Positions 1 through 64,000 of a stretch of 64,000 nt of DNA are shown piece after piece. Source of the DNA: Roseovarius nanhaiticus (lineage in GTDB: Bacteria > Pseudomonadota > Alphaproteobacteria > Rhodobacterales > Rhodobacteraceae); contig NZ_FTNV01000001.1 of NCBI RefSeq assembly GCF_900156535.1, forward strand, positions 1,550,001-1,614,000. Reading direction: 5' to 3'. Numbering within the stretch: the stretch's first letter is position 1; each line of letters opens with the position of its first letter. The notes below the pieces were generated by a model. It ran no database searches. It saw only the letters and a list, made by a program, of their open reading frames with translations, and was not told the origin of the DNA. The position numbers and the translations under genes are program-made.

Positions 1-1
1 A

Positions 2-1210
2 TTCTACGCGCTTCCCCAGGCGCCGCAGCTTTTCAAGCAGCTCATCATGGTCTCGGGCTTCGACAAGTATTTCCAGATTGCGCCCTGCTTCCGCGACGAG
101 GACCCGCGTGCCGACCGCTCGCCCACCGATTTCTACCAGCTCGATCTCGAAATGAGCTTTGTCGAGCAGCAGGACGTGTTCGACACGATCCAGCCTGTCA
201 TTCAGGGCATCTTTGAGGAATTCGGCGGCGGGCGCAAAGTCGATACCACCTGGGAGCAGATCAGCTACGCCGACGCCGCGCTCTGGTACGGCACCGACAA
301 GCCCGACCTGCGCAACCCGATCAAGATGCAGGTTGTCTCGGATCATTTCCGCGGCTCGGGATTTGCCATCTTCGCCAAGCTTCTGGAGCAGGACGGCACC
401 GAGATCCGCGCCATCCCCGCCCCCGGTGGCGGCAGCCGCAAATTCTGCGACCGCATGAACGCCTTTGCCCAGAGAGAGGGCCTGCCGGGGATGGGCTATA
501 TCTTCTGGCGTGCGGGCGATGACGGCATGGAAGCCGCAGGCCCCTTGGCCAAGAATATCGGACCCGAGCGCACCGAGGCGATCCGCCAGCAACTGGGTCT
601 GGGCGAGGGCGACGCCGCCTTCTTCCTAGGCGGCAAGCCCGCCAGCTTCGAGCGTGTCGCGGGCAAGGCCCGCACCGAGATCGGCAATGAACTGGCCCTC
701 ACGGATGAAAACCGCTTCGCCTTTGCCTGGATCGTCGATTTTCCGATGTACGAGGCCGACGAGGAGACGGGCAAGATCGACTTCTCGCACAACCCCTTCT
801 CGATGCCGCAGGGCGGGCTTGAGGCGCTGCAAGGCGATCCGCTCAAAGTGCTGGGATATCAGTATGATCTGGCGTGCAATGGATACGAGCTTGTCTCCGG
901 CGCGATCCGGAACCATCGCCTCGACGTAATGATCGCCGCGTTCGAAAAGGCAGGATATGACGAAGCCGAGGTGCATAGCCGTTTTGGCGGACTGGTGCAG
1001 GCGTTCCAATATGGCGCTCCGCCCCATGGTGGCTGCGCGGCGGGTATCGACCGCATCGTGATGCTGCTGGCGGATGAGGCGAATATCCGCGAGGTCATCA
1101 TGTTCCCGATGAACCAGCGCGCCGAGGATCTGATGATGAACGCTCCCAGCGCGCCGTCGTCGGATCAGCTAATGGAGCTTGGCCTGCGGGTGATCCCGCA
1201 GGACAAGTAA
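2..1210 (+). CDS. aspS: Aspartyl-tRNA synthetase, C-terminal part (5' truncated by window)
   Basis: Class II aminoacyl-tRNA synthetase that charges tRNA-Asp in the cytoplasm. The reading frame is open from base 2, so about 400 residues of a protein normally near 590 are present; the anticodon-binding OB domain lies outside the window. Class II motif 2 is visible near residues 30-39 of the fragment ([10 protein letters not shown]). Motif 3 is near residue 348 (GIDRIVMLL), preceded by PPHGGCAAG, the form usual in alphaproteobacterial AspRS. The bacterial GAD insertion domain should lie between them. It ends at a TAA, 15 bp from the stop of the convergent hemerythrin gene. Identification is very secure; whether it is discriminating (Asp only) cannot be read from this part. 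Confidence 0.97.
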
Positions 1211-1225
1211 CGCCGAAAAGCGGGG

Positions 1226-1702
1226 TCAGTCTTCCAGACTGTCCTCGCGCTTTTCCTCGATCAGCCCCATCTCCTCTTCCTTGCGCTTGGCGAACCGCTC
1301 GCCATAGCCTTTGATTTCGTCCTCGGGAATGACCTCGCGGGCGCGCGCAAAGACTTCGTTCTCTTCTTCGTCGATGTGATGTTCGTAATCGTGGCGCAGC
1401 TTCTTGAACTTCTCCAACCACGCGCCTTCGGACATATCCATCTCGCGCAGCTCTTCCATCAGATCGTCGATCTGCTGATGCTCATGCACCGAATGGCGGG
1501 CCGAATCCTGGCCCCATGTCTTGGAAATCAGCTTGGAGTAGAACGTCTCTTCCTCGGCGGCGCCGTGCGACTTGACGTCTGAGTAGAATTCTTCCCACGC
1601 CTTCTTGCGGTCTTCGGACGCGCCTGACGTGTCCGAGATCTTCTCCAAAAGCTCGCGGTGGTGGTCGTGGTCGGCTTTGATTGCGGAATAAATGTCACTC
1701 AT
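1226..1702 (-). CDS. Hemerythrin HHE-domain protein
   Basis: A 158-residue, highly charged, all-helical protein with the hemerythrin cation-binding pattern: an early HDHH cluster (residues 12-15), HEH at about 74-76 and a late HDYEHHIDEEE stretch near 105-115. In this family such His/Glu residues bind a di-iron site that senses or stores oxygen or NO; the exact role here is unknown. There is no signal peptide, so it is cytoplasmic. The C-terminal tail is rich in Glu and Lys. It is convergent with aspS and 63 bp downstream of the acetyltransferase gene on the same strand, so co-transcription with that gene is possible. Start: ATG preceded by an AAAGGA-like site. Confidence 0.85.
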   Translation of the reverse strand: MSDIYSAIKADHDHHRELLEKISDTSGASEDRKKAWEEFYSDVKSHGAAEEETFYSKLISKTWGQDSARHSVHEHQQIDDLMEELREMDMSEGAWLEKFKKLRHDYEHHIDEEENEVFARAREVIPEDEIKGYGERFAKRKEEEMGLIEEKREDSLED

Positions 1703-1765
1703 GGCTACGGTCCTTTTCGCTGAGAGTTAGCGAATGAACGCAATGATGGCCCGGCGGTTCCGAGT

Positions 1766-2485
1766 TTAGCGCCGCAGGGCAGGATCGCTGGCCACCCGCA
1801 CCAGCCGTGTCAGATCGCTCAGGGACGAGCGCTGGCGGTCCTGCGCGTCGAAATTCGAAGGATCGAGCCAAAGGCGAAACGCCTCGTCCAGAGCGGGCCA
1901 TTCGGCGTCGATGGCGGCAAACCACGCGGTATCGCGGTTGCGCCCCTTGACCACCGTCGCCTGCCGGAAAACGCCCTCATAGCTGAAGCCCAGCCGCTCG
2001 GCGGCGCGGCGCGACGGCAGGTTGAGTGCGTCGCATTTCCACTCATACCGACGATAGCCCGCCTGAAACGCCCATTTCATCATCAGATACATCGCCTCGG
2101 TCGCCGCAATCGTGCGTTGGAGCCGGGGCGCCATGGCGATATAGCCCACCTCGATTGATCCCGCCGACGGCTGAACCCTCAAGTAGGAGGCAAAGCCGCC
2201 ATACGCTTCTGCCTTGGTGTCGTAGATCGCGAAAAAGACGTAATCCGGCGAGGCGGTGATGTCGCGCATCCAGCGGTGGAACTGCGCCGAGGACGCGAAC
2301 GGCCCGGCGGGCATGTAATCCCACACCTCGTCATGGCCGTCATAGGCGCGAAAGAGAAGGGCCGCATGCGCCTCGGCGCCCAGCGGCTCCAGCCGGGCAT
2401 AACGGCCCATCATCGCCCGGCGCTCGGGCAAGGGCGGCGGGGTCCAGCCCTTGATCACGGGGCCGCGCGGGCGTTTCTCGCTCAT
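1766..2485 (-). CDS. GNAT-family N-acetyltransferase (RimJ/RimL type)
   Basis: 239-residue acetyl-CoA-dependent transferase. The opening (WTPPPLPERR, then RLEPLGAEAHAALLF) and the conserved stretch GYIAMAPRLQRT, followed by EAMYLMMKWAF, match the group of GNAT proteins resembling RimJ/RimL ribosomal-protein acetyltransferases. The R-x-x-R-T segment fits the acetyl-CoA pyrophosphate loop, and ALNLPSRRAAERLGF is the typical C-terminal GNAT motif. The natural substrate cannot be deduced; many relatives act on small molecules or free amino termini. It is a probable single gene, 63 bp ahead of the hemerythrin gene on the same strand. Confidence 0.85.
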   Translation of the reverse strand: MSEKRPRGPVIKGWTPPPLPERRAMMGRYARLEPLGAEAHAALLFRAYDGHDEVWDYMPAGPFASSAQFHRWMRDITASPDYVFFAIYDTKAEAYGGFASYLRVQPSAGSIEVGYIAMAPRLQRTIAATEAMYLMMKWAFQAGYRRYEWKCDALNLPSRRAAERLGFSYEGVFRQATVVKGRNRDTAWFAAIDAEWPALDEAFRLWLDPSNFDAQDRQRSSLSDLTRLVRVASDPALRR

Positions 2486-2548
2486 GTCAATTCTCGCTCC
2501 TCAGGCCGGGTTGATCATAGGCGCCGGGGGCGTCGAGGAAAGCGAAAA

Positions 2549-3739
2549 CTAGAGGATCAGCCGCGCGTCGGCGCCCATGTCGAGGCCAGGAAAGATGTCA
2601 CGCTCCAGCGCGGCGATCTCGGTGTCGTAGAGATGCCGGATCATCCAGGCCAGATGCGCGCGCAGATCGCGCGTGGGGCGCAGATCGCGCCGCTCGAAGA
2701 GGTCCGCCTCGGCCAGTCCCGGCCAATCGGCCAACACTTGGCCGCCGCGCAGCGCGCCGCCCGCCATGATCATGGCGCCTGCCGTCCCATGGTCCGTCCC
2801 GCCCGAGCCGTTGAGGCGCACGGTGCGCCCGAATTCGGTGATGGCGACGACAGCCGTCTTTTGCCATGCGGGGCCCAGCCCGGTCTGCAAGGTGGTGATG
2901 GCACTGGCGAGCCGGTCCAGCGCGCGGGGCAGGCTGCGATGCTGGCTGGCATGGGTGTCGAACCCGGTCAGCGAAAAGGCCGCGATGCGCGCCTCTTCGC
3001 GCAGCCGCTCGGCGGCGAAGGCGGCGATGGCATCGGGGCGCGCGGCGGGCAGGGCGTTGGCGCTCATCATGTCTGCGGTGCTGGGCGCCTCCATGTCGGC
3101 GCTGCCCCCGGCGGACAGCTCCAGCGCCTCCATCGCGGCATCGCGAAAGAGCGGGTCGTCGTGCAGGATCCCTTCCAATAGGCGCTCGGCCTGTGGGCTG
3201 AGGATGAGCGCCGCGTCGGGCGACCAGTTGGATACGGGCGCCGCGCCCTGAAGCAGCAGCATGTCGCCGCGCCCCACCGCATAGGCCGTGCCCGCCTCGG
3301 CGCCTGGGATCTGCCGTAAAAGGCGATTAAGCCAGCCATCCCGCAGACGCCCCATCGCATCCATGCCGGTCCCGGCCTCGAGCATGTCCTGCCCGTCGAA
3401 ATGGCTACGCTGGCCCTGATACGGGGTCGAGACGGCGTGCGCGAAAGCCAGCTCGCCCTTGTCCCAGAGCGGCTTCAGTGGCCCAAGGGCGGGGTGCATG
3501 CCGTAAAAACCCCCGAGGTCCAGCGCGTCGACCTCGGGCCGCAATGCGGCGTGGGCCGGATCGCCCAAAGGCGGCACCGCGCCGATGCCGTCCATCGCGC
3601 CGCGCAGGATGATTACGACGAGGCGCGCGTCGCCCGGCGTGCTGGCCAGCGTGACGGGCGTGACGAGGGGCGATGCGGCCAGAGAGCAGCCCATGGCGAG
3701 GCTGCGGGTCAGGAAATTGCGGCGGCTGAGGCGGGACAT
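2549..3739 (-). CDS. DUF1501 family protein with Tat signal
   Basis: 396-residue protein starting at the ATG directly before a twin-arginine signal (SRRNFLTRS, residues about 4-12, then a hydrophobic stretch), so it is predicted to be exported folded. The start at 3739 is chosen over an in-frame upstream Met because it places the Tat motif at the N terminus. The DUF1501 fold is related to the alkaline-phosphatase/sulfatase superfamily. Visible conserved stretches include VVIILRGAMDG, HFDGQDMLE, EFGRTVRLNGSGGTDHG and VLADWPGL. Its start lies 4 bp past the DUF1800 stop, so the two are translationally coupled, and DUF1501/DUF1800 pairs are widespread in bacteria. The molecular function is not known. 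Confidence 0.88.
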   Translation of the reverse strand: MSRLSRRNFLTRSLAMGCSLAASPLVTPVTLASTPGDARLVVIILRGAMDGIGAVPPLGDPAHAALRPEVDALDLGGFYGMHPALGPLKPLWDKGELAFAHAVSTPYQGQRSHFDGQDMLEAGTGMDAMGRLRDGWLNRLLRQIPGAEAGTAYAVGRGDMLLLQGAAPVSNWSPDAALILSPQAERLLEGILHDDPLFRDAAMEALELSAGGSADMEAPSTADMMSANALPAARPDAIAAFAAERLREEARIAAFSLTGFDTHASQHRSLPRALDRLASAITTLQTGLGPAWQKTAVVAITEFGRTVRLNGSGGTDHGTAGAMIMAGGALRGGQVLADWPGLAEADLFERRDLRPTRDLRAHLAWMIRHLYDTEIAALERDIFPGLDMGADARLIL

Positions 3740-3743
3740 GGCG

Positions 3744-5126
3744 TCAAACCCTTTGAAAGGCGGGGGAGGCAAGGACAAGGCCGATCCCCTCGGCCCGCGT
3801 CTCGGCGCGCCGGGCGGCCCGCGCCACCGGTTCCGGCAAGGCAGGACCAAGCGCGTGCCGGGCGAAATGGCCTGGGTCGGGAAGCGTGCGGCGCAACTGG
3901 AATGGGACGGTCATCGCCCAGCCCAGCCGTGCGGCGAAACGCTGGGGCGTGATCCAGTCGGCATCCGCCTCAGGCCAGCCATCGGGGCCGGGTGGCCGGG
4001 CCTGGGGCTGCCCCATCAACTCAAGCGGAGCAAGGAAAAGCTGGTTCATCTCCTTGGCGTTCTCGGCCGGGACATGCGCGGCCACGAGGCCAAGCGCGCG
4101 CAGGGCGGAGCCGACGAAATCGACGGGCGGCTTTACGTTGCTACGCTCGGGTATCCAGGCGGCGGGATGCTCCAGCATGGCACGGGTCATCGCGGCCAAG
4201 TCGCCGCCTGTGGTCAGGAAGGCGCTGCGCATCGCCTCCACCAGCGCGGGATCGGGCTGATCCGAGATAAAATGCACAGCCATCTTGCGCGCCAGATGCT
4301 GCGCCGTGGCGGGATGATGAGCCAGCAGGTCGAGCGCGGCATGCACATGTGCCTCTTCAGGGTCCGGCCCGCCCAGCGGTTGGCCCAGGAGTACATGCGG
4401 CCCCGGCTCGGCCAGCGCGGCACGATAACTGTAGCCGCGCCCCAGCTTGTAGCTGAGCCCGGTCAGCAGCCGTGCCAGCGCGGCAACATCTGCCTGCTCG
4501 TACGGCCCGCCCGCGCCCAGCGTGTGCAGCTCCAGCAGCTCGCGTGCGAAATTCTCGTTCAGCCCGCCCCGGACCTTTTTCAAGGCCCGCGCGCTGTTCG
4601 GCCCTACGGATTTGCTCTGATCGAGATAGACCAGCATCAACGGCTCTTGGCTGACAGCGCGCAGCATATCCACAAAGCGCCCGGCGACATGCGGGCGGAT
4701 GGCCGTCTCGACATAGGGAAGATGCGCTTCGGGCCAGACGAAGCCGGCACCGCGCGCGGTGAAGTGATCGGCCCAAAAGGCGGTCAGCCGCTCGCGCAGG
4801 CCATCGCCCGTGAGCACACGGCGACGCAGCATTTGCCCGGTCCAGCCGGCGGCCTCGGCGCGCGTGGCGCGGATCATCCGGCGATAGACCTTGCGCGCCT
4901 CGTCCTTTGCCTCTTGGCCCTCCACCTTGCGGCGCGCCTTGCGCGCAGCCTGCACATGGACCATCCGCTCAAGATAGGCGGCGGTATCCGGTATGGGAAA
5001 CGCGTGGGCGGCCTCGTCCGGGCCGGCAAGCCGGGCCATCATCGCGTCAATCGAAGCGGGCGGATCAATGCCGGGCGCAAGGCCGCAACCGAACCGAATC
5101 TCGGCCTGATCGGGATCGAATGGCAT
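3744..5126 (-). CDS. DUF1800 family protein
   Basis: 460-residue protein recognisable by R-FGCGL near the N terminus, LRERLTAFWADHF, NENFARELLELHTLG, then DV--LARLLTGL, and a C-terminal segment on pre-C-terminal unions (RSNVKPPVDFV). These are hallmarks of DUF1800, which almost always accompanies DUF1501. No clear signal peptide is visible here, unlike its partner. It is the middle gene of a group read leftwards: response regulator, DUF1800, DUF1501. It is 99 bp from the regulator and 4 bp from DUF1501. The function is unknown; the pair is generally assumed to act at or outside the cell envelope. Confidence 0.88.
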   Translation of the reverse strand: MPFDPDQAEIRFGCGLAPGIDPPASIDAMMARLAGPDEAAHAFPIPDTAAYLERMVHVQAARKARRKVEGQEAKDEARKVYRRMIRATRAEAAGWTGQMLRRRVLTGDGLRERLTAFWADHFTARGAGFVWPEAHLPYVETAIRPHVAGRFVDMLRAVSQEPLMLVYLDQSKSVGPNSARALKKVRGGLNENFARELLELHTLGAGGPYEQADVAALARLLTGLSYKLGRGYSYRAALAEPGPHVLLGQPLGGPDPEEAHVHAALDLLAHHPATAQHLARKMAVHFISDQPDPALVEAMRSAFLTTGGDLAAMTRAMLEHPAAWIPERSNVKPPVDFVGSALRALGLVAAHVPAENAKEMNQLFLAPLELMGQPQARPPGPDGWPEADADWITPQRFAARLGWAMTVPFQLRRTLPDPGHFARHALGPALPEPVARAARRAETRAEGIGLVLASPAFQRV

Positions 5127-5225
5127 GGCGCGCTCCGCTGGTCCGGGCGGGCCGTTCTGGCCCGCCGTGCCGCCATGATATCCGATGCGCGCTGCCGCGC
5201 CAGTGCGGCAGCAGGTCCGTCGGCG

Positions 5226-5942
5226 CTACATCGCCGCCCGGTTGCCCAGACGCTCCTGTACCATGCCGGCAATCTCGGCGAGGCGCGAATTCAGCGCCTT
5301 GCCGCCGCGCCGCTGGGCACCCAGTGCATCGGCGGCCTGCGCCAGTTGCCCGTCATCGGCCGAGCGTGCGACGCCGCCCAGAAATTGCGCCACATAATCC
5401 AGAACCGGCCCCTCGGAATGCTCGTCCAGCAGGTTCGACACGTGTACCATGTCATCGCGATAGGCCATCGGATCCGGGCGCACGTCCTCATTGCGCAGAA
5501 GGCGGGGTCCGGCAGGCTGTCTGTCATTCGGAAGGGTGGCGAGGATGGTTTGCTGGAAAACGCCCAGATTGATCAGGGGCTTGGCCAGAAACCCGTCCGC
5601 TCCTGCGGCCAGGGAGGCGGCCTCGGCGCCCTCGGTTCCGCTGGCCCCGAGTATCGAGGTCACGCGCGGCTCGGCCACCGCCAATTCCGCGATCAGATCG
5701 AGGCCCGAGCCGTCGGGCAGGCCCAGATCCACGATCACCGCGGTCGGACGATAGACTTGCAGATGCCGCCGCGCCGAGCGCAGGCAATCCGCGCGGCGGA
5801 TGCGCGCGCCGGAATGCAGGCACATCAGGCGCATCGCGTCGCAGGCATAAAGGCTGTCTTCGACCACCAGAATAGTCATGCCCAAAAGGGGGCGGGCCGA
5901 GGTGGGGCAGGGGATCGGGGTCAGTCCGGGCAGATCGTCCAT
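5226..5942 (-). CDS. Response regulator receiver protein with uncharacterised C-terminal domain
   Basis: 238 residues. A CheY-like receiver domain occupies about residues 22-140: the acidic pocket is in ILVVEDS, the phospho-acceptor Asp in AVIVDLGLPDGSG, and the conserved Lys in FLAKPL. The remaining ~95 residues are helical, carry no recognisable DNA-binding or enzymatic motif, and contain HVSNLLDEHSEG. It is therefore a receiver with an unknown output or a protein-interaction module. A shorter start at the internal Met of MTILVVEDS is possible; the longer one keeps a 20-residue leader of uncertain value. No histidine kinase lies in the window, so it is an orphan here. Confidence 0.8.
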   Translation of the reverse strand: MDDLPGLTPIPCPTSARPLLGMTILVVEDSLYACDAMRLMCLHSGARIRRADCLRSARRHLQVYRPTAVIVDLGLPDGSGLDLIAELAVAEPRVTSILGASGTEGAEAASLAAGADGFLAKPLINLGVFQQTILATLPNDRQPAGPRLLRNEDVRPDPMAYRDDMVHVSNLLDEHSEGPVLDYVAQFLGGVARSADDGQLAQAADALGAQRRGGKALNSRLAEIAGMVQERLGNRAAM

Positions 5943-5999
5943 GGTTTCATCCTTTGGGTTGGCAGCTATCTGACCCTAAGCGTTACGCAGACTTGGCTA

Positions 6000-6020
6000 A
6001 CGCAGGGTTAACGCCTGCGT
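6000..6020. promoter_or_regulatory. Short inverted repeat in the leader between response regulator and mce
   Basis: Two perfect 7-bp arms (ACGCAGG and CCTGCGT) flank a GTTAACG loop. It lies 58 bp upstream of the response-regulator start and about 180 bp upstream of mce, in a divergent intergenic region of 260 bp that otherwise shows nothing I recognise. It could be an operator or a leader hairpin; no known regulator is implied. Confidence 0.35.
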
Positions 6021-6202
6021 CGAAAAGTCGGCGATGCTTGTGGATGGTGCTTTCAGGGTCCGCCACCCCCGCGCCGGCGCGCGTGGTCCGGTGCGACGCC
6101 GCGCCACTTGCCCTTGGCCACCGGGCGCCCCATAAAGTGATCATGTCGCAGGGCCGAACCAAGAGCAGGCTCTGCCACGGCCAGTAAAACAAAGGACCGC
6201 AC

Positions 6203-6607
6203 ATGATCGGACGTCTCAACCATGTGGCCATTGCAGTGCCGGATCTGGAAGCCGCCATGGCGCAGTATAGCGGCGCACTGGGCGCCAATGTCGGCGCGCC
6301 CCAGGACGAGCCGGACCATGGCGTGACCGTTGTTTTCATCGAATTGCCGAATACCAAGATCGAGCTGCTTTATCCCCTGGGCGACGAGAGCCCGATTCGC
6401 GGATTTCTGGACAAGAACCCCGCGGGCGGCATTCATCATGTCTGCTACGAGGTCGAGGACATCGCTGCCGCCGCTGCCCGCCTGACCGAAAGCGGCGCGC
6501 GCGTTCTGGGCAATGGCGCGCCCAAGATCGGCGCCCATGGCAAACCCGTGTTGTTCCTGCATCCCAAGGATTTCAACGGATGCCTCATTGAGTTGGAGGA
6601 AGTCTGA
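6203..6607 (+). CDS. mce: Methylmalonyl-CoA epimerase
   Basis: 134-residue vicinal-oxygen-chelate (glyoxalase-fold) enzyme that interconverts (2R)- and (2S)-methylmalonyl-CoA in propionyl-CoA assimilation. The N-terminal LNHVAIAVPDLEAA gives metal ligand His7. GGIHHVCYEVED gives His79, and the closing CLIELEEV gives Glu130, while TKIELL supplies the fourth ligand region. Length matches the family. The last base of its TGA is the first base of the ATG of the DUF1467 gene, so the two are coupled. meaB, the GTPase that supports methylmalonyl-CoA mutase, is also in this window at 22.8 kb, which fits a functional pathway. The mutase itself is not present here. Confidence 0.95.
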   Translation: MIGRLNHVAIAVPDLEAAMAQYSGALGANVGAPQDEPDHGVTVVFIELPNTKIELLYPLGDESPIRGFLDKNPAGGIHHVCYEVEDIAAAAARLTESGARVLGNGAPKIGAHGKPVLFLHPKDFNGCLIELEEV

Positions 6608-6906
6608 TGGGCCCCGTTTCCGGCCTCGTTCTCTATGCCGTCATCTGGTTCATGACGTTTTTCGTCGCCATTCCCATTCGCCTCCAAACCCAAGGCGAAG
6701 CGGGCAAGACGGTGCCGGGCACGCATCACGGCTCGCCCGAGCGGCACGATCTCAAGAAGAAGGCCTGGATCACCACCGGCGTCGCCTTCGTCATATGGGC
6801 CATTCTGGCGTGGATCATCCTCGGGGGTGTCATCTCGATGGATGATATCGACCTTTTCAGCCGGTTCGGGCCGGGTCCGATCGAAGAGCGTGGACTAGGT
6901 GGGTAA
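6607..6906 (+). CDS. DUF1467 family small membrane protein
   Basis: 99 residues with two hydrophobic segments (about 7-25 and 53-73) separated by a polar loop, FVAIPIRLQTQGE--KTVPGTHHGSP, that is characteristic of DUF1467. The family is common in Alphaproteobacteria directly after methylmalonyl-CoA epimerase, exactly the arrangement here, with a one-base stop/start overlap. A small inner-membrane protein is predicted. Function is unknown. Its last 50 bp overlap the 3' end of the EI24 gene on the other strand. Confidence 0.88.
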   Translation: MGPVSGLVLYAVIWFMTFFVAIPIRLQTQGEAGKTVPGTHHGSPERHDLKKKAWITTGVAFVIWAILAWIILGGVISMDDIDLFSRFGPGPIEERGLGG

Positions 6907-7561
6907 AGGTCGCGGCGCCAAGGATCGGAATCAGGAGGTTGATCAGCGGCACCGATAGCGGAATCGCCATCAAGACGCCCGCCGCCCAAACCGTCAGCCA
7001 ATGCCGGCGGCGCAGATCCTGCGCGCCGGCGCGGCCAAGCCTGCGCATCGCGGCCAGCTGAAAATATTCGCGCCCCAGAAGATAGCCGTTCAACCCCCAA
7101 AAGATGGCAAACGCCCCAAAGGGCAGCGCAATATAAAGGATCAGCGCCAAGAGGTTTGCGCCGATCAGAACGCCCAGAAATCCTGCCGTGTCGCGCAGCG
7201 CGTCGGACCATGGCATGGGCGCGACCGGGGGAAGCGCGGGATAATGCCGCGCCTCGACCGCCGCCGCGACGTCTTCCAGAAACAGCGAGGTGATCGCGGA
7301 GGCAACGGGCACCATCAGAAAAATCGACATGATCATCATGGCGACAAGGCTGCTCCAGCCCAAGAGGTCATCCAGCCAGCGCACCTCGCCCACCAACGGC
7401 AGGGTCACGGCATCGCCCGTCAGCCAGGAAATCGCAATCAGCACCAGCGCATAGACCGCGAAAAGCAGCGCAATGGTCAGCGCCAACCCCAAGATCAGCA
7501 CACGGCGAAAGCGCGGATCGCCCAGCTGGCCGAGCGCCTTGGCAAAGGCAGTCAGGATCAT
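6857..7561 (-). CDS. EI24 domain (CysZ-like) membrane protein
   Basis: 234 residues with about five hydrophobic segments: LGLALTIALLFAVYALVL, LVAMMIMSIFLMVPVASAI, LGVLIGANLLALILYIALP, and the C-terminal VWAAGVLMAIPLSVP and NLLIPILGAATF. NGYLLGREYFQLAAMR is a conserved EI24/CysZ motif. CysZ relatives are sulfate permeases; members in Rhodobacteraceae are annotated only as EI24 proteins, so sulfate transport is a family-level guess. Its ATG overlaps the nitroreductase stop by 4 bp, giving a two-gene unit. The 3' end runs 50 bp into DUF1467 on the opposite strand. Confidence 0.8.
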   Translation of the reverse strand: MILTAFAKALGQLGDPRFRRVLILGLALTIALLFAVYALVLIAISWLTGDAVTLPLVGEVRWLDDLLGWSSLVAMMIMSIFLMVPVASAITSLFLEDVAAAVEARHYPALPPVAPMPWSDALRDTAGFLGVLIGANLLALILYIALPFGAFAIFWGLNGYLLGREYFQLAAMRRLGRAGAQDLRRRHWLTVWAAGVLMAIPLSVPLINLLIPILGAATFTHLVHALRSDPARTG

Positions 7562-8130
7562 GCCTCGACCCAGGTTGTGATGGCGCCCAGATCGGGGCGC
7601 GGACGCTCGGGCGGGGCGCTTGTTTCGGTACCGATATGGATCAGGCCGGCGATACGCTCGTGGGGGGCAAGGCCCATGACGCCCTCGGCAAAGGCGCGGT
7701 CATGGCTGGCCCAACCGCTGAGCCAATTGGCACCCCATCCCGACGCAAGCGCGGCGTTGAGCAGCGCGAGGCAGACGGCGCCCGCGGAATAGGTTTGTTC
7801 GATGGCGGGGATCTTGGGGGAGGGGCGCTGGACCTCGATCACCGCCACGGCCAGATGTGCGTCCCGGAACTGCGCCTGCGCCTTTTCCAACGCCTCCGGG
7901 TCTTGCGCGCCGTTCAGCCCGGCGATCTCACCCGCGATGCGCGTCAGCGCCGCGCGCTCCAGCACGAGAAAGCGCCACGGCTCCAGCTTGCCATGATCGG
8001 GCGTGCGCGCTGCCATCTCGAGGATCGGCATCAGCTCGGCGCGGGACGGGATCGGCAGGCCCAGCGTCTTGGCGGGGCGCGAGCGACGCGTCGCCAGAAA
8101 ATCCAGCACGTCGGGGCGGGGAGTTGGCAT
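7558..8130 (-). CDS. Nitroreductase family protein (YdjA-like)
   Basis: 190-residue FMN-dependent oxidoreductase of the short nitroreductase branch. The N-terminal FLATRRSRPAKTL supplies Arg/Ser contacts to FMN phosphate, AARTPDHGKLEPWRFLV is the flavin-binding and dimer motif, and GWGANWLSG is the conserved Gly-rich C-terminal segment. The physiological substrate is unknown; relatives reduce nitro-aromatics or quinones with NAD(P)H. It is the first gene of a two-gene unit with EI24 (4-bp overlap). Confidence 0.9.
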   Translation of the reverse strand: MPTPRPDVLDFLATRRSRPAKTLGLPIPSRAELMPILEMAARTPDHGKLEPWRFLVLERAALTRIAGEIAGLNGAQDPEALEKAQAQFRDAHLAVAVIEVQRPSPKIPAIEQTYSAGAVCLALLNAALASGWGANWLSGWASHDRAFAEGVMGLAPHERIAGLIHIGTETSAPPERPRPDLGAITTWVEA

Positions 8131-8207
8131 GTGTAGGCTCCGGCTTTTGCTTTTGTCCTGATGGGCGTTATGCGCTTGCCCTTATGTCGGGCGCCCGGTG
8201 CGCCGGG

Positions 8208-8465
8208 TCAAGGGCGCGCCGTGCCATTCGGGCCGCGCGGCACGCTGGTATAGACGCCTTCGGGCAGGTTCAGCGCCGCGGCCAGATCGCGCAGCTGCGT
8301 CATGGAGAGGGTGATGTCGCGCATCTCGCCCAGTCGGGCGTCAAATTGGCGGACCACGATGCACTCCTCGAAGGCCTCGATCACGACGTCCTCCTGCAAG
8401 GGCGCGGCGCCCTCATCGACAAGGGTGATGACGCTGGCGTCAAATTCATGCTCGATGGAAAACAT
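8208..8465 (-). CDS. Conserved hypothetical small protein
   Basis: 85 residues, acidic, cytoplasmic, with predicted beta strands at the start (FSIEHEFDASVITLVDEG) and a helix near the C terminus (MTQLRDLAAALNLP). I do not recognise a named domain. Codon usage and a GGAGCGCGCC leader before the ATG support it as real, and similar short proteins occur in Rhodobacteraceae. It lies alone between the nitroreductase gene and a divergent M48 protease gene, 153 bp from the latter. Function unknown. Confidence 0.65.
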   Translation of the reverse strand: MFSIEHEFDASVITLVDEGAAPLQEDVVIEAFEECIVVRQFDARLGEMRDITLSMTQLRDLAAALNLPEGVYTSVPRGPNGTARP

Positions 8466-8618
8466 GGCGCGCTCCTTGGATGGCTGTCGCGGCCCTTGCC
8501 GCGCTCGCGCTCAGGGTGGCGGCATCGGCGGCGCCTTGCAAGGGCGGCGCAATCGCTCTGGTCCTCGCGCAACAGGGTGGCTAGGATGGGGAAAATTGCG
8601 ATTGTCCGGAGGATTTCG

Positions 8619-9332
8619 ATGCGAAAGCTCACTCTGCTTTGCGTGCTGGCACTGGCCGCATGCGATGCCCCTGCGCCCACCAGCGGCCGGGCGCCCGGTC
8701 AGGCGACCGCCGCCGCCCCGTCCAAGCCACCTGCCACGCCGACCTCTGCCAAGATCGCGCAGTTTAAATCCGTCGTCGCGGCGGTCGAGCCGGTGGCCGA
8801 GCGCGAGTGCAACGCGCGCACCAGCAACATCAACTGTGATTTTCGAATTGTCGTCGATGATCGCCCCGGCCAGCCGGCCAACGCGTTCCAGACGGTCGAC
8901 AAGCAGGGCCGCCCCATCCTGGCCTTCAACCTCGCGCTGATTGCCGAGGTGCGCAACCGCGACGAACTGGCCTTTGTCATGGGCCATGAGGCGGCTCATC
9001 ACATCGCCGGACATCTGGACCGGCAGCGCAGCAACGCCATGACCGGCGCCATCCTTCTGGGCGGGCTTGCGGCCATCACGGGCGCGGGTCAGAGCACCGT
9101 GCAAAGCGCAACCGATATTGGCGCCGGCCTCGGTGCGCGCACCTACTCCAAGGATTACGAGCTGGAGGCGGATGCGCTGGGCACAGTCATCACCAGGCGC
9201 GCTGGCTACAATCCCGTGCGCGGTGCTGAATTCTTTACCCAGATCGCAGATCCGGGCGACCGCTTCCTCGGCACGCACCCACCCAACGCGCAGCGCATCG
9301 AGACAGTGAGGCGTGTCGACGCCGGGCTTTGA
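8619..9332 (+). CDS. M48 family metalloprotease lipoprotein
   Basis: 237-residue zinc protease of the BepA/Oma1 type. The HEAAHH motif at residues 123-128 supplies two His ligands and the catalytic Glu, and YELEADALG further on supplies the third ligand. The N terminus is a lipoprotein signal with lipobox LAAC (Cys15), so it should be membrane-anchored in the periplasm. The ATG at 8619 is chosen because a strong GGAGGA site lies 6 bp upstream and it places the signal at the start. At about half the size of BepA it lacks the TPR repeats. It overlaps the next gene by 20 bp. Confidence 0.92.
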   Translation: MRKLTLLCVLALAACDAPAPTSGRAPGQATAAAPSKPPATPTSAKIAQFKSVVAAVEPVAERECNARTSNINCDFRIVVDDRPGQPANAFQTVDKQGRPILAFNLALIAEVRNRDELAFVMGHEAAHHIAGHLDRQRSNAMTGAILLGGLAAITGAGQSTVQSATDIGAGLGARTYSKDYELEADALGTVITRRAGYNPVRGAEFFTQIADPGDRFLGTHPPNAQRIETVRRVDAGL

Positions 9333-9711
9333 TCCCGGCGTGGCGGGCCCCCGCATCTATCAACTGACCGGCGTGGTCAGCGACCGGGGATCGAAATACG
9401 CGGTCTCCGGTGGTGCCGCCGCGTCGCGCGAAGACGCGGACGCGTTTCTCAAGCACCTGAAGCGGGACAAGAAATTCGCCAAGGCAACCCATAACACCTG
9501 GGCTGTGATCCTACCGGACGGCACACCGCTGAAGGGCGACGATGGTGAGGCAGGGGCGGGCATGGTGATCGTGCGCATGCTCGAACGCGAGGGGCTGAAC
9601 GGCTACATCGTGGTCGTGACGCGCTGGTACGGTGGCAAGCATCTGGGCGGTGACCGCTTTCGCCATGTGCAGGCATGCGTCGAGGCATGGCTGGCCGAGT
9701 TTGCGCGCTAG
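9313..9711 (+). CDS. YigZ/IMPACT N-terminal domain (UPF0029) protein
   Basis: 132 residues comprising only the IMPACT N-terminal domain. The conserved stretch runs KFAKATHNTWA, then LKGDDGEAGAG, then VVVTRWYGGKHLGGDR. YigZ-family proteins resemble the eukaryotic translation regulator IMPACT but usually carry a second ferredoxin-like domain, which is absent here. The start codon is GTG, inside the end of the M48 gene. The last 4 bp overlap the convergent hemolysin III gene. The biochemical role is unclear; nucleic-acid binding is proposed for the family. Confidence 0.82.
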   Translation: MSTPGFDPGVAGPRIYQLTGVVSDRGSKYAVSGGAAASREDADAFLKHLKRDKKFAKATHNTWAVILPDGTPLKGDDGEAGAGMVIVRMLEREGLNGYIVVVTRWYGGKHLGGDRFRHVQACVEAWLAEFAR

Positions 9712-10358
9712 GAGGGGGCCGGCAGCAGACCCGCCGCGCTGACGATCCCGCCAAAGAAGCAGGCCGAGGCCATCAGAACGAAAACGTGCCAGATCGCGTT
9801 GGAATAGCGCAGCTTTTCCCACGTATAAAAGGCCAGTCCCGCCGTATAGAGCAGGCCGCCCGCAAGGAGGAAACCTAGGCTGAGCCAAGGCAGGATCCAG
9901 ATCAGCGGCACGAACAGGGTCAGCCCGAGCCATCCAAGCACCAGATACGGCAGAAAGCCCGTGTGCATCCGCCCCGGCCCCGTCGCCAGCTTGGCCGCGG
10001 CGCCCGCCAGCGCCAGCGCCCAGACCACGCTTAGGGTGACATATCCAAACGCGGTCCCGAGAAGGGCCGCAAGCGGCGTGAACGTGCCCGCAATCTTGAC
10101 GTAGATTGCCGCGTGATCCAACCGCCGCAGCGCAGGGCGCAGCACGGTATGGGCCAGCATGTGATAGGCGCCTGACGCGCTTAGCATGATCATGAGAGCG
10201 GCGGAATAAACGGCGAGCGCCGCCCAGATCCCCGCATCCGCCGTGCCGGGCATTTGCAAAAATAGCCGAGCGACGGCTGCAATGCCAAGGGCAATACCAA
10301 TGCAATGCACGATGGCATCGGCCAACCGCTCACCACGGGAATAGGCGGGATAGGACAT
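9708..10358 (-). CDS. Hemolysin III / PAQR family membrane protein
   Basis: 216 residues with seven predicted membrane segments and the family pattern: ERLADAIVHCIGIALG at the start, SGAYHMLAHTVLRPALRRLDH in the second loop, and a final IWHVFVLMASACFF. The His residues in these motifs are the conserved zinc-binding positions of the PAQR family. Despite the name, hydrolase activity on lipids such as ceramides is the more likely biochemistry; the physiological role is not established. It is convergent with the YigZ gene. Confidence 0.88.
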   Translation of the reverse strand: MSYPAYSRGERLADAIVHCIGIALGIAAVARLFLQMPGTADAGIWAALAVYSAALMIMLSASGAYHMLAHTVLRPALRRLDHAAIYVKIAGTFTPLAALLGTAFGYVTLSVVWALALAGAAAKLATGPGRMHTGFLPYLVLGWLGLTLFVPLIWILPWLSLGFLLAGGLLYTAGLAFYTWEKLRYSNAIWHVFVLMASACFFGGIVSAAGLLPAPS

Positions 10359-10458
10359 CAGATGGCGTCCCTCTCAGGTCGAAATGTGACGATAGCCGCG
10401 CCGGAGCATCCGCCGCATGACCAGCATCTGACACCGATCGCGCCGTTTTCAAGCCCAC

Positions 10459-11835
10459 CTAGCGGAGGCGCGCGCCCCAAAGGTCATACTCGCCCGCCTC
10501 GTCCACTTCGACACGCACCAGATCACCGACGCTGAGGCCCTCGGTATCCTCGTCGATAAAGAGGTTGCCGTCGATCTCGGGCGCATCGGCCTTTGTGCGG
10601 CAGGTCGCAATACCGTCCTCATCGATATCGTCGATCAGGACGTCTTGCACGGATCCAACCTTGGCTGCCAATTTCTCTACCGAAATGGCCTGCGCCTTTT
10701 CCATAAAACGATCCCACCGCTCCTGCTTGACCGCGTCCGGCACGTGATCCGGCAGATCGTTCGAGCGCGCGCCAGCGACATTCTCGTACTGGAAACAGCC
10801 GACGCGATCGAGTTGCGCCTCGTCCAGCCAGTCGAGCAGGGTCTGAAACTCGGCTTCCGTCTCACCCGGATAACCGACGATGAAGGTGCTGCGCAGCGTG
10901 ATGTCTGGACAAATGTCGCGCCAGGCCGCGATCTCGTCCAGCGTCTTGGCCGCAGCAGCGGGGCGGGCCATGCGGCGCAAGACATCGGGATGCGCGTGCT
11001 GGAAGGGAATATCGAGATAGGGCAGCACGAGGCTCTCCGCCATTAGCGGAATGAGGTTGCGCACATGCGGATAGGGATAGACGTAATGCAGCCGCACCCA
11101 CGCGCCCAGACTGCCCAGATCGCGCGCCAGATCAGTGATATGCGCGCGGTGGCCACGCTCCTCTGCATGCTTGATATCGACGCCGTAGGCGGAGGTATCC
11201 TGGCTGATGACCAGCAGTTCCTTGACCCCGTTCTCGACCAGCTTTTCCGCCTCGCGCATCACCGCATGCGCCGGGCGCGACGCAAGCCGACCGCGCATGT
11301 CGGGGATGATGCAGAACTTGCACTTGTGATTGCAACCCTCTGAAATCTTTAGGTAAGAGTAATGTCGCGGCGTCAGGCTGACACCCGAGGCTGGCAGAAG
11401 GTCGATATAGGGATCGGGCCGCGGGGGCACGGCGGCATGCACGGCGTCCAGCACCTGCTCATACTGGTGCGGGCCGGTCACGGCCATGACGCTGGGATGC
11501 GCGCCGGTGATGTATTCGGGCTCTGCCCCGAGGCAGCCGGTGACGATGACGCGGCCGTTCTCGGCCAGCGCCTCGCCGATGGCGGCAAGGCTTTCGGCCT
11601 TGGCGCTGTCCAGAAACCCGCACGTGTTGACGATCACCGCATCCGCGCCGGTATAATCGGGCGAGATGCCATATCCCTCGGCACGTAGCCGCGTCAGGAT
11701 GCGCTCGCTGTCGACCAGCGCCTTGGGACAGCCCAGCGACACCATGCCGATATGCGGCTGCCCCTCGCGGCGGGGGGCGGGGGTCAGGCGGGCGCGGGCC
11801 AGATCGGGCCGCAGATCGGGGGGATTTGTGCTCAT
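10459..11835 (-). CDS. rimO: Ribosomal protein uS12 methylthiotransferase RimO
   Basis: 458-residue radical-SAM enzyme that adds a methylthio group to the conserved Asp of ribosomal protein S12. The N-terminal UPF0004 domain begins at [13 protein letters not shown] (Cys36), which distinguishes RimO from MiaB. The radical-SAM cluster is GCNHKCKFC, and the TRAM domain closes the protein ([17 protein letters not shown]). The ATG at 11835 gives the normal family length; a much longer open frame runs upstream through the start of the AsmA gene and is ignored. It is divergent from the AsmA gene. Confidence 0.96.
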
Positions 11836-11955
11836 TGGCGCGATATAGACGCTCCGGGCTGGCGGCAAAAGGGGCAAACTATTGCCGCGCCGCGGGCGCG
11901 CGCCTAAGCTGCCCCGCAAAAGGGCGCCGCAATGCCCGAGACAGCGAGGCTGCAC

Positions 11956-13941
11956 ATGAAATTCCTGACCAAGATCATCGGCTTCGTCCTGGTTGCGGCG
12001 CTTCTGGCCGTGGGCGCGCTCTTTTTCCTGCCGGGCGAACGGATCGCGCGCATCGCCGCCGAGCGGATCAGCACCATGACGGGCCGCGAGGTCACGATGA
12101 CGGGCGATACCTCGATCAGTTTCTACCCGGTTCTGGGCATCAGCACGGGCCGCACGACCATCGCCAATGCCGATTGGGCCAGCGGAGGCCCCATGCTCGA
12201 AGCGGACAGTTTCAAGGTGGGCGTCGATCCCGTGGCCCTGATCGGCGGCGAAGTGCGTATCACCGGCCTCGAGGTCGCGCGCCCCCGCATCGTGATCGAG
12301 CGGGACGCGAATGGCCGGGGCAACTGGGAAATCGGCGTCGACGGCGTGGCCCAATCGGGGCAGGGCGCAGGCGGCGGCGCAGGCGGTTCAGGCGGCGAGG
12401 CGGCGCAGTCGCGCGCCTTGGCCCTGACGCTGGACCGGGCGCTTATCACCGATGCGTCGGTCACCTATATCGACGCGCGCAGCGGCACCCGGCAACAGAT
12501 GTCGGGCGTCAGCCTGGAACTGCGCTGGCCCGATTACAACGGTGAGGCGACGTTCGATCTGGTCCTGCGGCCCGCCGATCAGGACGTGCGCTTTGCGGGA
12601 ACGATCAATCAGCTTGGCCCGCTGATCGAGGGCGGCGTGTCACCCCTCGACGTCACCGTGTCCACGGATGGCGTCACCCTCAGGCTTGACGGCCGCGCCA
12701 GCGCCGCGCCGCAACTGGACGCGCGCATGACGGCGGACATCGACAGCACCGCCCGCTTCATGGGCGCGCTTGGCCTGCCGCCGGCCGATCTGCCCCGGGG
12801 GCTGGGCCGCGAAATCTCGGCCACGGGTCAGCTGAGCGTGACCGAGGATCTCCGCATCTCCCTGCGCGACATGACGCTGGGCCTTGGCGGCAACACCCTG
12901 ACCGGCGCGCTTGATGTGGTGACCGCAGGCACCCGCCCGCGCCTCACCGCGCGGCTGGATGCGGGCGCGCTGGACCTCGCCATGCTCTCGCCCGGCGGTG
13001 GCGGCGGCGGCGGCCCCGCACCGGCCAGCGGCGATGATGGCTGGTCGCGCGCGCCTATCAATGCCAGCGCGCTGGGCCTTGCCGATGCGGATATCGCGCT
13101 GACTGCCGATAGCCTCGATCTGGGCCAGTTCACCTTCGGCGCCGCCGATATCGGCCTCACCATCGACAATGCGCGCGCCGTCGCAACGCTGCGCCGGCTC
13201 GAGGGCTATGGCGGCGCGCTGACGGGGCAGGCGGTGGCCAACAACCGCTCGGGCCTATCGGTGGGCGGCGATCTCGAGGCGCGCGGCATCGATATGGAGC
13301 GCTTCCTGACCGATGCCGCGGGGATCACACGCTTTTCCACCACCGGCACCCTGGCGGTCGATTTTCTGGGCGTCGGCCAATCGGTGCACGACATCATGAA
13401 CAGTCTCAGCGGCAATCTCAGCGTCGCCACCGGGCGCGGGGTCATTTCGGGCTTCGACCTCGACCGCCTGATGCGCACCGGCGATGGCAGCGGCGGCACC
13501 ACCGTTTTTGATCAGACGGGCGCCAGCTTCGTGATCGAGGGGGGCAACATGCGCGGCGATGATCTCAGGATGTCGATGCCGCTGGCCACCGCGACCGGCA
13601 AGGGCCGCATCGGCCTTGGTGCGCGCGATATCGACTATCTCTTCACGCCCGTCCTTCTGCAAGGCGAGAACAGCCGCGGCCTTGCCATCCCGGTCAGCAT
13701 AACCGGCCCATGGTCAAATCCACGCATCCGGCCCGATCTGGAAAAGGCGATTGACCTCAACCTGCGCGAAGAACGCAAGGAGCTTGAGAAGAAGGCCCGC
13801 GAGGAGGTGGACCGCGAGATCGACAAATTCGTCGAGAAGGAGCTGGGCGTCACCCGGCAAGAAGGCCGGTCGGTTGAAGATGCGCTGAGGGACAGTGTCA
13901 AGGATCAGGCTGTCAAGGAGCTCTTCAAGCTCTTCGACTGA
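11956..13941 (+). CDS. AsmA family protein
   Basis: 661-residue inner-membrane-anchored protein of the AsmA type, related to bridge-like lipid-transport proteins. One N-terminal membrane helix (residues about 8-25, [19 protein letters not shown]) precedes a long periplasmic beta-rich domain. [17 protein letters not shown] and the later [20 protein letters not shown] are characteristic of the family, and the charged helical tail is typical. A Gly-rich linker sits near residue 140 and a poly-Gly run near 353. ATG 11956 is preferred over 11932 because it puts MKFLTKIIG at the start with a GAGG site upstream. Outer-membrane assembly or phospholipid transport is inferred from the family. Confidence 0.88.
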
Positions 13942-13950
13942 CTGCCCGTC

Positions 13951-13972
13951 TTCATCTTGGCAGAAATACTCG
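13951..13972 (+). repeat. Dispersed 3'-end repeat, copy 1
   Basis: TTCATCTTGGCAGAAATACT, a one-base variant of a motif found after several genes in this window (see 19453, 39222 and 47346). It sits 10 bp after the AsmA stop, between convergent asmA and gcrA. Confidence 0.7.
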
Positions 13973-13996
13973 CGCCGCAGGCATCCCCAGACCTGC

Positions 13997-14023
13997 AAAA
14001 GCCCCGCCGGATCGGACGGGGCT
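13997..14023 (-). terminator. Rho-independent terminator of gcrA
   Basis: Six-bp GC-only arms (GCCCCG/CGGGGC at 14001-14006 and 14017-14022) with a 10-nt loop, followed in the leftward direction by a short T run. It is 23 bp past the gcrA stop. Confidence 0.7.
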
Positions 14024-14045
14024 CTAGGCAGGTCATAAAAACCGT

Positions 14046-14672
14046 TTAGCGCCGGCGATCCCGACGCGAACTCATCGGCTGGAACGCGACGCCCACATGC
14101 GCCTCGCAATAGGGCTTGCCGGCCTGAGAGGGCAGGCCGCAGAACCAGAAATCATCTGTGGCCGGATCGCCCACGGGCCATTTGCAGGTGCGCGACGTCA
14201 GCTCCATCAAAGACAGCTTTTTGGCTTTCTTCTCGACTTCACTGACTTTGGCGAGCGCCTTGGGATCGATCTCATTGGTCGAGGGCTGCGGCGGCAGGGG
14301 CTGACCTGCGGGAATGATCGGCTTGATCCGGGTCACGGGCGCGGCGGGCGCCTCCTCGGCCTTGTCTTCTTCGGGCGCAGGGGCCGGATCTGCCTTGGCG
14401 GGATGTGCCGACGCGGATTTTGCTGCGGGCTTGGACGGCTTTGCCGCGGGTTTGGGTGCGGGTTTTGGCGTCTCGGACGCGGGCGCCTCGGAGGCGGCAC
14501 TGGCCCCGGCACTGCCCGCACCGCCATTGCGGTTCGACAGGCCCAAGCGGTGCACCTTCCCGATCACGGCGTTACGCGTCACGCCGCCCAGCTCTTTCGC
14601 GATCTGGCTGGCGGATTGGCCCTCGCCCCACATTCTCTTCAGCGTCTCGACGCGTTCGTCGCTCCAGGACAT
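14046..14672 (-). CDS. gcrA: GcrA cell-cycle regulator
   Basis: 208-residue transcription factor of Alphaproteobacteria that works with sigma-70 and CcrM-dependent GANTC methylation to control cell-cycle genes. The N-terminal winged-helix region is diagnostic: MSWSDERVETLKRMWGEG, then GGVTRNAVIGKVHRLGLS. A long low-complexity linker rich in Ala, Pro and Lys (residues about 50-125) leads to a conserved C-terminal sigma-interaction domain with CKWPVGDP and FCGLP. Length and architecture match the family. It is a single gene with its own terminator. The linker is longer than in Caulobacter, as is common in Rhodobacteraceae. Confidence 0.95.
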   Translation of the reverse strand: MSWSDERVETLKRMWGEGQSASQIAKELGGVTRNAVIGKVHRLGLSNRNGGAGSAGASAASEAPASETPKPAPKPAAKPSKPAAKSASAHPAKADPAPAPEEDKAEEAPAAPVTRIKPIIPAGQPLPPQPSTNEIDPKALAKVSEVEKKAKKLSLMELTSRTCKWPVGDPATDDFWFCGLPSQAGKPYCEAHVGVAFQPMSSRRDRRR

Positions 14673-14885
14673 AGGCGGCCCGTTCCTTACCTCTGGGATG
14701 CGCGGCCTTCGGGGCAGCGCTTTCCCGTAAATTTCAAGAGTGCTCTATTCTAATCACTCATGTCCGAGTTACAAGGTGTCGAATCGGCCCCGCCGAGCTC
14801 TTGGCGCCCCGCCGAACGCCCGCATACTGCGCGGCCTATCCGAGCCGCCACGTCCGCGCGCCGCAAAAGACAAATGAGGCATGAC

Positions 14886-15725
14886 ATGCAGACCCGATCC
14901 TCCGATGCCGCCAGCCGCCCCGCCCGTGATTTCACCGATATGGGCACTCGCCGTTTCGGCGCGGTCAACTGGCTTGGTCTTGGCACACTTTGCTGGCGCG
15001 AGATCATGCGCTTCACCGCCGTCTGGACGCAGACGCTGCTGGCGCCGCTGGCCACCGCCGCTCTCTTCCTTGTCATCTTTACGATCGCCATTGGCCCCAC
15101 GCGCGGCGATGTGATGGGCGTGCCGTTCACGCATTTCATCGCGCCGGGCATCCTTATGATGACCGTGATTCAGAACGCCTTTGCCAACACCTCGTCTTCG
15201 ATCGTGATCGGAAAGGTGCAAGGCAATATCGTCGACACCCTCATGCCGCCCCTCAGCCCGGCCGAGCTGGTCACTGGCTATCTTGTCGGTGCCATCGGAC
15301 GCGGCCTTTTTGTGGCGGTGGCCATCTCGGCAGGCATCGCCATCTTCCTCGGCATCATGCCGCTGCATCCCTTCATGCTGATCGGCTATGTCATTCTCGG
15401 CTCGGCTTTCATGGGGGCAGTCGGCATCGTCGCGGGGATTTTTGCCAACAAGTTTGATCAGATGGCCGCGATCACGAATTTCGTCGTAACCCCGCTCGCG
15501 TTTCTGTCCGGCACCTTCTACTCAGTCGAAGCGCTGCCCCCGGTGCTGAACGAGATCACCCATTTCAACCCGATTTTCTACCTGATCGACGGGCTGCGCT
15601 ATTCGGTGCTGGGCGTGTCTGACAGCGCCCCTGCACTCGGGGCCACCATTGCGCTTCTCTCGACGCTGGCGGTGTCGGGGATCGCGCTTGCGATGTTCAT
15701 GCGGGGCTACCGGCTCAAGGCGTAA
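14886..15725 (+). CDS. ABC-2 type transporter permease
   Basis: 279 residues, six predicted membrane helices, ABC-2 permease family. LAPLATAALFLVIFTIAIG, PGILMMTVIQNAFANTSSS, and PLAFLSGTFYSVEALP are typical. Such permeases export polysaccharides or lipids, or provide drug resistance, together with a separate ATPase; no ATPase gene is adjacent. The start at 14886 has a GAGG site 8 bp upstream; an in-frame upstream ATG at 14760 lacks conservation-like sequence and was not used. It stands alone between divergent gcrA and the arginine genes. Substrate unknown. Confidence 0.88.
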   Translation: MQTRSSDAASRPARDFTDMGTRRFGAVNWLGLGTLCWREIMRFTAVWTQTLLAPLATAALFLVIFTIAIGPTRGDVMGVPFTHFIAPGILMMTVIQNAFANTSSSIVIGKVQGNIVDTLMPPLSPAELVTGYLVGAIGRGLFVAVAISAGIAIFLGIMPLHPFMLIGYVILGSAFMGAVGIVAGIFANKFDQMAAITNFVVTPLAFLSGTFYSVEALPPVLNEITHFNPIFYLIDGLRYSVLGVSDSAPALGATIALLSTLAVSGIALAMFMRGYRLKA

Positions 15726-15810
15726 CGGGGCCAGCGGCGCCGCGCCGCCGAGTTGACAGGCGCGCGTGCCTGCGGCACTCCTTGGCGCCTGACCCAAAGG
15801 AACTGCCGCC

Positions 15811-16986
15811 ATGATCCCGTCCATCCTGCCCACCTATAATCGCGCGCCGCTCAGCTTTGTCCGAGGCGAGGGCGCCTGGCTGATCGAGGCGGACGGCAGG
15901 CGATTTCTCGATCTCGGCGCCGGGATCGCCGTCAATGCGCTGGGCCACGCACACCCCGCGCTGGTCGCGGCGCTGACCGCGCAGGCAGGCACGCTTTGGC
16001 ACACCTCGAACCTCTACCAGATCCCCGCGCAGCAAGAGCTGGCAGACCGGCTGACTGCCGCCACCTTTGCCGATACGGTCTTTTTCACCAACTCCGGCAC
16101 CGAGGCGTGCGAGTTGGCCGTCAAGATGGCGCGCCGTCATTTCCATGACGCGGGCCAGCCCGACCGCACCCAGATCATCGCATTCGAAGGCTCGTTCCAC
16201 GGCCGCTCCTCGGCCGGGATCGCGGCGGCAGGCTCGGAAAAGATGACGCATGGCTTCGGCCCGCTCCTGCCGGGCTTTACGCATCTGCCCTGGGGCGATC
16301 ACGACGCGCTTCAGGGCGCCATCACGGGCCAAACCGCCGCCATCCTGATCGAGCCGGTGCAGGGCGAGGGCGGCATCCGCCCGCTGCCCGATCAATGCCT
16401 CAAGGGCCTGCGCGATCTCTGCGACGAACGCGGCATCCTGCTGATCCTTGACGAGGTGCAATGCGGCATGGGCCGCACGGGCCGCCTCTTTGCCCATGAA
16501 TGGGCCGGTGTGGAGCCCGACATCATGATGGTCGCCAAGGGTATCGGCGGCGGCTTTCCCTTGGGCGCGGTGCTGGCCACCGAACACGCCGCCAGCGCCA
16601 TGGTGGCGGGCACCCACGGCTCCACCTATGGAGGCAACCCGCTGGCCTGTGCTGTTGGCAACGCGGTGATGGAGGAGGTGGCGACCGAGGCGTTTCTGCA
16701 ATCCGTGCGCGCTCGCGCCGGATACATGCGCCAACGGCTCGAGGCGCTGGTTGCCGCACACCCGGACGTGTTTGAGGCCGTGCGCGGCACCGGGTTGATG
16801 CTGGGCCTCAAATGCAAGGCGCCCAACACGGATGTGCTGGCTGCCTGCTACGATCAGCTCCTTTGCACCGTCCCCGCCGCCGATAACGTGCTGCGCCTGC
16901 TGCCCCCGCTCAATATCACCGAGGCCGAAATCGCCGAGGCGCTCTCCCGCCTCGACAAAGCCGCCAGCACGCTTTCTTCTTGCTGA
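15811..16986 (+). CDS. argD: Acetylornithine aminotransferase
   Basis: 391-residue class-III PLP aminotransferase that converts N-acetylglutamate semialdehyde and glutamate into N-acetylornithine and 2-oxoglutarate in arginine synthesis. [18 protein letters not shown] binds the cofactor phosphate, [14 protein letters not shown] contains the Asp that contacts the pyridine ring, and [14 protein letters not shown] carries the Schiff-base Lys (Lys243). Its position 62 bp before argF supports the arginine assignment over other ornithine or GABA aminotransferases. Like many ArgDs it may also serve as succinyldiaminopimelate aminotransferase in lysine synthesis. Confidence 0.95.
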
Positions 16987-16996
16987 AAATATCCTA
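16974..16996 (+). repeat. Dispersed 3'-end repeat, divergent copy 2
   Basis: TTTCTTCTTGCTGAAAATAT covers the end of argD and its stop. It resembles the right half of the inverted pair at 23811-23866 more than the 39222 type. Match to the family is partial. Confidence 0.45.
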
Positions 16997-17048
16997 CGGG
17001 GGTGCGGGGGTGTAAAACCCCTGCCGCCGCCCGCAACGGGACCTGCAC

Positions 17049-17975
17049 ATGAACCATTTTCTCGACATCCACAAAACCGATCCCGCTGCGCTGCGCGGCA
17101 TCATCGACAATGCCGCCGCGATGAAGACGGCCCGCGCGGGCCGCACGCGCGGCGCGTCAGATGACGAGCTGCCTCTGGCGGGACGGATGGTCGCGCTCAT
17201 CTTCGAGAAACCCTCGACGCGCACGCGCGTCAGCTTCGATGTGGGCGTGCGCCAGATGGGCGGGCAGTCCATGCTGCTCTCGGGCACCGAAATGCAGCTG
17301 GGCCATGGCGAGACCATCGCCGACACGGCCCGCGTCCTCAGCCGTTACGTCGATCTCATCATGATCCGCACCTTCGACGAGTCGGTCCTGATCGAGATGG
17401 CGGATTACGCCGATGTGCCCGTCATCAATGGCCTGACCGACCGCACCCATCCCTGCCAGATCATGGCCGATATCCTCACCTATGAGGAGCATCGCGGACC
17501 AATCAAAGGCAAGAAGGTCGTCTGGTCGGGCGATGGCAACAATGTTTGCGCATCCTTTTTGCATGCGGCGGCGCAGTTCGGCTTCGACCTCACTTTTACC
17601 GGGCCGGTCCAGCTGGAGCCCGAGCAGGAGTTCATCGGCCTCGCCCGCAAGGCCGGCGCGCGCATCACGGTCGAGCGGGATCCGCACAAGGCGGTCGCGG
17701 GCGCCGATCTGGTCGTTACGGATACCTGGGTCAGCATGCATGACAGCCAATCCGCCAAGGAGCGGCGCCATAACATGCTGCGCCCCTATCAGGTGAATGA
17801 GGCATTGATGGCCTCGGCCAAGCCCGACGCGCTGTTCATGCACTGCCTGCCGGCCCACCGCGAGGAAGAGGTCACGAGCGCCGTCATGGATGGCCCCGGC
17901 TCGGTCGTCTTCGACGAGGCCGAGAACCGCCTTCACGCGCAGAAGGCGATCATGCGCTGGTGCCTCGGCGTCTGA
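17049..17975 (+). CDS. argF: Ornithine carbamoyltransferase
   Basis: 308 residues; joins ornithine and carbamoyl phosphate to form citrulline. All signature motifs are present: the carbamoyl-phosphate site [20 protein letters not shown] (His-Pro-Cys-Gln), the ornithine-side SMHD segment, and the catalytic HCLPAHR loop. Length is standard. It lies 62 bp after argD on the same strand, so the two are probably one operon. The next gene, a 6-phosphogluconate dehydrogenase, follows after 63 bp and may be co-transcribed. Confidence 0.97.
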
Positions 17976-18038
17976 GCGCCGCCTTGCAAACGCCCGCGCC
18001 GCGCGCCTAGGCTGCAGCCATAGCAGGGGGAGTGCGAC

Positions 18039-19442
18039 ATGACACAAGCGGCACGTATCGGCATTTACGGCCTCGGCACGATGGGCAGCGCATTGGCGCT
18101 GAACATGGCCGAACAGGGCTTTGACGTTGCTGTCGCCAATCGTGAGGCCGACTGGCTGCCGGCGTTCATGTCCGAGGCGGGCGATCTTGCCCGGCGCCTG
18201 CACCCACACGAGACTCTGGAAGCCTTCGTCGCGGGCTTGGCCCTGCCGCGCATCATTCTTTTCATGATCCCCTCGGGCGCGCCAATGGATGCGATGATCG
18301 AGGCGGTTCTGCCGCTGCTGTCGCCCGGGGACACGATCATCGACGGCGGCAACGCCGATTTCCACGCCACCCGCCGCCGCAATGCGGACCTTTCCGCGCG
18401 CGACATTCACTTCGTCGGGATGGGGGTCTCGGGCGGTGAGGCCGGGGCGCGGCACGGTCCCTCGATGATGGTGGGCGGCAGCGATCACAGCTGGGCACAG
18501 CTGGGACCCATTCTTACAGCCATCGCCGCGCGTCACGAGGGCGATCCCTGCGCCGCGCATCTGGGCCCGGACGGTGCCGGTCATTTCGTCAAGACGGTGC
18601 ATAACGGCATCGAGTACGCCGACATGCAGGTCATCGCCGAGATCTACGGTCTCATGCGCTATGGCCTCGTGCGCGCCCCGCACGAGATAGGCGAGGCCTT
18701 CGCGCGGTGGAACGCGGGCCCGCTGCGCTCATACCTCACCGAGATCACCGCCGAGCTTCTGGGCTACCGCGATCCCGTGACGGGGCACCCTGCGATCGAC
18801 GTGATCAAGGACGCTGCCGGCCAGAAGGGCACCGGGCGCTGGACAGTGATCGAAGCCGTGCGGCTTGGTCAGTCGGCCAGCATGATCGACGCGGCCGTGG
18901 CGGCGCGGAGCTGGTCCTCGGAAAAACAGACGCGCGTCGCGATCGAGGGGGCCCTGGGCGGCGCGCGCAGTGCGCTGGATCTGGGCGAGGACGTGCTGGA
19001 GCGAGCTTTTCTGGCCGCACGCATCCTGTGCTACGCGCAGGGCTTTCGCATTCTGAAAGCGGCGAGCGAGGAATATGGCTGGAGTCTCGATCTCGCGCGC
19101 ATCGCCGAAATCTGGCGCGCGGGCTGCATCATCCGCTCGGACCTTCTGGACGACATCGCGCTTGCGTTTCACCAGGATCTAGAAGGCGGCCAGCTCATTC
19201 TCGCGCCCGCTATGGCCTCCGAGCTGGAGCGCACCATCCCCGCGCTGCGCCGCACCGTCGCGGCGGCGGTCACCGGCGGTCACGCGGCCCCGGCGCTGAG
19301 TGCCGCCATCGGCTGGTTCGACACCATGCGTCAAGGTCGGGGCACAGCCGATCTGATCCAGGCACAGCGCGATTTCTTTGGCCATCATGGGTTTGAAAGA
19401 CTTGGTGAGGCGGGATCGCATCATGGGCCATGGTGGGACTGA
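18039..19442 (+). CDS. gnd: 6-phosphogluconate dehydrogenase, decarboxylating (NADP+)
   Basis: 467 residues, the standard long form. It oxidises and decarboxylates 6-phosphogluconate to ribulose 5-phosphate with NADP+. The dinucleotide motif is GIYGLGTMGSALA near residues 8-20, substrate binding is at IDGGNADFHATRRR and VGMGVSGGEAGARHGPS, and the catalytic Lys is in GHFVKTVHNGIEY. The C-terminal domain continues to GSHHGPWWD, with the conserved QRDFFGHHGFER. There is an AGGGGGAG site just before the ATG. The dispersed repeat follows directly, between this gene and convergent hrpB. Confidence 0.95.
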   Translation: MTQAARIGIYGLGTMGSALALNMAEQGFDVAVANREADWLPAFMSEAGDLARRLHPHETLEAFVAGLALPRIILFMIPSGAPMDAMIEAVLPLLSPGDTIIDGGNADFHATRRRNADLSARDIHFVGMGVSGGEAGARHGPSMMVGGSDHSWAQLGPILTAIAARHEGDPCAAHLGPDGAGHFVKTVHNGIEYADMQVIAEIYGLMRYGLVRAPHEIGEAFARWNAGPLRSYLTEITAELLGYRDPVTGHPAIDVIKDAAGQKGTGRWTVIEAVRLGQSASMIDAAVAARSWSSEKQTRVAIEGALGGARSALDLGEDVLERAFLAARILCYAQGFRILKAASEEYGWSLDLARIAEIWRAGCIIRSDLLDDIALAFHQDLEGGQLILAPAMASELERTIPALRRTVAAAVTGGHAAPALSAAIGWFDTMRQGRGTADLIQAQRDFFGHHGFERLGEAGSHHGPWWD

Positions 19443-19452
19443 CCGGCGCCGA

Positions 19453-19482
19453 CGGGATTTGAGTATTTTTGCCAAGATGAAC
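19453..19482 (-). repeat. Dispersed 3'-end repeat, copy 3
   Basis: GGGATTTGAGTATTTTTGCC followed by AAGATGAA. It is the reverse complement of the copy at 39222-39250 and identical over nearly the whole length. It lies 10 bp after the gnd stop and 13 bp before the hrpB stop. Confidence 0.8.
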
Positions 19483-19495
19483 GGGGGCGGACGCG

Positions 19496-21937
19496 CTATT
19501 TGCGCGGCTTGGCGCGCAGGGTGGGGTCTGCCTGGCTTGGGTCTTCGGGCCAGGGGTGGCGCGGGTAGCGCCCGCGCATATCGCGCCGCACATCGGCATA
19601 GCTGTTGGCCCAGAAGCCGGGAATGTCCATCGTGGTCTGCACCGGACGCTGCGCGGGCGACAGGAGCGTGACGCGCAGCGGCGTATGGCCCACCATGGGA
19701 TGTGTGGTCTGGCCGAACATTTCCTGGAGGCGCAGCTGAATTTCGGGCGGGTCGGTGTCATAGTCGATGGGTATGCGGCGGCCTAGAGGCGTGGTGAAAT
19801 GGGCGGGTGCCAGCGCGTCGAGCGATTGCATCTGTTGGTAGTCGAGCTGCGCGCGCAGCGCCTCCAGAATGTCGAACCGGCGCCATGCGGCCGCGCTGCG
19901 GGTGCCTTGCAGGAAGGGCAGCAGCCAGTCCTCGAGCCTGTCCATCAGGGCCGCGTCGCTCATCTCCGGCAGGTCCATGCCGGCGGCGCGCCCCAGCGCC
20001 ACGCGCGCGGCAAAGCGGCGGGCGGCATCCGTCCAGACGAGGCCCATCTCGCGCACACCGCCCAGCATGGCGCGCGTCATGGCCTCCAGCGGCGCATCCT
20101 TCCATTGGCGGTCATCGAGAACGAGCGCGCCGTAGCGCTCTTGCTGGCGTGCCGTCACGCGGCCCTCGCGGCGCGACCAGGCGCAGATGTCGTGCCAGTG
20201 GATGCGGTCGGCGTAGAGGCCGCGCAGCTGCGCCTCCGAGATCGGGATCGCCTGCCGGATGCGCGCCTCGCGCGGGTTGCCGTCGGTATCCGTCACCACG
20301 ATCAGGCGCTGGCCTGCCAGCGGATCCTCGGCGCTCAAAACAGCGCCCTTGCCGCCTGAGAGAAGGTAGCGCGGCGCCTCGCCCGAGCGGCGCAGCCCGA
20401 TGCGGTCGGGATAGGCGATGGCGGCCATTTCAGCGTCGCTTAAATCGGAGTGCTGCGCCGGTTTGGCCGCGCTGGCGAGGCGGCGCGCGGCTTGGGCAAT
20501 GCGCGCCAGCACCGCGCGGCTGGGCGCGTGGGGGTGCGGCCCCTTGGGCCTGCGGATCGCGGCGAGGCGCAGGCCCAAATCGGCGGGGGCGCTGCGCGGC
20601 AGGGGATCACGCTCTGACAGGAGCGCGGCGAGGGGTGCCGCCTCGGGGCCCGCCAGCGCCAGCATATGCGCAAGGCGCGGATGCAGCGGCAACGCGGCCA
20701 GGCTGCGCCCGTGATCTGTGATATGCCCTGTCTCATCGAGTGCGCCCAGCATGGCCAGCAGCGCCTGCGCCTCGGCATAGCTGCCGGGGTTGGGCTGTGT
20801 CAGCAGCGGCAGCGCCTCGGGCGCCGCGCCCCAGAGCGCCAGTTCCAGTGCGAGCGGGGCGAGGTCCGCCGCCTCGATCTCGGCCGGGGGGAAGGCGGGC
20901 AGGGCGCCTTCTTCGCCGCGGGTCCAGAGGCGGTAGCAGGTGCCCGGCGCCACGCGTCCCGCGCGGCCCTGGCGCTGGGTCGCCTCGGCACGGCTCACCG
21001 GCTCGGTCACGAGGCGGGCCATCCCGGCGCCCGGATCGAAGCGCATGCGCCGCGCGCGGCCGCCGTCGATGACCACGCGCACATCCTCGATCGTCAGTGA
21101 GGTTTCGGCGATCGAGGTGGCGAGCACGATCTTGCGCCTGGCCGGGTCGGGCGCGATGGCCGCGTGCTGGGCTTTAAACTCCATCGCGCCGAAGAGGGGA
21201 CGCAGGACGCAGTCCGCGCCGATTCGCGGCGCCAGCAGCCCCTCCAGCCGGCGGATCTCGCCCTCGCCGGGCAGAAAGATCAGCACGCCGCCCTCCGTTT
21301 CGGCCAGCGCCTCGCAGGTCACATCGGCCAGCGCCGCCTCCAGCCGCTGCGCCTTGGGGCGGGGCCGGTCCAGCCAGCGGGTCTGGACCGTATAGGCGCG
21401 CCCCTCGCTGGTGATGAGCGGCGCGTCCCCCATGAGCGCCGCCACCGGCGCCGCGTCCAGCGTGGCGGACATCGCCAAGAGCTGCAGATCGGGGCGCAGC
21501 GCGCCTGCAATTTCGAGGCAGAGCGCGAGGCCCAGATCGCCGTCGAGGCTGCGCTCGTGAAACTCGTCGAAGATAACGGTGCCAATACCCGTAAGCTCGG
21601 GGTCGGATTGAATGCGCCGGGTCAGGATGCCGGTGGTGACCACCTCGATCCGCGTCGCCTTGCCGGTGCGCGCCTCTCCGCGCACGCGGTAGCCGACAGT
21701 GCCGCCCACCTCCTCGCCGAGGCTCTGGGCCATGCGCTCGGCTGCGGTGCGCGCGGCCAGGCGGCGCGGCTCCAGCATCACGATGCGGCCGGGGGCGAGG
21801 CCCGCCTCCATCAACGCCAGCGGCACGCGGGTTGTCTTGCCCGCACCGGGCGGCGCCTGCAGCACGGCGCGCCCCCGGCTGCGCATGGCGTCCAGAAGGC
21901 GCGGCAGCGCCTCGTCGATGGGCAGCGGCTCGGCCAT
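19496..21937 (-). CDS. hrpB: ATP-dependent helicase HrpB
   Basis: 813-residue DExH-box helicase. Walker A is PPGAGKTT (residues 29-36), Walker B is DEFHER (124-129), and motif III is SATLDAAPV. Motif V/VI is TSIAETSLTIEDVR and then QRQGRAGRVAPG. The C-terminal HrpB domain is complete, with a tail of basic residues. Family members are RNA-type helicases; a defined cellular role for HrpB is lacking in most bacteria. Length matches the family. The start lies one base from the DUF3108 stop on the same strand, so the two are probably co-transcribed. Confidence 0.95.
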   Translation of the reverse strand: MAEPLPIDEALPRLLDAMRSRGRAVLQAPPGAGKTTRVPLALMEAGLAPGRIVMLEPRRLAARTAAERMAQSLGEEVGGTVGYRVRGEARTGKATRIEVVTTGILTRRIQSDPELTGIGTVIFDEFHERSLDGDLGLALCLEIAGALRPDLQLLAMSATLDAAPVAALMGDAPLITSEGRAYTVQTRWLDRPRPKAQRLEAALADVTCEALAETEGGVLIFLPGEGEIRRLEGLLAPRIGADCVLRPLFGAMEFKAQHAAIAPDPARRKIVLATSIAETSLTIEDVRVVIDGGRARRMRFDPGAGMARLVTEPVSRAEATQRQGRAGRVAPGTCYRLWTRGEEGALPAFPPAEIEAADLAPLALELALWGAAPEALPLLTQPNPGSYAEAQALLAMLGALDETGHITDHGRSLAALPLHPRLAHMLALAGPEAAPLAALLSERDPLPRSAPADLGLRLAAIRRPKGPHPHAPSRAVLARIAQAARRLASAAKPAQHSDLSDAEMAAIAYPDRIGLRRSGEAPRYLLSGGKGAVLSAEDPLAGQRLIVVTDTDGNPREARIRQAIPISEAQLRGLYADRIHWHDICAWSRREGRVTARQQERYGALVLDDRQWKDAPLEAMTRAMLGGVREMGLVWTDAARRFAARVALGRAAGMDLPEMSDAALMDRLEDWLLPFLQGTRSAAAWRRFDILEALRAQLDYQQMQSLDALAPAHFTTPLGRRIPIDYDTDPPEIQLRLQEMFGQTTHPMVGHTPLRVTLLSPAQRPVQTTMDIPGFWANSYADVRRDMRGRYPRHPWPEDPSQADPTLRAKPRK

Positions 21938-21938
21938 G

Positions 21939-22670
21939 CTACTCGCGCGTCATCGAGGCGGTGCCGTAGGCGGATTTGACCGACAGCGCCTCGGCCCGCA
22001 TCTCCCCGCCCTGGGAGGTGTAGGTGACGGTAAAGGGATAGACCGTCTGGCGCTTCATCTCGGAGGCGGAAAACCCGGCAAGACGCGTGTAGGCGCCGGT
22101 GCAGGTGGCGCCCGACCCGGTCATGCCGCCGCCCGTCATGGCAAGGCGCGATCGCCGCTGGCCATCGAAGATGACCACGTCATATCGGCAGATGCCCGCT
22201 GCGGGCCGGACGCGCAGCACGCCCCAGAGTGCGGTCAGCGGATCGACCGTGCCGCGCTGCTGCGCCGGGTCGAGCGCGCCCGGATCGGCTGCCACCTCGG
22301 CCATCACGCTGCCGCCCGTCAGGCGCGGCACGCCGCCCTCGTAGCTGAGTTGGGCAGTGCTGCTGCGGCTGCCGGTATCGATCTTTTCGTCATAGCGCCG
22401 GGGGGCGAGCGCGCCGTTTCGGATGCGCCCGGTGGCGCTGAGGCGAAAGCCCGCATCGGCGATGCGCCCGATCCCGCTGGCCGAAAAGAGGCCGGTAACC
22501 GCATAGGCGCCGTCCCGCTCGCGGGCGGCGAATTGCATCTTGCCCACCGGCAGGCCCAGCAGGCGCACGTCATAGGTCACGGCGGTATCCTCGGCCCGCA
22601 GGGGCAGGGCGAGCCAGATCAGCGCGGCCAGAAGGCCGAGCCGGGCAGGGATGGCGGCGGGATGTGTCAT
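21939..22670 (-). CDS. DUF3108 domain secreted protein
   Basis: 243 residues with an N-terminal Sec signal (residues about 1-26, ending LPLRAEDT), then a beta-rich domain typical of DUF3108: VTYDVRLLGLPVGKM, followed by YDEKIDTGSRSSTAQLSYEGG, DPLTALW and CRYDVVIFDGQRRSRL. Predicted periplasmic or outer-membrane-associated. Starting at 22670 places the signal at the N terminus and gives a GGAG site nine bases upstream. It is divergent from meaB and followed by hrpB. Function unknown. Confidence 0.82.
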   Translation of the reverse strand: MTHPAAIPARLGLLAALIWLALPLRAEDTAVTYDVRLLGLPVGKMQFAARERDGAYAVTGLFSASGIGRIADAGFRLSATGRIRNGALAPRRYDEKIDTGSRSSTAQLSYEGGVPRLTGGSVMAEVAADPGALDPAQQRGTVDPLTALWGVLRVRPAAGICRYDVVIFDGQRRSRLAMTGGGMTGSGATCTGAYTRLAGFSASEMKRQTVYPFTVTYTSQGGEMRAEALSVKSAYGTASMTRE

Positions 22671-22769
22671 CGGGTCTCCGGAGGTCAGGAACGACTGCGG
22701 TTGGACTGGACAAATCCCGGCCCGGCGCGGCAGATAGGGGGCGAGGCGGGGACAAGGGCAAGGGCAATC

Positions 22770-23774
22770 ATGAGCATCGACATTGCACAGCTTGAGCGCG
22801 GGATTGTCAAAGGGGATCGGCGGGCGCTGTCGCGTGCGATTACCCTGGTCGAGAGCACACGCCCCGATCACCGCGCCATGGCGGCTGAGCTGGTCGAGGC
22901 GCTCAAGGGCGCGGACGGCGTGGATCGCCAGGCGCTGCGCATCGGGCTGTCGGGCACGCCGGGGGTCGGCAAGTCGACCTTCATCGAAGGATTCGGCGGC
23001 ATGCTGACTGGGCAGGGCCTGCGCGTCGCGGTCCTCGCGGTCGATCCCAGTTCGGCCCGCTCGGGCGGCTCGATTCTGGGCGACAAGACACGCATGGACC
23101 GGCTCAGCCGCGATCCGAACGCCTTCATCCGGCCCTCGCCCAGCCAGACGCATCTGGGCGGCGTCGGTCGCCGCTCCCGCGAGGCGGTGGCGCTGTGCGA
23201 GGCGGCTGGCTTCGACGTGGTGCTGATCGAGACGGTCGGGGTGGGCCAGTCAGAGACGGTGGTGGCCGAAATGTCGGACCTTTTCGTCCTCTTGCTGGCG
23301 CCTGCGGGCGGCGACGAGCTTCAGGGCGTCAAGCGCGGGATCATGGAGATCGCTGACATTATCCTGATCAACAAGGCTGACGGCGATTTGAAATCCGCCG
23401 CCAGCCGCACCTGCGCCGACTATTCTGGCGCGCTGCGCCTCTTGCGCAAGCGCCCGCAGGATCCCGAGGGCTTTCCCAAGGCGATGATGGTTTCGGCCCT
23501 CGAAGATACCGGCATGCAGCCGGCTTGGGGGGAGATGCAGGCGCTGACCAAGTGGCGCCGTGAGAACGGCCATTGGGACGCCCGGCGGGCCGCGCAGGCG
23601 CGCTACTGGTTCGGCGAGGAAGTGCGCCAGGGGCTGCTGTCCCAGCTTGCCACGCCCGAGGCGCGCGCCGCGATGGAGGAACTGGGCGCCGCCGTGGCTG
23701 AGGGGCGCACCACACCTGCCATCGCGGCGAGGGAGCTGCTCGAGCGGATCGGCGCGGGCGTTTGGAACGGGTGA
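22770..23774 (+). CDS. meaB: Methylmalonyl-CoA mutase-associated GTPase MeaB
   Basis: 334-residue G3E-family P-loop GTPase that guards and reloads the cobalamin cofactor of methylmalonyl-CoA mutase or ethylmalonyl-CoA mutase. The P-loop is GTPGVGKS (residues 62-69), followed by AVDPSSARSGGSILGDKTRM. Switch-II-like DVVLIETVGVGQSET and base-specificity LINKAD are both intact. The ATG at 22770 has AGGGCA upstream and gives the family length; a long open frame upstream belongs to the antisense strand of DUF3108. Together with mce at 6.2 kb it points to methylmalonyl-CoA or ethylmalonyl-CoA metabolism. Confidence 0.94.
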   Translation: MSIDIAQLERGIVKGDRRALSRAITLVESTRPDHRAMAAELVEALKGADGVDRQALRIGLSGTPGVGKSTFIEGFGGMLTGQGLRVAVLAVDPSSARSGGSILGDKTRMDRLSRDPNAFIRPSPSQTHLGGVGRRSREAVALCEAAGFDVVLIETVGVGQSETVVAEMSDLFVLLLAPAGGDELQGVKRGIMEIADIILINKADGDLKSAASRTCADYSGALRLLRKRPQDPEGFPKAMMVSALEDTGMQPAWGEMQALTKWRRENGHWDARRAAQARYWFGEEVRQGLLSQLATPEARAAMEELGAAVAEGRTTPAIAARELLERIGAGVWNG

Positions 23775-23810
23775 GGGGCGCTGCCCCTCCGCCGCTGCGC
23801 GGCTCCTCCC

Positions 23811-23866
23811 CGGGATATTTCCAGGCAAGAAGAAGGGTGTCTTTTCTTCTTGCCGAAAAATATCCT
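23811..23866. repeat. Compound inverted copy of the dispersed repeat (hairpin)
   Basis: A perfect 11-bp inverted repeat (GGCAAGAAGAA at 23824-23834, TTCTTCTTGCC at 23844-23854) with a 9-nt loop. An outer arm pairs GATATTT with AAATATC. The element is two half-copies of the 3'-end motif in opposite orientation. It lies 37 bp after meaB and may act as a transcription terminator or mRNA-end stabiliser ahead of rpmB. The rest of the 278-bp meaB-rpmB gap has only a small GGTCTT/AAGACC hairpin at 23989-24002. Confidence 0.65.
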
Positions 23867-24052
23867 CGCCGAAGGCAAGAATCTCTTTTGGCGGGCCCTG
23901 AATTGGCCGGGGCGCCACTTGACGGGCCGGGCGATTCCGCCTATTCACCGCCAACGGAATTTCGGGCGTCGCTGCGGCGGCGTCACGTGGTCTTTGAAGA
24001 CCGCTTCAATACGGGCCGACTGGCCTTCACCTAATAAGACGAGGATGACACC

Positions 24053-24343
24053 ATGTCGCGCCGCTGCGAATTGACCGGAAAAGGCCCGATGGTTGGCAAT
24101 AACTCCAGCCACGCCAACAACAAGACCAAGCGTCGTTACCTGCCGAACCTGAACGACGTGACGCTTCAGTCCGAAGCGCTGAACCGCGGGATCAAGATGC
24201 GCATTTCGGCTCATGCCCTGCGCAGCGTCGATCACCGGGGTGGCCTGGACGCTTTCCTGGCCAAGGCGAAGGATGTCGAGCTGTCGCCTTCGGTCTTGAA
24301 GGTCAAAAAAGAAATCGCCAAGGCGCTGGCCGCTTCGGCCTGA
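24053..24343 (+). CDS. rpmB: 50S ribosomal protein L28
   Basis: 96 residues. [28 protein letters not shown] contains the L28 signature (C-x-L-T-G-K and V-x-x-G-N-x-x-S-H-x-x-x-K-T-K-R-R), and the middle segment RFLPNL-type sequence appears as [14 protein letters not shown]. This long form with a C-terminal helical extension is usual in Alphaproteobacteria. It is monocistronic: a leader of about 278 bp and a clear terminator downstream. The ATG is preceded by a GAGGATGAC site. Confidence 0.97.
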
Positions 24344-24370
24344 TCCGCCTCGTGTGTGATGTTTTGGATA

Positions 24371-24398
24371 GGCCCTGCCGATTGCGGCGGGGCCTTTT
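24371..24398 (+). terminator. Rho-independent terminator of rpmB
   Basis: GGCCCTGCCG and CGGCGGGGCC arms (one G-T wobble) with an ATTG loop, then TTTT. It starts 28 bp after the rpmB stop. Confidence 0.85.
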
Positions 24399-24467
24399 GC
24401 ATGGCATCTTGCCTGCACGCGCGCCTTCGGGACTTTACTCGGCTCATTCTCAAACCAGATATTGTTC

Positions 24468-24809
24468 ATGAGAGTGTCGCGTCATCCCATCATCGCAACG
24501 ATATTGGCGCTTGCGCTGATTGCCACCGCGCCAGCGCTTGCGCGCAGTGCGCCTTGGGTGGCCGGGGTGATGACGATCTGTACCGGGACTGGGCCCATGC
24601 GCATCGCCGTCGATGCGACGGGTGCGCCCGTGGGTCCGGCCCATGTCTGCCCCGATTGTGCTTTGGCCGCGCTGGGCGGCATTCTGCCGGATATCACAGA
24701 GATATCGGCTTTCGCTGGCACGCCTGTGCAAGCCGCCGCACTGCCACTCGTATGGTATAGGTCAAGCACGGCTTGGCCGCGTGCGCGTGCGCGCGCGCCG
24801 CCAAGTTGA
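24468..24809 (+). CDS. DUF2946-like secreted protein
   Basis: 113 residues with a Sec-type signal peptide (RHPIIATILALALIATAPALA), then a short domain with ICTGTG and HVCPDCAL, giving three Cys in ICTG and CPDC. This pattern and the position next to a PCu(A)C chaperone match DUF2946-like proteins, often found in copper-related loci. The C-terminal tail is Arg/Pro-rich. The ATG at 24468 is used; a TTG six bases earlier is less likely. Periplasmic copper handling is inferred from the neighbour and the Cys/His residues. Confidence 0.6.
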   Translation: MRVSRHPIIATILALALIATAPALARSAPWVAGVMTICTGTGPMRIAVDATGAPVGPAHVCPDCALAALGGILPDITEISAFAGTPVQAAALPLVWYRSSTAWPRARARAPPS

Positions 24810-24863
24810 GCGTAGCGCACGTCGATCACGTTAAAATTCTTATTCAAATGAGGAGGTGACTCA

Positions 24864-25361
24864 ATGTCCTTCACACTTCGTAGCCTAGCTGCAAGCGCGG
24901 CCCTTTTTGCGGCAACGCCCGCGTTCGCCGCCGATATCATGGTCGAGGATGCCTATGCGCGCAGTGCTGCGCCCACGTCCAAGACCGGCGCCGCTTTCAT
25001 GCAGATCATCAACCACGGCGAGGCCGACCGGCTGATTGGCGCCGCCTCTCCGGCGGCTGACCTCGTGCAGCTACATACTCATGTAGAATCGGGGGATGGC
25101 GTCATGAGCATGGTCCACGTCGAGGAGGGGTTCGAGCTGCCCGCCGATGGAACGCTCAGTATGCAGCGAGGCGGAGCGCATGTGATGCTGATGGGTCTGA
25201 CTGCCACACTGGAGCAGGGGGACGTGATCCCCATCACGCTCAGCTTCGAAAAGGCAGGTGACATGACCGTCGAGGTCACCGTCGATCTTGAGCGTATGCC
25301 CAAAGAGGGCATGGACCACGGCAACGTGGATCAGGGCAGCGAGCAGAAGCAAAGCGAGTGA
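24864..25361 (+). CDS. PCu(A)C-type copper chaperone
   Basis: 165-residue periplasmic protein with a signal peptide (cut near AFAADIMVED). It belongs to the family that binds Cu(I) and supplies the CuA site of cytochrome oxidase. The metal motif is readable: His in QLHTHVESGDGVMSMVHV, then RGGAHVMLMGL with the paired His and Met. The C-terminal tail, MDHGNVDQGSEQ, adds a further His. A strong AGGAGGTGA site precedes the ATG. It is 54 bp after the DUF2946-like gene, so a two-gene unit is likely, and it sits close to the copper-linked buf operon. Confidence 0.92.
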   Translation: MSFTLRSLAASAALFAATPAFAADIMVEDAYARSAAPTSKTGAAFMQIINHGEADRLIGAASPAADLVQLHTHVESGDGVMSMVHVEEGFELPADGTLSMQRGGAHVMLMGLTATLEQGDVIPITLSFEKAGDMTVEVTVDLERMPKEGMDHGNVDQGSEQKQSE

Positions 25362-25372
25362 GAACCACATGG

Positions 25373-25401
25373 TCGCGGCCCCACCTGAACGGGGGCCGCG
25401 A
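25373..25401. terminator. Strong hairpin after the copper chaperone gene
   Basis: Perfect 10-bp arms (TCGCGGCCCC and GGGGCCGCGA) with an ACCTGAAC loop. It lies 11 bp after the chaperone stop and 80 bp from the cold-shock stop. There is no U run, so it may be a terminator of the Rho-assisted kind or a stabilising end. Confidence 0.5.
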
Positions 25402-25480
25402 TCCACGACATATCATAGGGTCAGGCGCACTACGACGCGTGGGCCCGATCTACGCGGCCTCGCGCTGGGATCGAATGTCC

Positions 25481-25687
25481 CTAAAGCAGCGACAGGTTCG
25501 CTGCCATCTCTCGACCGTCGCGCCCCTCCTCAAGGTCGAAGCTGACCTTCTGGTCATCGGCGAGCCCGGTCAATCCCGATCGCTCGACGGCAGATATATG
25601 GACAAAGATGTCCTTGCCGCCGCCATCGGGCGCGATGAAACCATAACCTTTTGTGGTGTTGAACCATTTCACGGTGCCTGTCGGCAT
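25481..25687 (-). CDS. Cold-shock protein (CspA family)
   Basis: 68-residue single-OB-fold RNA/ssDNA-binding protein. It contains TVKWFNTTKGYGFI, giving RNP1 as KGYGFI, and DIFVHI as RNP2. Length is standard. Preceded by a good AAGGAGAAGCGG site. Single gene, convergent with the copper chaperone gene, divergent from the ArsC-like gene. A perfect TTTGCAC/GTGCAAA inverted repeat lies between the two promoters. Whether it responds to cold cannot be told. Confidence 0.95.
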   Translation of the reverse strand: MPTGTVKWFNTTKGYGFIAPDGGGKDIFVHISAVERSGLTGLADDQKVSFDLEEGRDGREMAANLSLL

Positions 25688-25793
25688 TCCGCTTCTCCTT
25701 CCAGTCCGTCCTGCCGAGCAAAAGCCCAGCTGTTCAGCCGGAGCGACATGACCGCGTCAGTGCGGCCACATGGCGCCGGTCGCACAGATGATC

Positions 25794-25844
25794 TTTGCAC
25801 GGGCTGTGCAAAAATCAAGCAAAAGAGGCTGGCAACCGTGCAAA
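25794..25844. promoter_or_regulatory. TTTGCAC/GTGCAAA inverted repeat plus half-site
   Basis: TTTGCAC (25794-25800) and GTGCAAA (25806-25812) form a perfect 7-bp inverted repeat with a 5-bp spacer, and a further GTGCAAA lies at 25838-25844. It is in the divergent promoter region of the cold-shock and ArsC-like genes, so a symmetric-operator regulator is plausible. Confidence 0.45.
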
Positions 25845-25913
25845 ATGGCGCCTAGGCAGAGCAGGGTGGCGAAACGCCGCGCAGGACTCAGACGCAGAAA
25901 ACAGGTGGCATCG

Positions 25914-26231
25914 ATGCGGATTTTCGGGCTGAAGAATTGTGATACGTGCCGCAAGGCCGCCAAGGCGCTGCCGGAGGCAGAGTTGATTGATATCCGCGAG
26001 CATCCGCTGCCGGACGCTCTGCTGGCTAGAGCCCATGATACCTTCGGGGATGCGCTGGTGAACACCCGCTCGACCACGTGGCGGGGCCTGGATGAGGAGG
26101 AGCGTGCAGGTCCGCCATTGGACCTCATTCGCGCGCATCCGGCCCTGATGAAGCGGCCGCTGATCGAAGACGGCGATGAGCTCTACCTTGGCTGGACGCC
26201 GCAGGTTCAGGCGGCGCTCCTCTCCGCCTAA
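25914..26231 (+). CDS. ArsC/Spx-family thioredoxin-fold protein
   Basis: 105-residue protein of the ArsC/YffB/Spx family. MRIFGLKNCDTCRKA contains the redox CDTC motif (Cys9 and Cys12), and the C-terminal LMKRPLIEDGDELYLGW is the glutaredoxin-like domain signature, with the typical RP-[IL] pair. Members include arsenate reductases and proteins of unknown partner. The short length and the CxxC motif are more like YffB than a classical arsenate reductase. The last 4 bp overlap the stop of the DoxX gene on the other strand. Confidence 0.8.
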   Translation: MRIFGLKNCDTCRKAAKALPEAELIDIREHPLPDALLARAHDTFGDALVNTRSTTWRGLDEEERAGPPLDLIRAHPALMKRPLIEDGDELYLGWTPQVQAALLSA

Positions 26232-26794
26232 AGGCTGCTGGCCCCAGTTATGCGGCGCGCGGCCAATCGGTCCAGCGACAGAGGCCCCGCGCCCTTCAGC
26301 ACCATGACCAGCAGCAAGAAGACCCAGAGCGCACGCTGATCCATGATGATCGCGTCAGGCACCCGGTCGAACCATCGGCCCACGGCGTCCGGCTCGGCCC
26401 AGAGGCCGTGCCCGATCAGATCCGTCAGCGACTGCACGATGATGAAACCGATCATTCCAAGTGCGGCGAGCCGTGTGGCAAGGCCGATCACGATCAGCGT
26501 GGGCAGGATGAACTCTGCCCATGTTCCCGCCAGCACAACCGCGGTGTGCAGGAAAGTCAGCTGGCTGACGTCGTAGCCCGCCGCCTCCATCGCCTTGGGA
26601 AAGATCTGCGCATAGGCGCCGAGCGCGGGTTTGAAGAGGCCCAGAGCGCCGTCCCCCAGCTTGGTCAGGCCCGAAGCCCAGAAGTACCCGAAGAGGACCG
26701 CAGCAAAGAGAAAGCGCGCGACAAGGCCCAGCGAATCGCCTGCGCGATCCAGCGCAGCAGTTAGCGCCGTATAGCGCGCGGTCAGGGTGGTCAT
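26228..26794 (-). CDS. DoxX family membrane protein (bufferin operon, BufD-like)
   Basis: 188 residues, four predicted membrane helices: FLFAAVLFGYFWASG, FLHTAVVLAGTWAEFILPTLIVIGLATRLAALG, MIGFIIVQSLTDLI, and ALWVFLLLVMVLKGAG. This is the DoxX fold. In bufferin operons a DoxX-type protein is the usual fourth gene, and here its ATG overlaps the stop of the BufC gene by 4 bp. Its role in the system is unknown; a membrane redox or export role is inferred. 3' end overlaps the ArsC-like gene. Confidence 0.85.
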   Translation of the reverse strand: MTTLTARYTALTAALDRAGDSLGLVARFLFAAVLFGYFWASGLTKLGDGALGLFKPALGAYAQIFPKAMEAAGYDVSQLTFLHTAVVLAGTWAEFILPTLIVIGLATRLAALGMIGFIIVQSLTDLIGHGLWAEPDAVGRWFDRVPDAIIMDQRALWVFLLLVMVLKGAGPLSLDRLAARRITGASSL

Positions 26795-27552
26795 GGGCGA
26801 TCTCCGGGAATGATGCGGGTCAGGGCGCCTCCGCCGATAAGGATACCCAGAACTGCAGCCAAATCGAAATCCTGCGCCTCGGATGTTGCGGTCTCATGCG
26901 CGGCCCCGACGGTCGCGCCTTCTGCCAGCGCCAACACGAAGGCGGCGCCGCCCGGGCCGCAGACCGACATGATCGGATCGAATTCGGGGCGCGTCAGGAT
27001 GACATCCTGCGCCGCGGCGCCGGGTTTCGGCGCGCCTGGCTCCATGTTGTAGGCCCAGATGGCGTGGACGGGCCAAGAAGAGCGCAGGATGCGCAGTGCA
27101 GGCGCCAGCTCGGCGCGGCAGGTGGGCAGATGCTCGGGCGGGATGGCCTGCAATTTCGCAGGATCGAGTGCCTTGGCGTCCTTGGCGTGGTAACATTCGC
27201 GCAAAGCCTGCTCCAGCCGGGCGACGTCGGGGAGGTATCCCAGATGCGCGAGCGGCGCGAAGCTTTCCAGAAATTTGGGCAGATCTGCGCCGTAAAGGGC
27301 TATCATGGGCGCGCGTGGTGGGTGCTGGCGCAGAAAGACGCCCATCACGGCGCGGAAATTATTGGGGCCGATCAGCTCGCGCAGCGCCGGAAAGCCCAGC
27401 TCGAGCGCGTCGATCAGGCTAGAGGCCACGTTGTTGCGGTAAACGTCGAAGCGGCGTCCCGCCGGACCGCCACGCCCATCCCCAAGGCCATGGGGCGTGG
27501 GCCTTTCCGGGTCCAGCAGGGCGGCGCGGAAGGCGGTTTGATCGACGCTCAT
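26791..27552 (-). CDS. bufC: BufC-like DUF2063 partner of the MNIO enzyme
   Basis: 253-residue DUF2063 protein. The N-terminal domain is recognisable from RRFDVYRNNVASSLIDALELGFPALRELIG, and then MGVFLRQHPPRAPMIALYG. BufC-type proteins bring the RiPP precursor to the DUF692 oxidase. The ATG at 27552 overlaps the end of the DUF692 gene by 4 bp; the longer in-frame extension has no support. It is the third gene of the operon bufA-bufB-bufC-DoxX. Function is taken from the bufferin literature by gene order and family. Confidence 0.87.
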   Translation of the reverse strand: MSVDQTAFRAALLDPERPTPHGLGDGRGGPAGRRFDVYRNNVASSLIDALELGFPALRELIGPNNFRAVMGVFLRQHPPRAPMIALYGADLPKFLESFAPLAHLGYLPDVARLEQALRECYHAKDAKALDPAKLQAIPPEHLPTCRAELAPALRILRSSWPVHAIWAYNMEPGAPKPGAAAQDVILTRPEFDPIMSVCGPGGAAFVLALAEGATVGAAHETATSEAQDFDLAAVLGILIGGGALTRIIPGDRP

Positions 27553-28424
27553 GCGGGCACCTTTTGCGGCGCGCGGGCCGCATCCAGCGCATCCGCCGCG
27601 CGCTGCGCCTCGGCGCGCAAGACAGGCCAGTCCGGCACATCGGCATCCCATTCGATCAGGAGGGGCCGCGGCCCCGTCCGCTCCAGCGTATGCGCCAGCA
27701 GTGCCCAGACAGGCTCCGCCACCTCGCGCCCGTGGCTGTCGATCAGGAGCGGGGTATCGCCGCCTGCATCCTCGTCATGGCCCCCAAGATGAAGCTCGCC
27801 CACATGCTGCACGGGGAAGGCGTCGATGTAGGCGCGCGCATCCATTCCGAGGTTATGGGCCGAGATGACGACGTTGTTCACATCGAGCAGCAGCCCGCAG
27901 CCGGTGCGCGCCGCAATCTCTGCGAGAAATTCAGTCTCGGACATCGTGCTTTCGTCGAAGCTGAGATAGCTGGAGGGGTTTTCCAGCAGCATGGGCCGTC
28001 CGATGGCCTCCTGCACCGCGTCGATATGATCGCAGACGCGGGCCAGCGTGGCGCGCGTGTAGGGCAGGGGCAACAGATCGTTCAGATAGGCGCCATCATG
28101 CGTGGACCAGGCCAGATGCTCGGAAAAGCTGGCCGGGTTCAGCCAGCCTGTCAGATGCCGCAGCCGGTCCAGATGGTCAGCGTCCAGCGGCGCTTCGCCC
28201 CCGATGCTGAGGCCGACGCCGTGGACTGATATGGCGAACCGCTCGGACAGCGCGCGCAACTGCGCAAGAGGCCGCCCGCCGCCGCCCATGTAGTTTTCCG
28301 CGTGGATTTCCAACCAGGAAACAGGGCCGGGATCCTCCATCAAGGCACTGAAATGCTGCGCCTTATAACCAATGCCTGCCCCGACTGGCAGCGCGCAGGG
28401 GCGGTGTGATGCAGCGTTCACCAT
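27549..28424 (-). CDS. bufB: DUF692 multinuclear non-haem iron oxidase (BufB)
   Basis: 291-residue TIM-barrel MNIO enzyme. Metal-binding stretches are visible in order: WLEIHAENYM, SEHLAWS, LENPSSY, DVNNVVISAHNLG, ELHLGGHDED and LLIEWDADVP. MNIOs modify Cys residues of a peptide precursor; in bufferin systems they convert core Cys into copper-binding heterocycles such as thiooxazoles. The start at 28424 (ATG) is preceded by AAGGGGGA; a TTG 21 bp upstream is less likely. 86 bp after the bufA stop and overlapping bufC by 4 bp. Confidence 0.92.
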   Translation of the reverse strand: MVNAASHRPCALPVGAGIGYKAQHFSALMEDPGPVSWLEIHAENYMGGGGRPLAQLRALSERFAISVHGVGLSIGGEAPLDADHLDRLRHLTGWLNPASFSEHLAWSTHDGAYLNDLLPLPYTRATLARVCDHIDAVQEAIGRPMLLENPSSYLSFDESTMSETEFLAEIAARTGCGLLLDVNNVVISAHNLGMDARAYIDAFPVQHVGELHLGGHDEDAGGDTPLLIDSHGREVAEPVWALLAHTLERTGPRPLLIEWDADVPDWPVLRAEAQRAADALDAARAPQKVPA

Positions 28425-28510
28425 GGCGTGATCCCCCTTAAACAATTGGTCGCAATAGCTGGTCGGGCGGGCCGCGATAGGGCGCGCCCGACACTTTCTC
28501 GATCATCCCA

Positions 28511-28813
28511 TCAGGCGGGCAGATCGCGGTCCAGTTCTTCCAAGGAGCCTTCGCGCGGGGTGCCGTCGGCCATGTCGGGCAGCTCCATCGTGGTGCAGTT
28601 GCCCTCATCGACGAGTTTCCAGGCATTGCCCTGATAGTCGACGGTGGACGAGCCAGCACAGGTGGTTCCTGCGCCGGCCTTGCAATCGTTTTCGCCGGCG
28701 AGCGACACGCCGTAGCATTTGACCTGGCCTGCGGCGCTGGCAGTGGTGGCCTGCGCGGCGAGGGCTGCGGTAAACGCGCCTGCGATGGCGGCTGTTTTCA
28801 TCATATTGGACAT
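28511..28813 (-). CDS. bufA: Bufferin precursor peptide (DUF2282, BufA)
   Basis: 100-residue precursor with a Sec-type signal peptide (about residues 1-28, ending TTASAAG) and a core with four Cys (33, 44, 52 and 73). The pattern [22 protein letters not shown] matches the BufA1 core of the DUF2282 family, giving C-x10-C-x7-C. Bufferins are periplasmic ribosomally made peptides that bind copper after MNIO modification. First gene of the operon, with a long leader (see 28834-28935) and followed by bufB, bufC and DoxX. The mature form is not visible in sequence. Confidence 0.9.
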
Positions 28814-28833
28814 CTTCGTCTCCCAGTTGGATC

Positions 28834-28935
28834 ATGGTCATCGCTTATTCCTGCGATGCTGTGACCATAGGAAAACCTTGGCGTATCGCGCTAGTCACGG
28901 ATACGTCAGACACGAATCTGTCAGAGGCGCGTCAG
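28834..28935 (-). promoter_or_regulatory. Probable bufA promoter with direct repeats and leader hairpin
   Basis: Read leftwards: three CTGAC and one GTGAC pentamers (plus-strand 28931-28935, 28920-28924, 28905-28909 and 28894-28898) are spaced 11, 15 and 11 bp. A TATGGT -10-like hexamer follows (28864-28869) with no good -35, as expected for an activator-dependent promoter. Then ATGGTCA/TGACCAT arms (28834-28840 and 28862-28868) form an inverted repeat. An inner TCGC/GCGA pair supports a hairpin in the leader. The rest of this 214-bp gap holds the hairpin at 28981. Confidence 0.5.
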
Positions 28936-28980
28936 AACGCCGCACCTGAAATCAAAGGGAAATTTTGGAGCACGATGCGT

Positions 28981-29009
28981 GGTGCGGCGCAATATTTCGG
29001 CGCCGCACC
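28981..29009. terminator. Hairpin after thrS
   Basis: Perfect 10-bp arms (GGTGCGGCGC and GCGCCGCACC) with a 9-nt loop, 18 bp past the thrS stop. No U run follows on either strand, so termination strength is uncertain. Confidence 0.45.
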
Positions 29010-29027
29010 GCTGATTTATGCCGATTG

Positions 29028-30974
29028 TTACAGCAGATCGGGCGCCTTGGCGTCCTGCCCAAGCGTCTCAAGCACCGCGTCCAGCGCCTCGACACGGCTG
29101 TCTTTCTGGCCGAGACGGCGCAGGGACACGGTGCGATCATCGACCTCGCGGTGCCCGCAAGCGAGGATGACAGGCACCTTGCCGACGGAATGCTCGCGGA
29201 CCTTGTAGTTGATCTTCTCGTTGCGAATATCGGCCTCGGCGCGAACCCCGCGCGCCTGCAAGGCGGCGACGACTTCGTTCACGTAGTCATCCGCCTCAGA
29301 GACGATTGAGGCGACCACAACCTGCCGCGGCGCCAGCCAGAAGGGCAGCTTACCCGCGTGTTCCTCGATCAGGATGCCGATAAACCGCTCGAAACTGCCC
29401 AACGTAGCGCGGTGCAGCATATAGGGGCGCTGCTTGGAGCCATCGGCGGCGATGTAGGTGGCGCCCAGACGCTCGGGCAGGTTGGGGTCCACCTGAAAGG
29501 TGCCGCATTGCCACGTCCGGCCAATCGCGTCGGTCAGGTAGAAGTCCAGTTTGGGGCCGTAAAACGCCCCATCGCCCGGCTCCAGCGTGAAATCGCGGCC
29601 CGTCGCCTTGATCGCGCCCTCCAGCGCGCCCTCGACATGGTCCCATGACTCGTCCGTACCGACCCGCTTTTCGGGGCGGGTGGCGAACTTGATCTCGAAC
29701 TCGGCAAAGCCGAGATCGGCGTAGATATCCGCGAGGAAATTGATGAAGCGCGCGCATTCCGCCTCGATCTGATCCTCGGTGCAGAAGATATGCGCATCAT
29801 CCTGCGTGAACCCGCGCACGCGCATGATGCCGTGCAGCGCGCCCGACGGCTCGTAGCGCGAGCAGGAACCGAACTCGGCCAAGCGCAGCGGCAGATCGCG
29901 GTAGGATTTGAGGCCCTGGTTGAACACCTGCACGTGGCAGGGGCAGTTCATCGGCTTGAGGGCGTTCACGGCCTTCTCTTTGGCGTGATCTTCTTCGACC
30001 TCGACGATGAACATATGGTCTTGATACTTGTCCCAGTGGCCCGACGCCTCCCAGAGCTTGCGGTCGACGACCTGGGGCGTGTTGATTTCCTGATAGCCGC
30101 CCGCGCGTTGCTTGCGGCGCATGTAATCCTGCAGCTGCGTGTAGATCGTCCAGCCATTCGGGTGCCAGAAGACCTGACCCGGCGCCTCTTCCTGCATGTG
30201 GTAAAGGTCCATCTCGCGGCCCAGCTTGCGGTGGTCGCGCTTGGCGGCCTCCTCCAGCATGTTGAGATGCGCCCGCAGCTTCTCCTTGGAGCTGAACGCC
30301 ACGCCATAGATGCGCTGCAGCATCTCGCGTTTGCTGTCCCCGCGCCAATAGGCGCCCGCGACGCTCATCAGCTTGAACGCATCCGCCGGCAGTTGGCCAG
30401 TGTGCTGCAAATGCGGCCCGCGGCAGAGATCCTGCCAGTCGCCGTGCCAATACATGCGCAAGGGCTCGTCGCCGGGGATCGCCTCGATCAGCTCGACCTT
30501 GAAGGGCTCGCCAGCGTCCTTGTAGTGTTGGATCGCGCGGGGGCGGTCCCAGACCTCGGTGTGGACGGGATCGCGCGCGTTGATGATGTCGCGCATCTTC
30601 TTTTCGATCAGGCCCAGATCCTCGGGGGTAAAGGGCTCTTCGCGGTCGAAATCATAGTACCAGCCGTTCTCGATCACCGGGCCGATCGTCACTTTGACGT
30701 CGGGCCAGATCTCCTGCACGGCGCGGGCCATGACATGCGCCAGATCGTGGCGGATCAGCTCGTTTGATTGCGCCTCGTCCTGCATGGTGTGGATGGCGAT
30801 GCTGGCATCCGTGTCGATCGGCCATTGCAGATCCCAGTGATGGCCATCGACCGTGGCCGAAATCGCCTTCTTCCCGAGGGACTTGGAAATATCGGCAGCG
30901 ACCTCGCCGGGGGTGATGCCGGGTGCGTATTGGCGGGCGTTGCCATCGGGAAATGTCAGGGAGATTTGGGCCAT
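29028..30974 (-). CDS. thrS: Threonyl-tRNA synthetase
   Basis: 648 residues; charges tRNA-Thr in the cytoplasm. An N-terminal TGS domain (residues 1-60, [16 protein letters not shown]) and an editing domain with [11 protein letters not shown] are followed by the class II catalytic core. Motif 2 is [31 protein letters not shown], Zn ligand Cys is in [14 protein letters not shown], and motif 3 lies in [22 protein letters not shown]. The C-terminal anticodon-binding domain is complete. Length is standard. Single gene with no visible leader regulation, unlike E. coli thrS. Confidence 0.97.
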
Positions 30975-31147
30975 CTGGGGCGCTCCTCGTCGGTTTGGCG
31001 CCTACATGTGCGCCCGGTTGCGGGTGAGGTGCCCTTGTGCCGCTGCCCTTGCAGGGTGTCAAGCGCGCCGGGGCCACGAAATCCGGTTGGCGCCGGGCCG
31101 GGTGTGGGGGTAGACTGAATGTACCATTGTCCCCACAGGAGCGTGAC

Positions 31148-31369
31148 ATGACTGGCTATAACCCGAATATCGAGATCGGCGTCGAGGATATGGACCTGAT
31201 CGAGGACGCCCTCCGCCACGCCAAGCGGCGGCTGACCATGCCCGGCGGCGCCGACGCGGACGCGCCCATCGCGGGACACACGGTGCGCGAGATCGATGAT
31301 TTGCTGGGGCGATTGCATAACCAGAAGGTTTTCTACCGCCCGCGCAAGGCGCCCTATGTCGGCGGATAG
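31148..31369 (+). CDS. Conserved hypothetical small protein
   Basis: 73 residues, charged, helical: MTGYNPNIEIGVEDMDLIEDALR, then GHTVREIDDLLGRLHNQKVFYRPRKAPYVGG. A GGAG site 7 bp ahead of the ATG and a 14-bp overlap with the following hydrolase gene support it as a real gene in an operon. I do not recognise a domain. Divergent from thrS. Function unknown. Confidence 0.6.
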   Translation: MTGYNPNIEIGVEDMDLIEDALRHAKRRLTMPGGADADAPIAGHTVREIDDLLGRLHNQKVFYRPRKAPYVGG

Positions 31370-32132
31370 CCACTGGGCAGCGGTACGCGGCGAGCTTGAG
31401 ACGCCCGAGCGGCGGCGCATCGCCTATCACCGAACCCGGGGGCGCGCTCCGGGCACGGTGTTTCTGGGCGGTTTCATGTCCGATATGGAGGGGACCAAGG
31501 CCGTGCATCTGGAGGCGCGCGCCCGCGCCGACGGGCGCGCCTTCCTGCGTTTTGATTATTCCGGCCATGGCGCGTCGTCTGGCGCGTTCACCGATGGGTG
31601 CATTTCGGAGTGGGCGGCCGATGCCATCGCCGTTATTGAGGCCTGCACCGAAGGACCGCAGATCCTGGTCGGTTCGTCCATGGGCGGCTGGATTGCCCTC
31701 TTGGTGGCCCGCCAGATGCCCGAGCGGATTGCGGGCATGGTGACAATCGCCGCGGCGCCAGACTTCACCGAGGATAGCATGTGGGCCGGTCTGACCGACG
31801 CGCAGCGCGCCGAGGTGATGGAGGCAGGCCAGACCTTGCTGCCCAGCGACTATGACGCGCCTTACCCGGTGACACGAAAACTGATCGAGGACGGGCGGCA
31901 GAACCTCGTACTGCGTGATGCGCTTCATTTACCGTTCCCTGTTCGATTTCTACAAGGAGCTGCCGATGAGTCGGTGAAAACCTCTGTCGCATTATCGCTT
32001 TTGGACCATGCGGAGGGGCCGGATATGCGGCTGACACTGGTGGATGGGGCCGATCACCGCTTCTCGGATGCGCAGTGCCTAGAGCTGATTGACGCGTCCA
32101 TCGCGGATGTTCTCGAGCGGGCAACCGGGTGA
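31356..32132 (+). CDS. Alpha/beta hydrolase, ABHD10-like
   Basis: 258-residue alpha/beta hydrolase. The nucleophile elbow is GSSMGGW (Ser at about residue 109), the oxyanion region is FLGGFMSDMEGTKA, acid Asp is in GAADESV, and the catalytic His is in DGADHRFSD. The stretch GFMSDMEGTKA and RFDYSGHGASSG is typical of proteins related to human ABHD10, an acyl-thioesterase. So an S-acyl or ester hydrolase is plausible; the substrate is unknown. Start overlaps the preceding small gene by 14 bp and its stop overlaps the next gene by 4 bp. Confidence 0.85.
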   Translation: MSADSHWAAVRGELETPERRRIAYHRTRGRAPGTVFLGGFMSDMEGTKAVHLEARARADGRAFLRFDYSGHGASSGAFTDGCISEWAADAIAVIEACTEGPQILVGSSMGGWIALLVARQMPERIAGMVTIAAAPDFTEDSMWAGLTDAQRAEVMEAGQTLLPSDYDAPYPVTRKLIEDGRQNLVLRDALHLPFPVRFLQGAADESVKTSVALSLLDHAEGPDMRLTLVDGADHRFSDAQCLELIDASIADVLERATG

Positions 32133-32764
32133 GGCGCGCGCCCCGCACCATGCGGGGACTGGAAGAACTGGGCCGTGTGCGCCTCAGCCCGCATTTCTAC
32201 ATGCGCGATTTCCTCCATTCCGAAATCGGGAGCCTTTATGGCATCCCGAACATCCCCGAGCATCCGGACCGCGCGATCGAGATGGGCCGCGCGCTCTGCG
32301 AAACGCTGCTCGATCCGCTGACCGAGACATTCGGGCGCATCGCCATCCGGTCGGGCTATCGCAGCCCGACGCTCAACCGCTTCGGCAATGAGAACGGCCT
32401 CAACTGTGCGCGGAACGATGCCAATATCGGCTCGCATATCTGGGATCTGGGCGAGGGGGATCAGCGCGGCGCCTGCACCTCTTTGGTGATCCCTTGGTTC
32501 GCGGATCGCTATGCGGCGGGGCGCGATTGGCGCGATCTGGCCTGGTGGATGCATGATCACCTGGACTACTCGGAAATGTATTTTTTTCCAAAGCTTTGCG
32601 GGATGAACCTCAGCTATCGCGCGCGGCCTCTGCGAACGATTTCCAGCTACATCGCGCCAAAGGGGCTGCTCTTGCGTGCGGGCGCCGAGCCTGGCGAGGC
32701 ACTCGAGGATCGCCGCGCGCGCTACGCCGATTTCCCGCCCTTTCGCGGCATCGTCTATCCCTGA
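32129..32764 (+). CDS. Uncharacterised protein, possibly peptidase M15-like
   Basis: 211 residues, no signal peptide. A stretch IAIRSGYRSPTLNRFGNENGLN, then GSHIWDLGEGDQRG, loosely resembles the D-Ala-D-Ala carboxypeptidase M15 fold (SGYRS, then S-H-x6-D/G). The usual third zinc ligand is not clear, so catalysis is doubtful. The start is GTG at 32129, overlapping the hydrolase stop by 4 bp; an ATG at 32150 is a fair alternative. Co-directional with two alpha/beta hydrolase genes. Function is not known. Confidence 0.6.
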   Translation: MRRAPRTMRGLEELGRVRLSPHFYMRDFLHSEIGSLYGIPNIPEHPDRAIEMGRALCETLLDPLTETFGRIAIRSGYRSPTLNRFGNENGLNCARNDANIGSHIWDLGEGDQRGACTSLVIPWFADRYAAGRDWRDLAWWMHDHLDYSEMYFFPKLCGMNLSYRARPLRTISSYIAPKGLLLRAGAEPGEALEDRRARYADFPPFRGIVYP

Positions 32765-32856
32765 GCGGCCCCGGCGTATACTCGTCGGTTGACGCCGCCG
32801 CCGGCTCTGCCAAGGTGCGCGCCACAGCCCCACGCAAACCCGGAAGGATTGCCCGC

Positions 32857-33567
32857 ATGAACGAGCCCCTCGTTCTTTTGCCAGACATCATGTGCGACGC
32901 CCGCGTTTACGGCCCGCAGCTGGCCGCGCTGAGCAAGACGCATGCGATCACGGTTGCGCCGGTGACGATGGGGGACAGGGTCGAGGAGATCGCGTCGAAC
33001 CTTCTGGACGTGCTGCCGCGCCGCTTTGCGCTTGCCGGGCTGGGTATCGGGGCCAGCGTCGCGATGGAAGTCGCGCGCCGGGCGCCCGACCGGGTGATCC
33101 GTATCGCCTTGATGAACGCCAGTGCCTTTGCCGAAACGCCGCAATCGGCGGCTGATCTCGAGCCGGTCATCACCAAGGCCCGCGCGGGCAATTTGCGTGG
33201 GTTCGCGGACGGCGTCATGCCGCCCGAGGCGCTTGCGCCCGGTCCGATGCGCGGCGAGGTGATGGCGCTGATCTACGACATGGCGGATCATCTGGGCAAG
33301 GACACGGTCATTCGGCAGGCTCGCGCGATGCAGCGGCGACGCGACTATCAGGCTGTCCTGCGCAAGATCAAGATGCCGGTGCTCGTGCTCTGCGGGGACA
33401 GCGACGCAACCTCGCCGGTCAAGCGCCAGAGCTTTCTGTCGGACCTCATTCCCTATGCCGCGCTTTGCGTGATCGAAGGGGCGGGTCGGGCCCCTACATT
33501 GGAGCAGCCGGACGCTGTGACGGATGCGCTGCTGGCCTGGATGAAGCAACCTTTGGTGCTTAGGTGA
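32857..33567 (+). CDS. Alpha/beta hydrolase homologue lacking catalytic Ser and His
   Basis: 236 residues with a full alpha/beta-hydrolase outline: oxyanion region LLPDIMCDARVYGPQL, nucleophile elbow, acid Asp in LCGDSDATSPV, and a terminal His region. The elbow is AGLGIGASVAM where relatives have GHSMGGxVA, so the nucleophile Ser is Gly. The terminal segment is IEGAGRAPTLEQPD where relatives have GAGHLPTLEQPE, so the catalytic His is Arg. With two of three triad residues absent, it is predicted to be inactive as a hydrolase. A GGAAGGA site supports the start. It is 93 bp after the preceding gene and convergent with phaZ. Confidence 0.82.
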   Translation: MNEPLVLLPDIMCDARVYGPQLAALSKTHAITVAPVTMGDRVEEIASNLLDVLPRRFALAGLGIGASVAMEVARRAPDRVIRIALMNASAFAETPQSAADLEPVITKARAGNLRGFADGVMPPEALAPGPMRGEVMALIYDMADHLGKDTVIRQARAMQRRRDYQAVLRKIKMPVLVLCGDSDATSPVKRQSFLSDLIPYAALCVIEGAGRAPTLEQPDAVTDALLAWMKQPLVLR

Positions 33568-33573
33568 GAAAAC

Positions 33574-33593
33574 GGGCGCAAGGCTGTGCGCCC
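33574..33593. terminator. Hairpin between convergent hydrolase homologue and phaZ
   Basis: Perfect 7-bp arms (GGGCGCA and TGCGCCC) with a 6-nt loop, 6 bp after the hydrolase stop. Only a weak T run follows. Confidence 0.4.
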
Positions 33594-33641
33594 GCGCCCG
33601 TTACTCTTGAACCATCACCTTAAGGAAGCGCGCTAACGCCC

Positions 33642-34910
33642 TCAAGCAGCTGCGTTTTTGTTCGCCACTTTTTTGGCGGCGCCGCTATTCTCATCCATGA
33701 ATTTCAGCACCACGGGCCGGATATTGTTGCGCCAGCTACTGCCTGCGAAAATGCCGTAATGGCCGGCATCCGGCTCAAGGTGGTTCTTCTTTTTGTCGTC
33801 CGGCAGGCCCGTGAGAAGGTCCAGCGCCGCAATGCACTGCCCCGGCGCCGAGATATCGTCATTGCCGCCCTCGACCGTCATGACGGCCACATTATCGATC
33901 TTGCCGATATCGACATGCTTGCCCTCGATCGTGAACTCGTTGTTGGCGATCTCAAGACCCTTGAAGATCCGCTCGACCGTCGAGAGGTAGAATTCGGCCG
34001 GCATGTCCATGACGGCCAGATATTCGTCATAGAAACGGTTGTGCCTGTCGTGATCGCCGTCCTCGCCGCGGGCAACGCGGGCGATCTGATCGCTGAAGGC
34101 CTTGGCGTGGGTTTCACTGTTCATCGAGATGAACGAAGCCAGCTGCAAAAGGCCTGGGTAAACCATGCGGCCCACGCCCGGATATTTGAATCCGACGCGC
34201 TGAATCATTGTCTGCTCAAGCTGGCCCATCGTCACGCGGCGGCCAAAGTCGGTGACTTCGGTCGCGGCGGCATCCGGATCGATCGGGCCACCGATCAAAA
34301 TCAGCGAGCGCGGCTGAGCAGCGGGATCCTCTTGCGCAAGATAGGCCGTCGCGGCCAAGGCAAGAGGCGCGGGCTGACACACGGCAACGACATGCGTGTC
34401 GGGTCCAAGCGCCTTCATGAACTCTGCCAGGTAAAGCGTCGAATCTTCGACATCGAACTTGCCCGCGCTGACGGGGATATCGCGCGCATTGTGCCAGTCG
34501 GTGATGTAGACTTCGTTATCGACGAGCAAGCTTTTCACGGTCGAGCGCAAAAGCGTCGCGTAATGGCCCGACATGGGCGCGACCAGCAAAATCTTGCGCT
34601 TCATCTTGCGGCGTCCGGGCACCGAGAAATGCAGAAGGTTGCAAAAGGGTTTCTCGACCACGGTATCAATGCTGACCAGATGATCCTTGCCATCCTCGCA
34701 GGTAAAGGTGCGGATCCCCCAGTCTGGCTTGGTCACCATGCGGTCAAAGGTCCGCTCGGTCACTTCGCCCCAAGCGGCAAGCCATTGAAAAGCGGGGTTT
34801 GGCGTCATGCTGAAGATGGGATAGGATGCCATGGAAAGGGCAGTGGCCCCCAGCCATTGATTGGCGTTGCGCATGGTTTCCATCATGTCATACGTGACCA
34901 TGTAGCGCAT
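33642..34910 (-). CDS. phaZ: Intracellular polyhydroxyalkanoate depolymerase
   Basis: 422 residues. Degrades stored PHB granules. The alpha/beta-hydrolase fold uses a Cys nucleophile: VVAVCQPAPLA with Cys178, in place of the Ser of extracellular enzymes. Asp is in EGGNDDISAPGQC and His in EPDAGHYGIFAG. The start at 34910 has an AAGGAGT site 6 bp upstream and an N terminus (MRYMVTYDMMETMRNANQW) typical for PhaZ1. Divergent from phaC across a 106-bp region that contains PhaR-like operators. Present also in many Rhodobacteraceae at this locus. Confidence 0.94.
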   Translation of the reverse strand: MRYMVTYDMMETMRNANQWLGATALSMASYPIFSMTPNPAFQWLAAWGEVTERTFDRMVTKPDWGIRTFTCEDGKDHLVSIDTVVEKPFCNLLHFSVPGRRKMKRKILLVAPMSGHYATLLRSTVKSLLVDNEVYITDWHNARDIPVSAGKFDVEDSTLYLAEFMKALGPDTHVVAVCQPAPLALAATAYLAQEDPAAQPRSLILIGGPIDPDAAATEVTDFGRRVTMGQLEQTMIQRVGFKYPGVGRMVYPGLLQLASFISMNSETHAKAFSDQIARVARGEDGDHDRHNRFYDEYLAVMDMPAEFYLSTVERIFKGLEIANNEFTIEGKHVDIGKIDNVAVMTVEGGNDDISAPGQCIAALDLLTGLPDDKKKNHLEPDAGHYGIFAGSSWRNNIRPVVLKFMDENSGAAKKVANKNAAA

Positions 34911-34956
34911 TCGGACTCCTTCGGGGCAGGGCCCCTTCATTGTGTGGCGGGCGCAG

Positions 34957-34993
34957 CGCAGCGGGATCGCTGCGGCGCAATGCTGCAAAGCAG
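34957..34993. promoter_or_regulatory. PhaR-type operators between phaZ and phaC
   Basis: CTGC-AAA-GCAG at 34983-34993 fits the CTGC-N3-GCAG motif reported for PhaR of Rhodobacter. Just upstream, CGCAGCG/CGCTGCG arms at 34957-34974 form a second inverted repeat. Both lie between the divergent starts, 24-60 bp before phaC. Confidence 0.65.
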
Positions 34994-35016
34994 AAACGTA
35001 AGGTGAAAAAAACGAT

Positions 35017-36864
35017 ATGGCAACGGATCACGGCAAAAACGCGACGCATAATGGCGAAAATGCCAATGATGAGGGGGCGGGCACGGCCCCCGATGGCTCC
35101 GAGGCGCAGGCCCGCATGACGGCCAACCTGGCCAAAGTCGAGGATCTGTCGCAGCGTTTGATCGCGGCCTTATCGCGCCGAAATCCGCCCAATGCGGTCC
35201 TTAGCGGGCCTGGCCAGGATCTCTTCGCCAAGGCTGCTGCGTCTTATTGGTCCGAGGCCGTCGAAAACCCCGCCAAGCTCTACGAGCATCAGGTGTCTTA
35301 TTGGAGCAGCTCCGTCCGCAGCTTCATGGAAGCGCAGCGACTGATGCTGACAGGCGAGACGGCCGCGGCCGATGACAAGCCCGCCGACAAGCGTTTCGCC
35401 AACCCGCTTTGGTCCACGCACCCCTATTTCCGATACATCCGCGAGCAATACGAGCTGAACGCCAAAGCCGTGCAGGATGCGGTCGCCGAGGCCGACGATC
35501 TCAGCCCCGTCGAGCAAAAGCGCCTGTCTTACTTTGCGCGCCAGATCGTCGACATGATGGCGCCGACGAATTTTCTGGGCACAAACCCCGATGCGCTGGA
35601 GCGCGCGGTCGAAACCGAAGGCGAGAGCCTGGTCAAAGGGCTGGAAAATCTGGTGGCCGACCTCGAGGCCAACGATGGCGAGATGGTCGTGCGCCTCGCC
35701 GATGAAAGCGCGTTCGAGCTGGGCGGCAACATCGCCACCACACCGGGCAAGGTCGTCTTTCGCAACGACATGATGGAGCTGATCCAATACGCGCCCGCCA
35801 CGGATGAGGTGCACGAGATCCCGCTGGTGATCTTTCCGCCCTGGATCAACAAATTCTATATTCTCGACCTCAAGACGCAGAACAGCCTCATCAAGTGGAT
35901 CACCGAGCAGGGCTATACGCTGTTCGTGGTCAGCTGGGTCAATCCCGATGCCAGCCACGCCGATATCGGATTGGAGCAGTATATTGAGGACGGCTATCTG
36001 ACCGCCGTCCGCGAGGCCAAGGCGATCACGGGTGCGAAAAAAGTCAATGTCGTCGGCTATTGCATCGCGGGCACGACCCTCGCACTGACTCTGGCATTGA
36101 TGAAGAAGCGCGGCGACAAGTCGGTCAAATCAGCGACGTTTTTCACGGCGCTCACCGATTTCGACAACCAGGGCGAATTCACGCCCTTCCTGCAGGACGA
36201 TTTCGTCAACGGGATCGAGGCCGAGATCGACGCGCAGGGCATCTTGCGCTCGTTCATCCTTGGCCGAACGATGAGCTTCCTGCGCTCGAATGATCTGATC
36301 TACACGCCCGCGATCCGTAGCTACATGCTGGGCGAGGCACCACCCGCCTTCGATCTGCTCTATTGGAATGGCGATGGCGCCAACCTGCCGGGCCGCATGA
36401 CGCGCCAGTACCTGCGCGGCCTCTGCCAGCGCAACGAATTCGCCGGTGAGGGCTTTGAGCTTTTCGGCGAGACGCTGCGCCTTGCGGATCTGGATGTACC
36501 CTTCATGGCCGTCACCTGCGAGACGGATCACATCGCGCCGTGGAAGGATTGCTTCCGCGGGATGGCCAAGACGGCGTCCAAGGACCGTACCTTCATCGTA
36601 TCGCAATCGGGCCATATCGCCGGCATCGTCAATCCGCCCTCCAAAAAGAAGTACGGCCATTACACCAACGGGGATTGGAGCGGCGGAGCCGATGACTGGA
36701 TGGCCGCGGCCGATTTCAACGAAGGCAGCTGGTGGCCGCGCTGGGAGGAGTGGCTGCGTTCGCGTTCGGGACCAAAGGTTGCAGCCCGCACGCCCGGCGA
36801 TTCGGACCATCCGCCCCTTGCCGATGCGCCCGGAGAGTATGTGCGCCGCCGCGCGTCGCGCTGA
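35017..36864 (+). CDS. phaC: Class I polyhydroxyalkanoate synthase
   Basis: 615 residues. Polymerises (R)-3-hydroxyacyl-CoA into PHA on granules. The triad is visible: nucleophile Cys349 in GYCIAGTT, Asp504 in CETDHIAPW, and His533 in SQSGHIAG. The usual G-x-C-x-G-G box reads G-Y-C-I-A-G here, the form common in Rhodobacteraceae. The N-terminal ~90 residues are polar and variable. No phaE is adjacent, consistent with class I. A PhaR-type operator sits before it; phasin and phaR follow. Confidence 0.97.
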   Translation: MATDHGKNATHNGENANDEGAGTAPDGSEAQARMTANLAKVEDLSQRLIAALSRRNPPNAVLSGPGQDLFAKAAASYWSEAVENPAKLYEHQVSYWSSSVRSFMEAQRLMLTGETAAADDKPADKRFANPLWSTHPYFRYIREQYELNAKAVQDAVAEADDLSPVEQKRLSYFARQIVDMMAPTNFLGTNPDALERAVETEGESLVKGLENLVADLEANDGEMVVRLADESAFELGGNIATTPGKVVFRNDMMELIQYAPATDEVHEIPLVIFPPWINKFYILDLKTQNSLIKWITEQGYTLFVVSWVNPDASHADIGLEQYIEDGYLTAVREAKAITGAKKVNVVGYCIAGTTLALTLALMKKRGDKSVKSATFFTALTDFDNQGEFTPFLQDDFVNGIEAEIDAQGILRSFILGRTMSFLRSNDLIYTPAIRSYMLGEAPPAFDLLYWNGDGANLPGRMTRQYLRGLCQRNEFAGEGFELFGETLRLADLDVPFMAVTCETDHIAPWKDCFRGMAKTASKDRTFIVSQSGHIAGIVNPPSKKKYGHYTNGDWSGGADDWMAAADFNEGSWWPRWEEWLRSRSGPKVAARTPGDSDHPPLADAPGEYVRRRASR

Positions 36865-36899
36865 AAGTGACGCAAGGTCAGGGCCTTAGAAAATTTATG

Positions 36900-36910
36900 C
36901 TGCAGCGCAG
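36900..36910. promoter_or_regulatory. PhaR-type operator before phaP
   Basis: CTGC-AGC-GCAG, an exact CTGC-N3-GCAG match, 95 bp before the phasin ATG. A GGGCAC/GTGCCC hairpin (36967-36984) lies further down in the leader, about 20 bp before the ATG. The remainder of this 140-bp phaC-phaP gap is AT-rich and fits a promoter. Confidence 0.65.
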
Positions 36911-37004
36911 AAAAAACTATTGAAATGCCGCGATGCAGCATCCATATTCCTGTCAGACGCAACAACGGGCACACCAACGTGCCCTTAGGATATGGAGCTA
37001 CAAA

Positions 37005-37448
37005 ATGGCTAAGGCACAAGACATGAACACGATTATGAAAGACATGATGGGCGCATTCCCCGTTGACACCAAGTCGATGGAAGACGCGTTCAAGAACCAG
37101 GCCGCCCTCAGCGAGAAGCTGTCCGGCGTTGCCCTGAATGCAGCCGAGAAGTCGGCCGAGATTTCCAGCGCATGGACCCAGTCGACACTGGCCAAAATGC
37201 AGGAAATGAGCAAGGCGAAGGCCGAGCCCGCCGACTACGCAAAAGCAATGAGCGATTTCGCTTCCGCCAATGCCGAAGTCGCAGCCGAGAACATGGCCGC
37301 ATTCGCCGAAGTCGCCAAGAAGGTCCAGATGGAGACCGTCGAGCTGATGATGAACGCAGGCCGCGACATGCAGGAAGATGCGTCGAAAGCCGTCAAGAAG
37401 GCGACCGACGACATGACGTCCGCTGCCAAGAAAGCCGGCGCGAAGTAA
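37005..37448 (+). CDS. phaP: Phasin
   Basis: 147 residues, amphipathic, Ala/Lys/Glu/Met-rich, almost entirely helical, with Phasin_2-type pattern AEKSAEISSAWTQSTLAKMQEM. Phasins coat PHA granules and control their number and size. No signal peptide. Good GGAG site 8 bp before the ATG. It lies between phaC and phaR and has its own operator and a strong terminator, which fits high expression independent of its neighbours. Confidence 0.93.
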   Translation: MAKAQDMNTIMKDMMGAFPVDTKSMEDAFKNQAALSEKLSGVALNAAEKSAEISSAWTQSTLAKMQEMSKAKAEPADYAKAMSDFASANAEVAAENMAAFAEVAKKVQMETVELMMNAGRDMQEDASKAVKKATDDMTSAAKKAGAK

Positions 37449-37518
37449 TCGCCCAGCGATCATAGCGACACGTCACGCGCCTCCTACCTCCTCCCAGATC
37501 AGGACGCGCGTGACGACA

Positions 37519-37552
37519 GGGCGGGCCGCAATGCGGCTCGCCCTTTCTTTTT
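37519..37552 (+). terminator. Rho-independent terminator of phaP
   Basis: Arms GGGCGGGCCGC and GCGGCTCGCCC (one mismatch) with an AAT loop, then TTTCTTTTT. It starts 71 bp after the phasin stop. A further CGTCACGCG/CGCGTGACG pair lies just before it. Confidence 0.88.
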
Positions 37553-37639
37553 GGGCGGATGTTGCGGCGCGGCGCGCACCCCGCGCTGCCGCCGGGAAAA
37601 TCAACTGTTCAGCTTTGGCGCGAAAGGCTTTAGGCTTTG

Positions 37640-37651
37640 CTGCACCGCTGC
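37640..37651. promoter_or_regulatory. Tandem CTGC half-sites before phaR
   Basis: Two CTGC half-sites 8 bp apart, at 37640-37643 and 37648-37651, in direct orientation, lie 24 bp before the phaR start. They resemble PhaR half-sites but are not the full palindrome, so autoregulation is only suggested. Confidence 0.35.
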
Positions 37652-37674
37652 ATTTTTCCCGGGAGGCTCGCATC

Positions 37675-38235
37675 GTGTCCGACAATGGCAAACCCCTTTT
37701 GATCAAGCGCTACGCAAGCCGGCGCCTCTACAACACCGAAACGTCCGATTACGTCACGCTTGAGGATATCAGCCAATTCATTCGCGACGGGCGCGACGTG
37801 CAGATCATCGACCTCAAATCGGGCGATGATCTGACGCGGCAATACCTCCTGCAGATCATCGCCGACCACGAGAGCCGCGGCGAGAATGTCCTGCCGATCA
37901 ACGTGCTCAACGACCTCGTGCGCAGCTACACGACACAGGCCACCAGCGTCGTGCCAGAATTCCTCGCCGCCAGCTTCGAGATGTTGCGTGACGGGCAATC
38001 GCAGCTACTGACCAACATGACCAAGGGCAACCCGATGGCCGCGATGCCCGGAATGGAGGCCATGCGCGCCCAGCAGGAAGCCTTCATGAAGGCGATGACC
38101 GGCGGCATGGGCGGGCTCTCGGGCATGTCGCAGCCGCGTACGGATGAGTCCGCGCCGCGAAAAGAGGGCGATCTCGACGACATCAAGGCCCAGCTGGCCG
38201 AGCTTCAGCGCCAACTTTCCAAGATGGGCAAGTAA
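37675..38235 (+). CDS. phaR: Polyhydroxyalkanoate synthesis repressor PhaR
   Basis: 186 residues. The N-terminal PHB/PHA accumulation-regulator DNA-binding domain (residues 7-66) is unmistakable: LLIKRYASRRLYNTETSDYV. The C-terminal half has helical Met/Gln-rich segments and an Asp/Gln-rich end (DIKAQLAELQRQLSKMGK). PhaR binds PHA granules as well as DNA and releases phaP and other genes when polymer accumulates. The start codon is GTG with a GGGAGG site 8 bp upstream. Separate transcription unit after the phaP terminator. Confidence 0.96.
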   Translation: MSDNGKPLLIKRYASRRLYNTETSDYVTLEDISQFIRDGRDVQIIDLKSGDDLTRQYLLQIIADHESRGENVLPINVLNDLVRSYTTQATSVVPEFLAASFEMLRDGQSQLLTNMTKGNPMAAMPGMEAMRAQQEAFMKAMTGGMGGLSGMSQPRTDESAPRKEGDLDDIKAQLAELQRQLSKMGK

Positions 38236-38241
38236 CCCGCC

Positions 38242-39207
38242 ATGCCATCCAGCCCCGGCCGCATCACGCTCTGGGGGATCGAGGTCTTCATGGCCGCGGC
38301 GGATGAGCGGTCGATTTCCGCGGCCGCGCGCCGCCTCGGCGCCAGCGCTTCGACCGTCAGCCAGCAGCTCAGCAATCTCGAAACCGCCGTCGGCGCGCCC
38401 CTTCTCGAGCGCAGCGCGCGTCCCCTGCGCCTGACCCGCGCCGGCGAGATCATGCATCGCCGTGCGCAAACCATTCTGGCCGAGGCCGCGCAGGCTCGTG
38501 CCGAGCTGGCGATGGCCGATCTCGCGCAGCTCACCTCCGTGCGCCTTGGCATGATCGAGGATTTCGAGGCCGACGTCACGCCCCGCCTGCTGACGCATAT
38601 GGCCGGGCAGCTGCAGGATTGCCAATTCCTGCTGGAAACGGGGGCGAGCCATTCGCTGCATGACCAGCTCGATGCGCAGCATCTCGATATCGTGGTCGCC
38701 GCTCAACTGGGCGACAGCGCCGAGTGGGCCGAGACGCATCCGCTGATGCGCGAAGGCTTTGTCGTGGCCGCGCCGCGCGGGTTGCTGACAGGCGCTGGCG
38801 ATACGCTGGATCAGCTGCGGACCAGCCCGCTTATCCACTACACCACCCGGCACTACATGGGGCGCCTCATTGCGGCGCATCTGGCGCGTCACGCCGCGCC
38901 CATCCCCCGCCGGTTCGAGCTGGACAGCTATCACGCCATCCTCGCGCTTGTCGCCCAAGGTAGCGGCTGGACCATCCTGCCGCCCCTTGCACTGATGCGT
39001 GCGCGCCGCTTTGCGGGTGAGATCGACGTGCGGCCATTACCGCTGGCGCCGCTGACGCGCACCATTGCACTCACCGCGCGCCAGGGCGTTCTGGGCAACA
39101 TGCCTGCCGAGGTGGCCGCGACGCTTGCCCCGATCCTGCAAGAGGCGGTCGTTGCACCGGCGCTCGACCGCTACCCGTTCATGAGGGACGCGCTCGCCTT
39201 GCTCTAG
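38242..39207 (+). CDS. LysR-type transcriptional regulator
   Basis: 321 residues. N-terminal winged helix-turn-helix: FMAAADERSISAAARRLGASASTVSQQLSNLE (residues 16-47), then LLERSARPLRLTRAG. C-terminal periplasmic-binding-protein-like co-inducer domain follows. Only 6 bp after the phaR stop, so it may be read through from phaR. It is not divergent from an obvious target; the next gene, convergent, is a DegT aminotransferase. Target and effector unknown. Confidence 0.92.
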   Translation: MPSSPGRITLWGIEVFMAAADERSISAAARRLGASASTVSQQLSNLETAVGAPLLERSARPLRLTRAGEIMHRRAQTILAEAAQARAELAMADLAQLTSVRLGMIEDFEADVTPRLLTHMAGQLQDCQFLLETGASHSLHDQLDAQHLDIVVAAQLGDSAEWAETHPLMREGFVVAAPRGLLTGAGDTLDQLRTSPLIHYTTRHYMGRLIAAHLARHAAPIPRRFELDSYHAILALVAQGSGWTILPPLALMRARRFAGEIDVRPLPLAPLTRTIALTARQGVLGNMPAEVAATLAPILQEAVVAPALDRYPFMRDALALL

Positions 39208-39221
39208 CGCGCGCGTCCCCC

Positions 39222-39250
39222 GTTCATCTTGGCAAAAATACTCAAATCCC
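39222..39250 (+). repeat. Dispersed 3'-end repeat, copy 5
   Basis: TTCATCTTGGCAAAAATACT followed by CAAATCCC; the cleanest copy of the motif. It lies between the LysR stop and the convergent DegT stop. Confidence 0.8.
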
Positions 39251-39269
39251 GCCGCAGCCCATAGGCGGC

Positions 39270-40490
39270 TCAGGTGCCATAGGCGCGCGCGGTTCCCATC
39301 ACATCATCGACCGCGCCCAGAATGGCGCCCGCGATGGCATCGTGCTGCGCGCGTGTCAGGCGGGCGGGCAGGCGCGTGTCGCAGGCGCGGGACAACATCG
39401 CCCGGGTCTGCGGCAAATCGGGCACGGGGCCATCGATGAACTGCCAATTCCAGAAGGCGCGCGCGTTGTCCTTGCTGTGGCCAAAGATCTGCACCTTGAC
39501 ACCGCGCGCCGCCGCCGCCTCGGCAAAGGCGCTGGCTTCGGCATCGTCCATGCCCACCAGGTTGAACTGGATCGAGTCGGGCGCGCGCTCTTCGGGGGCC
39601 AGCGGGGCAGGGACGCTCAGCCACGGGCATTGGTCCAGAAGGGACGCCACGTAATCATGGCCCGCGCGGCCATCGCGCACCCGGCGCGGGATCTCGTCCA
39701 GTTGGGGACGGATGATCGCGGCGCTCAGGTTGTTCAAACGCAGATTGTAGAGCGGCAGCTTGTTCTGCCAGCGGGCAAACGCCTCGCTCAGCGCATTGTC
39801 GCCATGCGCGATATGCTTGGACCAGTTATGCTCATATGCGCCCGACATGATGACGGCGCGCGCCACCAGATCGGCGTCGTCGGTGATCAGAATGCCGCCT
39901 TCGCCCGCGTTCAGCAGCTTGTAGGACTGGAACGAGAAACAGCCGATGCGCCCGATCGTGCCGATATTGCGCCCGTGCCATGTGGTGCCCAGCGAATGCG
40001 CCGCATCCTCGACCACCGGGATATCCCGCGCGTCGCAGAGCGCCATGATCGCGTCCATGTCGGATGTATGGCCGCGCATGTGGCTGATGATGACCGCGCT
40101 GATGTCATCCGCCAGCCGCGCCTCGAAATCGGCCATGTCGATGCGGTAGTTCTCGCCCACTTCGCACAGGACCGGCACGCAATCGGCATGGATCACCGAG
40201 GACGGTACGGCGGCGAAGGTAAAGGCCGGGATCAGCACGCGCGCGTCGCGCGGCAGGTCCAGCGCCTTGAGGGACAGGAAGAGCGCGGCCGAGCAGCTGG
40301 ACACCGCCAGCGCATAGCGCGAGCCCATCGCGGCGGCGAATTCCGCCTCCAAAAGGGCCACGGGCGCGTCCTGCGGCGCGGTGTAGCGAAAGAGGTCGCC
40401 CGATTGCAGCATGGCGTCGACAGCGGCGCGCGCCGCCTCGGGGATCGGCTCGGCGTCGTAGGTGTTGGGCGGCAGGGCGGTCGAGGACAT
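39270..40490 (-). CDS. DegT/DnrJ/EryC1/StrS-family aminotransferase
   Basis: 406-residue PLP enzyme. GSRYALAVSSCSAALFLSLKAL binds the cofactor, PVVEDAAHSLGT holds the Asp, and CFSFQSYKLLNAGEGG contains the Schiff-base Lys. The family typically makes amino sugars or aminated cyclitols for surface glycans and secondary metabolites. No other nucleotide-sugar gene is near, so its product is unknown. Start at 40490 (ATG, with AAGG 8-11 bp upstream) preferred over 40514. An inverted repeat (CCGAAA/TTTCGG) overlaps the leader. Confidence 0.88.
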   Translation of the reverse strand: MSSTALPPNTYDAEPIPEAARAAVDAMLQSGDLFRYTAPQDAPVALLEAEFAAAMGSRYALAVSSCSAALFLSLKALDLPRDARVLIPAFTFAAVPSSVIHADCVPVLCEVGENYRIDMADFEARLADDISAVIISHMRGHTSDMDAIMALCDARDIPVVEDAAHSLGTTWHGRNIGTIGRIGCFSFQSYKLLNAGEGGILITDDADLVARAVIMSGAYEHNWSKHIAHGDNALSEAFARWQNKLPLYNLRLNNLSAAIIRPQLDEIPRRVRDGRAGHDYVASLLDQCPWLSVPAPLAPEERAPDSIQFNLVGMDDAEASAFAEAAAARGVKVQIFGHSKDNARAFWNWQFIDGPVPDLPQTRAMLSRACDTRLPARLTRAQHDAIAGAILGAVDDVMGTARAYGT

Positions 40491-40503
40491 GATTTTACCT
40501 TTT

Positions 40504-40520
40504 CCGAAAGTCATTTTCGG
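40504..40520. promoter_or_regulatory. CCGAAA/TTTCGG inverted repeat before the DegT gene
   Basis: Perfect 6-bp arms with a 5-bp spacer, 14 bp before the DegT-family start, so close to the ribosome site. A third CCGAAAG occurs at 40544-40550. Operator or leader hairpin; regulator unknown. Confidence 0.35.
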
Positions 40521-40561
40521 GATTCATAAAGCCTCAAGCCCCATCCCGAAAGCATTAATCT

Positions 40562-41218
40562 TCAAAAGCTGCGCCAAATGCCCAGCTGTATTCCAAAATC
40601 CTCACCATTCTTCAGCCCCGAGGTCAGCCCCACCTCGATATGATGTCCGGGCTGTGTCTCCCACACTACCGATCCGGTCAGGCGCAGCGTGTCGGGCTCG
40701 GTCAGGGCGCCGCCCTGTTGCAGCTGCGCGATGAGCATGGTGCCGTCCCATGGCCTCAGGCCCAGCGTCGCATCGATGGACAGGTCCGTGCTCCCCTCCA
40801 GGATCGCCGCGCGGGTGTCGATGCTCCACCAGCCGCCAAGCCCCGCAAGCGTGATACCGCGCCCCACAGAAATGCCCGGTCGGAAGGCAGGGCTATCGTC
40901 ACTCGTGCCCGCGCCCAGCTCGACGGTGATGTGCAACGGTCCGCGCGACAGGGGCATGACGACGAAGGCCAGTGCCTTTGCCTTGCCGCCGTCGTCGCTG
41001 CCCAGATCAAGGCCGACCGTCAGATCGGGGTTCATTCCGTACTCGGCGTAAAGCGTGCTGTATCCCTTGGAATTCGCATCGTCCTGGATCTTGACGGACC
41101 ATGACAAAAATCCCTCGCCCGGTGTGCGTAGCCATGGTCCCGCCCACGCGGGGCTGGGCAGGGCAAGCCACCAACCAGCGGCAAGGATTGCAGGGACAAG
41201 ACGGGCGGCGCTGCTCAT
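40562..41218 (-). CDS. Secreted protein of unknown function, possibly outer-membrane barrel
   Basis: 218 residues with a clear signal peptide (ending SPAWAGPWLR). The mature part alternates short hydrophobic strands (GLDLGSD, LHITVELGAG, GITLAGLGGWW, SVVWETQPGHHIEVGLTSG) and ends in Phe (IWRSF), which fits a small outer-membrane beta-barrel. I do not recognise a named domain. Likely single gene, 71 bp upstream of the DegT start on the same strand. Function unknown. Confidence 0.65.
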   Translation of the reverse strand: MSSAARLVPAILAAGWWLALPSPAWAGPWLRTPGEGFLSWSVKIQDDANSKGYSTLYAEYGMNPDLTVGLDLGSDDGGKAKALAFVVMPLSRGPLHITVELGAGTSDDSPAFRPGISVGRGITLAGLGGWWSIDTRAAILEGSTDLSIDATLGLRPWDGTMLIAQLQQGGALTEPDTLRLTGSVVWETQPGHHIEVGLTSGLKNGEDFGIQLGIWRSF

Positions 41219-41298
41219 GGGTCACTATTGGTTAAACTTGGTAAATGATGCGTTAAGACGCGCAGGGCCAAGGCTCCGACTTTCTGGTGGCGCGCCCG

Positions 41299-42603
41299 CT
41301 ATATCCCCAGCCGATCCCGCAGCGAATACCAAGTCATCGCCAGCACCAAAAGCGGCGACCGGAGCGCCGCGCCGCCCGGAAACGGCGTCGCAGGCACGCG
41401 CGCCATGGTATCGAACCCCTCGGCCTGCCCGCGCACCGCATCGGCCATCAGCTTGCCCGCGTGGGTGGCGCTGCCCACCCCGTGGCCGGAATAACCCGAC
41501 GCGCTCAGCATGTTGGGGGCAAGCCGCACCAGATAGGGCATCCGCTTGATCGTTATGGCCAGTGTGCCGCCCCAGGCGAAGTCGATCTGCACGTCGCGAA
41601 GATGGGGAAAGATCTCGGTCATCGGCTTGCGCACCAGCGCCTCGATATCGGCCGGAAAGCGGTAGCCATAGCTTTCGCCACCCCCAAAGAGCAGGCGCTG
41701 ATCGTGGCTGAGGCGAAAGTAATTCACCACGAATTTCGTATCCGCCACGGCAACGTCTCGCGCCAGTACCTTTGCGGCGTCATCCCCCAGGGGCCTCGTT
41801 GCGGCGATAAAGTTGTTGATGGGCATGACTCGCCGCGCGACCTGGCCGTTCAGCCCGCCCAGATATCCGTTGCATGCCAGAATGACGTGATCCGCGCTGA
41901 TCCTGCCGCCCTTGGTGTGCAGGGTCGCGCGTGCGCCCTCATCGATCTGCATCACCTCGCTGCGCTCGTATATCCGCACGCCGGCCTTTTGTGCCGCGCG
42001 CGCCAGGCCCAGCGCATAGCGCAGCGGATGCAGGTGTGCCGCGCCCATATCCAGCGTGCCGCCGTGATAGGCGGGCGAGGGGCATAGCGCGTGCATCGCG
42101 TCCCGGTCCAGCTTTTCGATCTGATCATAGCCATAGCGCCGGGCCAAATGGTCGGCATAGGCATGCTCTTGCGCCATTTCCTTGGCTGACATGGTGGCGT
42201 GGGCAACGCCGGGTTTCAGGTGGCACTCGATACCATGCTTTTGAACCAGTGACTTGGTCAGGTCTTTGGCATCCTCGGCCAGCGTCCAGAGTTTGGCGGC
42301 GTCCGCGTCCCCCATCAGGCGCTCGAGCCCCTCCTGGTCCATGCGCTGACCGCTGCCCAGCTGCCCGCCATTGCGCCCTGATGCGCCGAAACCGACGCGC
42401 TGCGCCTCGATCAGGGCCACGTCCATGCCGGCCTCGGCCAAGTGGAGCGCCGCGGATAGCCCGGTATAGCCGGCGCCGACAACGACGACATCCGCGCGCG
42501 CCTCGCCTGTCAGCGGTGCGAACTCCGGCAGGGCATCGGCGGTTGCGGCATACCAGCTGGCCGGATAGGCGCCGGGTGCGTCATTGGCGTGCAATAGGTT
42601 CAT
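41299..42603 (-). CDS. puuB: FAD-dependent oxidoreductase, gamma-glutamylputrescine oxidase type
   Basis: 434 residues. N-terminal FAD site VVVVGAGYTGLSAALHLAEAG, then VGFGASGRNGGQLGSGQR, is the DAO/PuuB form. C-terminal SGYSGHGVGSATHAGKL is the second flavin contact. PuuB oxidises gamma-glutamylputrescine to the aldehyde. It is the last gene of an operon with a glutamine amidotransferase and a glutamine-synthetase-like ligase, matching the Puu pathway. Start is adjacent to the preceding stop. Substrate choice (putrescine or another polyamine) is inferred. Confidence 0.88.
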   Translation of the reverse strand: MNLLHANDAPGAYPASWYAATADALPEFAPLTGEARADVVVVGAGYTGLSAALHLAEAGMDVALIEAQRVGFGASGRNGGQLGSGQRMDQEGLERLMGDADAAKLWTLAEDAKDLTKSLVQKHGIECHLKPGVAHATMSAKEMAQEHAYADHLARRYGYDQIEKLDRDAMHALCPSPAYHGGTLDMGAAHLHPLRYALGLARAAQKAGVRIYERSEVMQIDEGARATLHTKGGRISADHVILACNGYLGGLNGQVARRVMPINNFIAATRPLGDDAAKVLARDVAVADTKFVVNYFRLSHDQRLLFGGGESYGYRFPADIEALVRKPMTEIFPHLRDVQIDFAWGGTLAITIKRMPYLVRLAPNMLSASGYSGHGVGSATHAGKLMADAVRGQAEGFDTMARVPATPFPGGAALRSPLLVLAMTWYSLRDRLGI

Positions 42604-43758
42604 TCAAGGGGCCTCCTTCTCAATGAGGTAATAGGGCAGGTAAAGCTGGACCTGCTCGACGCCGGAAAGCGTCGTGCGGCCCGCGCTTGCGTCCATCTCG
42701 ATCCGGTAGCAGCTGGGGCAGGGCGCGCCTGTGGCACGGGCGACCAGGGCGTCTATATCCGCTGCCAACTCTGGCGGCTCCTCCCCGAATTCGGGCAGGG
42801 CGTCCAAGGCGCCGGGCGCTGTCAGGCGGTCCGCCATTTCGCGCGTGGCCCGCAGGGTGACGCGCGGCTGGGCCGCGCCCCATCCGGGCAATCGGACCGG
42901 CTCTGCGCCCACTGTCAGCGGCGTGCCGTCGGGCGTGACAACGCGCCAGCCGAGGGCGTTCGAGAGATAATCGAACTGCATCCGGCCGAAACGGTAAGAC
43001 GCATCACCTTGCGGAAAAGTGTCAAGAAATGCGGCGCGAAACCGTGCCTCAAAGGCCGCCTCGTCGATCCGGGGCGGCGCGCCATCATCGCCAACCGGCA
43101 TCAGCATGGCGCCGGGGCGCATATAAATGCGGTGGTCCAGGTAAGGCGCGCCGCGCGCGGGCCATTCGGGGCGCGGAGCCAGCACGACGTCGGCGCGGGC
43201 GGCCAGCGCATCATGCGCCGCCCAGGCCGCATCTGCGGTATCGAAAAACACATGCTTTGACGTCGCCGGCCGCGAGGCCGCAATCAGCCCGGCCAGATCG
43301 CGGCGGTGATGTGCGCCATACTGCCCCTCGCCGCTGCAATGCAGGCTGAAGCAGGTATATTGCGCCACTTCGGCTCCATCGACCAGCAGCGTCGCCATCG
43401 GCACGCGGGGGGATGTGCCCGGCGGGCTGAGAAAGAGGATCGACATCAGTGTCAGCCGCGTCTGTGCGCCGGGATCATCGGTGTAATACGCCTTGCCTTG
43501 CGCAGCCTTTAGCGCCGAGCGGTCGGTGACGATGCGCAGCCCCTCGCCAGTCGCCATCTCATGCAGCAGCAACGCGACCTGCGCATTTGCATCCAGATCG
43601 ACCCCGCCCAGCAGCATGATCCGATCCAGATCCGCCTCGCCTGATGATATTTCGGTGACAGGCGGCGCCTCGCGCTCTTTGGGCTCGGCGATCATCGCGA
43701 TCAGGGCGGCGCAGAACAGCGCGCCGCCCAGAAGGGCGATCTTGCCGGTCTTAGACAT
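42604..43758 (-). CDS. Unknown membrane-anchored protein in the polyamine operon
   Basis: 384 residues. An N-terminal hydrophobic stretch (LLGGALFCAALIAMI) acts as a signal anchor, placing the rest in the periplasm. It contains YTCFSLHCSGEG (Cys-x4-Cys) and GAPCPSCYRIE (CxxC), both potential metal or disulfide sites, and a near-C-terminal LYLPYYL. I recognise no named domain. Its start overlaps the end of the glutamine synthetase gene by 8 bp and its stop abuts puuB, so it is firmly within the operon. Role unknown. Confidence 0.7.
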   Translation of the reverse strand: MSKTGKIALLGGALFCAALIAMIAEPKEREAPPVTEISSGEADLDRIMLLGGVDLDANAQVALLLHEMATGEGLRIVTDRSALKAAQGKAYYTDDPGAQTRLTLMSILFLSPPGTSPRVPMATLLVDGAEVAQYTCFSLHCSGEGQYGAHHRRDLAGLIAASRPATSKHVFFDTADAAWAAHDALAARADVVLAPRPEWPARGAPYLDHRIYMRPGAMLMPVGDDGAPPRIDEAAFEARFRAAFLDTFPQGDASYRFGRMQFDYLSNALGWRVVTPDGTPLTVGAEPVRLPGWGAAQPRVTLRATREMADRLTAPGALDALPEFGEEPPELAADIDALVARATGAPCPSCYRIEMDASAGRTTLSGVEQVQLYLPYYLIEKEAP

Positions 43759-45109
43759 TCAGCAGCAGGTGCTCGCGCTCCCAAGGCGAGATGACCTGCA
43801 GGAATTCTTCGTATTCCGCTCGCTTCACAATGGCATAAACCCGTCCGAATTCCGGCCCCAGCACCTCGTGCAGCTTCGGCGCCTCCTCGAAGAGGTCCAG
43901 CGCGTCGCCCAGAACCTGCGGCACGTCACTGTCGCTTTGGTAGCTGTCGGTCTTGCATTCATCCTCGGGCATCTGCGCCTCCTCGAGGCCCAGCAGGCCG
44001 CAGGCAAGGCTGGCGGCGATGCCCAGATAAGGATTGCAATCCATCCCCGCGAGGCGGTTCTCGACGCGCCGCGCCTCGGGGCTGGCCAGTGGCACGCGAA
44101 TGCCTGTCGTGCGGTTGTCGCGGCCCCAGTCAAGGTTGATGGGCGCGGCGTGATCCTTGACGTAGCGGCGGTAGGAATTGACATAGGGCGCCAGCACGGC
44201 GATGGCGCTGGGCAAATGCCGCTGCATGCCGCCGATAAAGTGATAGAAGGCATCGGTTTCGTTGCCGTCCGCGTCGGTAAAGACGTTCTTGCCGGTTTTT
44301 ATATCCAGCACCGAATGGTGGATATGCATGGCCGAGCCCGGCTCGTCCGCGATCGGCTTGGCCATGAAGGTGGCAAAGCAGTTGTGCCGCATCGCGGCCT
44401 CGCGGATCAGGCGTTTGAAGTAAAATACCTCGTCCGCCAACTTGATCGGATCGCCATGGGCGAGGTTGATCTCCAGTTGGCCCGCGCCGCCCTCCTGCGT
44501 GATGCCGTCGATCTCAAAGCCCTGCGCTTCGGCAAAATCGTAGATATCGTCGATCACGGGGCCAAATTCATCAACGGCGGTCATCGAGTAGGCTTGCCGT
44601 GCGGCGGCGGGGCGCCCCGAGCGGCCCATCATCGGCTCGATCGCCTGACCGGGATCGGTGTTGCGTGCGACGAGGAAGAATTCCATCTCGGGCGCGACCA
44701 CGGGCGTCAGCCCGCGCGCCTCATAGGCCGCGACGACACGCTTCAGCACATTGCGCGGCGAGAAGGGGATGGGATTCATCTCGCGGTCATAGGCGTCATG
44801 GATGACTTGCAGGGTCCAGTCGCCGGTCCAGGGTGCGGCACTGGCGGTGCTCATGTCAGGCACGAGGATCATGTCCTGCTCGATAAAACCCGCCTCGCCC
44901 GCAGCCTCGCCCCAATCGCCGGTGATCGTCTGGTAAAAGATCGAGTCGGGCAGGTGAAAATGTTTTTGCTTGGCGAATTTGGAGGCGGGCAGGGCCTTGC
45001 CGCGCGCGATGCCCGGCAGGTCCGAGATAATGCATTCGACCTCATCCAGGCGCTTGCCCTCCAGGTATTCGCGCGCCGCTTGCGGTAGGTCGTCGATCCA
45101 GTCGGCCAT
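43751..45109 (-). CDS. Glutamine synthetase-family ligase, PuuA-type (copy 1)
   Basis: 452 residues, GS fold. The conserved catalytic stretches are PEMEFFLV, QEGGAGQLEINLAHGDPI, FMAKPIADEPGSAMHIHHSV, and NRTTGIRVP, then NRLAGMDCNPYLGIAASLACGLLG. PuuA-type enzymes join glutamate to the amine of putrescine or another amine. The start at 45109 is 2 bp past the stop of the glutamine amidotransferase. Two such ligases in one cluster suggest different amines. Whether it acts on putrescine, ethanolamine or other amines cannot be told from sequence. Confidence 0.88.
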   Translation of the reverse strand: MADWIDDLPQAAREYLEGKRLDEVECIISDLPGIARGKALPASKFAKQKHFHLPDSIFYQTITGDWGEAAGEAGFIEQDMILVPDMSTASAAPWTGDWTLQVIHDAYDREMNPIPFSPRNVLKRVVAAYEARGLTPVVAPEMEFFLVARNTDPGQAIEPMMGRSGRPAAARQAYSMTAVDEFGPVIDDIYDFAEAQGFEIDGITQEGGAGQLEINLAHGDPIKLADEVFYFKRLIREAAMRHNCFATFMAKPIADEPGSAMHIHHSVLDIKTGKNVFTDADGNETDAFYHFIGGMQRHLPSAIAVLAPYVNSYRRYVKDHAAPINLDWGRDNRTTGIRVPLASPEARRVENRLAGMDCNPYLGIAASLACGLLGLEEAQMPEDECKTDSYQSDSDVPQVLGDALDLFEEAPKLHEVLGPEFGRVYAIVKRAEYEEFLQVISPWEREHLLLNV

Positions 45110-45110
45110 G

Positions 45111-45830
45111 TCAGGCACCTCTTTTGAGAAAGGCCGCCATCCGGCCTGCGATGGTTTGTTCCTGCGTGGGCTGGTCCAGCTGCGCGATGGCCTCATCCAA
45201 AAGCGGATCGGGCACCAGACCGCGCCCGCGGCTTTCGGCGAGGCGGCCCACGAATTCGGCAGTATGTTCGGGATGGGGCTGCACGGTCATGATGCGGTTG
45301 TCATAGACCAGGGCAGCATTGTCGCAAAATTCGTTGCGCCCGATCACGGTGGCGCCATCGGGGATGCGCGTCACCTGGTCCTGATGCCATGCATTAAGTG
45401 CCAGTGTCTGGCCGTCGATCATATATTCCTGTCGGCCCACGGCCCAACCTTTGGAGTATTTTTCCACCGTGCCGCCCAGGGCCTGCGCGATGATCTGATG
45501 GCCAAAACAGATGCCCACCATCGGTCGCCCGTCGGCATAGACATCGCGGATGAACTGCTCCAGCGGGGGAATCCAGGGATGCGGCTCGTAGGCGCCATGT
45601 TTGGAGCCTGTGATGAGCCAGCCGTCGCAGTCGGTGATGCTGGCGGGGAATTCCTCATCGACGACGGCATAGCTGCGAAATTGCAGACCATGACCCTCGA
45701 AAAGGGCTTCGAACATGCCGTCATAGTCGCCCATGTCGGCCTTGATATCTTCGGGAGCATGACCGCACAGAAGGATGCCTATCGTCGGCGCGCCTTCCTT
45801 TGGGGTCAGCGAGGGGTGGGGGACGGTCAA
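45111..45830 (-). CDS. Class I glutamine amidotransferase-like hydrolase
   Basis: 239 residues, triad Cys in GICFGHQ and His in QPHPEHT. The GATase-1 fold here has no synthase partner. In polyamine clusters such proteins remove the gamma-glutamyl group from the product (a PuuD-like role), though this one is of the class I GATase type rather than the classical PuuD family. First gene of the operon read leftwards; a 14-bp palindrome lies 13 bp before its ATG. Confidence 0.82.
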   Translation of the reverse strand: MTVPHPSLTPKEGAPTIGILLCGHAPEDIKADMGDYDGMFEALFEGHGLQFRSYAVVDEEFPASITDCDGWLITGSKHGAYEPHPWIPPLEQFIRDVYADGRPMVGICFGHQIIAQALGGTVEKYSKGWAVGRQEYMIDGQTLALNAWHQDQVTRIPDGATVIGRNEFCDNAALVYDNRIMTVQPHPEHTAEFVGRLAESRGRGLVPDPLLDEAIAQLDQPTQEQTIAGRMAAFLKRGA

Positions 45831-45842
45831 GGGAAGCCTCGT

Positions 45843-45856
45843 AATTTGATCAAATT
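45843..45856. promoter_or_regulatory. Perfect palindrome AATTTGATCAAATT before the operon
   Basis: 14-bp perfect palindrome in an otherwise GC-rich intergenic region of 94 bp. It lies 13 bp upstream of the amidotransferase start, where a repressor could block transcription or translation start. No regulator gene is adjacent. Confidence 0.6.
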
Positions 45857-45924
45857 TAGGGTAGCGCAGCGATTTGCACGGGGCAAGGGGGATTTGGCGG
45901 GCGCGGGAGTGGTCCCGGCCCGCG

Positions 45925-47241
45925 TCACACCTTGTCCAGGTAGGTCTTCCAGTGATCCGCCTCGTCGATCTCGCCCATCACGGCGATCTCCTGCCGCTTG
46001 GTCTGGACGTAATTGCGGATAAGCTTCGGCTCGAAAATGCGGGGCAAAAGGGCGTCCGCCTCGAACAGATCGACCGCCGCCGCCCAATCGGTGGCCAGCT
46101 GGGGCAGATCCTGACCGTAGGCATTGCCCTTGAGCGGGGCGCCCGGATCCATGGCGTCCTCGATCCCGACCAGCGCAGCGCCCAGAATGGCCGCAAAGCT
46201 GAGATAGGGGTTGATGTCGCCGCCCGCGACCCGGTGCTCGATCCGGCGCGCCTTGGGGCTGCCGCCCGGCACGCGGATGGCGGCCGTGCGGTTCTCATAG
46301 GCCCAGCAGATCGCGGTGGGCGCATGGGCGCCGGGGGTCATCCTTGCATAGCTGTTGGCATGGGGCGCAAAGATCAGTGTCGAGCCTTGCATCGCTGCAA
46401 GGCATCCCCCGATGGCGTGGCGCAGCGTCTCGGTGCCCTTGGGGCCGCCATCGTCGAAGACGTTGCGGCCGTCCGCGTCCAGAACCGAGAAGTGCATATG
46501 CATTCCGTTCCCGCTATCCAGCGCGAAGGGCTTGGCCATGAAGGTCGCGGCGCAATCATAGCGGTGTGCCAGACCGCGAATGAGCGTTTTGAAGAGCCAG
46601 GTGTCGTCTGCGGCGCGCAACGCATCCTGATGATTGAGCGTGATTTCGAATTGGCCCACCCCCGCCTCGGAGGTGGTGGTCTGCGCCTCGATACCCATCG
46701 CATCGCACGCCGCGTAGAGGGCCGACAGGAACGGATCGAACGCGTCCATTTGGCTGAGCGACAGGATCTCGGACGCGTCGATGCGGCGCCGATTGCGCGG
46801 ATCGCGCACATGTTTGAGCGCCTTGCCGCCATCGTCGACCAGCGTGAATTCCAGCTCGGTCGCTGCCACCACGCGCCAGCCGCGCGCGGCGTAGCGGTCC
46901 AGAACGCGCGCAAGGGCGTGCCGCGCGTCGCCGTAAAAGGGCGTGCCATCCTCCAGATACATTTGCATCGGCACTAGCGGCTGTGCGCTGTCGAGCCATG
47001 GCAGCGGCACCGGCCCGCGCGAGGTGGGCCGCATGATGCCATCCGCATCGCCCGTCTCGAACAAAAGCGGGCTGCCCTCGATATCGGCACCCTTGATGTC
47101 CACGTTCAGCACCGAGAGCGGCATGCGCACGCCGTCCTCCTGCAGTTTCGCAAAATAGCTGGCAGGCATCCGTTTGCCGCGCATCTGCCCGTTCAGATCG
47201 CAGGCGGCCACGCGGAACGTGGCGAAATTATCGATGGTCAT
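45925..47241 (-). CDS. Glutamine synthetase-family ligase (copy 2)
   Basis: 438 residues, GS fold with ATELEFTL, SEAGVGQFEITLNHQDA, FMAKPFALDSGNGMHMHFSV, and NRTAAIRVP, followed by HRVAGGDINPYLSFAAILG. Clearly a paralogue of the ligase at 43.8 kb rather than a housekeeping GlnA, which is longer and has a different N terminus. It lies upstream of the amidotransferase on the same strand, separated by the palindrome region. A second amine-gamma-glutamyl ligase is likely; substrate unknown. Confidence 0.87.
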   Translation of the reverse strand: MTIDNFATFRVAACDLNGQMRGKRMPASYFAKLQEDGVRMPLSVLNVDIKGADIEGSPLLFETGDADGIMRPTSRGPVPLPWLDSAQPLVPMQMYLEDGTPFYGDARHALARVLDRYAARGWRVVAATELEFTLVDDGGKALKHVRDPRNRRRIDASEILSLSQMDAFDPFLSALYAACDAMGIEAQTTTSEAGVGQFEITLNHQDALRAADDTWLFKTLIRGLAHRYDCAATFMAKPFALDSGNGMHMHFSVLDADGRNVFDDGGPKGTETLRHAIGGCLAAMQGSTLIFAPHANSYARMTPGAHAPTAICWAYENRTAAIRVPGGSPKARRIEHRVAGGDINPYLSFAAILGAALVGIEDAMDPGAPLKGNAYGQDLPQLATDWAAAVDLFEADALLPRIFEPKLIRNYVQTKRQEIAVMGEIDEADHWKTYLDKV

Positions 47242-47345
47242 TCGGGTGTTCCTTCGTTGAATGACCGATTGATTAGCCGGATGCCGCCAAAGCGCAACCT
47301 CAATTTGCGGCGCATTATTGGCGTGCGGCGCGCGTGGTGCGGCGT

Positions 47346-47375
47346 GGGATTTGAGTATTTTTTGCCAAGATGAAG
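47346..47375 (-). repeat. Dispersed 3'-end repeat, copy 6
   Basis: GGGATTTGAGTATTTTTTGC then CAAGATGAA (one extra T compared with the copy at 19453). It sits in the 168-bp gap between the PhnD-like stop and the second glutamine-synthetase start. The rest of that gap shows no other recognisable element. Confidence 0.8.
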
Positions 47376-47409
47376 CAGGGGCGTGGCATGGCGCAACGCC
47401 ACATTCGCT

Positions 47410-48168
47410 TTAGACGCGCGTCCTCGGATCGCGCGGTGGCGCGGGATTCGGCACGGCCAGATAGGCGGCCTCCGGCACGTCTGTGAGGCCGTAAAGGCCA
47501 AGGGTCTCGCGGTCCGCCTCGCCAATGGCGTCGATCCCGGCGGCGAGGGCCGCGCGGATCTGCGCCGCGTTTTGGCCGGGGGCGGTGATGAAGGGGGGCG
47601 CGGGTGTCGGCGCGGTGCGGGTGATCTCTTGCAGATTGGCGGCGTAGGGCTCGTGCTGCTGGATCAGACGCCAGCTGACGGCGTCGAGGCAGGCGATATC
47701 GGCGCTTCGCTCTGCCACGGCGCGGGCCGAGCGGATATGTGCGCCGGTATATAGATCGTTTGAAAACGTGAAGCCGAGGTCTGCCACATGGTTCTGCGGC
47801 GCGGCCCAGCCCGATTGCGAGAGAGGCTCGCTGAAGGCGAAAACAGCGTCGGCGAAATCGGACAGGTCGCGGCGCGGTTCATCGGTGCGGGTGACGAAGA
47901 CGCTGTTATAGTGGCCGGGTGGACATCCGGGCAAGTCGTTCTGTGGCGACGCGACCAACTGCACATGGCCTTTCAGTCTTGCGCGATAGGGGTAGCCACA
48001 GGTTTGTGAGAGCACGAGATCAGGCGCCTGCCACTGATCCCAGAGGTTTCCGCCTCGGGTGAGGAAGCTGGGAGTTTTGAAGTCGAGATGCGCGCGGATG
48101 TGACACCAAAGACGATCGAGCGTCGCCGCAGTCTCGCGGCGATCATACATTGGCAGGCTTGCGATCAT
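47410..48168 (-). CDS. PhnD-like phosphate/phosphonate-binding family protein without signal peptide
   Basis: 252 residues of the PhnD/SsuA/transferrin periplasmic-binding fold: MIASLPMYDRRETAATLDRLW at the start, APDLVLSQTCGYPYR, HYNSVFVTR, then SGAHIRSA-like and IACLDAVSWRL near the C terminus. No signal peptide and no transporter partner, so it is predicted to be cytoplasmic. The ATG is well defined. It precedes the second glutamine synthetase by 168 bp on the same strand. Ligand and role are unknown. Confidence 0.78.
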   Translation of the reverse strand: MIASLPMYDRRETAATLDRLWCHIRAHLDFKTPSFLTRGGNLWDQWQAPDLVLSQTCGYPYRARLKGHVQLVASPQNDLPGCPPGHYNSVFVTRTDEPRRDLSDFADAVFAFSEPLSQSGWAAPQNHVADLGFTFSNDLYTGAHIRSARAVAERSADIACLDAVSWRLIQQHEPYAANLQEITRTAPTPAPPFITAPGQNAAQIRAALAAGIDAIGEADRETLGLYGLTDVPEAAYLAVPNPAPPRDPRTRV

Positions 48169-48191
48169 TGCATGGACCCGTTTGGGCCGCG

Positions 48192-48632
48192 TCAGGACGC
48201 GGCCTCCACCCTTTTGCGGGCCGAGTTGCTGTCGATATCGCTGACGCCCAAAAGGCTGGCGGTCACGCGGAGCAGGGCGTTTTCCTGATCGGCGCGGTCG
48301 CCATCGGCCAGCACCACCTGCCAGAGCGCCTCGATTACGGCGGTGCGGTCCTCATAGGGGACGGCATCCTTGATGGCACGGGTAAAGCGCACGGTATCGG
48401 GGGCGCTGGATTCGGCCTCTTCAGCCTCCTTGCGCAGAGCTTGCGCCGCGTCCTGACCGAGGCCGTAGCGCGTTTGCAGGATCCGGTCGATATGCGCGAT
48501 CTCGGACGGGGCGTAGTGGCCATCCGTGCGCGCCGCGCGCACCAAAAGCGCGGCGAGCGCGAGGCGTGCGTCGGTTTCGGTCAGCGGCTGGTCCTGGGCC
48601 GCGGTGAGACGTTTGAAAAAATCAGCTATCAT
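48192..48632 (-). CDS. TerB family protein (paralogue 1)
   Basis: 146 residues, helical, TerB domain: DARLALAALLVRAARTDGHYAPSEIAHIDRIL, then EDRTAVIEALWQVVLADG, in which Asp/Glu residues bind metal. Starts MIADFFKRL. Paralogue of the protein at 63.1 kb (same opening pattern, same ALWQV-LADG block). TerB proteins belong to tellurite/stress systems and membrane-linked sensing; specific role unknown. It is 23 bp upstream of the PhnD-like gene. Confidence 0.82.
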   Translation of the reverse strand: MIADFFKRLTAAQDQPLTETDARLALAALLVRAARTDGHYAPSEIAHIDRILQTRYGLGQDAAQALRKEAEEAESSAPDTVRFTRAIKDAVPYEDRTAVIEALWQVVLADGDRADQENALLRVTASLLGVSDIDSNSARKRVEAAS

Positions 48633-48734
48633 ATAACGGCATATAAGGCGCGATGCTGCGTCGGCCAATGTCAAAATTGATTGCCGCGGCGGACTGCGGC
48701 GCAAATCGCCCACAGCGAGGCGGGGCGGGGTGCG

Positions 48735-50273
48735 TCAAACTTCGCCATCTTCGGTCGGCGTCCAGCGGTGAAGCCAGACCGGTCCCGGATGGGCACCGGG
48801 TGCGCCTTGCAGCGTCACGCGAAGATCCACCGCCTCGGCCCCGTCGCCGGGGGTCAGCAGGAAGGTCACGCGTGCGCCGCGCCCCTCCGGCAGGTCGAAT
48901 ACGCCCGCTCCGGTGATCTGCGCCGGACCTGCCGCAGAGATCAAAGGCGTCACATCCTCGGCGGCCAGACCATCCGGCATATCCAGGTCGATCACGTAGC
49001 GGCGCGTGCCGGGGCGATCATGCTCCTGCCCGCTACGGCTTTGCGCGATACGGACTGCGCCCTCGGCGCCCGGCGCGCTTCGTGTCCAGTCGAGCGTATA
49101 GTCGAAACGATGCTCGCTGCCGGCGGCAATGGGCGCGTCGGGCCGCCAGAACGCGACGATATTATCCATGAATTCCGTATCCGTCGGGATCTCGACCAGC
49201 ATGACGGCGCCCGGACCCCAGTCACCCGTGGGCTGGACCCGCGCCGAAGGCCGGTCGTGATAACGTGCCTCGGTATCCTCATAGTCGTCAAAGCGTCGGG
49301 GCGTCTGGTAGAGGCCGAAGGCCACCGGGCCGTCATCGGCAAAGGCCGAGGTCTGGATTCGGGCGGGATTGCTGATGGGGCGCCACAGATGCTCGCCCGC
49401 GCCGTTGCGGATGTAGAGCATATCGCTGTCATGCACGCGCGGGCGGAAATCGTCCGACACGGCGGCGCGGATCGGCCCCTTGAGATACATCGAGGTAAGT
49501 GGCGCGACGCCGACATCCGTGATCTCGCGCCGTGGCAGGAGGGTGAGCGCGGCGCGCATCGCGGTGTCGACGCCCGGCGTCATCTCCAGCTCCAAATGAC
49601 CGGCAAGCGAGGGGCTGTCGATCACTGCCTCCATGCGGATACGCCCATCCACGGGGCGGTGCAGCCGAAGATGGGTGAATCTGGGAAATTCCTCGGGACC
49701 CGGCCCGCCGGTGCCAAGTGCGACAGCGCGCGCCGACAGTCCATAGACCATCGCCTGCCCGATGGCGCGGAAGTAGCTGGCGCCCTGGACCACCATCACC
49801 TCATCCATCACCTGGGGGTCGTTCAGGGGGTGGCGCAGGCGCACCCCGGAGAAGCCGGCCCCGGGGGATTTCGCCGGGATATCGCTGAAATAGCGCGGCT
49901 CGAACGTGAACAGGCCGGGCGAGAAGGCAATTTCGCCAAAGCCCTCGGCGCGGGGCATCTCGATCGTGACGGGATCGGGAAAGAAGAGGCCGGGGGGCAA
50001 CAGATCCACCTCGTATCCGTCGCCGAGTGGCAGGTTGGCTGCCTCGCCTGCGATGGGTCTTATGCCGCGATAGGCGTCATAATTGAGGCCCGCGAAGGGC
50101 GGCGACAGCGACACCGGATTAGGCTGGTAGGGCTTGGCCGCGAGGGCCCGCGCGGCCTCAAGCAATGAGGCTGGCGCCTCTTCGGCCTGCGCCGATCGTG
50201 CCTGCGGCCAAAGGCCGAGCGCCGCCGCGCCAAGCGCCATGGCCGAGCCGCCAAGGAGCGCGCGGCGCCTCAT
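48735..50273 (-). CDS. opgG: Periplasmic glucan biosynthesis protein OpgG
   Basis: 512 residues with a signal peptide including paired Arg (MRRRALLGGSAMALGAAALG), then the two-domain OpgG fold: NYDAYRGIRP, FFPDPVTIE, VMVVQGASYFRAIGQAMVYGLSARA, and RPISNP. It acts in the periplasm on beta-glucans to branch osmoregulated periplasmic glucans. ATG at 50273 overlaps the opgH stop by 4 bp, so the order is opgH then opgG. Overlap and order are the reverse of E. coli opgGH. Confidence 0.93.
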   Translation of the reverse strand: MRRRALLGGSAMALGAAALGLWPQARSAQAEEAPASLLEAARALAAKPYQPNPVSLSPPFAGLNYDAYRGIRPIAGEAANLPLGDGYEVDLLPPGLFFPDPVTIEMPRAEGFGEIAFSPGLFTFEPRYFSDIPAKSPGAGFSGVRLRHPLNDPQVMDEVMVVQGASYFRAIGQAMVYGLSARAVALGTGGPGPEEFPRFTHLRLHRPVDGRIRMEAVIDSPSLAGHLELEMTPGVDTAMRAALTLLPRREITDVGVAPLTSMYLKGPIRAAVSDDFRPRVHDSDMLYIRNGAGEHLWRPISNPARIQTSAFADDGPVAFGLYQTPRRFDDYEDTEARYHDRPSARVQPTGDWGPGAVMLVEIPTDTEFMDNIVAFWRPDAPIAAGSEHRFDYTLDWTRSAPGAEGAVRIAQSRSGQEHDRPGTRRYVIDLDMPDGLAAEDVTPLISAAGPAQITGAGVFDLPEGRGARVTFLLTPGDGAEAVDLRVTLQGAPGAHPGPVWLHRWTPTEDGEV

Positions 50274-51850
50274 ACGGGCTGCGCGTCCAGTGCGCGCAAG
50301 ATAAGCGGCGCGGCCAGCAAAGGCAGGATCAGCGGCGCAAGCCAGAGCGTCGCACCGCCGTCGGTTTGCAGCGCCAGCGCCAAGAGGGCCGCGCCCGCTG
50401 CCGCCTCGGGCATGCCACGGGGCAGACGCAGACGCGCGGCTGTGTTCGATTTCCACCCGCAATCGCGGCCGAGCAAGATCGAGCCGACCGACGCAGTCTG
50501 GCGAAGCATCATGATCGGCGCGATCACGGTCGACAGAATCAATTCGCCCAGCGACGCGCGCAAAATCACCAGTCTGCGCCGCAATGTGCCTGCGGATCGC
50601 AGCCAGCCCGCAAGCGCGCAGATCTTGGGCGCAAGCAGAACGGCGGCCACCAGCGCGAAAGGAATTGCGCCTGCGACCGGCACCGCGCCCGAGGCAATCA
50701 GCACCACCAGAACCAGCCAGATCGGCGCGGCAAGGTAGCTGAGCGCGCCAGAGGCAAGGTGCAGTCGGCTGATCGGGTGCAGGCCCGGCGTGGCAAGCAT
50801 GCCGATATGTTGCATGTTGCCCTGACACCAGCGGCGATCACGCTTGTGAAACTCGTCCAGCGTCTGTGGCCCGTCCTCGGCGCTGCCGGCCATGTCCGGA
50901 TCCAATTCCACCGCCCAACCGGCGCGCCGGATCCACGCCGCCTCGATGAAGTCATGGCTCAGCACCGGCCCGCCGAAGGGAGCCTTGCCCGGAAGGACAG
51001 GCAGATGCGCCGCCTCGCGAAATGCGGCAACCCGCAAGATGGCGTTGTGACCCCAGTAATTGCTGGAGCGCCCGGCCCAAGCCGCCATGCCGCGCCCGAA
51101 ATTATGCGACATCAGCCGCACGGCAGTGCGCTGATGCTTTCCGAACCGGCTTTGCCCCGGAATAAGGGCCATGCCAGCTTGCAGGAGGCCCGTGCGCGGG
51201 CGCATTTCCATCTGGCGGATCATGCGGCGAATGCGGCTCGCGGACATGCGGCTGTCCGCATCCATGACCAGCATGTAGTCGAATGCGTCGCCGTAGTGAT
51301 GCAGCCAATCGGCGATATTGCCCGGCTTGCGCCCGGTATTCTCGGCGCGGCGGCGGTACTGGATGCGGCCATCGCCGTGCAAGTCCGCCAGCGCGGTCGC
51401 CTCGCGCTCGGCCAGCTCGCCGGCGGGCGTGTCCGACAGGACAAAAATGCGTGTCCGGCAGTCAAGGCCCGCATGCCCGAGGCTGGCACTCAGGTCAGCA
51501 ATGTACCACGCGACCGGTGAAGGATCTTCCTTGCAAAGAGTAATAAGAATGGCAGTCTGCCCTTCCGGCACCCATCCGGCGGGCGGCGGCACCGGACGAG
51601 CGCGCGATTGCGCCAATCCGATCAGGGCAGTCGCAGCGCCACCCGAAATCCACGCACCGCTCAGTGCGGCGAGAGGCAGCGCGATATAACTCATCACGGT
51701 CCAGTCACGGATAGACAGCGCAAAGCTGGCTGTCAGCAGCGCAGTCAGGAGAAGGGTGATGCCAATATATGCAGGCCGCGCCTCGGGCCAGCGAAGCCTC
51801 GGAAGACCCGCCGTTGCGGCAACCCGTGATATCGAATCCGAAAAAGACAT
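50270..51850 (-). CDS. opgH: Glucan glucosyltransferase OpgH
   Basis: 526 residues, GT2-family membrane glucosyltransferase that makes the beta-glucan backbone. Helices near residues 26-95, a cytoplasmic GT-A domain with DADSRM (the DxD-type site), then FEGP-like SHDFIEA and the RRWCQGN motif typical of processive GT2 enzymes. C-terminal helices follow. About 320 residues shorter than E. coli OpgH, as in Rhodobacter; the long N-terminal extension is missing. Co-transcribed with opgG (4-bp overlap). Confidence 0.92.
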   Translation of the reverse strand: MSFSDSISRVAATAGLPRLRWPEARPAYIGITLLLTALLTASFALSIRDWTVMSYIALPLAALSGAWISGGAATALIGLAQSRARPVPPPAGWVPEGQTAILITLCKEDPSPVAWYIADLSASLGHAGLDCRTRIFVLSDTPAGELAEREATALADLHGDGRIQYRRRAENTGRKPGNIADWLHHYGDAFDYMLVMDADSRMSASRIRRMIRQMEMRPRTGLLQAGMALIPGQSRFGKHQRTAVRLMSHNFGRGMAAWAGRSSNYWGHNAILRVAAFREAAHLPVLPGKAPFGGPVLSHDFIEAAWIRRAGWAVELDPDMAGSAEDGPQTLDEFHKRDRRWCQGNMQHIGMLATPGLHPISRLHLASGALSYLAAPIWLVLVVLIASGAVPVAGAIPFALVAAVLLAPKICALAGWLRSAGTLRRRLVILRASLGELILSTVIAPIMMLRQTASVGSILLGRDCGWKSNTAARLRLPRGMPEAAAGAALLALALQTDGGATLWLAPLILPLLAAPLILRALDAQPV

Positions 51851-51947
51851 GGCGCTCAGCGTGATCCTTGCAGTGGATGCAGGCGCATTTCGCCCTGCGG
51901 TTCTTCAAGCGCCTGACATATCCCGCTTTTTGGCAGCGACAAGCGGA

Positions 51948-52520
51948 TTAGCCGCCTGCGCTGTCCTTCGGTGACCACATGCGCGAAAAGATGCCATCGC
52001 GGCGTATAAGCCCGTGGTGCGCTGCAGCGAAAATATGCAGTGCCACGACGGCCGTCAGCGCCAAAGCTCCGTAATAATGGACAGTTTTGGCAATTTCAGC
52101 GATCTCGTCCGACCTTGTAACCGGCGATCCTATGCCGAGAGCGTCAAGCGTCTCAATTGGGAAGCCGCCCGCCTTGACGCGAATATAGCCCGCAACAGGC
52201 ATGATCAGCATCAGCGCATACAGAGCTATATGGCTCAGCCCAGCTGCTTTGGCCTGCCATGCGGGCATCTGATCCGGGAGGGGCGGCGGCGGCACGGCAA
52301 ATCGATAGGCGATGCGCACCGCGATCAAAACCAGCAAGAGAACGCCCACATTCTTGTGATAGATGAATAGCGCGTTTTGGAGGCTCCGTGCCAAGCCCTC
52401 CTGCACCATCAGGAACCCGACGGGAATCGTTGACAGGATCAGTAGCGCCATGGACCAGTGGATCACACGAGCCGTGCGGCTATAGGCCGAGTGATGCTGA
52501 ATCGTCGTCTGCGGGCTCAT
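51948..52520 (-). CDS. Cytochrome b561 family protein
   Basis: 190 residues, four membrane helices with haem ligands: ARVIHWSMALLIL, FIYHKNVGVLL, LSHIALYALMLI and VALHIFAAAHHG. Di-haem cytochrome b561 of the bacterial CybB type transfers electrons from quinol, possibly to superoxide. The ATG at 52520 gives the normal N terminus. Divergent from the CDP-alcohol phosphatidyltransferase gene across 166 bp in which I see no clear element. Confidence 0.92.
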   Translation of the reverse strand: MSPQTTIQHHSAYSRTARVIHWSMALLILSTIPVGFLMVQEGLARSLQNALFIYHKNVGVLLLVLIAVRIAYRFAVPPPPLPDQMPAWQAKAAGLSHIALYALMLIMPVAGYIRVKAGGFPIETLDALGIGSPVTRSDEIAEIAKTVHYYGALALTAVVALHIFAAAHHGLIRRDGIFSRMWSPKDSAGG

Positions 52521-52686
52521 GCGCGAGGTTGCTTTCGTTGCCTGAGTGTCGATGATGGCTGACGTAGCGTCGCCGGCCCCGGAATCAAGCCACGCGATGC
52601 CTCCTGCGGCCCCAATCCGCGCGCCCGCCTCAGGCTGGTGTCTGGCGCCACTTGACGGCGACCCCATCGTGCTAAATTCATCTCTC

Positions 52687-53469
52687 ATGACGATTTCGCA
52701 CCCAGACGTGCCGCGCCGCCGGCACCGCCTCCAGCCGCCTTTCAGGCTTGCCTTGGGTGTGGGGCCGGCCTTTGGGCTGCCTCCAGCCCTTTGGCGTTTC
52801 ATAATGGCGGCGCTGATCGGCTGCGCCGGGGCCGCGATCTTGGCCTCGGTTTTGCTGGATGCAGGCGCTCTACCCATTGCTGTTGCGGTCACTGTCTACG
52901 CCGCAGCTGCCATTTTGGCCGGCGCGGGGATGGCGCGGAACTATCCGCATGAGGCGCTTGGCCTCGGCAACCTTGTCACGCTCGGGCGGATGGCACTTGC
53001 CGCGTCGCTGATACCGCCGCTTTTGATGGGGGATGATTTGCAATGGCATGTCTTCGCTCTCGCCTCAATTGCGCTGGCGCTTGACGGGGTGGATGGTTGG
53101 CTGGCACGGCGCCAGGGCCTGACCTCTGAATTTGGCGCGCGTTTCGACATGGAGGTCGACGCCTCGTTGGGCGTGCTCTTGGCGCTCAATGCCTTTGCGG
53201 CGGGTACTGCCGGGATTGCCGTGCTGCTCCTGGCGATGCCGCGTTATGTGTTTGCACTCGCGGGCATCGCCATGCCTTGGCTGGCGCGGCCTCTGCCCGA
53301 GCGCTTTGGGCGCAAGGTCGTCTGCGTCATCCAGATCGGCGTTTTGATCGGCATTCAGCCACCCATTGTCCCGCATGGCATGGCTGCTGCGGCCATAACA
53401 ATCGCGGCGCTGGCGCTGGCGTGGTCTTTCGGACGCGATTGTGTCTGGCTTTGGCGACGCACCGCTTGA
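52687..53469 (+). CDS. CDP-alcohol phosphatidyltransferase family protein
   Basis: 260 residues, six or so membrane helices. The catalytic motif is intact: DGVDGWLARRQ, then GARFDMEVDA, matching D-x2-D-G-x2-A-R-x8-G-x3-D-x3-D. The enzyme transfers a phospho-alcohol from CDP to an acceptor, making phospholipids or related lipids. Acceptor unknown. ATG at 52687. Its stop overlaps the start of the next gene by 4 bp, making a three-gene unit with a sulfatase-superfamily protein and a UPF0104 protein. Confidence 0.9.
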   Translation: MTISHPDVPRRRHRLQPPFRLALGVGPAFGLPPALWRFIMAALIGCAGAAILASVLLDAGALPIAVAVTVYAAAAILAGAGMARNYPHEALGLGNLVTLGRMALAASLIPPLLMGDDLQWHVFALASIALALDGVDGWLARRQGLTSEFGARFDMEVDASLGVLLALNAFAAGTAGIAVLLLAMPRYVFALAGIAMPWLARPLPERFGRKVVCVIQIGVLIGIQPPIVPHGMAAAAITIAALALAWSFGRDCVWLWRRTA

Positions 53470-55145
53470 CTGATTGGGCACGTCCATCGGTCCTGCGCCT
53501 GATCCTGGCTGCCGTGATCTTGCATCTGGCGCTGATCCAGCCCAATCATCCGGCGGCGATGACATGGCAGGCACTGTGGCTTTTCCCTCTGGAACTGCCG
53601 GTGATCATGCTTGCCTTGATCGCCCTGAGCGGAAAATGGGCCATGCTGCTGCGGGTCTTGCTGACAGCTTGCCTGACGTTGGTTACCGTCCTTAAGACCG
53701 CCGATTTCGGCATGTTCACGGCCCTTGCGCGCGGGTTCAATCCGGTGGCCGATCTTGTGCTGATCGACGCGGGAATGCGCCTTTTGGCAGGCTCCATCGG
53801 AATGATACCAGCGCTTCTTGCCGCTCTGGCGGCGGTGCTGGCAGTTTGCGCAATCGGCTGGCTTATCTGGTGGGCGACGGGTGTTCTTGCCAAGGTGACG
53901 CTGCCGCGCCGTCGCGCGGCGGGTGCGGGCGCTGCGCTATTCGCCGTTCTGGCCATCGCCGAGATTGGGATGGCATTGGGTCGCTGGAGCCTGCCGGTCG
54001 CGCCGCCGGGCGCCGCGTTCACCGCGCGGGTGGGATATGAGCGCGTGCAACTCGTGCGCCAGACCATAACCGATTTGCGGGCCTTCCGCATCGCCGCGCG
54101 GCAAGATCCATTTGCCGAGCGCACGGGCCTGCTGGACCGCCTGACCGACGAAAGCGCGAACGCCGCCAACCGCGATGTGCTGGTCGTCTTCGTCGAGAGC
54201 TATGGGCGCACCAGTCTTGAGACGCCCTTCTACGCGGGCACCCATCGCGCCACCTTGCTTGCGGCCGAGGCACGGCTGCGCGATGCAGGTTATGCCATGG
54301 CATCGGGCCTGCTGGTGGCACCCACGCGGGGCGGTCAAAGCTGGCTGTCGCACGCGACCTTCGCCAATGGCCTTTGGATCAATGATCAGACGCGCTACGG
54401 CGCGATGCTGGCCTCGGGGCGCGAGACGCTTTTTCACATCGCGGCGCGCTCGGGCTTTCGCACGGCGGCGGTGATGCCGCAGATCACGCTCGATTGGCCG
54501 GAATCCGAGGCAATGGGCTTTGATACCGTATTGGCGGCGGCCGACCTTGGGTATCGGGGCGCACCCTTCAATTGGGTGACGATGCCCGATCAGTTCACCT
54601 TCACGGCGCTCGACCGCCTCGTGCGCGCGCGCGAGGAGGGTCCCGTCTTTGCGCAGCTGGCGCTGGGATCGTCGCACGCGCCCTGGACGCCAGTGCCGGA
54701 TCTGGTGCCTTGGGACGAGGTCGGCGACGGGCGCATCTTCAACGATATGGCGGCGGCGGGCGATCCGCCCGAAATGGTGTGGCGCGACCGGGACAGGGTG
54801 CGCGAACAGTATCGCAAGGCCATCAACTATGCGCTGCGCACGGTTTTCGACTACGCGGCGCTCCATGCGGACGCCCCGCCTTTGATGATCATCCTCGGCG
54901 ATCATCAAGCGGCGGATTTCGTCGCGCTCGAGGACCGTCCGGACGTGCCGATCCACATCATCGGCCCGCCAGATCTGGTCGCGCAGCTGAAGGGGTGGGG
55001 CTGGCAAGAGGGGCTGATCCCGGATCCGGACGTGGCACCGATGGCCATGGACCGCATGCGCGATCTGCTGATCGAGACCTTTACGACGCCCGCCGCGCTA
55101 CCGCCCGAGGTGCTGCCCGTCTCGCCGCGGGAGGCCGTGGAGTGA
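53466..55145 (+). CDS. Membrane-anchored sulfatase/alkaline-phosphatase-superfamily protein
   Basis: 559 residues: an N-terminal set of about five helices (residues 5-180), then a periplasmic phosphatase-superfamily domain. Metal-site motifs are VVFVESYGRTS, PTRGGQSWLSHATF, GSSHAPWTP and LGDHQAADF, where the first Glu and the later Asp-His would hold metal. Architecture matches LtaS/EptA-like phospho-transferases that move phospho-alcohols onto lipids or glycans. No ATG in range: the TTG at 53466 overlaps the preceding stop (TTGA), the choice made. Product unknown. Confidence 0.82.
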   Translation: MTDWARPSVLRLILAAVILHLALIQPNHPAAMTWQALWLFPLELPVIMLALIALSGKWAMLLRVLLTACLTLVTVLKTADFGMFTALARGFNPVADLVLIDAGMRLLAGSIGMIPALLAALAAVLAVCAIGWLIWWATGVLAKVTLPRRRAAGAGAALFAVLAIAEIGMALGRWSLPVAPPGAAFTARVGYERVQLVRQTITDLRAFRIAARQDPFAERTGLLDRLTDESANAANRDVLVVFVESYGRTSLETPFYAGTHRATLLAAEARLRDAGYAMASGLLVAPTRGGQSWLSHATFANGLWINDQTRYGAMLASGRETLFHIAARSGFRTAAVMPQITLDWPESEAMGFDTVLAAADLGYRGAPFNWVTMPDQFTFTALDRLVRAREEGPVFAQLALGSSHAPWTPVPDLVPWDEVGDGRIFNDMAAAGDPPEMVWRDRDRVREQYRKAINYALRTVFDYAALHADAPPLMIILGDHQAADFVALEDRPDVPIHIIGPPDLVAQLKGWGWQEGLIPDPDVAPMAMDRMRDLLIETFTTPAALPPEVLPVSPREAVE

Positions 55146-56077
55146 GGCCGCGCTGGCTCTCACCCGGCCTGATGCGCGCGGGGCAATTCGCGCTGGCGGC
55201 GCTGATGCTGGCGCTTCTTTGGCGCGCCCTTGACGGGGCGGAGGCGGCGCGCAGCCTCGCGGGCGCGGATCCGCTCTGGCTGTGCGCGGCGCTGGCGGCG
55301 CTGACGCTGCAAACGGCGCTTTCGGCCCTGCGCTGGCGGCTGACGGCGGCGCAACTGGGCATCCGGCTGGGCCTGGGGGCCGCGCTGCGCGAATATTATC
55401 TGGGCCAGGCGCTGAATCTGTCGCTGCCCGGCGGTGTCGTCGGCGATGCGGGCCGCGCGGTGCGCGCACGTCAGCAGGCCGGGCTGCTGGCCTCGGGCCA
55501 GGCGGTGGTGTTCGAGCGTCTGGCCGGGCAGGCGGGGCTCTTCGTCATCACGGCGGGGGCCTTTGCGGTGACGCTGGCCGCGCCCGGCGGCCTGGAATGG
55601 CCCGCGCGGCTTATCCCGCCCGTTGCGATCTTCATACTGATTGGGCTGTGCCTGCCCCTCGTCCTTTATGTGCTGACGCAGGTTCCGGGCCGGATCGGCG
55701 CGGGGGCCAGATCGGTCTGGCACGGGATGCAGCGCGCGGTGCTGGCGCGCGGCGTTATCCTGCCGCAAACGCTCCTCAGCCTGGGGACCGCGCTCAGCAA
55801 TCTGGCGGCCTTCGCGTTTTGCGCGCTGGCGGTGGGGCATGGCCTGCCGCTGGCCGCCGTGCTGGCCTTCGTGCCACTGATCCTTCTTACCATGCTGATC
55901 CCGCTGACGATCAGCGGTTGGGGCCTGCGCGAGGGGGCGGCGGCGGCGCTCTTTCCGCTGGCGGGCGGCGCGGCAAGCGGGGGGCTGGCGGCCAGCGTCG
56001 CCTTCGGACTGATGATGATCGTCGCGGCCCTGCCGGGGCTGATTTTCGTGGTCGGGCGCCGCCGCGCGGCGGCGTGA
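55142..56077 (+). CDS. UPF0104 / flippase-like lysylphosphatidylglycerol-synthase TM protein
   Basis: 311 residues, eight or more membrane helices, UPF0104 family. SLPGGVVGDAGRAVRARQQAG is the family signature, with the C-terminal LTISGWGLREGAAAALFPL. Members include the membrane half of MprF-type synthases and proteins proposed as lipid flippases. Start is GTG at 55142, 4-bp overlap (GTGA) with the preceding stop. Last gene of the three-gene unit; it ends 4 bp from the convergent RibD-C gene. Substrate unknown. Confidence 0.85.
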   Translation: MRPRWLSPGLMRAGQFALAALMLALLWRALDGAEAARSLAGADPLWLCAALAALTLQTALSALRWRLTAAQLGIRLGLGAALREYYLGQALNLSLPGGVVGDAGRAVRARQQAGLLASGQAVVFERLAGQAGLFVITAGAFAVTLAAPGGLEWPARLIPPVAIFILIGLCLPLVLYVLTQVPGRIGAGARSVWHGMQRAVLARGVILPQTLLSLGTALSNLAAFAFCALAVGHGLPLAAVLAFVPLILLTMLIPLTISGWGLREGAAAALFPLAGGAASGGLAASVAFGLMMIVAALPGLIFVVGRRRAAA

Positions 56078-56081
56078 CGTC

Positions 56082-56891
56082 TCAGGCTGCGCCGTGCACG
56101 GGCGCGCGCGCCTCCAGTGCCCGTGCGGTCAGCGCGCAATCGAACACCACGTCCGAGCCCAAGGAATAGACGCAGCAATCGGGCCGGATCGCATGCGCGA
56201 GCGTCTCGCTGGGGCTGGGCAGGGTCAGGCCCTGCGGGCCGCCCCCGATGAGCAACGGCGCGATGGCGACATGCAGATGCGCCAGCAGCCCCGCCTCCAG
56301 AAAGCGGGCGATGGTTATGCCGCCGCCCTCGATCATCAATGTGCGCAGCCCTGCCGCGTTCAGCGCCTCGATGATGCGCGCCGGGGGCAGGCTGCCGTCC
56401 GTTGCGTCAATGCGGATCACCTCCACACCCTTGGGGCGCGCCATCCCAACCGCTTGCACAACGATGCGCCGCGCGCCGTTGTCCTGCAGGACCGGCGCGT
56501 CGTTCGGCAGCCGCCCGCGCGGGTCGATCACGATGCGTGCGGGATCGGCGCCGTCGCACATGCGCACGGTCAGGCGGGGCGTATCGTGCAGCGCGGTGCG
56601 CACCCCGATCACGACACCGTCGACCAGCGCCCGCATCCGGTGCAGATGCGCCAGCCCGTCCGGCCCCGACACGTCGCGTGCGTCACCCGTCACAGTCGCA
56701 ATGCGCCCATCCAGCGACTGCCCGATCTGCGCCACGCTCAGCGGGCCGAGGTCGCGCCGTGCGAGCGGACCATAGAGCGCGAGCGCGCTGCGCTCGTCCG
56801 CGCTCCAATCGCCGCAGCAGGTGCAGGATCGGCCCGCCTTGACGGCCAGCAACCGCTCCCACACCTTTGCCGTGACGTTGATCCCCTGCAT
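56082..56891 (-). CDS. RibD C-terminal-domain (pyrimidine/dihydrofolate reductase-like) protein
   Basis: 269 residues. RibD-C/DHFR-like fold: VAQIGQSLDGRIATVTGD, then LVDGVVIGVRTALHDTPRLTVR, RIVIDPRGRLP, and the C-terminal EGGGITIARFLEAGLLAHLHVAIAPLLIGGGP. It lacks the deaminase domain of RibD, so it should only reduce. N-terminal ~48 residues hold CTCC (Cys23, 25, 26), not part of the fold and possibly a metal site. NADPH-dependent reduction of a pyrimidine or pteridine is likely. It is 128 bp beyond the methyltransferase gene on the same strand, and an AAGGGG site precedes its ATG. Confidence 0.85.
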   Translation of the reverse strand: MQGINVTAKVWERLLAVKAGRSCTCCGDWSADERSALALYGPLARRDLGPLSVAQIGQSLDGRIATVTGDARDVSGPDGLAHLHRMRALVDGVVIGVRTALHDTPRLTVRMCDGADPARIVIDPRGRLPNDAPVLQDNGARRIVVQAVGMARPKGVEVIRIDATDGSLPPARIIEALNAAGLRTLMIEGGGITIARFLEAGLLAHLHVAIAPLLIGGGPQGLTLPSPSETLAHAIRPDCCVYSLGSDVVFDCALTARALEARAPVHGAA

Positions 56892-57019
56892 CAGATGTCC
56901 CCTTGCGCCGTGTCACGTGGCAGGGCCAGCATATCACCATGGCCGATCATGCATGCCGCATCACGCGCAGCGGCGACGCGCGCCGCGCCCCATTCGGCGG
57001 CGCCCTCTGCGCCCGCCTC

Positions 57020-57676
57020 CTAGGCGGCGGCGGCGATTCCGCGCACCAGTTCCGCCTGCAGCGGTGCCTGCTCTGGGCCCAGTTGCCAGTCGCTGCGCGC
57101 GCGGATCACATCGAACCCGGCCTCGGCGAATACCGCCGCAGCCGTCGGCGCCGCATCGGGGCCAAGCGCCGGGCCGATGCCCTTGTCGCCCCTCTGGTGG
57201 CGGTTGAACGCCTCGGTGACGGGCGCATCGCGGGCCTCCTCGGGCTGCCATTCCATGCGGCCATCGTAGGAAAGCGCGGCATAGAACGGAACGCCCAACC
57301 GGGCCGCAAAGGCGCGCAGCCACGCTTCCGGCATCAGATCAAGGAGGGCCGAGGCCGTGACAAGCGTCACGCCCTCCAGCGGCAAGCTGTCCAGATCGGC
57401 CAGATTACAGGCATGGGTCTCGGCCCGCGCGCCGCCATCGCGTGCGGCCTTCGCGGCGCGGTCAAGCAGATCGGGATCATTGTCCACCAGCCGCCATAGC
57501 GTGCTGCGCGGCAGGTGCGGCGCCAGCGCGCGCACGGTCGAGCCTGTGCCGCAGCCCAGATCGAGGATGACGGGCGCCGGGCCAGCCGCCACCGCCGCCT
57601 GCCGCAAGAGGCCCGCGTCGCGCGCCGCGTGGTCGGCAGGCTCGCGCAGGGCAAGCCAGTCGGCGGAAAACCCCAT
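57020..57676 (-). CDS. Class I SAM-dependent methyltransferase
   Basis: 218 residues. SAM-binding motif I is VILDLGCGTGS (residues 37-47), with motif II-like LVDNDPDLL and post-motif HACNLADLDSLP. Acceptor unknown. Start at 57676, one base past the stop of the PTPS-like gene, so translationally linked. It is thought to modify a small molecule made by the neighbouring GTP-derived pathway enzymes; that is inference from operon context only. Confidence 0.85.
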   Translation of the reverse strand: MGFSADWLALREPADHAARDAGLLRQAAVAAGPAPVILDLGCGTGSTVRALAPHLPRSTLWRLVDNDPDLLDRAAKAARDGGARAETHACNLADLDSLPLEGVTLVTASALLDLMPEAWLRAFAARLGVPFYAALSYDGRMEWQPEEARDAPVTEAFNRHQRGDKGIGPALGPDAAPTAAAVFAEAGFDVIRARSDWQLGPEQAPLQAELVRGIAAAA

Positions 57677-57677
57677 T

Positions 57678-58073
57678 CTAGATCTCGCCCTCGTACCAGG
57701 CGCGGGCGACATGGCTTTCGTGCAGCAGGATGCGCAGCTTCTTGACGCGGCCTTCATCCTTTAGCCCGCCCTTGCGAACGGTGCCCGCCATGGCGTCGAA
57801 GATATGCTTGCACAGGAACTCTGTCGTGGTGAACTTGCCCTTGAATTCAGGCACCTCGTCGAGGTTCTTGTAGCGCAGCGGGCCCAGCACGTCGGTCAGC
57901 GCCTCGGTGGCGAGGCCGATATCCACGACCAGCCCGTGATCGTCGATCTCCTCGGTGTAGAAGGCGGCATCGACGGTGAATGTGGCGCCATGCATGCCCT
58001 GGGCGGGGCCGAACACGGGCGAGGGCAGGGAATGGCCGATCATGATGTGATCTCGGACTTCGACGGCGAACAT
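57678..58073 (-). CDS. 6-pyruvoyltetrahydropterin synthase/QueD homologue lacking catalytic residues
   Basis: 131-residue T-fold protein of PTPS/QueD type. HIMIGHSL supplies His14 and GMHGATF His28, as in the zinc-binding sites of QueD, while the third ligand position (HGH) reads HGA. The catalytic Cys four residues before the His is Ala24. The Asp-His dyad (LDHHYLN in QueD) reads LRYKNLD. Only a C-terminal Glu in LLHESHV is kept. It is unlikely to be a normal QueD or PTPS. 8 bp from the dehydrogenase gene, 1 bp from the methyltransferase gene. Confidence 0.8.
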   Translation of the reverse strand: MFAVEVRDHIMIGHSLPSPVFGPAQGMHGATFTVDAAFYTEEIDDHGLVVDIGLATEALTDVLGPLRYKNLDEVPEFKGKFTTTEFLCKHIFDAMAGTVRKGGLKDEGRVKKLRILLHESHVARAWYEGEI

Positions 58074-58082
58074 GATGTCTCC

Positions 58083-59036
58083 TTAACTTCGGGAATAGGT
58101 GATGCGGTGGCAAAGCGTGGCGGGATCGCCGAGGATATCGCCATAGGCGCCCGGCAGATCGTCAAACGCCGTCTCGCCCGAGATCAGCGCATCAAGCGCG
58201 GGATCGCACAAGAGGTCCAGCGCCTTGGCCATGCGGCGCCCGTAGCTCCAGCGCGGGGCGCGGGCGGGGGGCAGATGGCCTACCTGGCTGCTGATCAGGC
58301 GCAGGCGGCGGCTGTGAAACGCGCCGCCGAGCGGCACGGACGTGTCGCCCGCGCCGTGCCAACTGGCCTCGACCACGGCGGCATCCTGCCCGGCGCAGCC
58401 AAGCGCGGTGGCAAGCCCTGTGCCGCTGGCGGTGGCGTGGATGACCAGATCGCACCCATCGGGCGCATCATCCGGCGCGGCAAAGTCGCACCCCATTCTA
58501 CCGGCCAGCGCGGCGCGGCCTGGATTGATGTCCACCAGCGTCACGTCGGTGCCGGGGATGCGGGCCGCGAGGTAACCCGCCAGCGCGCCGATCACGCCCG
58601 CGCCGATCACGGCGATCCGGTCGCCTGGCGCAGCAGCGCCATCCCACAGGATGTTCAGCGCGGTCTCCATATTCGCGCCGAGGATCGCGCGCGCGGGGGG
58701 CAGGCCATCGGGCAGGGGCGTCAGCATTTCCGCAGGCATGCGGAACTGCGTCTGGTGCGGATGAAGCGCAAAGACGTCCCGCCCCGAATGCGCCCCCTCG
58801 CGGGCGCGCCCCACGGCGCAATAGCCGTATTTGACCGGAAAGGTAAAATCGCCCTCCTGCGCGGGTGCGCGCATCCGCGCGGCCTCCGATGCGGGCACGC
58901 GTCCTTCAAAAACCAGGCGCTCGGTCCCGCGGCTGATGCCGGAATAAAGCGTATCGACCAGAACGCCCGTGCCAATATCGGCATCGCGCAGCTCGGCCCG
59001 CGACGGGGCGGCGCACCAAAGCGCGCGCGCATTCAT
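58083..59036 (-). CDS. BchC-like medium-chain dehydrogenase
   Basis: 317 residues. Rossmann motif VIGAGVIGALAG and an N-terminal GISRGTERLVFEGRVP resembling BchC, the bacteriochlorophyllide hydroxyethyl dehydrogenase. MKYGYCAVG and VFALHPHQTQ follow. The Cys/His residues that bind catalytic zinc in alcohol dehydrogenases are not evident. Its stop is 8 bp before the PTPS-like ATG, and its ATG overlaps the ribA stop by 4 bp. It could oxidise a side-chain hydroxyl of the pathway intermediate. Confidence 0.83.
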   Translation of the reverse strand: MNARALWCAAPSRAELRDADIGTGVLVDTLYSGISRGTERLVFEGRVPASEAARMRAPAQEGDFTFPVKYGYCAVGRAREGAHSGRDVFALHPHQTQFRMPAEMLTPLPDGLPPARAILGANMETALNILWDGAAAPGDRIAVIGAGVIGALAGYLAARIPGTDVTLVDINPGRAALAGRMGCDFAAPDDAPDGCDLVIHATASGTGLATALGCAGQDAAVVEASWHGAGDTSVPLGGAFHSRRLRLISSQVGHLPPARAPRWSYGRRMAKALDLLCDPALDALISGETAFDDLPGAYGDILGDPATLCHRITYSRS

Positions 59037-60232
59037 GTCAGCAGATGGCCGGATTTGGCCGCCTTGGTGGCAAGGTAATTTGCGTTTACCGCGTTACCGC
59101 CGACCTTGAGCGGTACACGCTCGGTCACGTCGATCCCTTGAGAGGCCAGAATGGCGATCTTGGCGGGGTTGTTGGTCATCAGGCGCACGCGCGAGATGCC
59201 CAGCCAATGCAGGATGTTGCCGCCCACGCGAAAGTCCCGTTCGTCATCGTCGAAACCCAGCCAGTGATTGGCCTCGACCGTATCAAGACCGGCCTCCTGC
59301 AGCGCATAAGCCCGCATCTTGTTGGCCAGGCCGATGCCGCGACCCTCCTGATTGAGATAGAGAATCACGCCGCCGCTGCCAGAGGCCATCGTCGCCATGG
59401 CCGTGCGCAACTGGGGGCCGCAATCGCATTTGAGGCTGCTTAGAACGTCCCCGGTAAAACAGGCAGAGTGCAGGCGCACGGTGACGGGCTGGGTAAAGTC
59501 GGGCGTTCCGATCTCGATCGCATAATGCTCGACCCCGCCGTCATCCGGGCGAAAGACGTGGACGCGTCCCGCCTGGCTGGCATCCATCGGCAGGTTTGCC
59601 GCGCTGACCAAGGTCTGTGGCGCGCCATCCTCCAGCGCATCCATGATGGCGGGCGTCTCCATCATGCTCAGCCCAAGGCGCAATGCATCGCCCGCCGCGT
59701 CCTGCCGGGGCAGGAGGACCGCCGCGGGCAACACATGGGCCGACTTGGCCAGCGCAAGGGCCACTGCATGAAGCGGGCCGCCCGCGTTGAGGCGCATGGG
59801 CGCCGAGCGCAGCTTGCCAGCCGGCAGTCCCTCACCGGCAAGCGAGGCAAGCCATTCCAGATCGGCCCCCGCCGGAATATCGAGTGTGACGACGCCGCCT
59901 GACTCTTCCGCTGGCAGGTTATCGGGCAGGTCCATCCCCAGCGCCTCGGCGCGGTTTCGTGTCAGCACCAGCTCTACCGCGCCCGGCGCGGCCATGGCGC
60001 GCAGCGCTTCGAGGCGTTCGTCATTGACCGTTTCGGCGAAAGCGACGAGGGCACCGTCCGACGCCGCCTCGCCGGATGTGAGCGCCACGGGCAAGCCCAA
60101 TTTGAGATCACCGCGAACACGCATCAGGCGCTCGACCGCGCGCGGCGTAAGGCCTTGGGCGGGCGCGTTGCCTTTCTGGGTGGTCCCAAGGGCAGGCACG
60201 GCTTGGGCGGAGGCAGTCCGGGATAAACGCAA
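59033..60232 (-). CDS. ribA: GTP cyclohydrolase II
   Basis: About 399 residues as drawn. The C-terminal GCHII domain is complete: HSACFTGDVLSSLKCDCGPQLR with the zinc Cys residues, LNQEGRGIGLANKMRAY, and MTNNPAKIAIL. The N-terminal half resembles a degenerate RibB-like domain, as in other Rhodobacteraceae RibA. GCHII converts GTP to the diaminopyrimidine used for riboflavin. Start uncertain: TTG at 60232 is used, GTG at 60199 and ATG at 60124 are alternatives. It is the first gene of the operon and may be the sole housekeeping RibA of the cell. Confidence 0.88.
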   Translation of the reverse strand: MRLSRTASAQAVPALGTTQKGNAPAQGLTPRAVERLMRVRGDLKLGLPVALTSGEAASDGALVAFAETVNDERLEALRAMAAPGAVELVLTRNRAEALGMDLPDNLPAEESGGVVTLDIPAGADLEWLASLAGEGLPAGKLRSAPMRLNAGGPLHAVALALAKSAHVLPAAVLLPRQDAAGDALRLGLSMMETPAIMDALEDGAPQTLVSAANLPMDASQAGRVHVFRPDDGGVEHYAIEIGTPDFTQPVTVRLHSACFTGDVLSSLKCDCGPQLRTAMATMASGSGGVILYLNQEGRGIGLANKMRAYALQEAGLDTVEANHWLGFDDDERDFRVGGNILHWLGISRVRLMTNNPAKIAILASQGIDVTERVPLKVGGNAVNANYLATKAAKSGHLLT

Positions 60233-60317
60233 TGTCGCTGTCCATCTGGTTTGAATCGTTGAATGAAAGATAGCCCGCCTGAGAAGGAGGCAAGACCCGC
60301 GCGGAAATTTGCCGTTC

Positions 60318-60358
60318 CAGATGCGCCTTGCCTGCACCACCGCCGCAGGGCGCATCTG
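60318..60358. promoter_or_regulatory. Long hairpin between ribA and FkbM methyltransferase
   Basis: Perfect 10-bp arms (CAGATGCGCC at 60318-60327, GGCGCATCTG at 60349-60358) with a 21-nt loop. It is in the divergent 185-bp region, 60 bp before the FkbM ATG, and may sit in its leader. It does not match an FMN riboswitch. Confidence 0.4.
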
Positions 60359-60417
60359 CGCTGGACAAGCACGGCGGCGCGCTATTTCTATGGCGTCAAA
60401 CGACAAGGGATGCGTGC

Positions 60418-61152
60418 ATGGGCGGATGGTTGGGATTTTTGCGGTCGTTGGTGATCTATCATAACCCGGCATCATTGCGCGCATGGCGCCGTTTCTACCG
60501 CGATCTTCTGGCGCCGGGCGATCTGGTCTTTGACGTGGGCGCGCATATGGGCACGCGGGCGCGGGCCATGCGGCGGGCCGGGGCCCGCGTCGTCGCGCTG
60601 GAGCCGCAGGCGCCCTTCGCGGGCTTTTTGCGCCGCACCCTGCCACGTGACATCACCCTGATCGAGGCGGCGGCGGGGCGCAGCGATACCGAGGCCGAGA
60701 TGGCCGTCTCCTCGCGCCATCCCACAGTATCATCGCTGCGCACCGAATTCGTCGAGGGCGCGGGCGCCGCGCCCGGCTTCGGCCATGTGAAATGGGATCG
60801 GCGGCAGCGGGTGCGCATGGTCACACTCGATGGGCTGATCGCGCAGCACGGGCGCCCGCGCTATGTGAAAATCGACGTGGAGGGATTTGAGGTCGAGGTG
60901 CTGGGGGGGCTGAGTGCGCCTGTCCAGATCGTCTCGGCGGAGTATCTGCCCGCGTTTCCGGAAATGACCCATGCGGTGATCGACCGGCTGGCCGAGTTGG
61001 GCGATTACCGTTTCAATCCGGTTGCGGGCGAGACGGGCGGGTTTCTCTGGCCCGACTGGCGCAGTGCTGACGCGGCGCGCGACTGGCTAGACGGACTGGC
61101 GCCAAGTGCCGGCTCAGGCGATCTTTTCGCGCGGCTGGAGGTGCTGGAATAG
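60418..61152 (+). CDS. FkbM family methyltransferase
   Basis: 244 residues. SAM motif VFDVGAHMGTRA (residues 37-48), then VVALEPQAPFAGFL, and the FkbM signature YVKIDVEGFEVEVLGGL. Members O-methylate sugars or polyketides. Start at 60418 has AAGGGA 9 bp upstream; a longer frame from 60328 is not conserved. Divergent from ribA. Its acceptor is unknown. Confidence 0.85.
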   Translation: MGGWLGFLRSLVIYHNPASLRAWRRFYRDLLAPGDLVFDVGAHMGTRARAMRRAGARVVALEPQAPFAGFLRRTLPRDITLIEAAAGRSDTEAEMAVSSRHPTVSSLRTEFVEGAGAAPGFGHVKWDRRQRVRMVTLDGLIAQHGRPRYVKIDVEGFEVEVLGGLSAPVQIVSAEYLPAFPEMTHAVIDRLAELGDYRFNPVAGETGGFLWPDWRSADAARDWLDGLAPSAGSGDLFARLEVLE

Positions 61153-61164
61153 CCCGCGCTTGGT

Positions 61165-61947
61165 TTATGCGTTGCGAATGATGCCTGCGAAAGCGCCAAA
61201 TAGCTGCGGTGCGGCGGTGATGACCGATCCGCTCTCTTCTGGCCGCTCCGCGGCGCTCCATCCCTCAACCTGCGCGCCCGACTGGCGCAGGATCACAAGG
61301 CCCGCCGCGATATCCCAAGGCTGCAAGCGCCGCTCCCAAAAGCCGTCGAGCCGCCCCGCCGCCACATAGGCCAGATCCAGCGCCGCCGCCCCCATCCGCC
61401 GCACGCCCGCGCACTGGGGCATGAGTCGCGCGATATCGGCGGCGTGATCGTCGATATGCGCCATGGTGCCAAATGGAATACCGGTGCCGAAGAGAGCAGG
61501 CGCAAGCGCCGCCGTCTCGGCGGGCCTGATCGGGACGCCGTTGAGGCGCGCGGTATCGTCCAGCCGGGCGGAAAAGGTTTCCTGCCGGACCGGATCGTGA
61601 ACCACACCGACGCTGAGCGTGCCCGCCTCCTCCAGCGCGATGGAGACAGCGAAATGCCCGATGCCGCGCAGGAAATTCGTGGTGCCGTCGAGCGGATCGA
61701 CGATCCAGCGCCGCGCGCCGGACGCCGCCTCGGCGCCGGTTTCCTCGCCCAGCCATGCATCCTCGGGCCGCGCCGCGCGCAAGCGGGCGCGCAGATGCCG
61801 CTCTGCCTCCATATCCGCCTTGGACACGAAATCGCCGGCGCGTTTGTGCGTGATTCTCAAATCTGCGCGCGCGCGCCAATGTGTCATCAGGATGTCGCCC
61901 GCCTCATGCGCGAGGGTGATGGCCAGGTCGAGGTCTTCGGCGCTCAT
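61165..61947 (-). CDS. Inositol-monophosphatase family enzyme
   Basis: 260 residues. Mg-binding motifs: GEE (67-69), DPLDGT (84-89), and WDIAAG near the C terminus, with VSKADMEAERHL. Hydrolyses a sugar phosphate, inositol phosphate or 3'(2'),5'-bisphosphate nucleotide; which is not readable. It is convergent with the FkbM gene (12-bp gap) and overlaps the glycosyltransferase stop by 4 bp, so the two are coupled. Confidence 0.9.
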   Translation of the reverse strand: MSAEDLDLAITLAHEAGDILMTHWRARADLRITHKRAGDFVSKADMEAERHLRARLRAARPEDAWLGEETGAEAASGARRWIVDPLDGTTNFLRGIGHFAVSIALEEAGTLSVGVVHDPVRQETFSARLDDTARLNGVPIRPAETAALAPALFGTGIPFGTMAHIDDHAADIARLMPQCAGVRRMGAAALDLAYVAAGRLDGFWERRLQPWDIAAGLVILRQSGAQVEGWSAAERPEESGSVITAAPQLFGAFAGIIRNA

Positions 61948-63053
61948 CGGTGCTCCTCCAGCGCGCGGGTCAGGATGCGTCCCACGGCGCGCGCGGCATC
62001 GTCCCAGCCGGGCAGCGCCGCGCCCACGCGGGCGGCCTCGGCGGCCATGTCGGCATAGGCCCGCACGTCGCTCAGCATGCTGCGCAGTGCGCCTGCGAAG
62101 GCATGCGCATCCTCGGGCGGCACCAGCCGTCCGGCGCCCGGGGGCACGGTGCCCGGCACGGCACCTGCGGTTGTCGCGGCGATGGGCAGCCCGTGAATGA
62201 GCGCCTCGTCAAAAACGATCCCGTAACCCTCGTATCGCGTGGCGAGGGCAAAAATATGCGCGCTGGCATAGAGCGCGTCGAGCTCGCTCCGCGGCACCCG
62301 CCCGGCCAGCGTGATCCGCGCGCCAAGGCCCGCCGCCTCGATCTGGCGCGCAAGGGCGGCGTCATGGCCCGGCTCCCACGGGGCGCCGACGATGACCGCG
62401 CGCCAAGGCAGATCCGCGATCTGCGCCAGCGCAGCGATCAGCACGTCATGGCCCTTGCGCGGATGCAGGATGCCAACCGACAGGATCAGGGGCGGGCCGT
62501 CCTTGGCCTTGGCGCGCGCAGGCACCCTGACCGCATCGGGGCGCCCGGGCCGGATGACTGTGACGCGCGCCGCTGGCACGGCGTAATTTGCCACCAACAC
62601 CTCCTTGATATGGGGGCTGGGCACCAGGATATGCGCCGCGCGCTCAAGATTGGCGCGCTCCAGCGCGCGCAGGCGCTGGGCCTCGGGCGCGGGCAGGCCG
62701 CTTTCATGGGCGAGCGGGTGATGCACCAGCGCCACCAGCGGCGCGCGCAGAGCGTCCAGTGCGCCCGTGTCCATCGCCCCGAGGGCCAGCCCGTCGATCA
62801 TCAGCGCGCTGTCTTGTGGCACGGCGGCCAGTTGCGCCGCCGCCTCGGCCATCTCGGCGCCACTTGGAAAGGGAAAGCCGCCGGGCAGGGCGATGTGTTC
62901 GGTCCGGTGGCCGATTGCGCGCAGCGCCTCCAGCAGGCGGCGGTCGTAATGATAGCCGCCCGTGGGCGATGTCAGATCGCCGGGAATGGCGAAGGCGGCT
63001 TTGCAGGCGCTCGCCGAATAAGCTGGGCTGTTCTGAGGCCGATCGGCGGGCAT
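61944..63053 (-). CDS. GT4-family glycosyltransferase
   Basis: 369 residues, GT-B fold. N-terminal acceptor domain with GGYHYDRRLLEALRAIGH; C-terminal donor domain with LILSVGILHPRKGHDVLIAAL, RVPRSELDALYASAHIFALATRYEGYGIVFDEALIHGLP (the E-x7-E motif), then AGRLVPPEDAHAFA. Start at 63053 (ATG with AAGGA 8 bp upstream) preferred to 63089. Donor and acceptor unknown. With the adjacent phosphatase and the FkbM methyltransferase it suggests glycoside formation. Confidence 0.88.
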   Translation of the reverse strand: MPADRPQNSPAYSASACKAAFAIPGDLTSPTGGYHYDRRLLEALRAIGHRTEHIALPGGFPFPSGAEMAEAAAQLAAVPQDSALMIDGLALGAMDTGALDALRAPLVALVHHPLAHESGLPAPEAQRLRALERANLERAAHILVPSPHIKEVLVANYAVPAARVTVIRPGRPDAVRVPARAKAKDGPPLILSVGILHPRKGHDVLIAALAQIADLPWRAVIVGAPWEPGHDAALARQIEAAGLGARITLAGRVPRSELDALYASAHIFALATRYEGYGIVFDEALIHGLPIAATTAGAVPGTVPPGAGRLVPPEDAHAFAGALRSMLSDVRAYADMAAEAARVGAALPGWDDAARAVGRILTRALEEHR

Positions 63054-63140
63054 GGTGGTGTCCTTGGCAGGCTCGGTATGTCCGGACATGTCTTAGCGCC
63101 AGACGCAGCGGCGGCAACGGCCAGTTCTGCGTGAGGAACC

Positions 63141-63578
63141 TTAAAGCGGCGACGCGCGCAGCTTGGCCGCGTCGCAATCGGCGCGGGTCAGGCCCAGTGC
63201 CTCGCGGACCTGCAGCACCACGGCCATTTCGGCCTCGTTCGGCACGCCATCGGCCAGCATGACCTGCCACAGCGCCTCATGCGCCTCGATCCGCGCCTCG
63301 AAGCTGACGGTCTCGCGAATGAGCAGTGCGAATTTGCGTGTGCTGGGCGCCGCGGCCTCGATCTTTTCGCAGGTGGCGCGCATCTTGGCGGCATCGACCG
63401 GGCCAAGGCCGTTCATCCGCGCCAGAAGCGTGTCGATGCGGCTGATCTCTGCAAGCTGATAGTCGCTGTCGGATTTGGCCACGCGCACCATGAGCGCCCC
63501 CAAAGCCAGTTTGGCATCCGGCTCGGGCAGCGGATCGGAGGGATGTCCCTTGAAGAGGTCCAGGATACGCGACAGCAT
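63141..63578 (-). CDS. TerB family protein (paralogue 2)
   Basis: 145 residues, TerB fold; DAKLALGALMVRVAKSDSDYQLAEISRIDTLLAR, then FEARIEAHEALWQVMLADG. Clear paralogue of the protein at 48.2 kb. Starts MLSRILDLFKGH. It is in the same orientation as the glycosyltransferase gene, 87 bp upstream of its start. Role unknown. Confidence 0.8.
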   Translation of the reverse strand: MLSRILDLFKGHPSDPLPEPDAKLALGALMVRVAKSDSDYQLAEISRIDTLLARMNGLGPVDAAKMRATCEKIEAAAPSTRKFALLIRETVSFEARIEAHEALWQVMLADGVPNEAEMAVVLQVREALGLTRADCDAAKLRASPL

Positions 63579-63773
63579 GAGGCGAGGTTTACCCGCTCTG
63601 CGCGTCGGAGCAAGCGATTTCCGTGGCAGCCGCGCGCGTGGGCCAAGAAGCGCCCGGCGCGGCGCCCGCCGGAAAAACGCCACAGAGCGGTCCATTCGCC
63701 GTCCGAATCGAGCACTAATTTCAAGACAGTCACGACCCAGCACCAAGACCAGCGCGCGCGAAGGATATCTCAG

Positions 63774-64000
63774 ATGCAAATGCCGATCCGCCAGGACTGG
63801 AGCCAAGGCTGCGCTGACGCGCATCTGCGCGCAATGCGCCGTGCTCCGCGCAGCGATCTGGCGCGCCTCGCCTGCAGCTATGACTGGAGCGCGCATCCCG
63901 AGCCGGTGCTGGGCTGGGTCATGGCGCAAAGGCGGATCGAGCTGGCGGTGGCGCTGACGGTGTTTCTGCGCGGCGCGCCCGAGCGGTTCAACTACATGCC
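63774..64000 (+). CDS. DUF4274-like protein, 5' part (runs off window)
   Basis: 75 residues are visible from an ATG with AAGGA 9 bp upstream: MQMPIRQDWSQGCADAHL, then LARLACSYDWSAHPEPVLGWVMAQRRIELAVALTVFLRGAPERFNYM. The pattern Y-D/N-W near a run of Trp/Val and a later LALTVF block resembles DUF4274 proteins. Family call is tentative because the 3' part is missing. Divergent from the TerB gene across 195 bp with no obvious element. Confidence 0.55.
   Translation, partial: MQMPIRQDWSQGCADAHLRAMRRAPRSDLARLACSYDWSAHPEPVLGWVMAQRRIELAVALTVFLRGAPERFNYM

Follow-up and report, generated by a model that had tools for sequence, protein, structure and literature searches.

A gene cluster centered on a second GTP cyclohydrolase II gene in the window (the whole 64,000-nucleotide stretch of DNA that was analyzed) probably, if with considerable doubt, encodes a dedicated second GTP pathway. 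As judged from sequence, this pathway would be separate from those for riboflavin, folate, and queuosine, and it would lead to a diaminopyrimidine or pterin that carries sugar and methyl groups and is probably associated with the membrane. The preliminary description of this DNA had proposed that a modified pterin or pyrimidine is made here. The gene set is compatible with that proposal, and no such product was found in the open-licence papers searched. To our knowledge, no product or activity has been assigned to this gene set. As far as searched, its wide distribution, its lipid and glycan partners, and an in-frame TAG in the methyltransferase gene of the window strain are new.

Organization of the gene cluster

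The cluster is an island of genes that spans ~51.9-63.1 kb of the window and encloses the run of five leftward genes which had been described as an operon (Table 1). The order and spacing of these five genes are confirmed on the minus strand, where the RibA and dehydrogenase genes overlap by 4 bp, a 9-bp gap separates the dehydrogenase and PTPS genes, and 1 bp separates the PTPS and methyltransferase genes. The genes are thus real, but the limit at five does not hold, since the cluster extends further on both sides; the preliminary description included neither the stop codon in the methyltransferase gene nor the glycosyl, lipid, and flippase-like genes. The osmoregulated glucan genes mdoG-mdoH adjoin the cluster in the window. 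A promoter and terminator scan gave a signal no better than that of shuffled sequence. A riboswitch or tRNA context was ruled out by the lack of any Rfam match at the gathering threshold and of any tRNA in the window, and a phage origin was rejected, as none of the 11 viral-contig stretches that matched a pattern proved to be a relative.

Table 1. Genes and features of the cluster, in window coordinates.
Feature	Position	Strand	Remarks
GT4 glycosyltransferase	61944..63089	-	weak matches to EPS EpsE and MshA models
Inositol-monophosphatase-family (IMPase) phosphatase	61165..61947	-	PF00459; 4-bp overlap with GT4
FkbM-family methyltransferase	60328..61152	+	PF05050; divergent from RibA2
RibA2, GTP cyclohydrolase II	59033..60232	-	PF00925, 1.9e-55
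MDR dehydrogenase, apparently zinc-less	58083..59036	-	BchC-like by weak match only
PTPS-fold protein, SCO6650 type	57678..58073	-	lacks HGH/Cys active site
Class I SAM methyltransferase, frame as ended by TAG	57020..57676	-	PF13649
In-frame TAG (57022-57020) and continuing methyltransferase frame to TGA (56893-56891)	56891..57022	-	
Stand-alone RibD C-terminal reductase (RibD-C2)	56082..56891	-	PF01872, 2.9e-33
LPG-synthase-TM flippase-like membrane protein	55172..56077	+	PF03706
Membrane sulfatase/alkaline-phosphatase superfamily protein	53277..55145	+	PF00884; start uncertain, 53277-53514
CDP-alcohol phosphotransferase	52546..53469	+	PF01066; start uncertain
Cytochrome b561 family protein	51948..52520	-	PF01292; start is a candidate

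RibA2 and RibD-C2 are distinct from the housekeeping riboflavin enzymes

RibA2 belongs to the GTP cyclohydrolase II family by its PF00925 match, and its motifs, previously described as intact, do retain the three zinc cysteines and the equivalent of Tyr105, which was located by sequence alignment; we take these residues to play their usual roles in GTP cyclohydrolase II. Its TTG start is one of several candidates in an ORF that is open to position 60646. RibD-C2 is a 269-aa RibD-C-type reductase for which PF01872 is the sole domain match; a domain search found no N-terminal deaminase domain, so it is not a bifunctional riboflavin RibD. Its best solved relatives are a 2,5-diamino-6-ribosylaminopyrimidinone 5'-phosphate reductase and an archaeal-type enzyme of similar name.

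The preliminary description had asked whether any genome holds another ribA. A second copy is indeed present on C4, along with a full 377-aa RibD and a canonical QueD elsewhere in the same genome, and the RibA2, RibD-C2, and PTPS genes of the cluster are therefore extra copies. In a RibA tree, for which 18 of 102 RibA ORFs had been dropped beforehand (score <200, short, duplicate, or L001), the window RibA groups with RibAs from the cluster regions of Rhodobacter ruber, Paracoccus haematequi, and two Palleronia (99/86) and falls outside a 24-row, all-housekeeping clade that contains its own genome's C4 copy. Exactly two PF00925 copies are found in 16 of the 17 cluster-lacking genomes examined in the genus and family, the remaining one (G205) having three, while genomes G000, G195, and G201 have three copies each, the third one inside the cluster (G191 and G207 were left out of this count). 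Given the additional RibA, RibD, and QueD and the placement in the tree, we reject the simpler view that this is the housekeeping ribA with unrelated neighbors. It is likewise very improbable that RibA2 and RibD-C2 only boost riboflavin supply beside unrelated genes. RibA2 does hold the GTP cyclohydrolase II residues that were checked, but that explanation is at odds with the separate RibA and full RibD, with the missing deaminase domain match in RibD-C2, and with the conserved non-riboflavin neighbors described below.

The PTPS-fold protein and the dehydrogenase

The PTPS-like protein had been called a PTPS/QueD homolog. It has the PTPS fold, and it shares with QueD and PTPS-I, II, and III (COG0720) a retained Glu, presumably the ring-binding residue; by motif, it is not QueD. 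An HGH motif is absent from all 29 aligned rows of the family, and Ala (A24) stands where the catalytic Cys is expected. None of the 29 rows contains CxxxHGH, CxxxxxHGH, or ExxHGH, the motifs of PTPS-I, II, and III given in PMC5041015, which rules out these identities. The QueD encoded elsewhere in the genome, in contrast, carries CARLHGH. The protein is instead of the SCO6650 type, with the 3d7j fold and the FGPAQxLHGAT motif, although the window protein reads FGPAQGMHGAT, with M in place of L. It is 53% identical to Streptomyces coelicolor SCO6650 (PDB 3d7j; TM 0.97), which also lacks HGH and which, in what was found, is a solved structure that is an orphan as to activity. Plasmid records annotate this marker gene as '6-carboxytetrahydropterin synthase' (queuosine).

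PTPS and GTP cyclohydrolase I have a common T-fold, and pterin reductase activity is possible among relatives of the RibD-C fold. The cluster could on these grounds encode a split GTP cyclohydrolase I route, in which the RibA2 diaminopyrimidine would undergo an Amadori step and ring closure on the PTPS-fold protein to yield dihydroneopterin phosphate, and RibD-C2, with its DHFR-like fold, would provide a tetrahydropterin cofactor that is later glycosylated. Foldseek lists GTP cyclohydrolase IB and dihydroneopterin aldolase among the weak matches to the PTPS-like protein. However, the solved structures closest to RibD-C2 are by name those of ribose-side-chain reductases, no residue support was found for the Amadori step, and the lipid and flippase genes would be left unexplained; we regard this route as unlikely.

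The likeness of the dehydrogenase to BchC, also proposed earlier, is a loose one: it scores only 38.5 bits against TIGR01202, for which the cut-off is 291, and a bacteriochlorophyllide dehydrogenase function is rejected on that basis. Its AlphaFold model has an MDR fold (pLDDT 94.3). The family alignment conserves SRGTE, PHQ, and KYGY and no Cys at ≥90%, and the protein appears from its sequence to be an MDR dehydrogenase without zinc.

The methyltransferase gene is interrupted in the window strain

The methyltransferase motifs had been described as intact. The SAM motif is present, but the gene is interrupted by the in-frame TAG, which removes a 42-residue tail resembling that of other members of the family. 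Because the frame continues past this codon to a TGA that overlaps the RibD-C start, the 128-bp "gap" before RibD-C is the remainder of the methyltransferase gene. The same TAG is found in the genome sequence of the window strain, and in view of this stop codon the pathway may be decaying there. Elsewhere, the methyltransferase is present in 22 of 23 PTPS-bearing alphaproteobacterial genomes and in none of 167 others; the sole exception has its PTPS gene at a contig edge.

The gene set is widespread and can include lipid and glycan genes

Relatives of the PTPS protein turned up in at least 589 stretches of a one-genome-per-species collection, and largely the same genes occur together across Pseudomonadota and also in Actinomycetota, so the set is not limited to this strain. 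What recurs is the set; the order is variable. Neighbors were counted in full-flank loci of three samples (class/genus, best-80, and phylum), with every match counted, loci with <7.5 kb on one side dropped (5/28, 24/80, and 2/19, respectively), and L262, a distant PTPS relative, left out. In that order of samples, the PTPS gene is accompanied by the dehydrogenase in 23/23, 55/56, and 17/17 loci, by the methyltransferase in 23/23, 55/56, and 16/17, and by GT4 in 23/23, 48/56, and 17/17; in the other 8 best-80 loci, GT4 was sought in the flanks and not found. Fewer than half of the loci have RibA close to PTPS (10/23, 25/56, and 6/17), so the rest must rely on a different copy or do without. As a control, 20 windows of 19 kb were placed arbitrarily in ten of the same genomes, and none of 15 cluster families gave a match there (E 1e-5). 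The PTPS gene of a Rhodomicrobium (L112) stands without the cluster, which weighs against the proposed pathway. Carriers were counted without the weak PTPS matches of G063 and, in a further search, without matches of E >1e-50. Reaction-center genes (PF00124) are carried by 7 of the 23 PTPS-bearing genomes of the class and by 9 of its 167 others (Fisher p 0.0009, uncorrected for relatedness and genome size), and this association with phototrophy is no more than a lead.

Among the lipid and glycan genes, the CDP-alcohol phosphotransferase lies beside PTPS in 9/23, 26/56, and 11/17 loci of the same samples, the flippase-like gene in 3/23, 19/56, and 10/17, and the IMPase in 3/23, 12/56, and 0/17. 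None of these three is universal, and the frequent absence of the lipid genes, like that of RibA, speaks against the dedicated pathway. The phosphotransferase family conserves the DGxDGxxxR...GxxxDxExD columns among 26 members, and the sulfatase-like family conserves ESYG and GDH columns among 30. That most of these genes vary among loci, and that mdoG-mdoH lie next door in the window, would suit a pairing of two unrelated modules that travel together, one an envelope glycan and lipid island (GT4, GT2, FkbM, CDP-alcohol phosphotransferase, sulfatase, and flippase) and the other a GTP-derived small-molecule module. Yet GT4 is almost as constant as the dehydrogenase and methyltransferase, and clusters of Microbacterium, S. 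fungicidicus, and S. globisporus retain both the CDP-alcohol phosphotransferase and the flippase-like gene together with PTPS and the dehydrogenase. Such a pairing is on these grounds rather improbable. No RibA was seen at the Microbacterium locus.

Clusters on Streptomyces plasmids

The same core is found on two Streptomyces plasmids, S. fungicidicus L149 and S. globisporus L291, which share with the window the CDP-alcohol phosphotransferase, dehydrogenase, PTPS, GT4, methyltransferase, RibA, and flippase-like gene, the last of which thus also occurs in actinobacterial clusters. RibD-C is present in L291 and lacking in L149, and four of six PTPS genes on Streptomyces plasmids stand without the cluster, a further point against the pathway. 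In both Streptomyces clusters, Met occupies the Tyr105 position of RibA, and a neighboring gene matches the creatininase family strongly (614 and 340 bits against a model built from the first), whereas all 49 proteobacterial cluster-region RibAs of the tree set have Tyr. Weak creatininase matches (52-90 bits) occur in nine other loci, six of which have a RibA, always with Tyr, so the pairing of Met with creatininase rests on two clusters. The S. fungicidicus creatininase scores higher as MftE (141 bits) than as the FAPy deformylase ArfB (37 bits), both below cut-offs, and an ArfB identity is ruled out at 37 of the 180 bits set for NF033501. SCO6655 is, we presume, the likely S. coelicolor counterpart of the plasmid GTP cyclohydrolase II. 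According to PMC2853524, the expression of SCO6655 in S. coelicolor correlates negatively with the predicted flux of riboflavin, a weak argument against a riboflavin supply role, but so does that of another GTP cyclohydrolase II, SCO2687.

Proposed pathway and its significance

Family and residues support a first step in which RibA2 would open GTP to 2,5-diamino-6-ribosylaminopyrimidinone 5'-phosphate; the chemistry beyond it we infer. RibD-C2 would then reduce the ribose to a ribityl chain, or reduce a dihydropterin, and the 2-amino group would stay because the enzyme lacks a deaminase. The IMPase may take off the phosphate. The PTPS-fold protein, which lacks a Zn/Cys site, would bind the ring, and together with the MDR dehydrogenase it would close or oxidize the side chain; GT4 and the methyltransferases would decorate the product. 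The CDP-alcohol phosphotransferase, flippase-like, and sulfatase-like proteins could then join it to a phosphodiester of lipid type and either transfer or modify it across the membrane. In Streptomyces, with Met for Tyr in RibA, the first step would end at a formyl intermediate that the creatininase-family amidohydrolase finishes. Natural-product pathways of the toxoflavin and 8-azaguanine type likewise divert GTP cyclohydrolase II and a RibD-like enzyme from riboflavin; we know of none with a PTPS homolog or lipid genes.

The gene set probably makes a GTP-derived molecule for which our searches found no structure. The cluster would place the orphan structure 3d7j and the extra GTP cyclohydrolase II copies in a context, and producers can be sought with its PTPS-like and methyltransferase genes as markers. 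More tentatively, and with low probability, the product could be a "lipopterin", a glycosylated pterin or ribityl-diaminopyrimidine anchored in the membrane through a CDP-alcohol-type phosphodiester, flipped, and redox- or light-active in concert with cytochrome b561 and, where a genome has it, YceI. Were the product linked to a lipid, bacterial membranes would gain a headgroup with redox or light activity, and a lipopterin would be a bacterial lipid class that spans Alpha- and Gammaproteobacteria and Actinomycetota.

Gene content of the cluster

The five genes lie on the minus strand with the location and spacing that the preliminary description had claimed for them, and Pfam matches bear out GTP cyclohydrolase II, PTPS, SAM methyltransferase and RibD-C; the zinc-binding-dehydrogenase match of the dehydrogenase is weak and falls under the cut-off. 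The methyltransferase frame reaches an in-frame TAG, past which a 42-residue tail like those of other family members continues in frame, and the extended frame closes at a TGA overlapping the RibD-C ATG. The tail pattern is matched in 116 of 126 methyltransferase loci; the other ten comprise seven with a variant tail (judged by eye), a divergent locus (L046), a locus at a contig edge (L117) and the window. With one contig-edge locus set aside, the window alone among the 126 has a stop ahead of the tail. Given this TAG and the family-like tail beyond it, either the window copy is defective, or its stop is read through, or the TAG is a sequencing error. The osmoregulated-glucan genes mdoG and mdoH adjoin the island, and an MdoH-like GT2 also adjoins the cluster in many other loci.

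Positions in the window, and counted PTPS loci with each family nearby
Feature	Window position	Class/genus	Best-80	Phylum
RibA	59033-60232	10/23	25/56	6/17
Dehydrogenase	58083-59036	23/23	55/56	17/17
PTPS	57678-58073			
Methyltransferase (to TAG)	57020-57676	23/23	55/56	16/17
In-frame TAG	57022-57020			
RibD-C	56082-56891	20/23	36/56	15/17
mdoG and mdoH	48735-51850			
GT4		23/23	48/56	17/17
CDP-alcohol phosphotransferase		9/23	26/56	11/17
Flippase-like		3/23	19/56	10/17
Sulfatase		6/23	22/56	4/17
FkbM		5/23	27/56	5/17
GT2		7/23	21/56	8/17
Cytochrome b561		5/23	23/56	4/17
IMPase		3/23	12/56	0/17
YceI		9/23	4/56	4/17
Creatininase		1/23	2/56	4/17

Distribution and neighbourhood

Among 190 class genomes, 23 carry a relative of the PTPS protein, not counting one further match at 7.5e-4. 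So do 6 of the 23 additional genomes from the genus and, at E < 1e-54, 27 of 398 phylum genomes, where the next match is at 1e-15. They also occur in at least 589 genome_contigs stretches, of which the best 80 were used. Taking the 190 class genomes of both searches as one sample (the listed handles agree), the methyltransferase is present in 22, every one PTPS-bearing; in the sole PTPS carrier without it, PTPS lies at contig bases 147-539. Photosynthetic reaction-centre genes, present in the window's genome, are commoner in carriers in the class sample (7/23 vs 9/167 others).

Neighbours were sought with HMMs built from the loci and run on six-frame open segments. A PTPS locus was included if it scored above 60 bits and had 7.5 kb or more of flanking sequence in each direction (23 of 28 class/genus, 56 of 80 best-80 and 17 of 19 phylum loci), and every hit around it was counted. 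The counts come from HMMs built partly from the loci on which they were run and from sets that share some records (L058 and L069 are apparently one contig), and the best-80 set represents nearest relatives, not an even sample. As a control, the 15 cluster families gave no hits in 20 arbitrarily placed 19-kb windows from ten carrier genomes. YceI-family genes recur by the cluster (L040, L042, L045, L053, L058-L062 and others). In Palleronia sp. LCG004 (L147, 7113-17509) the cluster is plasmid-borne and about 1.4 kb separates its RibD gene from repA, consistent with horizontal spread.

RibA and the housekeeping copies

In the window's genome, which comprises 3.70 Mb on 14 contigs, PF00925 matches three times and PF01872 and PF01242 twice each; it does hold another ribA, a point that the preliminary description had proposed to check. 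Its non-cluster RibD is 377 aa with an N-terminal part that reads by eye as deaminase-like, and its non-cluster QueD carries CARLHGH. The 17 relatives without the cluster that were compared (15 from the genus and 2 from the family) carry two PF00925 copies each, except for G205 with three. Of seven genus genomes with the cluster, the window's, G195 and G201 carry a third copy, which lies inside the cluster, and G210, G197, G208 and G194 carry two.

A RibA tree was built from 84 rows (49 cluster-region, 35 other) after removal of 18 of 102 ORFs. The cluster/other label changes 4 times on this tree, compared with a mean of 27.1 when shuffled, and 0 of 500 shuffles were as low. The closest grouping of the window RibA (99/86) joins it to the RibAs of Rhodobacter ruber, Paracoccus haematequi and two Palleronia, and the C4 RibA of the same genome sits in a separate clade of 24 rows, all housekeeping. 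The simpler view, that ribA is the housekeeping gene with unrelated neighbours, does not survive the other RibA, RibD and QueD copies and the position of the window RibA outside the housekeeping clade. The remaining cluster-region RibAs are placed elsewhere, a few among housekeeping copies (e.g. locus L049), and at least three label changes are forced; this scatter indicates that RibA may have been recruited into the cluster more than once.

PTPS protein and dehydrogenase

The AlphaFold model of the PTPS protein (pLDDT 96.9) has SCO6650 (3d7j) as its top match (TM 0.97, 53% identity), and the next QueD/PTPS structures reach TM 0.81 at most. According to Spoonamore and coworkers in 2008, SCO6650 reportedly lacks zinc and the catalytic triad. 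An alignment of 29 relatives keeps H14, FGPA, HGAT, D51, NLD, E85 and E119. The PTPS motifs given in an excerpt of PMC5041015 (CxxxHGH, CxxxxxHGH and ExxHGH) all contain HGH, whereas HGH was found in 0 of the 29 aligned rows. The same excerpt calls PTPS-V function unclear, and an excerpt of PMC3223725 adds nothing on the SCO6650-type subfamily. The dehydrogenase model has a generic MDR fold, and its alignment holds no Cys conserved at 90% or more.

Clusters in Actinomycetota

Eight of 20 plasmid records with a PTPS match are actinobacterial. The cluster lies on plasmids of S. fungicidicus, S. globisporus and Microbacterium (the last stretch without RibA), and an Arthrobacter plasmid has a partial cluster of dehydrogenase, PTPS and GT4. 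Four Streptomyces plasmids (L150, L293, L294 and L295; about 10001-10396) carry an SCO6650-type PTPS without the cluster and with cupin genes nearby, and three of the four also list a MEKHLA-domain gene near it. Both RibA-bearing Streptomyces clusters have Met at the Tyr105 position of GCH II and a creatininase-family gene nearby; Tyr occupies this position in 49/49 proteobacterial cluster-region RibAs of the tree set. In 2008 Spoonamore and Bandarian reportedly described a Met/Tyr switch at this position that determines whether S. coelicolor GCH II homologues give the formylated or the deformylated product.

From gene numbering alone, we take SCO6652 to be a cluster member. In an excerpt of PMC3610822 the values 0.8, 4.3 and 4.1 are listed for this hypothetical protein. 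In an excerpt of PMC2853524, expression of SCO6655 and the other GCH II, SCO2687, is opposite to predicted riboflavin flux.

Predicted function and significance

The GTP cyclohydrolase II activity of RibA2, the cluster copy, is a well-supported prediction from family and residues; every later step is a putative assignment from protein families. The cluster copy RibD-C2 is without a deaminase domain, which suggests that the 2-amino group is retained, as in pterins. The CDP-alcohol phosphotransferase, whose Asp motif is conserved, together with the flippase-like protein and the sulfatase-superfamily membrane protein, suggests that the product meets lipid or crosses a membrane. The cluster is real, conserved and not housekeeping. 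Pieces of the system were already known in Streptomyces; added here are its wide spread, its lipid and glycan partners, and the Met-creatininase pairing.
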